Shown here in pieces: positions 1 through 32,264 of a DNA stretch of 32,264 nt. The notes below the pieces were generated by a model that saw only the letters and a program-made list of their open reading frames with translations, ran no database searches and was not told the origin of the DNA. Numbering within the stretch: the first letter of the stretch is position 1; each line of letters starts with the position of its first letter. The stretch comes from an uncultured Desulfatiglans sp. (GTDB lineage: Bacteria > Desulfobacterota > DSM-4660 > Desulfatiglandales > Desulfatiglandaceae), in NCBI GenBank assembly GCA_900498135.1, contig LR026961.1, forward strand, positions 4,129,420 through 4,161,683, in the 5' to 3' direction. The translations under genes and the position numbers were made by a program.

Positions 1-498
1 CTGCTGCTGGTGCTGCTGGGACGCAACGGTCTGATCGGGGCGGCGCTCTACAAATACCTGGGCCTGGTGTTGGCGTTCAACTGGAAAGGGGCCGTTCTGG
101 CAGCGGCGGCGATGTCGTTTCCCCTGCTGGTGCGGGCCGTGCGGCTCTCCCTGGAAGGTGTGGACCAGGGGTTGGAGGCGGCTGCGCGCACCCTGGGTGC
201 CGGACCTCTGCGGGTCTTTTTCACGGTCACCCTTCCTTTGATGGCGCCCGGCATCATCACCGGGCTGATTCTCGCCTTCGCGCGAAGCTTGGGAGAATTC
301 GGCGCCACCATCACCTTCGTATCCAACATCCGGGGGCAGACCCAGACGCTGCCGTTGGCCCTGTACACCTTGACACAGGTTCCCGACGGAGAGGTCGGAG
401 CCATGCGTCTTTGCATCCTTTCAGTGCTGATCGCCATGGCGGCCCTGGTTTGTTCGGAAATGCTGGCGCGGCGTTTTGCCGCCCGCATGAAAGCTTGA
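1..498 (+). CDS. modB: Molybdate ABC transporter permease (ModB), 5' end outside the window
   Basis: This is the inner-membrane permease subunit of the molybdate importer; it would work with ModC and a periplasmic ModA encoded outside the window. The frame is open from base 1, so the start codon lies upstream. The visible part has hydrophobic membrane segments and the cytoplasmic EAA loop that contacts the ATPase (EAARTLGAGPLRVF, then LPLMAPGI). A final hydrophobic helix (LCILSVLIAMAALVCSEML) precedes the stop. The gene ends 6 bp before modC on the same strand, so the two form an operon. The EAA loop matches the ModB/CysT permease class, and the neighbouring ModC with its C-terminal Mop domain favours molybdate over sulfate. 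Confidence 0.93.
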   Translation: MLLVLLGRNGLIGAALYKYLGLVLAFNWKGAVLAAAAMSFPLLVRAVRLSLEGVDQGLEAAARTLGAGPLRVFFTVTLPLMAPGIITGLILAFARSLGEFGATITFVSNIRGQTQTLPLALYTLTQVPDGEVGAMRLCILSVLIAMAALVCSEMLARRFAARMKA

Positions 499-504
499 GT
501 CGTC

Positions 505-1617
505 GTGGAGATCAAACTCACCCGCAAGCAAGGCGGCTTCCTGGTCGATGCGGCCTTCGAGGGCCCTGAATCGGGGGTGACGGCTCTGTTCGGGCCCTCC
601 GGCGCCGGCAAGACATCGCTCATCAGCATGGTGGCCGGCTTGATGCACCCCGATGCCGGCCGCATACAGGTCAACGGGCTTTGCCTGTTCGATTCGGAGC
701 GGCATATAAACCTGCCGCCCGAGAAACGGCGGATCGGCTATGTCTTTCAAGACGGCCGTCTGCTGCCGCACCTTTCGGTCCGCGGCAACCTGACCTACGG
801 CATGCGCCTGACGCCGGCAAATCGCCGTTTTGTCGCCTTTGACGCCGTGGTCGAGTTGCTTGGCATCGGACACCTGCTCAGCCGGCGGCCGGCCAGGCTC
901 TCCGGGGGCGAAAAACAGCGCGTGGCCATCGGCCGGGCGCTCTTGACCAGCCCAGCCATGCTGCTGATGGACGAGCCGCTTGCCTCCCTGGACGCTTCAC
1001 GCAAGTCCGAGGTGCTGCCCTTCATCATGCGGCTTTCCCGCGAGTACGCCATTCCCATTCTTTACGTCAGCCACATCATGGATGAAATTCTGAATCTGGC
1101 CGATCGGCTGGTCATCATGGACATGGGGCGCGTGGCCGCATTCGGGGACCTGGATGATCTCCTGTCCAGGCCGGAATTGCAGCCGCACCTTGGCACGGAA
1201 GATTATGGATCGGTGATCTCTGCGGTGGTGGATGAGCCCCTGGACGCTTCAGGCCTCACGCGGCTGCGCTTCGGCGGCCATTGGCTCAAAGTGCCGCCGA
1301 TGCCGGCAGGCCGGGGCGACCAGGTTCGTGTGCGCATCTCCGCCCGCCACGTCGCCGTGGCCCTCCGAGCACCCGAACAAAGCAGCTTTCAGAACATCTT
1401 CCCCGGCAAGCTCGACCAGATATTCGACCGCGGAGAGCCCTTCGTCGACCTTCGTTTGGACATCGGCTGTCCCCTGCTGGCGCGCATCAGCCGGAAATCC
1501 TTCTCCGACCTGAATCTGAAGCCAGGCCAACCGGTGTTCGCCCTCGTCAAGAGCGTGGCCGTATCACTCGGCGCCGTCCATGCGATGCCGGACGAAAGCA
1601 AGGTGCCACCCATCTGA
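505..1617 (+). CDS. modC: Molybdate ABC transporter ATP-binding protein (ModC)
   Basis: This cytoplasmic ATPase powers molybdate import through ModB. Its 370 aa is normal for ModC. Walker A is GPSGAGKTS near residue 31, the ABC signature is LSGGEKQRVAIGRALL near residue 132, Walker B and D-loop are LLMDEPLASLD near residue 152, and the switch His lies in YVSHIMDE. The C-terminal third (about residues 230-365) is the Mop/TOBE region that binds oxyanion and separates ModC from generic ATPases. The start is GTG, 6 bp after the modB stop; no strong Shine-Dalgarno is visible there, which suggests translational coupling. It marks the edge of ordinary chromosome before the defence island. Confidence 0.95.
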   Translation: MEIKLTRKQGGFLVDAAFEGPESGVTALFGPSGAGKTSLISMVAGLMHPDAGRIQVNGLCLFDSERHINLPPEKRRIGYVFQDGRLLPHLSVRGNLTYGMRLTPANRRFVAFDAVVELLGIGHLLSRRPARLSGGEKQRVAIGRALLTSPAMLLMDEPLASLDASRKSEVLPFIMRLSREYAIPILYVSHIMDEILNLADRLVIMDMGRVAAFGDLDDLLSRPELQPHLGTEDYGSVISAVVDEPLDASGLTRLRFGGHWLKVPPMPAGRGDQVRVRISARHVAVALRAPEQSSFQNIFPGKLDQIFDRGEPFVDLRLDIGCPLLARISRKSFSDLNLKPGQPVFALVKSVAVSLGAVHAMPDESKVPPI

Positions 1618-1853
1618 CAGGCCCCTGCGGTCCTTCCTGATCCGCCGCACGAGGACCCGGACACAATCCGTGACCAGCATCACCCCATCCCCGCTCGACA
1701 GGGCGCTCGCCCATCGGGCGCCGTCCGGCACATTGCGGAGAACCCGTCGATCCTCACGGCGATTGGGATGCCACCACCGATGGGGCGCTCGAAAAGCCCG
1801 GTGAAAATGGCTCGCTGCCGCCGCCGGGGGCGGATCGACCACTCCCCTAAGCG

Positions 1854-2180
1854 CTAAATCCCGTATTTCCGATAGATCCGGTGCCGGAAGGCGTGGGTCA
1901 CCTTGACCAGACCGTCGGCGCCGCGCTCTTCTTCAACCTCCCTGTCCGTGGTGGAATAGACCGGGACCAGTCCTTTCTCGAAGGCGAAGCCCGCCATCAG
2001 GTAGCACGCACCGAAGTCCCCCTGGATGAGGACAAAATCCCCGGGTCGGGACTCCTCCTCGAGCCATTTTCGGACCGGTTGGAAAAACCCGCCGATCTCC
2101 GGCAGATCTGCAGGGATCTCCCGCCATACCTGCTTCAATCCCGTCGGGAGGTCCATGATCCTCCCAACGCCGAGGCTTTG
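1854..2180 (-). pseudogene. Csx20-like gene, 5' end removed by an IS3-family element
   Basis: The conceptual protein from SLGVGRIMDLP to the C-terminal YRKYGI is about 90% identical to the intact Csx20 at 5572-5967. It lacks the first 25 or so residues, including the start and the first beta strand. Homology stops at about 2180 and the terminal inverted repeat of an IS begins at about 2184. The 3' flank also resembles that of the intact copy for roughly 50 bp, so the unit duplicated was larger than the gene. The frame does run on into IS sequence and might give a hybrid peptide, but no ribosome site is seen. I call it a broken duplicate. Confidence 0.8.
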
Positions 2181-2183
2181 AGG

Positions 2184-2480
2184 TGGACCCCAAGTACGGG
2201 ACCATTTTCTTCGAGATTTAAGGTGTAAGAACCCCAATTTCACTCCGGCTGTTGGTTAGTCGGGGCTTGGCCTCGCCTCGCGGAGCCTTGCGGAGTTCAG
2301 GCTAGGCGTGGCCAAGCCGGCGCTGCGGCATACTTTACCCCAGCCCATCAGGCTGCCATCCTGAGCAGCGGGGTTTCATAGTAGACATCTGCCGGGGTCC
2401 GGCCGTTCAGCCCTTGGTGCGGCCGGCGGTTGTTGTAGAACTTGAAGTAGGCCCTAAGCCCGTCGATCAGGTTCGATGTG
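2184..2480 (-). mobile_element. Remnant of an IS3-family insertion sequence (transposase 3' end plus one terminus)
   Basis: The right end begins with an IS3-like terminal repeat (TGGACCCCAAGTACGGGACC at about 2184). The - strand then carries the last 43 or so codons of an OrfB/DDE transposase, ending at the TGA at 2348-2350. The diagnostic tail reads YFKFYNNRRPHQGLNGRTPADVYYE in two overlapping parts: FYNNRRPHQGLNG and GRTPADVYYE. About 130 bp lie between the stop and the terminus. The rest of the IS, including the catalytic region and the other end, is absent: the sequence switches to an AT-rich toxin-antitoxin locus at about 2480. It cannot transpose by itself. Confidence 0.85.
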
Positions 2481-2482
2481 GT

Positions 2483-2770
2483 TTATCTTATTTCAATAAA
2501 TATTTCAGGATGCTGTTCAGCAATGCGCAAAAGAGATTTTGCTGGGCCTTGAGGCTTTCTTCTTCCTTGCTCCCAATCTTGAATCGTGCGAGGGCTAACT
2601 CCCATTAAGCTGGCAAAAGCAGATTGTGATATATTTAACTTTTCTCGAATAATTTTCGCTGAAGAAGGCTCCTGAAGAATTCGTGTCTTTAATTGAATAT
2701 CTCCCTTTTTAAAGCTCTTAATCTCTTTTATTCCTTCCAATATTTCTTGACCAATATTTCGATCATTCAT
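2483..2770 (-). CDS. XRE-family antitoxin (HigA/NadS-like)
   Basis: This 95-residue DNA-binding antitoxin should neutralise the toxin encoded just upstream and repress their shared promoter. The C-terminal half is a helix-turn-helix: IIREKLNISQSAFASLMGV, then SPRTIQDWEQGRRKPQGPA. The start is the ATG at 2770, which overlaps the toxin stop in ATGAATGA; longer in-frame starts lie inside the toxin gene and are less likely. Toxin-first order is typical of higBA and relE/nadS-type modules. The gene is clearly more AT-rich than the surrounding DNA, a sign of horizontal arrival. It ends 2-3 bp from the broken IS. The family is confident; the exact subfamily is not. Confidence 0.85.
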   Translation of the reverse strand: MNDRNIGQEILEGIKEIKSFKKGDIQLKTRILQEPSSAKIIREKLNISQSAFASLMGVSPRTIQDWEQGRRKPQGPAKSLLRIAEQHPEIFIEIR

Positions 2771-3074
2771 TTTCGATTTCCTCCGCAATCTTTCTTAAAA
2801 TATGGCCGGGGATCGATGCCTTTTCACTCTTGGAATATAAAGTGAGCAACCATATTTCCTCATCCGATTTCTTCCAATAATACATTATCCTTATCCCATC
2901 TCTTTTACCTTTCCCCTCCGGTGCCCACCTAACCTTCCTCACGCCACCACTTCCACGAACGAGGTCCCCGACTTCAGGGCTTAGAATCAGATACCATTGA
3001 AAAAGCCGATATTCATCATCAGGTAAATATTTCGGCAGCAGTTTTGTAAATGTAGTGGTCTCAATGAATATCAT
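2763..3074 (-). CDS. RelE/HigB-like toxin
   Basis: This 103-residue toxin is of the RelE/ParE-superfamily type that resembles HigB-2/NadS-associated toxins, normally ribosome-dependent mRNA interferases. Visible family features are the N-terminal IFIETTTFTK strand, the basic core GSGGVRKVRWAPEGKGKRDGIRIMYYW, and the tail LLTLYSKSEKASI. Its last codons overlap the antitoxin start. I place the start at the ATG at 3074. The upstream in-frame ATG at 3092 lies inside the promoter between the -35 and -10 boxes and so cannot be in the message. That makes the mRNA leaderless or nearly so. The AT-rich composition matches its antitoxin. Confidence 0.85.
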   Translation of the reverse strand: MIFIETTTFTKLLPKYLPDDEYRLFQWYLILSPEVGDLVRGSGGVRKVRWAPEGKGKRDGIRIMYYWKKSDEEIWLLTLYSKSEKASIPGHILRKIAEEIENE

Positions 3075-3080
3075 AATACT

Positions 3081-3109
3081 TTTATACGGCATCGCCGTAT
3101 GGTTGTCAA
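3081..3109 (-). promoter_or_regulatory. Sigma-70 promoter with a 17-bp palindromic operator between the boxes (toxin-antitoxin operon)
   Basis: Read on the - strand, TTGACA (3109-3104) and TATAAA (3086-3081) are separated by exactly 17 bp. The spacer holds the inverted repeat ATACGGC-GAT-GCCGTAT (3100-3084), which also covers half of the -10 box. A bound dimeric HTH antitoxin would block polymerase directly. The predicted start of transcription, about 7 bp after the -10 box, falls at the toxin's ATG at 3074. Confidence 0.8.
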
Positions 3110-3112
3110 TGA

Positions 3113-3420
3113 TTATTTATAATCGAACATGTTGAACTGTACGGCGCGGGTCGCGTAATCATACCGGATCCTCACGCCTTCGTCGTCCCGGTAGAGCAGA
3201 AAACCATCGAGATCATAACAAAAAGTCGTAGCCGAACCTCTGCACGGTGAGGCCCGTGTCGAGGTCGAAGCTCAGGAGATGATCCCCCGATGAGGAAAAG
3301 ACGTAGCCCGAATCCCCATCGGCGGCGGGGATGTCCCTCTGCCCCATCACGTCCGAGAAGGTCGTGGGCGGCCCCACGCGCCGGATGCACCGGTTCTTGC
3401 CCTCGGAGAAATAAGGAAGG
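3113..3420 (-). pseudogene. Remnant of an RHS/YD-repeat-like gene (3' end, frameshifted)
   Basis: Two - strand frames join into one plausible C-terminal segment. The first reads about YFSEGKNRCIRRVGPP through DLDTGLTVQRFGYDF. After a shift near 3215-3220 the second reads YDLDGFLLYRDDEGVRIRYD and ends at TAA (3113-3115). Patterns such as GKNRxIRRV, FDLDTGL and YDLDGFLLYR resemble the NHL and YD repeats of RHS/teneurin-type secreted or toxin-delivery proteins. Nothing homologous continues upstream of about 3420. The frameshift and missing 5' part argue for a dead fragment. The family call is tentative. Confidence 0.4.
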
Positions 3421-3863
3421 TGATGATCACAAAAAGTGAAAGAAAAGCTGCTCTGCCATGGTTCATATCCGCCCTCCCGGCTTCTGGTTGCCATCATCAC
3501 GTGTCGGCCAGGCACTGGAAGGCGGCTCTTTGTGCGTATGCTCAAAACGGTGTGCATGCCTTCGGCCTGCGCAGGTCAGGCAGGGATCTACCGCAAGTTC
3601 TGCGCTAAGCTGGGTGAGGGCTGCGCCATCGGGCGGTCGCTATTTATGCTGCAGGCATGCATCCGGTTGAATTTATGCGGATAGGGGTTTTTTGCTCGGG
3701 AGGAGATTTGGCCGGGAACAAGGACGGACAAGGCAATGGGGGATCCTGGAAGGAACCTCGAAACGGGTCGATGCACAATCTAGTGGGCATTACTGCCGGG
3801 ATTCAGGCCTCCGATGAGCCTTCCTCTCTGAGCTGAGGGCCGCGAATATGGTACAGAATCTTC

Positions 3864-3900
3864 GCCAAGGTGCTGTCCCCTCCTGGGGAAGCACCTTGGC
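3864..3900. repeat. Perfect two-tier hairpin
   Basis: The arms GCCAAGGTGC (3864-3873) and GCACCTTGGC (3891-3900) are perfectly complementary. The loop contains a second pairing, TCCCC (3876-3880) with GGGGA (3885-3889). No T-run follows on either strand, so it is not a classical terminator. It could be an RNA element or a transposon-derived palindrome. Confidence 0.6.
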
Positions 3901-4036
3901 AAAATTCAGCGATAACGTCAGGAAACAATGCACCCCCTGTGATCGGAAACGAAAAATTTACACCCAATCCGTGGGCTGTCTCATACGCTGTTAACGATAT
4001 ATGTCAACACGAATTTTGCATTAACACTGGATTTTT

Positions 4037-4052
4037 TAACCAGTCAGGGTTA
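4037..4052 (+). promoter_or_regulatory. Candidate operator upstream of the XRE gene
   Basis: The inverted repeat TAACC-N6-GGTTA sits 46 bp before the start codon in an AT-rich stretch, next to a less perfect CTGG/CCAG pair. This position suits autoregulation by the XRE protein that follows. No promoter boxes could be fixed with confidence. Confidence 0.35.
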
Positions 4053-4097
4053 TCATATCCCCCAAACCACGCTTTTTGAGCTTTAGGGGGACACCTA

Positions 4098-4457
4098 ATG
4101 GCGATAAACGACCGGATCAGACGACTCAGACAAGAAAGGCGATGGACCCAGGCCGAACTCGGCGAAAAGGTCGGCGTCCACCAAAAACAGGTCTCGGCCT
4201 ATGAGCGCGGGGCCAATGTGCCCTCCACGGAGGTGCTCATCAAATTGGCCGAAGTATTTAATGTGTCGCTGGATTATCTGGCCTTTGAAGCCAAGGGCCA
4301 GGCTGCCAAGATCAATATCCAGGATCGGGACCTTTTGCGGCGCTTTGAAGAACTTGACAGCCTTTCCGAGCCGGATAAGACTTTGGCTAAGCAAATGCTC
4401 GACCTTTTGATTTTAAAAAACAGATTCAAGGACCTGGTCGGAACAGGGCCGATATGA
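4098..4457 (+). CDS. XRE-family transcriptional regulator
   Basis: This 119-residue protein has an N-terminal HTH_3 domain (about residues 4-60: IRRLRQERRWTQAELGEKVG, then HQKQVSAYERGANVPSTEVLIKLAEVFNVSLDYL). A C-terminal helical tail (about residues 75-115) probably serves for dimerisation. A Shine-Dalgarno (AGGGGG) lies about 7 bp before the ATG. The stop is 11 bp before the yefM-like start, so it probably shares an operon with the toxin-antitoxin pair and may regulate it. DNA targets are unknown; the inverted repeat at 4037-4052 is a candidate. Confidence 0.88.
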   Translation: MAINDRIRRLRQERRWTQAELGEKVGVHQKQVSAYERGANVPSTEVLIKLAEVFNVSLDYLAFEAKGQAAKINIQDRDLLRRFEELDSLSEPDKTLAKQMLDLLILKNRFKDLVGTGPI

Positions 4458-4468
4458 AGAGGGCAACC

Positions 4469-4726
4469 ATGAAAGCCGTAACTTACAATAATGCCAAAAA
4501 GAACCTGAAGGCGCTGATTGAGGAAGTGTGCAAAGACTCCGAACCGGCCGTCATCGTCAGCGACCGCACCAAGGACAAGGCCGTGCTGATCTCGTTTGAA
4601 GATTACCAGGCGATGGAGGAGACCGCCTACTTGCTCAGCTCGCCGGCCCACCGGGCGCATCTTGAAAAATCCTTAAAGCAAGCGCAGTGCGGTGAGCTGA
4701 TTGACTTTCCCGCCGAGGATCTATGA
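4469..4726 (+). CDS. yefM: Phd/YefM-family antitoxin
   Basis: This 85-residue antitoxin normally pairs with a YoeB RNase. It has the N-terminal Phd/YefM DNA-binding fold (AVTYNNAKKNLKALIEEVCKDSEPAVIV, seen as TYNNAKKNLKALIEEV then SEPAVIVSDR). The conserved middle VLISFEDYQAMEETAYLL is followed by a toxin-wrapping tail ending in ELIDFPAEDL. I chose the ATG at 4469 because AGAGGG lies 6 bp upstream; an in-frame ATG at 4454 overlaps the XRE stop and lacks a ribosome site. Its stop overlaps the toxin ATG (ATGA). Its partner carries an early stop codon, so it may now act only as a repressor. Confidence 0.9.
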   Translation: MKAVTYNNAKKNLKALIEEVCKDSEPAVIVSDRTKDKAVLISFEDYQAMEETAYLLSSPAHRAHLEKSLKQAQCGELIDFPAEDL

Positions 4727-4980
4727 AGATTTAATTTACGCAGGAGGCCTGGAAGGATTTTGAATGGTTTTTGGACAATGACAAGCAAATCGTGAAGCGC
4801 ATCCGCGAGCTGCTCAGGGACATCCTGCGCCATCAGCAAGAGGGCATCGGCAAACCCGAGCGGCTGAAGTTCCAACTGGCCGGCTGCTGGTCCCGCCGCA
4901 TCACCAAAGAGCACCGGCTGGTCTACCAGATCGAAAAAGACGGCATCATCGTCATCAGTTGCCGCTATCACTACGAGTAG
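4723..4980 (+). pseudogene. yoeB: YoeB-type toxin gene with a TAA at codon 4
   Basis: YoeB is a ribosome-dependent mRNA interferase. Read from the ATG that overlaps yefM (4723), the frame is M-K-I-stop-F-T-Q-E-A-W-K-D-F-E-W, then an otherwise complete YoeB to CRYHYE. The catalytic region is intact: basic SRRITKEHRLVYQ, and the terminal HY pair. The TAA at 4732-4734 replaces one residue of the first strand. Re-initiation at the TTG at 4771 would lose about 16 residues of the fold core. The gene is therefore probably dead or attenuated. A sequencing error in that one codon is the main alternative. Confidence 0.85.
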
Positions 4981-5014
4981 AAAAGATATTCTGTCGATTT
5001 GATAAGAACAAAAC

Positions 5015-5051
5015 GGGGGTTTGAAGAAGAAATTGTCTTCTTCAAACCCCC
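5015..5051. terminator. 15-bp perfect-stem hairpin, probable bidirectional terminator
   Basis: GGGGGTTTGAAGAAG (5015-5029) pairs exactly with CTTCTTCAAACCCCC (5037-5051) around a 7-nt loop. On the - strand it is followed by GTTTTGTTC, a reasonable U-tract, so it can end transcripts from the right. It also closes the XRE-yefM-yoeB operon about 35 bp after the toxin stop. Confidence 0.65.
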
Positions 5052-5166
5052 ACTCAATAATCATTTTAGCTCAGCCGCAAACGGCGCATGGAATGCACCC
5101 TACCTGGCTGCGCTCATCCGAACTTAAGCTTAGGCCGTGTTACCCAAGAAAATCATGACCAGTATC

Positions 5167-5367
5167 CTAACCACTTCCGATGCCATTAAAAATGCAGCTG
5201 AGACAAGAGGATATCTCGCAGCCATTCTTCCCGAATACAACAGCCCCATACTCAAACTCTTTGCCGATGATGCCTTCAGTAGCAAAGCCCAGACCGTCAC
5301 GGTAGAAACGCAATGATGTGCCGAGGTCATCAACGCCGATGGTGATAACTGTGATTCGTGGCTTCAT
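5167..5367 (-). pseudogene. VOC-family (glyoxalase/bleomycin-resistance fold) protein, N-terminal fragment
   Basis: The protein starts with a clear VOC N-terminus: MKPRITVITIGVDDLGTSLR, then FYRDGLGFATEGI and EFEYGAVVFG. Intact relatives run about 120-140 residues and carry a second beta-alpha-beta-beta-beta unit. Here the family pattern is lost after about residue 48 and the frame stops at 66 residues, so the gene is truncated or frameshifted. The start codon lies 18 bp after an integron attC-like site, the arrangement expected for a gene cassette. Small VOC proteins are frequent cassette cargo. Confidence 0.6.
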
Positions 5368-5385
5368 TTGCTTTGGGTCCTTTAG

Positions 5386-5448
5386 GCATAACGCCCAGCA
5401 TCAGGGGCACCGGCGCTAGCCGGCGTCCCTTGCATGTGCTGGTTAGAT
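5386..5448 (-). repeat. Integron attC-like recombination site
   Basis: On the - strand the 63-bp segment starts ATCTAAC, a full match to RYYYAAC, and ends GTTATGC, one mismatch to GTTRRRY. Between them is the imperfect palindrome that defines attC sites: CAGCA with TGCTG, GGG with CCC, and CGCCGGCG with CGCCGG, with small unpaired bases. A VOC-family start codon follows 18 bp later, as after the first site of a cassette. No integron integrase is in the window. Confidence 0.55.
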
Positions 5449-5571
5449 TTCGCCTTTGTATATATCCTTACGATTGCCGATTCCACCATCACGGATCCAG
5501 GGGTAATCGAAGAGTTTGGAAAAGACGGCTCGCTGAAGCAGCCGAGGGAGGGTCGATCTTCCCCCCAAGCG

Positions 5572-5967
5572 CTAAACCCCGTATTTCCGATAGGTCCGGT
5601 GCCGGAAGGCGTGGGTCACCTTGACCAGACCGTCGGCGCCGCGCTCTTCTTCAACCTCTCTATCCGTGGTGGAATAGATCGGGACCAGTCCCTTCTCGAA
5701 GGCGAAGCCCGCCATCAGATAGCACGCACCGAAGTCCCCCTGGATGAGGACGAAATCCCCGGGTCGGGACTCTTCCTCCAGCCATTTTCGAACCGGTTCG
5801 AGAAACGCGCCGATCTCCGGCAGATCCGGAGGGATGTCCCGCCACACCTGCTTCAATCCGGCCGGGAGGTCCATGATCCTTCCAACCCCGAGGCTTTTCG
5901 ACGCGTCCTCGCGCTGCGCCTCTGTAATCTGGTGGTTGAACAGAAGAAAGAGGGTCCGCTCAGTCAT
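5572..5967 (-). CDS. csx20: CRISPR-associated protein Csx20
   Basis: This 131-residue protein matches the Csx20 family. It starts TERTLFLLFNHQITEAQRED, then has LGVGRIMDLPAGLKQVW, the conserved RPGDFVLIQGDFGACYLMAG, LVPIYSTTDREVEEE, and the end FRHRTYRKYGV. Csx20 accompanies type III CRISPR systems. Its Rossmann-like fold has been proposed to bind cyclic oligoadenylate, with a ring-nuclease (signal-degrading) role suggested; I cannot prove activity from sequence. The ATG at 5967 has AGGGAG about 9 bp upstream. It is separated from the cmr operon by 16 kb, and a truncated sister copy lies at 1854-2180. Confidence 0.85.
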   Translation of the reverse strand: MTERTLFLLFNHQITEAQREDASKSLGVGRIMDLPAGLKQVWRDIPPDLPEIGAFLEPVRKWLEEESRPGDFVLIQGDFGACYLMAGFAFEKGLVPIYSTTDREVEEERGADGLVKVTHAFRHRTYRKYGV

Positions 5968-6020
5968 TTTCTCATCTCCCTTAGTCAGTATCATTCCTGG
6001 AAACCACCCGGTATGACAGG

Positions 6021-6062
6021 AGGTGTATTCTGGCAACGCGTCATTTCGTAAGCAAGGTTTTT
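6021..6062. repeat. Short conserved element, copy 1
   Basis: GGTGTATTCTGGCAACGCG (6021-6039) followed 14 bp later by AAGGTTTTTT closely matches the element at 7295-7336. It lies 55-95 bp upstream of csx20 (- strand). Read on that strand it contains TTGCTT and, 17 bp on, CAGAAT, so it may be the csx20 promoter. Function unproven. Confidence 0.4.
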
Positions 6063-6179
6063 TAATTGGATGGCTGCAAACCGTCCGACCCAGGCAAACC
6101 TTTTTCGTCGCAACGACACAAACACGTGCTGGCCACCGCCGGCGGAAGCGGTGACCTGCCAACCCGTGCATTGAAACGG

Positions 6180-6686
6180 CTATATCAGCGGATCCAAACA
6201 GTCCCTCCACTCCACGGGCACATCGTCCAACTGGATGATGGCCAGGCCCCTGGATCCGTCACGGCTGGTTTTTTCGGCTGCAGGAGCCAGGTTCAGGTTC
6301 ACCGTCTCCGGAGAAAGCGTCCACATGGCGCCGGACAGAGGGTCGACAATCAGCCAACCGATCAAGCCCCCGAAGATGAAATTGCCGCCGACATACCACC
6401 CATTCGGCCCGCTGACGACCTGCGCCGTCTGGGTCTCGTGGCCTTCCTTTGAGATTGAAACGGTGTAATCCTTTCCACCGAAATAGGTCCCGTCCGCCTT
6501 CTGGAGCACCACGGTCGTCGGGGTCTGCCCTTTGAAGACCTGCTGACCTGTTTCGTCCGTAACACAGACCTCGGCACCCTCGGGTGAACTGTTGATACTC
6601 AAGAGTTGGGTCTTGTCGCCTACGATCGTAGCGCAGCCGACCAGCCCAAACACTCCCAACACCATTGTCCCGATGATCCAACGCAT
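6180..6686 (-). CDS. Small lipoprotein, function unknown
   Basis: The 168-residue product starts MRWIIGTMVLGVFGLVGCAT, a signal peptide with lipobox LVGC, so Cys18 would be lipidated and the protein anchored in the envelope. The mature N-terminal part (SINSSPEGAEVCVTDE, then GQTPTTVVLQKADG) is a PEGA-like beta domain. A glycine-rich hydrophobic stretch follows (GGNFIFGGLIGWLIVDPLSG), as in small surface lipoproteins that carry PEGA repeats. AAGGAGG lies about 8 bp before the ATG at 6686, which excludes the longer upstream frame. A palindrome (CCGGAGG-AA-CCTCCGG, 6728-6743) lies about 42 bp upstream. There is no visible link to the defence genes. Confidence 0.8.
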   Translation of the reverse strand: MRWIIGTMVLGVFGLVGCATIVGDKTQLLSINSSPEGAEVCVTDETGQQVFKGQTPTTVVLQKADGTYFGGKDYTVSISKEGHETQTAQVVSGPNGWYVGGNFIFGGLIGWLIVDPLSGAMWTLSPETVNLNLAPAAEKTSRDGSRGLAIIQLDDVPVEWRDCLDPLI

Positions 6687-6727
6687 ACCTCTTTCCTCCT
6701 TTTGATTGTTAAGAAATCCCGCCTCGG

Positions 6728-6743
6728 CCGGAGGAACCTCCGG
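6728..6743. promoter_or_regulatory. 16-bp perfect palindrome upstream of the lipoprotein gene
   Basis: CCGGAGG-AA-CCTCCGG is self-complementary around 2 bp. Its location 42 bp before the lipoprotein start would suit an operator, but no promoter boxes are clear. Confidence 0.3.
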
Positions 6744-6992
6744 TTCGTGGCCGCGCTGCGGAAAACCACGCGACCTCTGCGCCATCCTCCACCTGACAGT
6801 GCTGAACGGCGGGGAAGCGGGAATTTTCAAAACAAATCCGCTAATGGATGAAAGCAATCCGCCATTCACGGCAAGTGCGGCTTTGTGCGTGAGGGCCAAG
6901 ACCGGCCGGTTCTGCTTGATCTCCGGCAGCTGTCTCGCGGCCAGATTTTGGATCGAGTGGTTGTCGGAAACGTCTTCTGACTGCTTGACCGT

Positions 6993-7202
6993 ATCCATCC
7001 GGAAATGATTTCGCAGTAGGACTCAGTTTCCAATCCGGAAATGATTTCCACGTAGAACCCGGTTTTCGAGCCGGAGATGAGGATTTCTGGCCAATATCTA
7101 GGAAGTCAAGCGCTTGCACGGCGGCGACCTGCAGGTCGCCGCACAAGCAAACGTGCAGATTGACCCGGGATTGGCCAAAAAGACCATTTCCGGATGGAAT
7201 CC
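6993..7202 (-). repeat. MITE-like palindromic repeat, copy A (inverted relative to copy B)
   Basis: The reverse complement of this segment matches 17264-17434 closely over about 170 bp. The element has long terminal inverted repeats: TTTCC-A-TCCGGAAATG plus TTGGCCAAT at one end, and the mirror ATTGGCCA plus CATTTCCGGATTGGAAA at the other. The centre is a palindrome, GGCGACC-TGCA-GGTCGCC type, framed by CGTTTGC and GCAAACG-like arms. Copy A carries one extra tandem GGAAATCATTTCCGGAT unit. No open frame inside looks coding. It behaves like a non-autonomous palindromic transposon-like repeat. Confidence 0.75.
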
Positions 7203-7294
7203 ATGGGAGCTTCATCTCCACAAGAAGAGATGAAACCTGAATCCGTGGCGGATGGAAACTGTTGAGCGGGGGTCACGGGCTGGAGAGGAGAGCG

Positions 7295-7336
7295 GGTGTA
7301 TACTGGCAACACGGGATCCGACACCCGAGGTTTTTT
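7295..7336 (+). terminator. Hairpin with T-run; conserved element copy 2
   Basis: CGGGTGT (7293-7299) pairs with ACACCCG (7321-7327) around a 21-nt loop, followed by AGGTTTTTT (7328-7336), the form of an intrinsic terminator on the + strand. The left arm and loop (GGTGTATACTGGCAACACG) repeat the element at 6021-6039. It sits about 90 bp before the sigma/Lon operon and could insulate it or act as a leader terminator. Confidence 0.45.
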
Positions 7337-7424
7337 GCACCGGATCATTGTTTTTGGCCTATAAATGCGCTATAGACTGCCGAGCATTGCACAGTTCCGA
7401 ACAGCACAGGGATTGAGAGGTCCA

Positions 7425-7886
7425 ATGGCGAAGGCCGGGTCTAATCAAGGATTTGCCGCACGCCTCTGGGGTGAGGCCCCAAAACAGCCGCCGCTCGACT
7501 GGCGCCGCCTGGGGGCCTCCATCAGACGCCTGCCTTCGCCCTACTGGGAAGAGCGGATGTTCTTCCACGGGGCGGATGACCGGAAGCTCAGAGACGCGAC
7601 CGGAGGTTTTCCCGCCACCTTCCGCAGGGACAAAAAGACCCATCCGCTCTTCGTCCTGAAGCGGCTCGCCAATTTCGGCTTCCAGGTCTGCCCGTGCACT
7701 TCCGTCGCATCGAGTCCCTTCTATATCGAGAAAGGATGCCTCCTCGAACCGAGCGAATATGCCATGGAGCGCACCTCCTACATCATGGAGCGGTTTCGCT
7801 TCGGCCTGCCACGCTCGGGAAACGTGAACTTCACTTTGCGCTTCATGGGTGTCGTGCCTGAATCGTGCCTGAGGAGAAGCCTCTGA
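7425..7886 (+). CDS. Unknown small protein, first gene of the sigma/anti-sigma/Lon operon
   Basis: I do not recognise this 153-residue protein with confidence. It is basic and soluble, with no signal peptide or membrane helix. The middle and C-terminal part (HPLFVLKRLANFGFQVCPCT, then FYIEKGCLLE, TSYIMERFRFGLP, LRFMGVVPESCL) alternates short strands as in an SH3-like barrel. That weakly recalls MazF/PemK-type toxins, but no catalytic set can be assigned. The ATG at 7425 has GAGAGG just upstream. Its TGA overlaps the sigma-factor ATG (TGATG), so it belongs to the same message. By position it could be the operon's effector or a specificity subunit; Csx31 of type III-E loci would be a useful comparison. 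Confidence 0.7.
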   Translation: MAKAGSNQGFAARLWGEAPKQPPLDWRRLGASIRRLPSPYWEERMFFHGADDRKLRDATGGFPATFRRDKKTHPLFVLKRLANFGFQVCPCTSVASSPFYIEKGCLLEPSEYAMERTSYIMERFRFGLPRSGNVNFTLRFMGVVPESCLRRSL

Positions 7887-8950
7887 TGGACACGTCGACC
7901 TGGGAGGCATGGATCGACAGCCCGGGCTGCTTTGCGGTCCTGGAGCGCTGCGCGGCAACCGTTTCCCGCAAAATAAAGCCCCTGAACCTCTCCAGCCGCC
8001 AGTGGCCTTACGAGGACAACCGGGAGCTTGCGGCGGAGATCTGGGCCTTCCTGAAGGAGAAGAAGGAGTGCAGCCTGCCGCCCGATTTGCTCCGCCTGCT
8101 TCAGGACGCTGACTGGAGCCGTTTTGCCGGCTATCTCGGCACCTTGTTCCTCAACCACGCCCTCGACCGCTTGCGCACCCGGGAAATGAGCCCCTGGCAC
8201 GCCCTGTACCGGCGCGTGCGCCAGGTCCTCTCCAACGCGGACGGCATCCATTACAAGGCTGGACGGGAGGCGGCCTTCTATTCCTGGGAATCGGGAGACG
8301 AGAGGCCCGTCATCCCGCCCATCCACAACCTCTCCATGGACGAGACCGACTGGGCGATGGACCCCGCCGACGCGGTCAAACAGGCGAATCTCGCCGCCCT
8401 CTCGAAGTCATTCGAGCGCCTCCTCGTCGAGCGCACAGGCATCCACGGCTGGGTCCCCGTCCGCTCGTTCGTGAGCTTTCTCGGCGAGCTTTTTCCTGCA
8501 CTCCTCGAATCCTACCGGGAGGTGCCGCTGCCCGACGGCGATGCGCCCGGACCCGGCGGGCCCTACCTCGCACCGCCTTCCGACCCCGGCCCGACCGCCG
8601 AGGAGGCGGCCGCGCTCGCCGAACTCGCCCCTCTGGCCCAACGGTTCGTGAAGGCGATCGACGACCGGAAACGCGCCGTCTTGCATCTCAAATACGGCAT
8701 GGACCTCTCCCTGGAGGAGATGGCCCGCCGGCTGGGGTACAAAGGCCCAAGCGGCCCCCTATATCAATTGAACCTCGCGGAAGACGCCCTCCGCGGCTTC
8801 TGCAGCCTGTGGCCCGGGCTCTCACCGGAGGATCTGGACGAACATCTTTTCGGAGAATTCGTGGCGCGGGTGCTCGAACTTTGCAAATCCGCCTTCGAAG
8901 GCCGTTCAGATTCCATGAAAGAAGACGAAACGGAGCCCTCCGATGAATGA
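7886..8950 (+). CDS. Sigma-70-family (ECF-like) sigma factor of a CRISPR-linked operon
   Basis: This 354-residue protein looks like an alternative sigma factor that would redirect RNA polymerase. Residues about 78-118 (RFAGYLGTLFLNHALDRLRT, then WHALYRRVRQVL) resemble region 2, with the ALDRLR core. Residues about 258-305 (DDRKRAVLHLKYGMDLSLEE, MARRLGY, LAEDALRGFC) resemble the region 4 helix-turn-helix. The linker of about 140 residues is long for an ECF factor, so it is divergent. The start overlaps the upstream stop, and its own stop overlaps the next ATG (ATGAATGA). The gene order sigma, zinc anti-sigma, protease suggests it is held inactive by the next protein. Target promoters are unknown. 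Confidence 0.75.
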   Translation: MDTSTWEAWIDSPGCFAVLERCAATVSRKIKPLNLSSRQWPYEDNRELAAEIWAFLKEKKECSLPPDLLRLLQDADWSRFAGYLGTLFLNHALDRLRTREMSPWHALYRRVRQVLSNADGIHYKAGREAAFYSWESGDERPVIPPIHNLSMDETDWAMDPADAVKQANLAALSKSFERLLVERTGIHGWVPVRSFVSFLGELFPALLESYREVPLPDGDAPGPGGPYLAPPSDPGPTAEEAAALAELAPLAQRFVKAIDDRKRAVLHLKYGMDLSLEEMARRLGYKGPSGPLYQLNLAEDALRGFCSLWPGLSPEDLDEHLFGEFVARVLELCKSAFEGRSDSMKEDETEPSDE

Positions 8951-10070
8951 CCCTGCTTCCATCCGCATGAAGATTGCCTGGCAGAACCTCTTTTCGCTGC
9001 GCACCTGTCCGCCGGACCGCATTCTCTTTTCGGCGGACCGCGATCCCCTTCTGGAGCGCCACATTGAGGCCTGCCCCTTTTGCGCGGAGCGCCTTTCAGC
9101 CGCTGAGGAATGGAGCGCATGGGAGACCCTCGGCAGCCGGCTGGCGGAAGCTTCGCCTGCAGCCGAGCATGGAGCCCCCGCCCCCGGCGAGATCCGGGAG
9201 GTGAAGGCGACCCTCGGCGGCTGGGGCCCTTCGAACCGGTACTACAATCCGCCGATGGTGTTCATCCTGGACATCGAGGCCTCGCCCGAACCCTGTGCGC
9301 GCGTCGCGCAGGTCTGCGGCGATGCAGCGCTCATGGGTCCTGACGACGCAGCGCTCCCGGAGGACAAAGGTTTCGTGGAGTGTTGGAATACCTATGCGCT
9401 GGCCCTTGAGGACATCGGGCGACGCTGGGGGCAGGCGCCTCCCGAAATCCTTTCAGCCGTTCAGGATGCGGCCGTCCAGGCGCCCCAGCCGGTTCCCGAG
9501 CACTCCATCCTTTTTTTCTTCCGCCAGCTCGAACTCGAGCTGGCGGGGTACCTTGCGGCCAAGAGCGTCGAGCGGCTCCTGTCGAAGCAGAAATCCCCCG
9601 CCCACCCAGCGATGCCGCCCGCCGGCCTCGCCCTGCGCGCCTTCCTTCAGGAGGCCTACCCCGGTGCCGAACTGCCGGAGCATGCGGCAGACGACTACGA
9701 ACTGCTGGCCTTCAGCCGTTTTCCCGAACTGGAAACGCCTCTGGCGGCCGACGACAAGGGGGGCTGGGACAGGGCGAACTGCATCTGCCTCACCACGGAA
9801 GGCTTTGAGGTCCAGGCCGTACCCTTTCAGGTGGACCTTCTAAGCCAGTCTTCTACCGGCCTTCTCGTCGCCGGGAAAATCCGGCAGACAAGCTGTCTGC
9901 CTCAAACCATCCACGCGTGGTGGGAAAGGCCCGGCGCTGACCCGCTGCCGGCCGCCGAGCACGAACTCGACCGGGGCAAAAGCCTTTTTCGGATCGTTTT
10001 CAGAGGCCTCAGGGAAACCGAGGTCCAAAACGGCACCCTGGTCCTTCTTCTGGTGGGCGATGCGGTATAA
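8943..10070 (+). CDS. Zinc anti-sigma-like (HxxxCxxC) protein, probable partner of the sigma factor
   Basis: The N-terminal part of this 375-residue protein carries LERHIEACPFCAERL, that is His40-x3-Cys44-x2-Cys47, with Cys22 nearby. This is the ZAS motif of zinc-binding anti-sigma factors that wrap their sigma partner. Most ZAS proteins continue into one membrane helix. None is visible here; instead about 300 residues follow, including an immunoglobulin-like strand pattern near the C-terminus (SLFRIVFRGLRETEVQNGTL, VLLLVG). The gene overlaps both neighbours (8 bp and 11 bp). The simplest reading is a soluble anti-sigma whose cleavage by the Lon-like protease frees the sigma factor. Overall fold and cleavage are inferences. 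Confidence 0.65.
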   Translation: MNDPASIRMKIAWQNLFSLRTCPPDRILFSADRDPLLERHIEACPFCAERLSAAEEWSAWETLGSRLAEASPAAEHGAPAPGEIREVKATLGGWGPSNRYYNPPMVFILDIEASPEPCARVAQVCGDAALMGPDDAALPEDKGFVECWNTYALALEDIGRRWGQAPPEILSAVQDAAVQAPQPVPEHSILFFFRQLELELAGYLAAKSVERLLSKQKSPAHPAMPPAGLALRAFLQEAYPGAELPEHAADDYELLAFSRFPELETPLAADDKGGWDRANCICLTTEGFEVQAVPFQVDLLSQSSTGLLVAGKIRQTSCLPQTIHAWWERPGADPLPAAEHELDRGKSLFRIVFRGLRETEVQNGTLVLLLVGDAV

Positions 10071-12216
10071 CCCGAACAGCTGGGATCTGCAGGTACTCCA
10101 GGACTATTCCGCGGACTGGGACATCCGCGATCGGCGGGGCAATCTCCTGCATCCTCACCCGGGGATCTGGCCGGATGACGGCAGCCGCCTGTCCGCCCTT
10201 CTCGGAGACCTCCTCCAGAACATGGGCGCGGACGAACCCTTTCGAAGGCTTTTCTGCCTCAGCTGCCTCGCCGCAGCGATCCTCGCCCCGGAAAGACGCC
10301 GCCCGGAGCTGACCAGCGCCCTCTCGGCCCACACATCCCCTTCCGCCCTCGGACTGCCCTTCCTCGATTGGGACCATTTCCGTGCCTGGAGATGGGCGGG
10401 GATCCCGCTGGTGCTTTCCCGGCCGCAGGAAAACGCGGGCGAGGTGCGCTGGGCGATGGTGGGGTTCGGCGAAAAACCTGCCGGTGCCCGCATGCCCCTT
10501 TGGGCAAGCAGCCGCATGGATGCGACGGCCTGTCGGGCGGTTGAAACCGCGGCCGCCCTCGCCGCGCAAAAACAACCCGAAGGACATTTCTTCTTCTGGC
10601 CGGTGCTCGATCCCTGTGGAAGCAGCATCGTCCTCCACGGGTCGTCACTCGGACTGGCCGTCTACCTCGGCTTCCGATCGGCCCAGGAAGGCTTCTCCGT
10701 CCCGGCGCTCGCGGCTACTGGCGCTCTCAGCGCAGACGGCGATATCCTCCCGGTCGAAGGCATCCTTCAAAAATGCGAGGCCGCCCATCAACACCGGCTG
10801 GCCGGCATCCTTTGCCCCGCCCAAACCCACGCGGCCAGCCTTGTCAACATCGGCCGCTTCGAGTGTCTTCGCGTAGGCGACCTCGAAACCGCCGAGATCC
10901 TCTGGCGCTTTCACGCCCCGGGCACCGGGTCCGATGCGTCGGCGTTTTTGTCCCCACACCTGGAAACGACCTGGATCATCGACCACTTGGAAAGCGTCCC
11001 GGCCAAGCTTCTTTCCTGGCTGGAGGCCGATCGGCGCATCATTTCCCTCCGCCTGCCTGAAATCGTCGGCGACCCCTCCATCGCCAAGCGATTCGTCAGG
11101 GCGATCGAGGCGCTGCTGGACCCGCCGGACTGGTCCAAGCACCGGGCCCAGTTCCTTCTCGACCTGGTCACGCCAGAACTGGTCGACACCCTGGGGCGCC
11201 ATGCCCCCGGCCTGGCGTTCCGGCTGTGCAAGGCCCAGGTGGCCTGCGCCAACCACTGCGGGGCCGCGGGGAAGGCCGCCTTCTGGTTGAAAGCCGCCCA
11301 GTCTTTCCAGGAAGCAGCCGTCCACATGACCGACGGCGAGAGTCTGATCCTCCAGCACGCCTGCCATCGGATCGGGCAGGCCCACAACCGCTTCGAGTTC
11401 GACCCCCGGCTGGCCGAACACCTCCCGGAGGACACCCGCGCGCTGATCGAGCGCATGGAAGGCATCTTCGCCGAAAGGCGCCGATGCGACCCCCTGGCCG
11501 TCAATCATGACCTCGGAAGCTTCTACGGCACAATGGCCCAGAATGCCGCTTTCTGCGGACCGGAGCACCTGCCTGCCTTCGAAGGCTGGATCTCGAAGGC
11601 CCTCGACGCCTTCGGCGCCGGTCTGGTTCAGGAAGAAGCGCACACCCACTGGCTGAGAGATGTCTCCTATAAGGTATACGCCTACCTCGATGCGGGGCTC
11701 CTCAAAAGCGCCCGGACAGCCCTTCTCACCTATCTGAAAACCTCCACACCCGATACGTGCAACCCGCGCTGGAACCCATACCAGCACGCCGCCCTGATGC
11801 GCTGGCTGGCGGACACCGAGGAGCCAGCCCCCGCCTATCTCGCGTGGGCGTGCAAACGGATCGGGAAGACCGCCCCCCAGCATCCCTGGCAGCTCTGGCT
11901 CTACAACCTCGGCCGGTCGTCCGTAGACCCGTCCGTGAAGGAGCAGGCCTGGATGCAATCCCTGCAGCTCTGCAAAACCCAAGGAGAGGAAACGGTCAAC
12001 GTCATGGGGCTCCTCCCCCTCGCCGCCCTGCACGCCGATCGGCTGGGGGACCCCCGCATTCTCCAGCGCGAAACCGGGCGCATCCGCTCCCTGCTCGATG
12101 GCCCCCATCTCAGCCGCAGACACTTCGCCTGCCTGCTCGACACCCACAGATGGGAAAAACTCCTCGAGACCGTGATCGACCAACAGGCCGCCCTTTTTCC
12201 CTTTTCCTACCGCTGA
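10060..12216 (+). CDS. Lon-like (S16) serine protease fused to a C-terminal helical-repeat region
   Basis: Residues about 175-260 of this 718-residue protein match the Lon proteolytic domain. GSSLG holds nucleophile Ser196 (cf. GPSAG of Lon), then TGALSADGDILPVEGILQKC holds Lys238, aligned with Lys722 of E. coli Lon; the spacing is 42 versus 43. No AAA+ motor is present. An N-terminal region of about 170 residues is of unknown fold. The remaining 430 residues are helical, TPR-like repeats (for example AAFWLKAAQSFQEAAVHM, LLKSARTALLTYLK). I do not see a SAVED or CARF sensor, unlike CalpL. The start overlaps the anti-sigma-like gene by 11 bp. It probably cleaves that partner on an unknown, possibly CRISPR-derived, trigger. 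Confidence 0.75.
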   Translation: MRYNPNSWDLQVLQDYSADWDIRDRRGNLLHPHPGIWPDDGSRLSALLGDLLQNMGADEPFRRLFCLSCLAAAILAPERRRPELTSALSAHTSPSALGLPFLDWDHFRAWRWAGIPLVLSRPQENAGEVRWAMVGFGEKPAGARMPLWASSRMDATACRAVETAAALAAQKQPEGHFFFWPVLDPCGSSIVLHGSSLGLAVYLGFRSAQEGFSVPALAATGALSADGDILPVEGILQKCEAAHQHRLAGILCPAQTHAASLVNIGRFECLRVGDLETAEILWRFHAPGTGSDASAFLSPHLETTWIIDHLESVPAKLLSWLEADRRIISLRLPEIVGDPSIAKRFVRAIEALLDPPDWSKHRAQFLLDLVTPELVDTLGRHAPGLAFRLCKAQVACANHCGAAGKAAFWLKAAQSFQEAAVHMTDGESLILQHACHRIGQAHNRFEFDPRLAEHLPEDTRALIERMEGIFAERRRCDPLAVNHDLGSFYGTMAQNAAFCGPEHLPAFEGWISKALDAFGAGLVQEEAHTHWLRDVSYKVYAYLDAGLLKSARTALLTYLKTSTPDTCNPRWNPYQHAALMRWLADTEEPAPAYLAWACKRIGKTAPQHPWQLWLYNLGRSSVDPSVKEQAWMQSLQLCKTQGEETVNVMGLLPLAALHADRLGDPRILQRETGRIRSLLDGPHLSRRHFACLLDTHRWEKLLETVIDQQAALFPFSYR

Positions 12217-12302
12217 AGCGGGCTCCCGCCCGCGCACGCAGCTCAGGCGAGATCCCGCTCAGCGCCAGCAGCAGATTCGCCTCGGCCCGTGCGGAACCCT
12301 CC

Positions 12303-12581
12303 CTACAGCACCGCAAACTTCCGCTTCTCGGGCTGCTCGCCGACCCCCGAGAACTCGAAGTGCGACAGGCAGCCGCCGCACTGCCGGTAGTAGCGCACGC
12401 TGTCCTCGGTAAAATCGATCAGGCGCTCGATCCGGTCCTTGAGCTTCAGAAACTGCTTCTCGTTCAGGTCGGCGCATTCGAAGACGGATTTCTGCACCCG
12501 CGTGCCGGCCCCCTTGAGCGCCTTGGCCACCCGGTTCCGCACCTTGTCGTCCACAATGTCGAAGCAGATCAGATAGAACAT
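12303..12581 (-). CDS. cas2: CRISPR adaptation endonuclease Cas2
   Basis: This 92-residue protein starts MFYLICFDIVDDKVRNRVAK, the Cas2 ferredoxin-like core with the metal-site Asp in FDI, then GTRVQKSVFEC and the later SVRYYRQCGGC. Cas2 dimers bridge Cas1 to form the spacer integrase. It starts 3 bp after the cas1 stop and is last in the TPR-PrimPol-cas1-cas2 operon, which converges on the Lon operon across an 86-bp gap. That gap holds only a small GC hairpin (GCGGG-CTC-CCGC near 12218). Confidence 0.95.
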   Translation of the reverse strand: MFYLICFDIVDDKVRNRVAKALKGAGTRVQKSVFECADLNEKQFLKLKDRIERLIDFTEDSVRYYRQCGGCLSHFEFSGVGEQPEKRKFAVL

Positions 12582-12584
12582 GGC

Positions 12585-13640
12585 TCATCCCACCTGTGAC
12601 CATGGAAACGGCTGATACGCTTTCAATTCCCCCAGCAAATACCTCTCGAAGCGCCTCACCTGCTCCAGGATCAACCCCCGGTAGGTCAGCCTCTGATCCC
12701 CGTCAGGAGGCTTCACCCGCTGCTCCATCCACTTTTCGTAGGACTTGAGCAGTGCGCGCGAGGTGGCGGGCTTCATCTCGACGGGGCGTTTCCCCTTGAG
12801 ATCCTCTTCGTCGACGAAATCCGTGTCCTCGATCTTCCGGTAGACGAAGTCGTCCGGGCTGAGGACACTTCGGTTGATAAGCGCCAGCACGAACCGGTCG
12901 GCCAAAAAGACGCGCCACTCCTCGACGAGGTCGCAGGCAAGCGACGGCCGCCCGTAGTCCTCCAGGTGCAGCGCACCCAGGTACGGATCCAGACCGACGA
13001 TCTTGATGGCGGTCAGGACCTCGCTCGTCAACAGCGTGTAGACGAATGAAAGCAGCGCGTTGACCGGGTCGAGCGGCGGCCGGCGGTTGCGGCCCTTGAA
13101 GGTGAAGGCCGGGTTCCGCACCAGCCGTGGAAAGCCCTCGTAGTAGACGCGCGTCCCCTGCCCCTCGATCCCCCTGACAATGTCCAGATCGACGGCCGGG
13201 TCCAGCGCGCTCCTCTCCATGGCGCGGATCGTGGCCGCCCGCGCCAGCAGGGAATCGACCCCGAGCTGCTTCCCCCTCAGGGCCAGAAAACGCGCCTGGC
13301 CGCGGAGCTTGCCGCCAACGATGGAGCGCGCGGTCTCGAGGGCGAACCCGGGGTCGGAGAGCCGGAGATACTGCGCTTTGCGCCGGCCGACATGCTTGTG
13401 TTCGTCGACCGACAGCCGCCCCTCGAAGCCGCCGCGAGGGTTCAGAAGGACCGTCTCCACACGGCTGCGGATCAGCATGCGCAGCACCGCACCGCTGATG
13501 GAGGTGTAACCTACGAGGATCAATTGCTCCAGGTGTTCGAGGTCGATCTCCTCTTCGACCCTCCCATCCCGGAAAAGGGCGAGGTTTCCGCCTGACTTCC
13601 TGAGATAGCTTCCATTTTCGAGCACATACATCCGCTGCAC
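12585..13640 (-). CDS. cas1: CRISPR integrase Cas1
   Basis: Cas1 is the catalytic subunit of spacer integration. The 351 residues show the beta N-terminal domain (MYVLENGSYLRKSGGNLALF) and the helical catalytic domain. The metal ligands are visible: Glu159 in GIEGQGTRVYYEGF, His225 in LGALHLEDYG, and Asp237/Glu240 in RPSLACDLVEEWR. I use the GTG at 13640, with GAGGGGG about 5 bp upstream; an ATG three codons later (13631) is the alternative. It sits 10 bp after the primase-polymerase stop. There is no reverse-transcriptase fusion. Confidence 0.95.
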   Translation of the reverse strand: MQRMYVLENGSYLRKSGGNLALFRDGRVEEEIDLEHLEQLILVGYTSISGAVLRMLIRSRVETVLLNPRGGFEGRLSVDEHKHVGRRKAQYLRLSDPGFALETARSIVGGKLRGQARFLALRGKQLGVDSLLARAATIRAMERSALDPAVDLDIVRGIEGQGTRVYYEGFPRLVRNPAFTFKGRNRRPPLDPVNALLSFVYTLLTSEVLTAIKIVGLDPYLGALHLEDYGRPSLACDLVEEWRVFLADRFVLALINRSVLSPDDFVYRKIEDTDFVDEEDLKGKRPVEMKPATSRALLKSYEKWMEQRVKPPDGDQRLTYRGLILEQVRRFERYLLGELKAYQPFPWSQVG

Positions 13641-13650
13641 AGCATCCCCC

Positions 13651-15279
13651 TCAAGACGTCTCCCGCACCGCGGGCAGAAAACGCGTCACCAGGTCGAGGC
13701 TTCGCCGAAGGTGCTCCAGGGCATCCGCCAAATTTTCGACCCGTTCTGCCGCCACGGGCAGGTCTTCGGTCATCCACTCCCGACAGTGGAGCAGCGGATG
13801 CGCGTAAGGAAGCGGAGAATCGAACCGGCAGAAATCCAGGGCAACCCCCAGCAGGGTGTGGATCTTCCGGCAACCCAGGGGCGTGCCCCTCAGCCGCGAG
13901 AGCTTGTAGTCGACGAGGTGCGGGTTGTACTCCGGCACAGGCTGAAGCAGCGCGTGAAGAAGCGTCTTGCCCCGCTTGAGAAAGCCGACGGTGGCAAAGA
14001 GGATCTTCTCTTCGCGCACCCCCATCGCCTTTCCGTTGCGGCAGGCCGTGATCAACTGGCCGAGCGGAGGGCACCGCTCCGAGAGCCGGTGAAGCTCAGG
14101 GAAGCGCGCGATCCACTCCCCCTGCCGGGGGTGGATGAGAACGCCGCCGCCGGACCCCGTCTTCCCGAGCGGCGGGTCCTTTTTCTCCAGCGTCGAGTAG
14201 GCGGCGCCCTCCAGAACCTCCAGGGCCTGCCACACATCCCCGGATCTTTTCTGCAGAAAATAGGAGGGCTTTCCGGTGACCCGGTGCAGCCCGAGGGGAA
14301 GCTTCACGAGGTTCCCGAGCCCCTTCCCTCCCAGCTGGTCCTGCTTCGGAAAGACCTCCAGATCGAAAAACGTCAAATCGGGCCTGAGCGCCCCGGCAAG
14401 CGCTGCGAGCGCCTCCTTGAGCGGCCGCGCCGGGACAGGCTCCTCGAAAAAGAACCAGAAGTGATACCCCTTCCCCCCGCTGAACTCCGGCAGCGCGAAA
14501 AGGTTCATCGGCTTTCCGAGTTCCTGAACGCGCTCCACCAGGTACGCGCATTCGCGCTGAATGCCCGAGCGCTCCTTGGCAAGCGCCGCCCCCGTGCGGT
14601 AGGCCTGCTTCAAATCGGCGTCGATCACGCCCGTCGCCACCCGGCTGTCCCGCCGCAGCAGGTAGATGCCGTAGGTCTTGAGGCCGCGCAGATGATCCCG
14701 GACATCCGCCGGCTCGATCGCCCGCCTCACGGGAACGTATCCGCTCGTGCCGGCGTTCCGGTCCGCCCACTGCCTCGCGAAGCAGTCTTCCCGCCCCTGG
14801 AAGAGCGCCATATAGCGGGCGATCAGGCGCTCCTCCCGCTTCATGGCCGCAAAGGGCTCGTCCAGAAACTGAAAATCCCCCCCGCCGTCGCCCGTATGCA
14901 CAGGCTGCGCGTCATGTTGTCCGAAACCGGGGATGGCACCCTGAGCGCGCGCCCTGAGAGCGGCGGCCTCCGCCCCCTTGCCGAGCAGGACCAGCAATTC
15001 GATGTGCTCGCGCCACCCCGGCTCGAAGGCCGGGTGGCGCCGATTCAAATCCCCGAGCGTCCGGCAGGCCACGTCCATCTCGCCCGCCATCTGGGCCAGC
15101 CGGCTCCACTCGAGGCACTGCTCCGGGTTGAGCCGCTGGAGGACATCCATCTTGCGAAGGATCTCCCGGCACTTCTCGATTTCCCGGTTTTCGATGATGA
15201 AGGATCGCAGCCGGGAGAAGAGCAGCTCGAAATCAGGTGCGGCCGGACGCTTCGGGGCCGCTTCAGCGGGCGTTTTCAT
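13651..15279 (-). CDS. CRISPR-associated primase-polymerase (CAPP, archaeo-eukaryotic primase superfamily)
   Basis: The 542-residue protein carries an AEP/PrimPol core at about residues 175-350. Motif I is GVIDADL (Asp220, Asp222), motif II is SGGKGYHFW (267-275, with His273), and motif III is FFDLEVFP (Asp306); LGNLVKLPLGLHRVTGK follows. About 110 N-terminal residues are TPR-like. Such enzymes sit beside cas1-cas2 in type III loci, synthesise DNA and are implicated in adaptation. The ATG at 15279 has AAAGGAG 8-9 bp upstream and is preferred to a longer frame that overlaps the TPR gene. It lies 10 bp before cas1. Confidence 0.88.
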   Translation of the reverse strand: MKTPAEAAPKRPAAPDFELLFSRLRSFIIENREIEKCREILRKMDVLQRLNPEQCLEWSRLAQMAGEMDVACRTLGDLNRRHPAFEPGWREHIELLVLLGKGAEAAALRARAQGAIPGFGQHDAQPVHTGDGGGDFQFLDEPFAAMKREERLIARYMALFQGREDCFARQWADRNAGTSGYVPVRRAIEPADVRDHLRGLKTYGIYLLRRDSRVATGVIDADLKQAYRTGAALAKERSGIQRECAYLVERVQELGKPMNLFALPEFSGGKGYHFWFFFEEPVPARPLKEALAALAGALRPDLTFFDLEVFPKQDQLGGKGLGNLVKLPLGLHRVTGKPSYFLQKRSGDVWQALEVLEGAAYSTLEKKDPPLGKTGSGGGVLIHPRQGEWIARFPELHRLSERCPPLGQLITACRNGKAMGVREEKILFATVGFLKRGKTLLHALLQPVPEYNPHLVDYKLSRLRGTPLGCRKIHTLLGVALDFCRFDSPLPYAHPLLHCREWMTEDLPVAAERVENLADALEHLRRSLDLVTRFLPAVRETS

Positions 15280-15314
15280 GTTCGGATCTCCTTTCGCTTG
15301 GCCTTCCTTCCCCC

Positions 15315-16700
15315 TCACGGGCCGGCCTTCTTCGCTATCGCCTGCCGGAGTTTCCCGAGGAGCGGGTAAGCCGGCCTGAACGCGGCCAGGTCCGCAGCCT
15401 TTTGCCTGGCCGCCTCGAGCTCGCCCTTCCTCAGGTGCGCCGCGGCCTGCCAGAAGAGCCCGTCCGGGTCCGGGGTCGTGAAGGTCTCGATGTGGAACTG
15501 GACCGCTTCACCGGCCTGTCGGAGCACCTGGTCGTCGTTGCCCTCCCGGTACGCCATCCTGGCCAGGCGGACCAGGGTCCGATGCCGCGAACGCCGGTCC
15601 CGCTCGAGGGCCCCGGTCAAAACGCTCCGCGCCTTGTCGTGCTCGCCGAGCCGATTGAGGATGTCAGACTCCGTCCACCGGACGTAGGGCCTGCGCACCC
15701 GGGGCGGGATTCGTTCAACCGCAGCCAGGGCCTCCCGCGGTTTGTCCTGCGCCAGGAGCACCCGCCCGAGGAGTTCGAAGACGTAATCGCCTTCGGCCGG
15801 ATTCACCACCCGGGACGTGAACTCCAGGGCGTCCTGCGCCTCGCGGTACCGGCCGAGGTGGAAGAGGACCTTTCCCAGGGCGAAGTGCTTGTGCTCGACC
15901 CGCACATGGTTCTTCTCCCCGTCTTCCTCGATGCAGCTCTGGATGCTCGCGAGCGCCCCTTTCATCCGCCCCGTCTTCACCTGGCACGAGCCCAGGTTGT
16001 ATAGGGCCTTGATGTAGTTGCGCCGCTCCTGATGCCGGACCTTCCGCTCATCGTCCGTCAGCGCCAGCCAATTCTTCACCGCCTGCACCAGAAGCGGCAA
16101 CGCCCGGTCGGGCTTCTGCAGGATGTTCTTGTAGAGCATCCCTTCGCGGTAAAACGCCGTCACCCCTTCGGGCCGGAGTTCCCTCGCCTTTTTGAAGTGA
16201 TCGAGCGCCCTGTCCGTCCGCCCGGCCTTGACCTGAGGCGGCAGGATGATCTCCCGGTTCTTGGCGGCCAGGAGGCTTTCGTACAGCGTGTAGGCCAACC
16301 CCGAGTGGAACCGGAAATCCTCCGGGCTGCGCCTGAGGCACACCTCGTAGGCGACGATCGCGTCGTCGTAGCGTTTGAGGCGGCTGAGCGCGAAGGCCAC
16401 CTCAGAGCGCAGCGGGAGGTCCAGGCCGAAACGGACCATCTCCGGCTCGCGCTCCTCGACGGGATGATACAGATCCAGGATCTCCTGCCAACGGTTGTCG
16501 GCCCGCAGGAGTTCGATCTCCCCGATGTGCGCCTTCAACCTGGCCGCAAGGGTCTCCTGGATCCCGCTCTGCGCGGCCAGTTCCTCGAAGAACGCCTCTC
16601 CGGCCGGGGTCTTCCCGTTCTTGACCGCCTCGGTTGTCTGTGGGGGGTTGGGAGCAGCCTCTCCCTGCGGATACGATAGGATCTTCGCCGTGGTGCCCAT
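15315..16700 (-). CDS. TPR-repeat protein heading the PrimPol-cas1-cas2 operon
   Basis: The 461-residue protein has no signal peptide and is mostly tetratricopeptide repeats. Clear units include AFALSRLKRYDDAIVAYEVC, then DRALDHFKKARELRPEG, NLGSCQVKTGRMKGALASI, ALGKVLFHLGRYREAQDALE and RAKLE-type C-terminal helices. TPRs normally mediate protein contacts. AAGGAGG lies 9 bp before the ATG at 16700, so the longer frame from 16718 is not used. It ends 35 bp before PrimPol, whose N-terminus is also TPR-like. It might dock PrimPol, Cas1-Cas2, or the helical-repeat Lon protein encoded opposite. No enzymatic domain is seen. Confidence 0.85.
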   Translation of the reverse strand: MGTTAKILSYPQGEAAPNPPQTTEAVKNGKTPAGEAFFEELAAQSGIQETLAARLKAHIGEIELLRADNRWQEILDLYHPVEEREPEMVRFGLDLPLRSEVAFALSRLKRYDDAIVAYEVCLRRSPEDFRFHSGLAYTLYESLLAAKNREIILPPQVKAGRTDRALDHFKKARELRPEGVTAFYREGMLYKNILQKPDRALPLLVQAVKNWLALTDDERKVRHQERRNYIKALYNLGSCQVKTGRMKGALASIQSCIEEDGEKNHVRVEHKHFALGKVLFHLGRYREAQDALEFTSRVVNPAEGDYVFELLGRVLLAQDKPREALAAVERIPPRVRRPYVRWTESDILNRLGEHDKARSVLTGALERDRRSRHRTLVRLARMAYREGNDDQVLRQAGEAVQFHIETFTTPDPDGLFWQAAAHLRKGELEAARQKAADLAAFRPAYPLLGKLRQAIAKKAGP

Positions 16701-16751
16701 GTCTGCCGCCTCCTTCAAGTTGAGGTTTTACGCCCAAGGGCAGGACTCCCG

Positions 16752-16884
16752 GGCAGCCCATCCCTTAGAGAGGGGCTACCCGGGGCCTGCACTAATGGAA
16801 CACGGCATCGAAGAGAGGATTTTCAAAAAACTTTTGCAAAGACCGTCGGTTTTCAGTGGCAGGGATACTGCGCGGATTATTCCT
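16752..16884. repeat. Dispersed 115-130 bp repeat, copy 1
   Basis: From GGGCAGCCCATCCCTT through CCTGCACTAATGGA, CACGGCATC and GAGGATTTTCAAAA to GGATTATTC, this segment matches 30415-30527 in the same orientation. The first 30 bp fold into a hairpin (GGGCAGCCC with GGGTAGCCC complement). It lies about 50 bp upstream of the TPR-gene start (- strand), so it may supply leader or promoter sequence for that operon. Confidence 0.7.
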
Positions 16885-17055
16885 TGAATATCTTTATTTC
16901 ATTCGAGCACCATGGAAAATCGGCCTTGACCTGGCATTCACATTGAATTAGCATTGTTATTATTGAAAGCGATGAAAACATTGATAACCAAAAACGCTTT
17001 GCCTTCAGAATACCATCCGCGTAAGATTACCGGGATTTCGAATGAGGAGAAGTAA

Positions 17056-17262
17056 TTGAAAGAGCAGATTGGTTTCCGGGTCGAGACCCACATTAAACGA
17101 ATCCTAGAAAAAATCGCCAAAGATGAGTTTCGCTCCGTCGCGAATGTAGCAGAGAAGTTGATTTGTGAGCAGTTGCGAGGAATGGGTCTTTTGGACAAGG
17201 ATTTTCTCCCCGTGGACCACCCGGCGCAAGGAAATTCAGTTGAGGGTGCAACCGTTGAATGA
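17056..17262 (+). CDS. Ribbon-helix-helix (CopG/Arc-like) regulator
   Basis: This 68-residue protein starts with the RHH pattern: KEQIGFRVETHIKRILEKIA, then RSVANVAEKLICEQLRGMGL, one strand followed by two helices as in Arc/CopG repressors. The start is TTG with GAGGAG about 6 bp upstream; no ATG is available in the conserved part. The stop codon abuts the MITE-like repeat copy B, so the original 3' end may have been replaced. An AT-rich region upstream (16885-17040) could hold its promoter. It may be a solitary antitoxin-type repressor; no toxin is adjacent on the same strand before darT. Confidence 0.65.
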   Translation: MKEQIGFRVETHIKRILEKIAKDEFRSVANVAEKLICEQLRGMGLLDKDFLPVDHPAQGNSVEGATVE

Positions 17263-17263
17263 G

Positions 17264-17434
17264 TTTCCATCCGGAAATGGTCTTTTTGGCCAATCTCGGC
17301 GTCAATCTACACGTTTGCTTGTGCGGCGACCCACAGGTCGCCTCCGCGCAAACGCTTGATTTCATTGATATTGGCCAAAAATCCTCATTTCCGGATTGGA
17401 AACCGGGTTGTGCCGGGAAATCATTTCCGGATGG
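17264..17434 (+). repeat. MITE-like palindromic repeat, copy B
   Basis: This is the inverted counterpart of 6993-7202. The terminal inverted repeats are TTTCCATCCGGAAATGG with TTGGCCAAT, against ATTGGCCA with CATTTCCGGATTGGAAA. The central stem is GGCGACC-CACA-GGTCGCC. It ends with one GGGAAATCATTTCCGGATGG unit. It begins right at the stop of the RHH gene and separates it from darT. Confidence 0.75.
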
Positions 17435-17567
17435 AGACGAGTCAGGAAATAATTGATTTCGGAGCTGATCAGCTATCATTATATGGTCGGTATTTATGAT
17501 TAGATTGAATTCCGCCGACTTATAAAATCAGTGAGACTGCGCCGCCTGAGCAGGCATAAGGCAAGGG

Positions 17568-18254
17568 ATGGTCTTCACATCAAAACCACGTGGGATGACA
17601 GTTGATAAAAATATGCCGATACCCGGAGATATTAAGATCTATCATATTGTTCATATTGACCGTCTCCCTTCGATTATCTTGGATGGTTGTCTCTGGTGCG
17701 ACGCGGAAATAATTCGCCGCTCTGCACCTGGAACCCGCATCGGGATGATGAATATCAAAAAACGGCGGCTTGAAGAATTAAAACTGACCAGCCGCCCTCA
17801 GCTTTACGTGGGTCAGTGCGTCCCATTCTATTTCTGCCCACGCTCGGTTATGCTTTACATTATTCATCAGGCTGATCACCCCGAATTATCCTATCGTGAT
17901 GGGCAGGCCCCCATAGTACATTTGGAGGCGGATCTCCTCCAAACTGTGGCTTGGGCCAAGGAGGGGGGACGCTCATGGGCGTTCACCCTTTCGAATGCCG
18001 GAGCCCACTACTTCGAGGATCGTTGCGACCTCTCCCACTTGGACGAAATTGATTGGGCAGCGGTGCAGGCTAGGGATTGGCGCCAGTGTAAAGAAGGTAA
18101 GCAAGCAGAATTCTTAATTGAACGGCAATTTCCATGGGAATTGGTCAATCGCATCGGCGTAATATCACGGCCCGTACGTGATCAAACCCTCAGAATCCTT
18201 CAAACGGCAGATTACAAACCTCGTGTAGATGTGAAGCCTGAATGGTATTATTAA
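17568..18254 (+). CDS. darT: DNA ADP-ribosyltransferase toxin DarT
   Basis: DarT attaches ADP-ribose from NAD+ to single-stranded DNA bases, halting replication; it acts in phage defence. The 228-residue frame matches the family: PIPGDIKIYHIVHIDRLPSI with the NAD-binding His, then YVGQCVPFYFCPRSVMLYII, GGRSWAFTLSNAGAHYFEDR, and the catalytic-Glu segment KQAEFLIERQFPWELV. The end, KPEWYY, is typical. In-frame ATGs at 17568, 17595 and 17613 all have weak ribosome sites. Homology begins at 17613, so the true protein may be 213 residues. It is followed 16 bp later by darG. GC content is lower than in the cas genes, suggesting separate acquisition. Confidence 0.92.
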   Translation: MVFTSKPRGMTVDKNMPIPGDIKIYHIVHIDRLPSIILDGCLWCDAEIIRRSAPGTRIGMMNIKKRRLEELKLTSRPQLYVGQCVPFYFCPRSVMLYIIHQADHPELSYRDGQAPIVHLEADLLQTVAWAKEGGRSWAFTLSNAGAHYFEDRCDLSHLDEIDWAAVQARDWRQCKEGKQAEFLIERQFPWELVNRIGVISRPVRDQTLRILQTADYKPRVDVKPEWYY

Positions 18255-18270
18255 GAGAGTGGAGAGCTAT

Positions 18271-19335
18271 ATGATCGTATACAAGACAGGCGACATACTC
18301 AGTGAGGACGTCGAGGCACTGGTCAATACGGTTAACTGCGTGGGCATCATGGGCCGTGGCATAGCCCTTCAGTTTAAAAACGCTTACCCGGATAATTTCA
18401 GGGCATACGCTGCGGCTTGCAAAAGGAAGGAAGTGCAGCCTGGAAAGATGTTTGTCTTTGAAACCGGGCGACTGGTGCACCCGCGTTATCTCATCAATTT
18501 CCCAACCAAGCGTCACTGGAGAGGCAAGAGCCGGATGGAGGATATCGAGAGCGGCCTTGTTGCTTTAGTGGAGGTGATCCGATCAAGGGACATTCGGTCC
18601 ATCGCCATCCCGCCTCTAGGAAGCGGATTAGGCGGTTTGTGCTGGTCAGAGGTCCGTCCGCGTATCGAAGCGGCTTTAGGAGAGTTCAAAGAGCTTAAGG
18701 CGGTCATTTTCGAACCACGTGACGCATCGATTAACACGGAGATCAACCATTCAAAGAGTGTACCTAAAATGACGTCAGGCAGGGCTGCCTTGGTAGGATT
18801 GATGTCCCGCTATCTAAACGGGTTGCTGGACCCTTTTATAACCTTGCTCGAAGTACACAAGCTCATATATTTTATGCAAGAGGCTGGAGAACCGTTGAAG
18901 CTTCGCTTCACGAAAAGCCATTATGGGCCGTATGCCGAAAACCTCAGGCACGTATTGAACGCCGTCGAAGGACATTTGGTTTCCGGCTACGCCGATGGAG
19001 GAGACGAACCTAACAAGCATTTAGAGCTGATACCCGGCGCAATCGAAGACGCACTAGCATTCCTTAGAGATGCAGCAGAAACCAAGGCACGATTTGATAA
19101 AGTAACAGAACTGGTCGAAGGATTCGAATCACCATTCGGTCTCGAGTTATTATCTTCGGTTCACTGGGTTATTAGCAGGGAGAAGGTTCAAACCGAGGAT
19201 GACGTTGTGACACGAACATATGAATGGAATGATCGGAAAAGGCAATTCACAAGACGTCAGATTGCGCTTGCCGTGGACGTGTTATCCAGGAAAAACTGGA
19301 TTAAGAACTTCGCTGATCAGACGATTTGTCAGTGA
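18271..19335 (+). CDS. darG: DNA ADP-ribosyl glycohydrolase antitoxin DarG
   Basis: DarG removes DarT's ADP-ribose marks with its macrodomain and also binds the toxin through its C-terminal part. Residues 1-150 are a macrodomain: YKTGDILSEDVEALVNTVNC, GIMGRGIALQFK, and PPLGSGLGGLCW. Residues about 165-354 (for example LEVHKLIYFMQEAGEPLKLR, KSHYGPYAENLRHVL) match the DarG toxin-binding domain. The ATG at 18271 has GGAGAG 4 bp upstream; a GTG at 18259 is less likely. At 354 residues it is full length, so the pair looks functional. Confidence 0.93.
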   Translation: MIVYKTGDILSEDVEALVNTVNCVGIMGRGIALQFKNAYPDNFRAYAAACKRKEVQPGKMFVFETGRLVHPRYLINFPTKRHWRGKSRMEDIESGLVALVEVIRSRDIRSIAIPPLGSGLGGLCWSEVRPRIEAALGEFKELKAVIFEPRDASINTEINHSKSVPKMTSGRAALVGLMSRYLNGLLDPFITLLEVHKLIYFMQEAGEPLKLRFTKSHYGPYAENLRHVLNAVEGHLVSGYADGGDEPNKHLELIPGAIEDALAFLRDAAETKARFDKVTELVEGFESPFGLELLSSVHWVISREKVQTEDDVVTRTYEWNDRKRQFTRRQIALAVDVLSRKNWIKNFADQTICQ

Positions 19336-19392
19336 CATGCGCTTCTATGAACCGGTTCTTATCCGATCTTCCATGCGGTTATAACGGTTTTG

Positions 19393-19620
19393 GACCTCCT
19401 TCCTTCCCTTCCGAAGCTACCGGGGACTGCCAGTTTTTCTTTTTTCCGCCCTGCAGCAGGAAAACCACCACTTCCTACGGCTCGAAAATCGAGGCGAGGG
19501 CGGTCTGCACGACGCGCGTTTCCTTGCTCCGCCGGCCACACACTTACACGCCGGCCTGGCAAACGCTCGTTCCAAGAAAGCCGATCATCCTCTTACCCGA
19601 CCTATCACCCTCCTCACGAG
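19393..19620 (-). pseudogene. Decayed 5' fragment of a csx1/csx2-type gene
   Basis: About 225 bp match the 5' end of the intact gene at 30718-32013, including its ribosome site (GAGGAGGGTG). The start ATG is replaced by ATAG, and the codons for Tyr in GVYV and Ser in QPSEVVV are TAA and TAG. The remaining translation is recognisable (FLGTS, SKETR, EVVVFL, NWQSP). Homology ends at about 19393, so the rest of the gene has been deleted. It begins directly after the nudix stop codon. Confidence 0.85.
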
Positions 19621-20247
19621 CTATAAACTACAAACGCCACCCACCAGCCTGAGGGCCAGCCGCGACCACAACTCGAACCGATCCAGGTCCATTTCCCGGG
19701 TCTTCAGCCAGCTGAAGGAGTCGAGTTCCCTGTCCGCGCGCACCTGGTCCGCTGCGCTCAGCCGCAGCCGGTACACCAGCCCGAGGTGGACGCGGCCGAC
19801 CGCCGTACGTTCCTCATTGATCAACCCGACGAAAACCGGCGGATGCGCGGGAGCCGAGAGGCCCAGCTCTTCACCCAGTTCGCGCCGAAGACCCCGCTCC
19901 ACGACCTCGGGCAAAGCCGCATCCACCCCGGAGCTGTCCCCCCGGTTCACATGGCCGCCTATGCCGACGGACCACAGATCGTGCAGCCTCGCCTCGGACC
20001 CTTTCCTCCGATAGCACGCGGTCTCGACCCCATCGACGCTCTGAACCACCACGTAGGGGATGAGCTGCTTGAAGGAAGGATCGCCTTCGGCGCGCTCCCG
20101 CGGCAGCCACGACAGGGCGGCATCCGGAAGCCGGGCGGCGAACGCCTCCATCGACAGTTCACAGGCGGTCATCTCCATCAGCCACTCCTCCGGGAGACCA
20201 TCCCGGGGAACGCACAGAACCTGCTCCGAACGGCTTTTCTGATTCAT
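19621..20247 (-). CDS. Nudix hydrolase paired with Cad1
   Basis: This 208-residue protein has a Nudix fold. The Nudix box is centred on E114 and R122-ELGEELGL (REUXEEXGU consensus), preceded by LWSVGIGGHVNRGD. The N-terminal 60 residues are an extension not needed for the fold. Its ATG overlaps the cad1 stop (TGATG), so the two are translationally coupled and should be made together. Cad1 produces ITP from ATP; nucleotide-cleaving Nudix partners have been described with CARF-deaminases, so ITP is the most likely substrate. That assignment rests on context; the sequence alone gives only the class. Confidence 0.88.
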   Translation of the reverse strand: MNQKSRSEQVLCVPRDGLPEEWLMEMTACELSMEAFAARLPDAALSWLPRERAEGDPSFKQLIPYVVVQSVDGVETACYRRKGSEARLHDLWSVGIGGHVNRGDSSGVDAALPEVVERGLRRELGEELGLSAPAHPPVFVGLINEERTAVGRVHLGLVYRLRLSAADQVRADRELDSFSWLKTREMDLDRFELWSRLALRLVGGVCSL

Positions 20248-22385
20248 CACTGCAGCCTCTCCTGGATGAGCTGGATGATCTCCTTCTCCGCCTCGCGAAG
20301 CAGCTCCTGCCTGCGCCCCCTCGGCGCGAAGGACGCCTTGAATCCGTTGCGCACCAGCAGCAGGATCTCCCACAGGGTCAGCCCGCCTTCCGTCAGGCGG
20401 GCGGCCCGGTGCAGCTCCCTGGTGAAGTCGGTCCTCGATATCCCCGGGTTGTCCGTGTTGACCGTCACCCTGAGCCCCCGTTCCAGATACTCTTTCAGGG
20501 GATACGGCTCGCGGCGCCTGGTGGCTTGCAGAAAATTGTCCCGGAAGCCGACGATCTGAACATTGCTCGATGGGCACATCTCTATGGCGATGTCCCGGTC
20601 CCTGAACTTGTCCAGGAGCACCGGATTCTCCTTCAGCGTCAGGCCGTGCCCGATGCGCTCGGCGTTGAGATGATACACGGCCTCCCAGATGCTCTCGGCC
20701 GAAGACGTCTCGCCCGCGTGGATCGTCAGACGCAGGCACCGGCGCATCATCGGCATGAAGGCCTCGCGCATCTGTTCGGGCCTGGCGGCCTCCTCGCTGC
20801 CGGCAAGATCGAAGCCCCTCAAGCTCCGAAAACCCGACCCATCGCCTCCCAGCAGGCGTTCGGCCAGTTCGATGTTTTCGTAAACCTTGCTCATGATCCC
20901 ATGCCGGCTCGCCGTGAAAATCAAGGCATAGCTCGCCGGACCGCCCTCAGCCGCCAGCTCGGCATCGATGACCCGGACCACCTCGGCGGGGTCCAGCCCG
21001 CCCTTGCCATAATTCATGGGCGAGCAGCGCACCTCGAGATGACGGACGTTGTGCTTCGCAGCCTTGCGGCACAAGATACGGCAAGCTGCGCGCAGGCTGG
21101 CTTCCGACTGAAGAAGGCCCGATCCCTGCAGATCCCCCGCCTTTTCGTACGCTTTGAACCCGACTCCGCAGAATGCATCCTCATGCCTGAACGTCCCGTA
21201 AATGATCTGCTCCAACAGATCCGCCCGGTCTTCGAAGGCGAGGACGAACGCCGCCGTACACAAGGGTTCGGGAACCCCTGGAACGGCTTGCCGCAGAACC
21301 TTGAAATCGATCCCCTCCCCGGCTTCCCCCTCGGCAAGCCTCCGCCATTCCTTGACGTACGGACCCCATCGGTCCCGGCACCGCTCCAGTGCAAGGCGAT
21401 TCGCCTCGGCAATCTCGAGGATCTCGGCCGGGTCCGCGACGCCGCCGAGATGGCAATGCAGCTCGGCCTTCGGAAGCCTCTGAAGCCACACCAGCTCGTC
21501 ATCCTCCCTGGCCGGGTCGACGCCGATCCGCTGCGTCTTCAACCGTCTCACCAGGGAAGGGCGCAGGTTGTAGAGCGCGAGGAAATTCGTGCCCGTCTCC
21601 TCGCCCATCAACCGGTTGGCCTGGTTGCAGAAAAGAAAAGACGCCCTGCGCGAACGCTCCTGAACCTCCTCCATGAGGCCGGCCCCCGCCACGGCCGTCT
21701 CCAGAGGCTCCGATGCCGCCGGCATCTCGAGCGGATACCGATCCCGGCTGATCACCCTCCCGCTCTCATCCCCGAGGTCGGCGGCGGGGTTCCGCTCATG
21801 CCGCCCTGCCACGAGGGGAGTAACCGCGTCCTTCAAGTCTTCAGGCAACGGTTCGAGGAAAAAAGCCGCTTCCTGGCCCCACAGCTTTTTCGCGTAGTCA
21901 TCATTCTGGATGACGTGAATCAGGGCGTGGCACCCGAAAAACACGGCGGCGTTCTGGATGTCCGAACTCATGGTCTTACGTCCGCCTGCGAGAGATATCA
22001 AGAGATGCCCGTCCGCGCAGCGCTCGGCGGCGTGCAGAACGACCCGGAAAATGCACTCCCCCATTTGCCGGCACTCCTCTTCGGAGGCCAAATCCCCGGC
22101 TCCCGCCACCTGCCATATCCTGAGGACAGGGAGTCTCCCGCCTCCCCCGAACAGCCGGTGCCAAGCCAATAGATTCTGAATGGGCGTATCGGTCTTCTCA
22201 CCCTTTGTCGTCACCATCCAGACTTCTTCGACCGGACGGATGTCCGCTGACCGGCGGGTCTCGGCGATCTCATCGCGCTTCGGATGACGGGCGTAAAGAT
22301 CCACCAGATTCGGGTTCGTGAAACCCAGCAGCTCCGGCACGATCTGCCAGCTTGTGCCGAGCGTGGTTACCAGGATGTCGGACAT
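20247..22385 (-). CDS. cad1: CRISPR-associated adenosine deaminase Cad1 (CARF-ADA)
   Basis: This 712-residue effector is switched on by cyclic oligoadenylate from Cas10 and deaminates ATP to ITP. Residues 1-190 are a CARF domain: ILVTTLGTSWQIVPELLGF, and the ligand-loop motif SLAGGRKTMSSD (131-142). Residues about 300-705 are an adenosine-deaminase barrel with all zinc-site motifs: ELHCHLGG (His310, His312), TIHAGE (His556, Glu559), RIGHG (His580) and VNTDNPG (Asp645). AAGGA lies about 11 bp before the ATG. The gene is 76 bp downstream of cmr6, and a TTGATT-18-TATGGT candidate promoter lies in that gap. The full motif set indicates an active enzyme. Confidence 0.93.
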   Translation of the reverse strand: MSDILVTTLGTSWQIVPELLGFTNPNLVDLYARHPKRDEIAETRRSADIRPVEEVWMVTTKGEKTDTPIQNLLAWHRLFGGGGRLPVLRIWQVAGAGDLASEEECRQMGECIFRVVLHAAERCADGHLLISLAGGRKTMSSDIQNAAVFFGCHALIHVIQNDDYAKKLWGQEAAFFLEPLPEDLKDAVTPLVAGRHERNPAADLGDESGRVISRDRYPLEMPAASEPLETAVAGAGLMEEVQERSRRASFLFCNQANRLMGEETGTNFLALYNLRPSLVRRLKTQRIGVDPAREDDELVWLQRLPKAELHCHLGGVADPAEILEIAEANRLALERCRDRWGPYVKEWRRLAEGEAGEGIDFKVLRQAVPGVPEPLCTAAFVLAFEDRADLLEQIIYGTFRHEDAFCGVGFKAYEKAGDLQGSGLLQSEASLRAACRILCRKAAKHNVRHLEVRCSPMNYGKGGLDPAEVVRVIDAELAAEGGPASYALIFTASRHGIMSKVYENIELAERLLGGDGSGFRSLRGFDLAGSEEAARPEQMREAFMPMMRRCLRLTIHAGETSSAESIWEAVYHLNAERIGHGLTLKENPVLLDKFRDRDIAIEMCPSSNVQIVGFRDNFLQATRRREPYPLKEYLERGLRVTVNTDNPGISRTDFTRELHRAARLTEGGLTLWEILLLVRNGFKASFAPRGRRQELLREAEKEIIQLIQERLQ

Positions 22386-22422
22386 AATGGCTGTCCTTCT
22401 TGAGTGTCAAAAATCGCAACAT

Positions 22423-22452
22423 ACCATAATCTATGCCGCTGGGTGCAATCAA
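22423..22452 (-). promoter_or_regulatory. Candidate promoter for cad1-nudix
   Basis: On the - strand, TTGATT (22452-22447) and TATGGT (22428-22423) are 18 bp apart, about 40 bp before the cad1 ATG and after the cmr6 stop. It would let the effector pair be expressed apart from the cmr operon. Neither box is perfect. Confidence 0.4.
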
Positions 22453-22461
22453 GGCACCATC

Positions 22462-23724
22462 CTACTCAACAGACACGATCGCGTAATTTTTGCCCCCAGC
22501 GGGCATCACCTCGATTTGCTGGACCTTGACGATTTTATTTTTCTTGAGTTTGGCGCGGTATTGCTCGGGGATCAGATCCATACCCTTCATGAAAGCCTTT
22601 TTCCCAGCAACTTCGGCGCTTACCTCCTGGCTGCCCGGCAAGTAACGGAGGTGAACGTTTTCCCAAATTTCATGAACAGGTTCGACAGGAGCATTTGCGG
22701 ATTTCGCTTCAGGTTCTGCCTCTTCGCCATGGCTGCCCGGATCATCCCGTTTGGCGATGTCAAGGCCAAACCTTCCGTGGCCTACAGCGGTTTTCGCCCC
22801 CAGACCGTGGCGGTCCAACGCGGCTTCAAACGCCTCGGAAAAATCCGACACGACGGTCTTCTCCTTCGCCAGCTCCGGTCCCATGAGGATCCGAAACACG
22901 AATCGGGTGCGCTCGCTGCCCTGACGATCCAGAAACGGATCAACCGCCCAGTACTTTTGAGGATTAGGGGACTGGTCCTCCGTCGGCCTCCCATTCGCTT
23001 TATTGAGATAGTCAGGATAATGACAGTTCATGATCTCCGCCTTCAGGAGGGGCAGTTTCGCAGGGAAAGCGTCCATGAAGACGACCCCTCCCCTGTTTGG
23101 TTCGAGATTGTCTTCAGCCGACGTCTCTAAATTTCCAAAGACCCTGCGAGCTTCCCCCGCCTCGTTCGGAAGCCGGCCTTTTCCCACCTGTTGCCAAAAT
23201 CTTCGGGCGTCTTGCACCTCGGGAATCCGGTTGAGCGCCCTCACCAGCCAAGCCAGACGCACCACCCCCTTGATTCCGCTTGCCGGGATATACTGCACAC
23301 CAAGGGTCCAGTCGAATGAAAAACCCTTTTCAGATGGATGACCGTTGCCAAGGCCAACGACCAGCGGCGTTTCAAGAATCGCTTCGAAACGCAGAAGTCG
23401 ATATCCCAAGCTTTCAAGAGACCGGGCTGCCGCTTCCTGACGTTCGTGGCGTTTCTCGAGAAGCCTGCCGGCGGTCTTTCTGTCCCATTTACCGCCCGTG
23501 GGGGAAGCCTCCCCATTGAACATGGCGATTGAGGGGAGTAAATTGTCCCCGGGATCCTCTGCATTCCCCTCGACAGGACATTTTCCGCCGCTTTCCTGAA
23601 CATAAAACCACTTGTTAAAATAAAGGCCGTAATTGAAAAAGCCTTTCGGTTGTTTTCCAATCACGCGGTCGACGGCAGGATTGACCGGCCGCACAACCGG
23701 CTTCGGAGCAGCCTTCGCATTCAT
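22462..23724 (-). CDS. cmr6: Type III-B RAMP protein Cmr6
   Basis: Cmr6 caps the Cmr backbone near the 3' end of the crRNA. The 420-residue protein shows RAMP features: YRLLRFEAILETPLVVGLGN, then VQYIPASGIKGVVRLAWLVR, the GGVVFMDAFPAKLPLLKAEI segment and the glycine-rich KTAVGHGRFG. About 60 C-terminal residues after position 360 are a lysine-rich extension. The ATG at 23724 is preceded by AAGGAGAG and overlaps the cmr5 stop (ATGA), which rules out the longer upstream frame. Confidence 0.92.
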   Translation of the reverse strand: MNAKAAPKPVVRPVNPAVDRVIGKQPKGFFNYGLYFNKWFYVQESGGKCPVEGNAEDPGDNLLPSIAMFNGEASPTGGKWDRKTAGRLLEKRHERQEAAARSLESLGYRLLRFEAILETPLVVGLGNGHPSEKGFSFDWTLGVQYIPASGIKGVVRLAWLVRALNRIPEVQDARRFWQQVGKGRLPNEAGEARRVFGNLETSAEDNLEPNRGGVVFMDAFPAKLPLLKAEIMNCHYPDYLNKANGRPTEDQSPNPQKYWAVDPFLDRQGSERTRFVFRILMGPELAKEKTVVSDFSEAFEAALDRHGLGAKTAVGHGRFGLDIAKRDDPGSHGEEAEPEAKSANAPVEPVHEIWENVHLRYLPGSQEVSAEVAGKKAFMKGMDLIPEQYRAKLKKNKIVKVQQIEVMPAGGKNYAIVSVE

Positions 23725-24122
23725 GGCGTCTCTCCTTGTTCCTCGAGGAAAAGGGCCGAGTTCGCGTAGCGCTTCACCCATTCGAGCACCAGCAGGGCCT
23801 CCTCTTGGGCCCGCAGGTACTGCTCCTGGGACATCGCCGAAAGGTTCATGAGAAAGGGCTTGGGCTCTTCATCCGGGATGATTCCACGCTCTTTCAACCA
23901 TCGCGCGATGATCGCGAAGGCTGCGTAGTGCTTCTCTTTTACTGATAACTGCCCATCCTTCGTTGCCTTTGAAATGAGAAAGGCCAAGGCATGTCCAAAT
24001 CCGTTGCCGAGGATCATCGCCGGCAGGCCGGCCGTGAGGTTTGCAAAGTCCTTGTTGACCGGGATCCGCTCGAGCTGCTCCAACGCGAATCGCGACCGCT
24101 TCTGAGAAATCGTCGTCTCCAT
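23721..24122 (-). CDS. cmr5: Type III-B small subunit Cmr5
   Basis: This 133-residue helical protein is the small subunit that lines the target-RNA side of the Cmr filament. The family start is clear (SQKRSRFALEQLERIPVNKD), followed by GLPAMILGNGFGHALAFLIS and the AAFAIIARWLKERGI helix. AGGAGGG precedes the ATG, which lies 9 bp after the cmr4 stop; its own stop overlaps cmr6. Confidence 0.93.
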   Translation of the reverse strand: METTISQKRSRFALEQLERIPVNKDFANLTAGLPAMILGNGFGHALAFLISKATKDGQLSVKEKHYAAFAIIARWLKERGIIPDEEPKPFLMNLSAMSQEQYLRAQEEALLVLEWVKRYANSALFLEEQGETP

Positions 24123-24131
24123 CGCTCCCTC

Positions 24132-25070
24132 CTATGCCTTTTCGCCCGGCAGCCAACGAACCTCCATGAGGCCGCGGCCCAAGGTCATGTCGCCACCTAT
24201 CTGGACATGGGTCGCCAAGGCGGTCATGGTGAGATCCGCTATAAATTCAACCGGCTGGGGCTGTTTCTGCGTCCTCTCCGTAGTAAAAAAGACAAGGGTG
24301 TACAAGGCTGAATCAGCCGGCAAAAGCTCCTGATAACGGAGCGACCCAGCCGTGGTCACGCCGGTTTCCGGGTTGATGGCAATCTGCGCCTGGACTTCCG
24401 TGGCATTGCGGACCAGATAGGTGAAATCCGCATCGGAAATCAGCACAAGACGCGCAACCTGGGGTGCCAGGGCTTCGAAGGCCGCCTTCAATGCCACGGC
24501 ATCCGTCTTCGATTCAACAATCTTGACCACCAGGTCTTCCAGCACCAACCCGTTTTCCGTGGCGATATCACCCCGAATCAGCATGCCCTCGCCGGAGCCC
24601 GGCGCCGAACCCAACTCCATGCCGGGAAGCGTCAACCCTGCATCGGGGATCAACCGGAGGTCACGCGCGAGCCGCATAAGCACATAAGGAGCGGTCACCC
24701 ACACGAATGGGGCGGCGTTGCTTCTCACCGGAAATGCCAACAAACGGCCGTCGGTGATGGAAATCGCCCCGGCGTGGCCTTCAAGCCCGTCTGGGGACTC
24801 TTCTCGGCCGAAGACCCTGCAGGCCAGTTCCTTGGCCTGGGAATGCGCTGATTCGTAACCCATTTCGCCCGCTTTACTATTGGCGTAGTAGCGCGTAAAC
24901 CAGTCCCGGAAAGCCCCTTTCAAACCCGACGACTGGATCATCGGCCAAGAGGTGTGGCGCTCCCGCTGAATAGGAAGGTCTACAGCCCCGGTTGACTGCC
25001 CCGCCCCTGCGTGAAGCGGTGACACGGCGTAAAGAACACACACCCTGGAAGCGTTCGTCGAAAACAACAT
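24132..25070 (-). CDS. cmr4: Type III-B backbone RAMP and target-RNA nuclease Cmr4
   Basis: Cmr4 copies form the backbone and cut bound target RNA at 6-nt intervals. The 312-residue protein has the Cmr4 signature VSPLHAGAGQSTGAVDLPIQ with the catalytic Asp at position 31, then the GLKGAFRDWF lid motif and the C-terminal TLGRGLMEVRW. The ATG at 25070 has GGAGAG upstream, so a longer frame from 25124 is rejected. Since Asp31 is present, RNA cleavage should be functional. Confidence 0.94.
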   Translation of the reverse strand: MLFSTNASRVCVLYAVSPLHAGAGQSTGAVDLPIQRERHTSWPMIQSSGLKGAFRDWFTRYYANSKAGEMGYESAHSQAKELACRVFGREESPDGLEGHAGAISITDGRLLAFPVRSNAAPFVWVTAPYVLMRLARDLRLIPDAGLTLPGMELGSAPGSGEGMLIRGDIATENGLVLEDLVVKIVESKTDAVALKAAFEALAPQVARLVLISDADFTYLVRNATEVQAQIAINPETGVTTAGSLRYQELLPADSALYTLVFFTTERTQKQPQPVEFIADLTMTALATHVQIGGDMTLGRGLMEVRWLPGEKA

Positions 25071-25086
25071 GGCACTCTCTCCTCTC

Positions 25087-26229
25087 CTAACCGTTATAGA
25101 AACCCAGCGGCAATTCCCCTGCATCCGCCGTCCTGATCGAGGTGCCGGGCGGCAGATACGCCGTCACCGGCTTGTGAAACGCCTTTTTCATATCCCAGCC
25201 GGCCATCCGCACCGGCGCCCGAGAGATCCTTGGCAGATTCTGCCAGTTATTGGCCCGCAATTCCTCCCACGGAAAATGCGAGAGGGCTACAGCCCAAGGG
25301 CCGCGCTTCGGCGGAAGGGGCATTCTGTCAGGCACAAGCGTATAGCTTACCAGCCGCTGCTCCCCGCCCAAGGTCAGGAGCCCCTCCGCATCCAGATGAG
25401 AAGGCACCAGCTCCCGGTCAAGCCCCAAAAGCATCGCGACGCCCTTCTTGAGGCGGATATGGCTCGCCGCATACAAATATCCTGACTTGGCAGTCCGCCG
25501 CCGGTCCTCGAGGGCGATCCCTACCCGCTCCTCATAGGTGTAAAACGCCTTCAACGGCAATAGGGCAGGGCCTCCCGTATAGGATGATAAATCCGAGAAA
25601 CAGGATAATTCGTTCCTACCCTGGTGGACCTCTTCTAAAGCCTCCACAGAAATCCAGTGATCCAGAAGCGGCGCGAGGTCCGCTGCCTGCGGATTGAGCG
25701 CCCACAAGGGTTCGGGGATGCTGCCTTTGAGGCCCACCGTGCGAATCAACTCCGAAAAGAGGTCAGCCGGAGCAATCCGGATCCTTCGCTTTGGCTGGGT
25801 GGACTTGTCGCTTTCAGCCGAATCCTCGCATGCGTCAGAAGCGCCGTGATGCATCGCTTCAGCCTTCTTTAACGATTGTTTTGAGGCCATCCAGTGGGCA
25901 GGCGCAGGCAGAAAACGCACGACCGCGCCGCCAGGCACCGTTGCTTCGAAAATCGGCCCGACGACCTTGAATCCAGGACGCTCGGGCGTCCCCAAAAGGG
26001 GATAGCGGCCGGCAATATCCCGGCCCGTCTTTTCCTCTCTTGCATACATAAAAGGGTCAAGGCCGCGCTGCAGCAGCACCGCTGTACGGAGGGCACCCAA
26101 AAGGGTCGACGGCATGGGTGGAAAAACAGACCGGGCGGTGTGGTTTTCACCCGCGACCATCGGTTCGGAACCCTTAAAGAAACAGCTGTCCAACGGCTCC
26201 AACCTCAGCCATTGCAATTCTTCAGTCAT
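25087..26229 (-). CDS. cmr3: Type III-B crRNA 5'-tag binding subunit Cmr3
   Basis: Cmr3 holds the 5' handle of the crRNA next to Cas10. The 380-residue protein begins TEELQWLRLEPLDSCFFKGS, continues SVFPPMPSTLLGALRTAVLL with the RAMP fold, and has glycine-rich SYTGGPALLPLKAFYTYEER and LLTLGGEQRLVSY. The C-terminal region is LPPGTSIRTADAG. The ATG at 26229 (GGAGG upstream) overlaps the end of cmr2 by 8 bp. Confidence 0.92.
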   Translation of the reverse strand: MTEELQWLRLEPLDSCFFKGSEPMVAGENHTARSVFPPMPSTLLGALRTAVLLQRGLDPFMYAREEKTGRDIAGRYPLLGTPERPGFKVVGPIFEATVPGGAVVRFLPAPAHWMASKQSLKKAEAMHHGASDACEDSAESDKSTQPKRRIRIAPADLFSELIRTVGLKGSIPEPLWALNPQAADLAPLLDHWISVEALEEVHQGRNELSCFSDLSSYTGGPALLPLKAFYTYEERVGIALEDRRRTAKSGYLYAASHIRLKKGVAMLLGLDRELVPSHLDAEGLLTLGGEQRLVSYTLVPDRMPLPPKRGPWAVALSHFPWEELRANNWQNLPRISRAPVRMAGWDMKKAFHKPVTAYLPPGTSIRTADAGELPLGFYNG

Positions 26230-29173
26230 GGCATCCTCCATCGCCGGCTCCCTGATACCGAAAAAGCTGCGGCCCAAGAAAACGCGCAATCAGCAGGGCC
26301 TCCGGCCGAACGGCGGCGTCGGGGCCAAAGAGCAGGGCCGCCGCCTGCCATGCAATGCGCTCGAGGCTCGGATTGCGTGCTTCACCCTTTCTGGGCTTCA
26401 GAGACGGATCGGAGCGGACAATCAGCGTCTTCAGAAACTTGGGCAGATCCGCCGGGTTCCTGGCAGCCAATGCGTCCAGGCCATCCCGCATTTCCTCCAC
26501 CCGATACATCAACGAAGAACTCATGCACAGGCGCGTCCTCGCTCCGAAAACCCTTGAAAAATCCAGGAAATGATCGACGAGCGTATCGTCGGGAGAAATC
26601 TCCTTCGGAATTTCAGCCAGCAGGTCCTCGTGCGGGCGGGCATTCCACTTCATCACCATAGCGCGCGGGCCCCCGCTCCGCTTGGCGAGTTCGACGGCCA
26701 CCGCATTTCTCCCGCCCTCTTCTTTGGCGCCGCTTTCGAGAAGCCTCCGCGCTGCAGCCATGGCATCCGCGAGCGGCCTTTTGTGATGGCATATCAAGAC
26801 CGCCCCTGAAATGGACAGGCATCGATCCTCTCCCAAATGATAGGCCAATCTAAGGCGTTCAGGGGCCCAAGGTCCAACGATGGGCTGCGCTGTGCCGGTG
26901 ACAGCGTCGTAAACCACGTAGGGCGTCGCATACATCCTTGCGATTTCATGGGCCGCAGCCAGCGCCGTCGAGACCGGCATGACGGCGCACACATCGTCGC
27001 CGCCGGCATAGATGAGGCGGCCGCGACACCTCCGGATGATCTCAGGGACCGTATGAAGCGAAAAGTCGCCCAAGGCCTCCGACAACGCTGCATGAACACC
27101 AGGAGTCACCACTCGGGTCTCTCCAAGGTGCTCTTTCCAAAAGCCCCGATACGCCGCATCGAAAGAGGGCGTACGCAGCCGTTCGGTCAAGTCCGGGTGA
27201 ATCGTCGATTCCCAGCGTGCGGGAAGGGTTTCCCCTCCTACAAGTCGCCCCATCCTGTCTCCGTCCATAAGGAGGATGGCATAGTAGCGATCCGCATCGG
27301 TCCACAGACGGCCCCGCTTCTCCATCGCGTGCAGAATCCCGCTGCAAGTCCGGCGCGCCTCCCGCTCGAGCACGCGGCGGTGCTCCCCTTGTCCTGCAGG
27401 CGCATCCGGCTCGTCGGTGTCGTGGATGAACTGGGAGAGCACCTTGCGCCATGAGCCGTATGGCTCCAACGCCTTAACCCCCTGCGGCGCCTCCCCGGCG
27501 ACTTCATTCAACCATTCCCCGAAGGCAAGCTCCGTCGTCGACGGAAAGACGTCCGCCTTTCCGAAAAGAGGCTTCAGTGGATGGTCGGTCTTCGAGCCCT
27601 TGATCACACGGCCGGCCAAACGCTTTACGGTCGCCACAGCGCAGAGCCTCTCCGAAGATCTGAACTCGGGACGCAAATCCCTGTCCTGCTTCAACAGGCT
27701 CCAGAACGGATCAACGCTCGGCCTCGGGTTGCGATCCTCTCCGGGCCGCCACTCGAAGCGCAAGGCCTCCAGATCGCCATGAAGCCCGCACTTGATGCCT
27801 TCCTCCCGCTCTGTTGAGCCATCAGGTCGGCCGTTTTTTTCGACCGGGAGTCGGGATTCCGCATCTCTCTCCAGCGCTGCACCTTCGCCGTAAACATATT
27901 TGCCGGCAGCCAAAAACGACTGAGCCATTGCATGGCTCACGGAATAGAAGGCCGCCTGGCCGCTCAAGGGGTAAGGCAAGGCGTGTTTTTTGCTGTCGGC
28001 AACGAGGTTGAAGGGCTTCTTCCAAACGCTCGGAGGAAGAAGGCCCTTAATCTGCAGTTCCCGGCCCTCGTCCAGCAGCGGACAGGCGCTCCAACGAAAG
28101 GTCCAGTAGCCTTTCATCTGACGCTGGAACTGCTCGATGAGATAGGGATCTTTCTTCCCCCCGATAATGGTTTCAATCCGGTCGAGGGTCATGCGGCCCA
28201 GATCCTCCCACGCCTCGCGGATCCGCGCCTCGATCGCGGCTGCCGTCTCCTCTTCCTCCCCAGCCGGGACGAGGCAGACAAATTTATTGGGAAGCGAAGC
28301 GCCCTCCGCTTTCGGCACTCCATCATCGCCCGCAAGGAGCCCCTCCAGGCCGCACTCCCTGCGCAGCATGTCCTCCACCAGGCCCTGGCCGATCAGGCTC
28401 GGGTAGAGCACATGATCCGAGCCCAGCCGGTAAATCACCTCCCGTATACCCTCGAATGCGAGCCACGAAAGAAGGACCGAACCGACCCACAGATCCCGCA
28501 GCTTCCGCGCCCGCTCGATGAAGCCCTGAACCGGAGCCAGGCTAACCACCAGCAGCACGGCCCGGCGGGTCTTCGATCTCTTGAAACAGGAATAAATCGC
28601 GGCAGCAAGACCGCAGTGCTGCCAGATGCTGTGGTCCGGAATCCGCGTATCCGCCGGAAGCCGACCCCACAATCCTCCGAGGCCGCCGATGTTCTCGCGC
28701 CGCAGACGCTCGCGCAGCGCATGGTGCACATAGTGGAAGCGGGCGGGGGAAAGAAGCTCCGGCCTGCCGGGAAACGAGTGGCACACCCGCTCGATATCCT
28801 CTTCGATCAGGGCTTCGATAGCGCGGGCAACCGATGCACAATCCTCGCGCGTCATATCCAGCTGGAGGGGTAGAACCGCCTCGCGCGCCGTTGGGTGGGT
28901 CAACAATGGCCTTCTCAGAAAGTCGATCGAGCCGTTTAAATCGGCCCTGGCGCTGTGCCCGGGCAGCTGAGTGCGGTCCATGCCGGCCGCCGTTTGATCG
29001 GCCATGCGGATCAAGTCCGGATCGGGCTGAGGGAGGGGCCCCAGGATATCCAGCAGACGCCGGCTCCGCTCCTCGTGTCCTGGGATGCGCAGGGCTTTGT
29101 CGGGCGGATCGTGCAGATAGGCCGCGAGCTTCTCATCCCAGTAGGCTGAATCTTGAAGAAAACCGTTTCTCAT
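26222..29173 (-). CDS. cas10: Type III-B signature protein Cas10 (Cmr2), HD plus cyclase domains
   Basis: Cas10 senses target RNA binding and makes cyclic oligoadenylate; its HD domain can cut ssDNA. In 983 residues the N-terminus has the HD motif (YLHDPPDKAL, His21-Asp22). The first palm is near ASLAPVQGFIERARKLRDLW (VVSLAPVQGFI). The second palm holds the intact catalytic GGDD (AGGDDVCAVMP, 724-727). Helical domain D4 follows (C-terminal 180 residues). With both sites intact, nuclease and second-messenger synthesis are both expected, in line with Cad1 and Csx1 nearby. The ATG at 29173 overlaps the cmr1 stop (ATGA) and has GAGGAG upstream. Confidence 0.96.
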   Translation of the reverse strand: MRNGFLQDSAYWDEKLAAYLHDPPDKALRIPGHEERSRRLLDILGPLPQPDPDLIRMADQTAAGMDRTQLPGHSARADLNGSIDFLRRPLLTHPTAREAVLPLQLDMTREDCASVARAIEALIEEDIERVCHSFPGRPELLSPARFHYVHHALRERLRRENIGGLGGLWGRLPADTRIPDHSIWQHCGLAAAIYSCFKRSKTRRAVLLVVSLAPVQGFIERARKLRDLWVGSVLLSWLAFEGIREVIYRLGSDHVLYPSLIGQGLVEDMLRRECGLEGLLAGDDGVPKAEGASLPNKFVCLVPAGEEEETAAAIEARIREAWEDLGRMTLDRIETIIGGKKDPYLIEQFQRQMKGYWTFRWSACPLLDEGRELQIKGLLPPSVWKKPFNLVADSKKHALPYPLSGQAAFYSVSHAMAQSFLAAGKYVYGEGAALERDAESRLPVEKNGRPDGSTEREEGIKCGLHGDLEALRFEWRPGEDRNPRPSVDPFWSLLKQDRDLRPEFRSSERLCAVATVKRLAGRVIKGSKTDHPLKPLFGKADVFPSTTELAFGEWLNEVAGEAPQGVKALEPYGSWRKVLSQFIHDTDEPDAPAGQGEHRRVLEREARRTCSGILHAMEKRGRLWTDADRYYAILLMDGDRMGRLVGGETLPARWESTIHPDLTERLRTPSFDAAYRGFWKEHLGETRVVTPGVHAALSEALGDFSLHTVPEIIRRCRGRLIYAGGDDVCAVMPVSTALAAAHEIARMYATPYVVYDAVTGTAQPIVGPWAPERLRLAYHLGEDRCLSISGAVLICHHKRPLADAMAAARRLLESGAKEEGGRNAVAVELAKRSGGPRAMVMKWNARPHEDLLAEIPKEISPDDTLVDHFLDFSRVFGARTRLCMSSSLMYRVEEMRDGLDALAARNPADLPKFLKTLIVRSDPSLKPRKGEARNPSLERIAWQAAALLFGPDAAVRPEALLIARFLGPQLFRYQGAGDGGCHD

Positions 29174-30240
29174 GCTACGCACTCCTCGTACTTGGCACGC
29201 TTCAACAGGGTGTCCAATTTCCGATGGATTTTTTCCCATGTCTGGATCTGCTCGCTATTCTTGGAGTTGAGCTGATTGCGGCTGTGCGCATGCGGCACAT
29301 GCAAAACGAGCCCGCGGTATTTGTCCATTTTCTTGCGTACGCAAAACCGAAGGGGCGAGGCATGCCGATCATTCTTATTCTTCCCTATCGGGTGATGGGT
29401 CAGCGGCACCCCGATCAGATGCCGCTCCGCAAAACTACCGCCCCCGGGGTCCAACCGTTCGTCTTGCCCCACTTTTTCGGCACGCACCTTGATATAGGCG
29501 GAGGCAAGCTGCACCATCACCTTCTCCCATGTTGAGCAAAGTTCAGTTTGCCAGAGGAGAGGGCCCTTTTCGTCTTTCCCCAGACAATTCGGGTAGTCCT
29601 TCTGGAACCCCTTTGTCCATGATTTGGTGACAGATTGAAGAAGTGCTGCCTGCTGCCCCCCTTCCAACCCTGGATTACTGATATTGAAGCTGCCCCAGCC
29701 ATTCCGGGAGCGCGCTCCTACGGTGCCGAAAACCGCGACAAGGGCCAACACCGCATCGATCTCCTTCTTCAAGGCGGCTGGGTATTGAAGAATCAACTGG
29801 AATGCAGACGTCGAAGGAAAGTAGCTATGCTGGATGCCCTTTTTAAAATGCACAAGCCCCATGCCTGCCAAATAGCCCAAAGCATCAACCTTTCCCCCGT
29901 GATCGACCTCAGGATGCGGAATCTTCATTTTCTGAAAAGGAGTTTTGACCGCCGCTGTGCCATGGCCCGGCACCAGCCGGATTTCCAAAGGGCTTTTTCG
30001 GCTTTCCCTCTCATCTCCTGCCCGCCCGAAAACGCGCCCTTCCTCTTCAAGCAGGGTCTTTTCTCCCGGCAAATCAATGCAGGTCACCCTCCACCAATAT
30101 CGCAGCAGGGCCTTGAACGGCTCAGCGCGCCACTGCGCTTCCTGATCCGCCCCGCCAAGGAACATCGGAGTGACCACCTGGCAGTCCAGACGCCGATGTT
30201 CGGTTTGATAGTACCGCAACGACGGCAATACAGTTTTCAT
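29170..30240 (-). CDS. cmr1: Type III-B RAMP protein Cmr1
   Basis: Cmr1 sits at the 3' end of the crRNA-target duplex. The 356-residue protein has the family start LDCQVVTPMFLGGADQEAQW, then RAEPFKALLRYWWRV, and the RAMP glycine loop FGTVGARSRNGWGS. It is the first gene of the cmr1-2-3-4-5-6 operon. An AAGGGGG lies about 11 bp before the ATG, with an out-of-frame ATG in between. The 5' leader carries a hairpin at 30271-30298. Confidence 0.94.
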   Translation of the reverse strand: MKTVLPSLRYYQTEHRRLDCQVVTPMFLGGADQEAQWRAEPFKALLRYWWRVTCIDLPGEKTLLEEEGRVFGRAGDERESRKSPLEIRLVPGHGTAAVKTPFQKMKIPHPEVDHGGKVDALGYLAGMGLVHFKKGIQHSYFPSTSAFQLILQYPAALKKEIDAVLALVAVFGTVGARSRNGWGSFNISNPGLEGGQQAALLQSVTKSWTKGFQKDYPNCLGKDEKGPLLWQTELCSTWEKVMVQLASAYIKVRAEKVGQDERLDPGGGSFAERHLIGVPLTHHPIGKNKNDRHASPLRFCVRKKMDKYRGLVLHVPHAHSRNQLNSKNSEQIQTWEKIHRKLDTLLKRAKYEECVA

Positions 30241-30270
30241 ATCGGACCATTCCCCCTTTCACGGCTGCAT

Positions 30271-30298
30271 AAGGCCTCTGACCTTTCAGGAAGGCCTT
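30271..30298 (-). promoter_or_regulatory. Hairpin in the cmr operon leader
   Basis: AAGGCCT (30271-30277) pairs with AGGCCTT (30292-30298) and CTGA (30278-30281) with TCAG (30286-30289), leaving a 4-nt loop and a 2-nt bulge. It ends about 30 nt before the cmr1 start and could affect translation or message stability. Confidence 0.4.
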
Positions 30299-30414
30299 GC
30301 CTTACTGCCTGAAAAAATCCCACTGACTGAGAAACGCATGATTCCAGTGCGCATACCCATACGATTCAATAGGCAGAGTTCAGTTCTCTCGCATTTGCAG
30401 ACTCTTCTCATTCG

Positions 30415-30527
30415 GGCAGCCCATCCCTTGGAGAGGGACCACCCCGGGCCTGCACTAATGGATCACGGCATCCGAGGGAGGATTTTCAAAATAACTTTTT
30501 CGGAGACAGTCGTTTTTCGGATTATTC
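30415..30527. repeat. Dispersed 115-130 bp repeat, copy 2
   Basis: This is a direct repeat of 16752-16884, sharing GGGCAGCCCATCCCTT, GGGCCTGCACTAATGGA, CACGGCATC, GAGGATTTTCAAAA and GGATTATTC. It lies upstream of the cmr operon (- strand), as copy 1 lies upstream of the TPR-PrimPol-cas1-cas2 operon. The remaining 30241-30414 interval shows no gene. Confidence 0.7.
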
Positions 30528-30554
30528 AAAAACACCGGCCTCTTGCACCTTCTT

Positions 30555-30645
30555 AGTGCCGCAGCCCGTGGACAATCAATTCCTCAGAACCGTTCAAACG
30601 CCAATTCACAAATCTCATACAGACATAGAGCCTGAGTGAAATCAG
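30555..30645 (+). pseudogene. Vestigial 3' end of a darT gene
   Basis: The DNA aligns with the last 90 or so bases of darT (18158-18250): GCCCGT, CCTCAGAA, TTCAAACG, then AGCCTGA. Translated in the matching frame it gives VQTPIHKSHTDIEPE against darT's LQTADYKPRVDVKPE, and ends early at TGA. There is no start and no rest of the gene. Confidence 0.65.
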
Positions 30646-30717
30646 TTTCCTTCGACGAAGCTCCTCCACAAAACTTCCTGATCGAGAAGCCTTCAAACGA
30701 ATACGGAACTCCTGCAA

Positions 30718-32013
30718 TCAACTACAAGACCGGAGATAATCCAGAAAGCCTGTGTAAAAGGTTCCAAGTTCCTTCTTGAGCTTGTCAGCCTTTGCACTAT
30801 CCTGCTTCATCTCCGAATGGTTGATGTCATTCCGGCGTCGAGCCAGCTTTTCATAATCCAGGAACAACGTTTCAGGTAGACGGCTGCGGCAATCAGCCAA
30901 AGAACTGCTGTCTCCATATACATGACCCTGCAAAGGCTCCTTTCTGCCTATTTTGTTAAGCACTGCGGAGACATCCCCCCGGTTCTCCATTTTCACCCAG
31001 TCCAGCCCCCCTTTCAGGCAGAAATAGGTCAGAATGGTCTCGGTCAAAAGCGTGTAGCCCTGTTGAACCAACCCGTGGTGCAGACACCAGTTCACAGCTC
31101 CCAGTCCGCGTCGGATATCTTCGCTCAACCCGGGGCTGTCAACCACCAGCAGATCGAGCTTGGCCGCCAGACGCTCCAGCAGGGGATAGAAGGCCGGCAA
31201 CGTGTTGGGCAACCGCTTCAGTTCTTCAACGCGAGCTCGTATATCGCCGACGAAATCGGTTTCATATAGTATCTTGCCCCGGCAGGTCGTCACGCTATCG
31301 TTGAGCCTGGCAAGCCTCTTGCTCAGTTCGTCCAGCTGCACCGCCTCGGCATCTTTGCCCCGGCTCTCCCGCCTGCGGGGAATGACCTCCTCCTCTATAA
31401 AGACTTTCATCGCCTCCACGGAACCCGACCTCTCGAACTCTGCGATGGCCTGGCTCCAATCCATCAACGCCGCAAAAGGCGTCAGGTCGAAGACCGGAAC
31501 CTCCGGCAGACCGCCGTCTGCAGAGTCCCGCCGGGCCTCCCAGGCCCCATAGTAAATCCCTCCGAGCTTCACGCCCTTCAGGGTTCGCAAGTACTGGATA
31601 CACGCCAGCGCAAGGATGGGAATGGACCTGAAGGAATGCGTGACATCGAAAATGATCTCATCGCCTTCCTCCACCTCATCGAGGATCTCCTGGAAAATGG
31701 CCCAGATCTCCTCCTCATTGCTCCCGTCAGGTATATCTCTTCCACGGAACCGGATAGATGGGACCTCGATCCGAACCCTATCCTCGAGGCCTTTGAGGCG
31801 GAGGTCTCCATCCCTCCCTTCCGAACCCGACGGGGACTGCCAGTTTCTCTCTCTTGCGCCCTGAGTCAAGAAAACCACCACTTCCGAGGGTTGGAAAATC
31901 GCGGCGAGTGCAGCCTGCACAAAGCGCGTTTCCTTGCTCCGTCCGCCAAACACATATACCCCAGCCTTGTAAGCGCTCGTTCCAAGAAAGCTGATCATCT
32001 TTTTGCCCGACAT
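30718..32013 (-). CDS. csx1: CARF-HEPN RNase of the Csx1/Csx2 (TM1812) type
   Basis: This 431-residue effector should cut RNA non-specifically when its CARF domain binds cyclic oligoadenylate. Residues 1-175 are the CARF domain: ISFLGTSAYKAGVYVFGG, ARERNWQSP, IIFDVTHSFRSIPILALACI. The C-terminal HEPN domain has the R-x4-H catalytic motif RNDINH (394-399). GAGGAGGG lies just before the ATG. It is the first gene after the CRISPR trailer and is transcribed away from it. A decayed copy of its 5' end is at 19393-19620. Subfamily naming between csx1 and csx2 is uncertain. Confidence 0.9.
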   Translation of the reverse strand: MSGKKMISFLGTSAYKAGVYVFGGRSKETRFVQAALAAIFQPSEVVVFLTQGARERNWQSPSGSEGRDGDLRLKGLEDRVRIEVPSIRFRGRDIPDGSNEEEIWAIFQEILDEVEEGDEIIFDVTHSFRSIPILALACIQYLRTLKGVKLGGIYYGAWEARRDSADGGLPEVPVFDLTPFAALMDWSQAIAEFERSGSVEAMKVFIEEEVIPRRRESRGKDAEAVQLDELSKRLARLNDSVTTCRGKILYETDFVGDIRARVEELKRLPNTLPAFYPLLERLAAKLDLLVVDSPGLSEDIRRGLGAVNWCLHHGLVQQGYTLLTETILTYFCLKGGLDWVKMENRGDVSAVLNKIGRKEPLQGHVYGDSSSLADCRSRLPETLFLDYEKLARRRNDINHSEMKQDSAKADKLKKELGTFYTGFLDYLRSCS

Positions 32014-32070
32014 AGCACCCTCCTCATGCTTTAAAAAAGCGAAAGCTCTGGCGTAGAATCAGCTAAGTCA

Positions 32071-32264
32071 CTCTCAATACCCTCAAGCCGTAGCATTCAT
32101 TCTGACAAGTGGATCCAAAAACTTATCTCAATAACCGCATCGAGTCTCAATCCCCTCAAGTCGGGGCATTCATTCTGACAGAAGGGTGAGAATTTGCCCT
32201 TTGACGTGAAGAGTTTGTCTCAATCCCCTCAAGTCGGGGCATTCATTCTGACTTTGTGGAAAAG
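32071..32264 (-). CRISPR. CRISPR array, trailer end (three 36-bp repeats in window)
   Basis: Repeats lie at 32071-32106 (degenerate), 32144-32179 and 32217-32252. The last two are identical, starting GTCTCAATCCCC and ending ATTCATTCTGAC on the + strand. The two full spacers are 37 bp each; a third is cut by the window end. On the - strand the repeat has a CCCC/GGGG stem and ends ATTGAGAC, close to the usual type III 8-nt handle ATTGAAAC, so crRNAs are probably transcribed leftward. The mutated repeat at the left is then the old, trailer end, and leader and newest spacers lie beyond the window. Confidence 0.95.

Follow-up and report, generated by a model that had tools for sequence, protein, structure and literature searches.

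A candidate Calp-like protease, anti-sigma and sigma factor cassette without a SAVED sensor at type III CRISPR loci of Desulfobacterota

The window, a stretch of 32,264 nucleotides from an uncultured Desulfatiglans sp., contains at 7425-12216 four plus strand genes, each of which overlaps the next. They encode a small protein (7425-7886, 153 aa), a sigma factor (7886-8950, about 354-361 aa), a ZAS protein (8943-10070, 375 aa) and a Lon-like protease (10060-12216, 718 aa). These ORF calls, together with family matches and alignments of homologues, agree with the order small protein-sigma-ZAS-Lon given in an initial annotation of the sequence, and since this order is fixed in more than 20 loci, a chance arrangement is ruled out. 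The sigma gene can start with GTG at 7865 or ATG at 7886; the latter is the better start, with a TGATG overlap with the stop codon of the small gene and GAGGAG upstream. On the minus strand follow an adaptation operon of cas2, cas1, PrimPol A1 and a TPR protein (12303-16718), a CARF-adenosine deaminase (Cad1-type) effector (20247-22385), a type III-B effector operon, cmr6-cmr5-cmr4-cmr3-cas10-cmr1 (22462-30240), and a Csx1-type CARF-HEPN ribonuclease (30718-32013). The two CARF proteins were assigned by family searches, and the adaptation and effector operons are predicted targets of the sigma factor. A CRISPR array with 36-nt repeats spaced 73 nt (32071-32264, strand not assigned) ends at the window edge. 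Direct reading of the sequence revealed that Cas10 retains its GGDD motif, and the Cad1-type effector indicates that cyclic oligoadenylate (cOA) signalling is present at this locus.

The protease matched Pfam Lon_C (E 6.6e-4) and its profile matched Lon domains in the PDB (E 3.4e-16). An AlphaFold2 model with a pLDDT of 91.5 comprised helices at residues 10-108, the Lon alpha/beta domain at 111-285 and an all-helical part at 290-718. The Lon (S16) proteolytic domain (aa 111-285, 10390-10914, plus strand), delimited by model, alignment and structure search, contains Ser196 (10645-10647) and Lys238 (10771-10773); both are invariant in 31 aligned homologues, in line with the intact dyad described before. 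The all-helical part is a TPR-like superhelix (aa 290-718, 10927-12213, plus strand) which ends in a conserved FPF(S/T)YR and is the candidate sensor. A SAVED or CARF sensor in the protease was rejected since the profile search was null and the only alpha/beta domain of the model is Lon. The model leaves no room for either, in line with the initial annotation, which had noted about 430 residues of helical repeats instead. PADLOC Lon-SAVED models matched the Lon part only (residues 193-248). None of the listed VIA matches of the protease was SAVED or CARF, but Lon and TPR folds dominate this list, which proves little alone. Viral copies of the protease were not found in the viral contig database.

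The ZAS protein is soluble and has the zinc motif C22-x17-H40-x3-C44-x2-C47 (codons at 9006-9083, plus strand). In an alignment of 22 homologues C22, H40 and C44 were invariant and C47 was present in at least 90%, which confirms the zinc anti-sigma motif that had been read from the single sequence. The N-terminal motif is followed by a central domain, an (L/M)AA motif at 268-269 and a C-terminal beta domain; a motif of the (L/M)AA type also precedes the C-terminal domain in CalpT. Pfam zf-HC2 exceeded its cut-off in the protein at the corresponding position of locus L044 (E 8.1e-6) and was weak in the window's own ZAS family. The ZAS family had no sequence match among PDB chains. Homology to Csx30 or CalpT was looked for and not detected, either in this search or, for CalpT, with hhalign, which gave no significant match.

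The sigma factor is divergent in sequence and has a long insert between its regions. It matched TIGR02937 with an E value of 1.1e-5, which is under the curated cut-off of that model. Region 4 is recognisable (aa 265-291; Sigma70_r4 matched in 8 of 13 family members, best 3e-5) and region 2 barely so (Sigma70_r2 matched in one of the 13, E 0.057).

The small protein, called unknown in the initial annotation, indeed matched no Pfam or NCBIfam family, but its model is predicted to adopt a MazF/PemK-like fold. Foldseek matched the model to 5ckd (E 0.066, probability 0.97), and all 50 listed VIA matches were MazF-like toxins, the best of them with a Z of 7.5 over 96 residues and an rmsd of 3.4, a moderate Z obtained with a predicted model. 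The family has an invariant HP and a CPC(T/S)(S/T) motif and is the best conserved of the four (49% mean column identity). MazF toxins have a catalytic Arg; in an alignment compared by eye with the catalytic Arg/Thr of MazF, His73 appears at the Arg position and PC(T/S) is kept.

As far as searched, the module was found in Desulfobacterota only, one of its carriers being the named strain Desulfacinum infernum DSM 9756. Type III CRISPR genes were present in 10 of the 14 genomes retrieved via the small protein, and two others lie on contigs of less than 9 kb. Nearly every locus with long flanks has a type III neighbourhood, drawn from csm or cmr, csx1, csx20, cad1 and cas1, the commonest neighbours being the cOA effectors csx1, cad1 and csx20; both Cmr and Csm complexes accompany it, often 10-32 kb away. 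Two genomes, in which Cas10 was not detected, have the same cassette inside a curli (biofilm-fibre) locus. There the small protein is retained and the C-terminus of the protease is exchanged for an unrelated one, which points to this part as the input domain. The co-occurrence with type III CRISPR, for which a survey had been proposed, was found in the ten genomes, but CRISPR loci are not the only setting of the cassette.

An 86-bp repeat of the window, compared with locus L033, first drew attention to a putative ECF-type promoter element, TTGAARA-N13-GCCGTR, with TTGAARA as -35 and GCCGTR as -10. ECF-like promoters such as that of sigma-W (TGAAAC-N16-CGTA) have a comparable architecture. In the window the element is present in exact form at 16801-16826 (minus strand), upstream of the TPR-PrimPol-cas1-cas2 operon, and at 30464-30489 (minus strand), upstream of cmr1-cas10-cmr3-6; the window's 27-mer has these two copies, before the adaptation and cmr operons, and no others in the 4.8 Mb genome. 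A further copy, TTGCAAATCCGCCTTCGAAGGCCGTT (8881-8906, plus strand), matches at 11 of 12 informative positions; it lies at the 3' end of the sigma gene and 62 bp upstream of zas. Upstream of the module itself the element was not found in the window, and an unbiased dyad count in the upstream regions of the module yielded only A/T-rich pairs, little above shuffles. In module loci the element precedes zas-lon, PrimPol-cas1-cas2, cmr/csm and csx operons, and before the cas6-csm operon it has one mismatch in the window's own genome and is exact in Desulfacinum. Thirty loci outside the definition of the element had 3 exact copies and 21 within one mismatch, where dinucleotide shuffles had 0.25 and 2.8; counts for other spacer lengths in these loci were at or near background. 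In contrast (Poisson p 4e-6), the 20 type III loci examined that lack the module had no exact copy and five within one mismatch, a background level. Exact matches in whole genomes, part of which are due to chance, amounted to 34 in 15 genomes, compared to 17 for a reversed control. Copies with at least 10 of the 12 positions precede zas in 13 of 22 loci, compared to 1.7% of random windows. The -35 half of this pre-zas element shares its bases with conserved codons for the C-terminus of the sigma factor, by which this copy is partly confounded. The shared promoter sequence suggests that the sigma factor may switch on the CRISPR genes.

We consider it probable that the module is a SAVED-less, Calp-like proteolytic cascade, in which a Lon-TPR protease activated upon infection would cut the zinc anti-sigma factor and so release the sigma factor to induce CRISPR genes. 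In the resting state, the ZAS protein would hold the sigma factor inactive and dock to the protease. Recognition of phage RNA by the type III complex would then activate the protease through its TPR-like superhelix, with cyclic oligoadenylate, the MazF-fold partner or contact as candidate triggers, and the ZAS protein would be cut, the conserved (L/M)AA that directly precedes its C-terminal domain being a plausible site. The freed sigma factor, as predicted from the sequence, would recognise TTGAARA-N13-GCCGTR and induce type III effector operons, csx genes and the PrimPol-cas1-cas2 adaptation operon, and the promoter inside its own operon would reset the system by making more ZAS protein and protease. 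A broader proposal, for and against which we see the balance as even, is that of a portable cassette of MazF-fold protein, sigma factor, ZAS protein and Lon with an exchangeable sensor. The TPR-like sensor, of neither the CARF nor the SAVED kind, would connect this cassette to CRISPR and a different sensor would connect it to curli; the sigma factor of the CRISPR form would then be a dedicated master regulator by which interference and adaptation genes are amplified once a target is recognised.

The trigger may differ from this outline. Activation by contact of the superhelix with the activated type III effector complex, as described for TPR-CHAT (Csx29) on Cas7-11, is possible, if rather unlikely: the TPR-like fold, the analogy to Csx29 and the lack of both CARF and SAVED would fit, but Cmr and Csm are both accompanied, often from a distance, and cOA effectors are the commonest neighbours. 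A contact specific for Cmr, as initially envisaged, is less likely since Csm systems carry the module too, and the same applies to the neighbouring TPR protein, whose gene is part of the PrimPol-cas1 operon and missing from many loci. We are more doubtful that the MazF-fold protein is the sensor, binding cyclic oligoadenylate or RNA fragments and signalling to the protease, or a ribonuclease effector that the cascade sets free or produces. Its conservation, its constant first position in the operon and the structural matches to MazF argue for such a role, as does its presence in CalpL operons, whose protease already has a SAVED sensor. However, CalpL loci keep it although SAVED senses cA4, the curli loci retain it and vary the protease C-terminus instead, which points to the latter as input, and the catalytic Arg of MazF appears to be replaced by His73.

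The output is subject to similar considerations. That another regulator binds the element before the cas operons, the sigma factor having other targets, is improbable: region 2 is too divergent for a prediction of specificity, and the assignment of the element to this sigma factor is itself a prediction, but the architecture of the element is ECF-like, its enrichment follows the module and is lost in module-less type III loci, and it recurs before zas. Least of all do we expect a sigma cascade for general stress or the envelope, placed near CRISPR by happenstance and unresponsive to it. The two curli genomes without detected Cas10 would be in accordance with such a cascade, but type III genes occur in most genomes retrieved via the small protein, copies of the promoter element go with CRISPR operons, and the curli form has a different protease C-terminus.

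A Calp-like cascade with a TPR-like sensor would be a third protease-sigma architecture in type III immunity and suggests a new class of sensor, and the curli version illustrates how such cassettes may be rewired between immunity and development. The native targets of CRISPR-associated sigma factors are largely open: the CASP sigma factor is predicted to act on cas1, and the full consequence of CASP in D. ishimotonii is unknown according to the same study (PMC10028731). The element gives a concrete candidate regulon, the cas10, csm/cmr, csx and primpol-cas1-cas2 operons together with an inbuilt reset, by which target recognition would feed back positively on CRISPR expression and on the acquisition of spacers.

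In a literature search this variant was not found described, most subscription papers lying outside the reach of the search. For CASP (PMC10028731) and CalpL (PMC11417357), experiments have established cascades in which a protease cuts an anti-sigma factor. The analogy to both systems noted initially is upheld: here protease, zinc anti-sigma and sigma factor form a CRISPR-linked operon. With ordinary ECF sigma/ZAS (zf-HC2) pairs the module shares adjacent, overlapping genes for a sigma factor and an HxxxCxxC protein and a promoter motif that is probably of the ECF type, but its ZAS protein is large and soluble, has two additional domains and is paired with a protease of its own. SAVED-CHAT and other cOA-activated proteases likewise represent the protease arm of type III immunity; unlike SAVED-CHAT, the module has no SAVED, and the expected output is transcription and not a protease cascade. 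With type III-E CASP/Craspase the predicted cascade has in common a CRISPR-activated protease with a TPR-type helical domain, an anti-sigma substrate and a sigma factor predicted to act on cas1, whereas the protease here is Lon (S16) and not CHAT, and the effector is Cmr/Csm with Cas10 and not Cas7-11. An EcsC gene lies near locus L039, as in the CASP locus; EcsC as a general member of the regulon was discarded, the gene being absent from the window's own genome. The closest parallel is CalpL-CalpT-CalpS, which also combines a Lon-family Ser-Lys protease, a sigma factor, an inhibitor and a small ORF in one operon associated with type III systems. The protease here has a TPR-like superhelix instead of SAVED and an additional N-terminal helical part, the inhibitor differs from CalpT by its zinc ZAS motif, and the sigma factor is larger than CalpS and divergent; hhalign detected no homology for the ZAS/CalpT, sigma and small-protein pairs. 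The Lon domains, in contrast, are homologous (hhalign 93%), and genuine CalpL loci beside cas10 have the identical four-gene order, small ORF included. Since the slot of the small protein is filled in CalpL operons too, the module is best seen as a variant of the Calp type and not as an independent invention.

The initial annotation had described the operon at 7425-12216 (+) as four overlapping genes for a small protein, a sigma factor, a zinc anti-sigma-like (ZAS) protein and a Lon-like protease, and reading of the ORFs confirmed this. The stop TGA of the small gene overlaps the sigma ATG at 7886, sigma and zas share 8 nt, and zas and lon share 11 nt, overlaps that point to translational coupling of the four genes. 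The protease indeed matches Lon domains and its dyad is intact, S196 and K238 being invariant in 31 of 31 homologues. The zinc motif of the ZAS protein is real as well: C22, H40 and C44 are invariant across homologues and C47 nearly so, and the counterpart in another module locus (L044) gave a zf-HC2 match above cut-off. The sigma factor is long and divergent, with region 4 alone being clear. The protease model (pLDDT 91.5, pTM 0.86) has helices at the N-terminus, a Lon domain at residues 111-285 (Z 20.7, rmsd 2.2 over 164 residues against 6on2) and an all-helical superhelix from residue 290 onward that resembles TPR proteins, among them APPBP2, Rap and domain III of MalT (Z 18-20, in a range that helical repeats easily reach). 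For the small protein (pLDDT 85.9), all VIA matches listed were MazF-type toxins (best Z 7.5); a MazF fold is likely, but short of proof because the Z values are moderate.

In the window, the module is surrounded by a type III-B locus with cas1, cas2, CRISPR PrimPol A1, a Cad1-type CARF-deaminase, Csx1 and a CRISPR array. Of 297 genomes sampled from the phylum, about 16 encode long protease relatives, and a scan for a conserved protease motif, with one genome searched per species, revealed 25 loci; those with titled records belong to Desulfobacterota/Deltaproteobacteria or to an unclassified bacterium. The order small-sigma-ZAS-Lon is kept across module loci, and those with adequate flanks contain csm or cmr genes, csx1, csx20, cad1 or cas1. 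Cas10 models matched most module genomes of the same sample, with both Cmr2 and Csm1 types. Co-occurrence with cas10 was surveyed in the 14 of 395 genomes that contain the small protein (E < 1e-40): Cas10 was found by model search in nine and direct reading placed the module of a further one (G362) in a locus with cmr-type genes, giving Cas10 or cmr-type genes in 10 of 14; two have the module on contigs <9 kb and two, without detected Cas10, in curli loci. A further type III system, made up of csm genes with cas6, is encoded in the window's genome ~15 to 21 kb past the right end of the window (L110:14945 to L111:2622). Two Csx20-like ORFs of the window, 1854-2243 (-) and 5572-6210 (-), share an 89% identical stretch (D1) and are possibly cA4 ring nucleases; their relatives adjoin csx1 in many module loci. 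A DarT/DarG toxin-antitoxin pair is located at 17568-19335. Inverted copies (7033-7199 / 17265-17432) flank the module and the adaptation genes and possibly mark a mobile or defence-island segment, and a 232-bp imperfect direct repeat (81%; 19396-19627 and 31806-32037) covers with one copy the csx1 start beside the CRISPR array.

An 86-bp repeat pair (16750-16835 / 30413-30498) lies upstream of the TPR-PrimPol-cas1-cas2 operon and the cmr operon; in a sister genome (L033) only the core is kept, upstream of the TPR operon. This core, TTGAARA-N13-GCCGTR, is of ECF form. The 27-mer, with <=3 mismatches allowed, was found in the complete genome at the window's two places only, and a reversed control gave none. 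Thirty loci independent of the window and L033 contained 3 exact elements and 21 within one mismatch, compared to 0.25 and 2.8 in shuffles and to 0 and 1-11 (mean about 5) with other spacers; in 361 kb from twenty type III loci that lack the module the counts were 0 and 5. The element precedes the adaptation operon in the window and L033 and, more weakly, in L043 and L045, cmr in the window, cas6-csm in the window's own genome (L111:2977, one mismatch) and Desulfacinum (L113:6650, exact), and csx1/csx20 or cad1 in L034, L036, L037, L038, L045, L051, L053 and L070. In most loci it also stands immediately before zas, where copies are partly confounded because conserved codons for the C-terminus of the sigma factor overlap the -35 half.

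Strict CRISPR exclusivity of the module is contradicted by two genomes of the same family, G172 and G282, in which the cassette is embedded in a curli locus with CsgE/F/G, curlin repeats and a LuxR-type regulator; a Cas10 model search of both genomes detected no Cas10. The curli-type cassettes (L046:2617-13366 and L150:4986-17077) keep MazF-like, sigma, ZAS and Lon parts with a different protease C-terminal domain. The G172 and G282 proteases are 44% identical over their full length, whereas the alignment of the window protease with that of G282 is confined to residues 35-400, which points to the variable C-terminus as the likely input domain. In two loci (L039:6981-9122, L044:14711-16891) a second protein, encoded next to the Lon-like protease gene, combines the helical C-terminal module of the protease with a DUF3800-like (RNase H-type) domain, the DUF3800 match being weak and seen in L039 only. 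An EcsC-family gene is found near the module at L039:14952-15731; in the type III-E system, an EcsC gene is a predicted CASP-sigma target (PMC10028731). A divergent version (L040:559-10338) encodes a 483-aa sigma-like protein, a 674-aa inhibitor that has only the C-terminal beta domain in common with the ZAS family, a Lon-like protease and then an RT-Cas1 fusion. Fragments of a broken second protease gene lie directly downstream of the intact copy in sister genome G184 (L032:9887-10142).

The central idea of a CRISPR-linked protease-sigma system stands, with a protease with intact dyad, a zinc anti-sigma-like protein and a sigma factor in a common operon, CRISPR linkage and a conserved promoter-like element all seen in sequence or model. 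The ZAS protein would hold the sigma factor, the protease with its TPR-like superhelix (Lon-TPR) would cut the ZAS protein upon infection, and the freed sigma factor would drive the TTGAARA-N13-GCCGTR element. Activation by Cmr-specific contact, as considered initially, is less likely since module genomes carry both Cmr2- and Csm1-type Cas10. The cA4-type effectors and csx20 nearby favour a cyclic nucleotide signal as trigger, and the TPR fold of the superhelix speaks for a ligand that is a protein or peptide.

In genuine CalpL loci, taken from the same phylum, the order is small ORF, CalpS, CalpT, CalpL and then cas10, and this gene order matches that of the module, but homology was detectable only between the Lon domains (hhalign 93%, E 3e-7); hhalign detected none between the small proteins, the sigma factors or the inhibitors. 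CalpT is reportedly a MazF homologue. An alanine-rich motif stands right before a C-terminal domain in both inhibitor families, (L/M)AA in ZAS and LAASSK-like in CalpT, and may be the protease cut site. The module is best described as a variant of CRISPR protease-sigma systems, with a testable predicted regulon.
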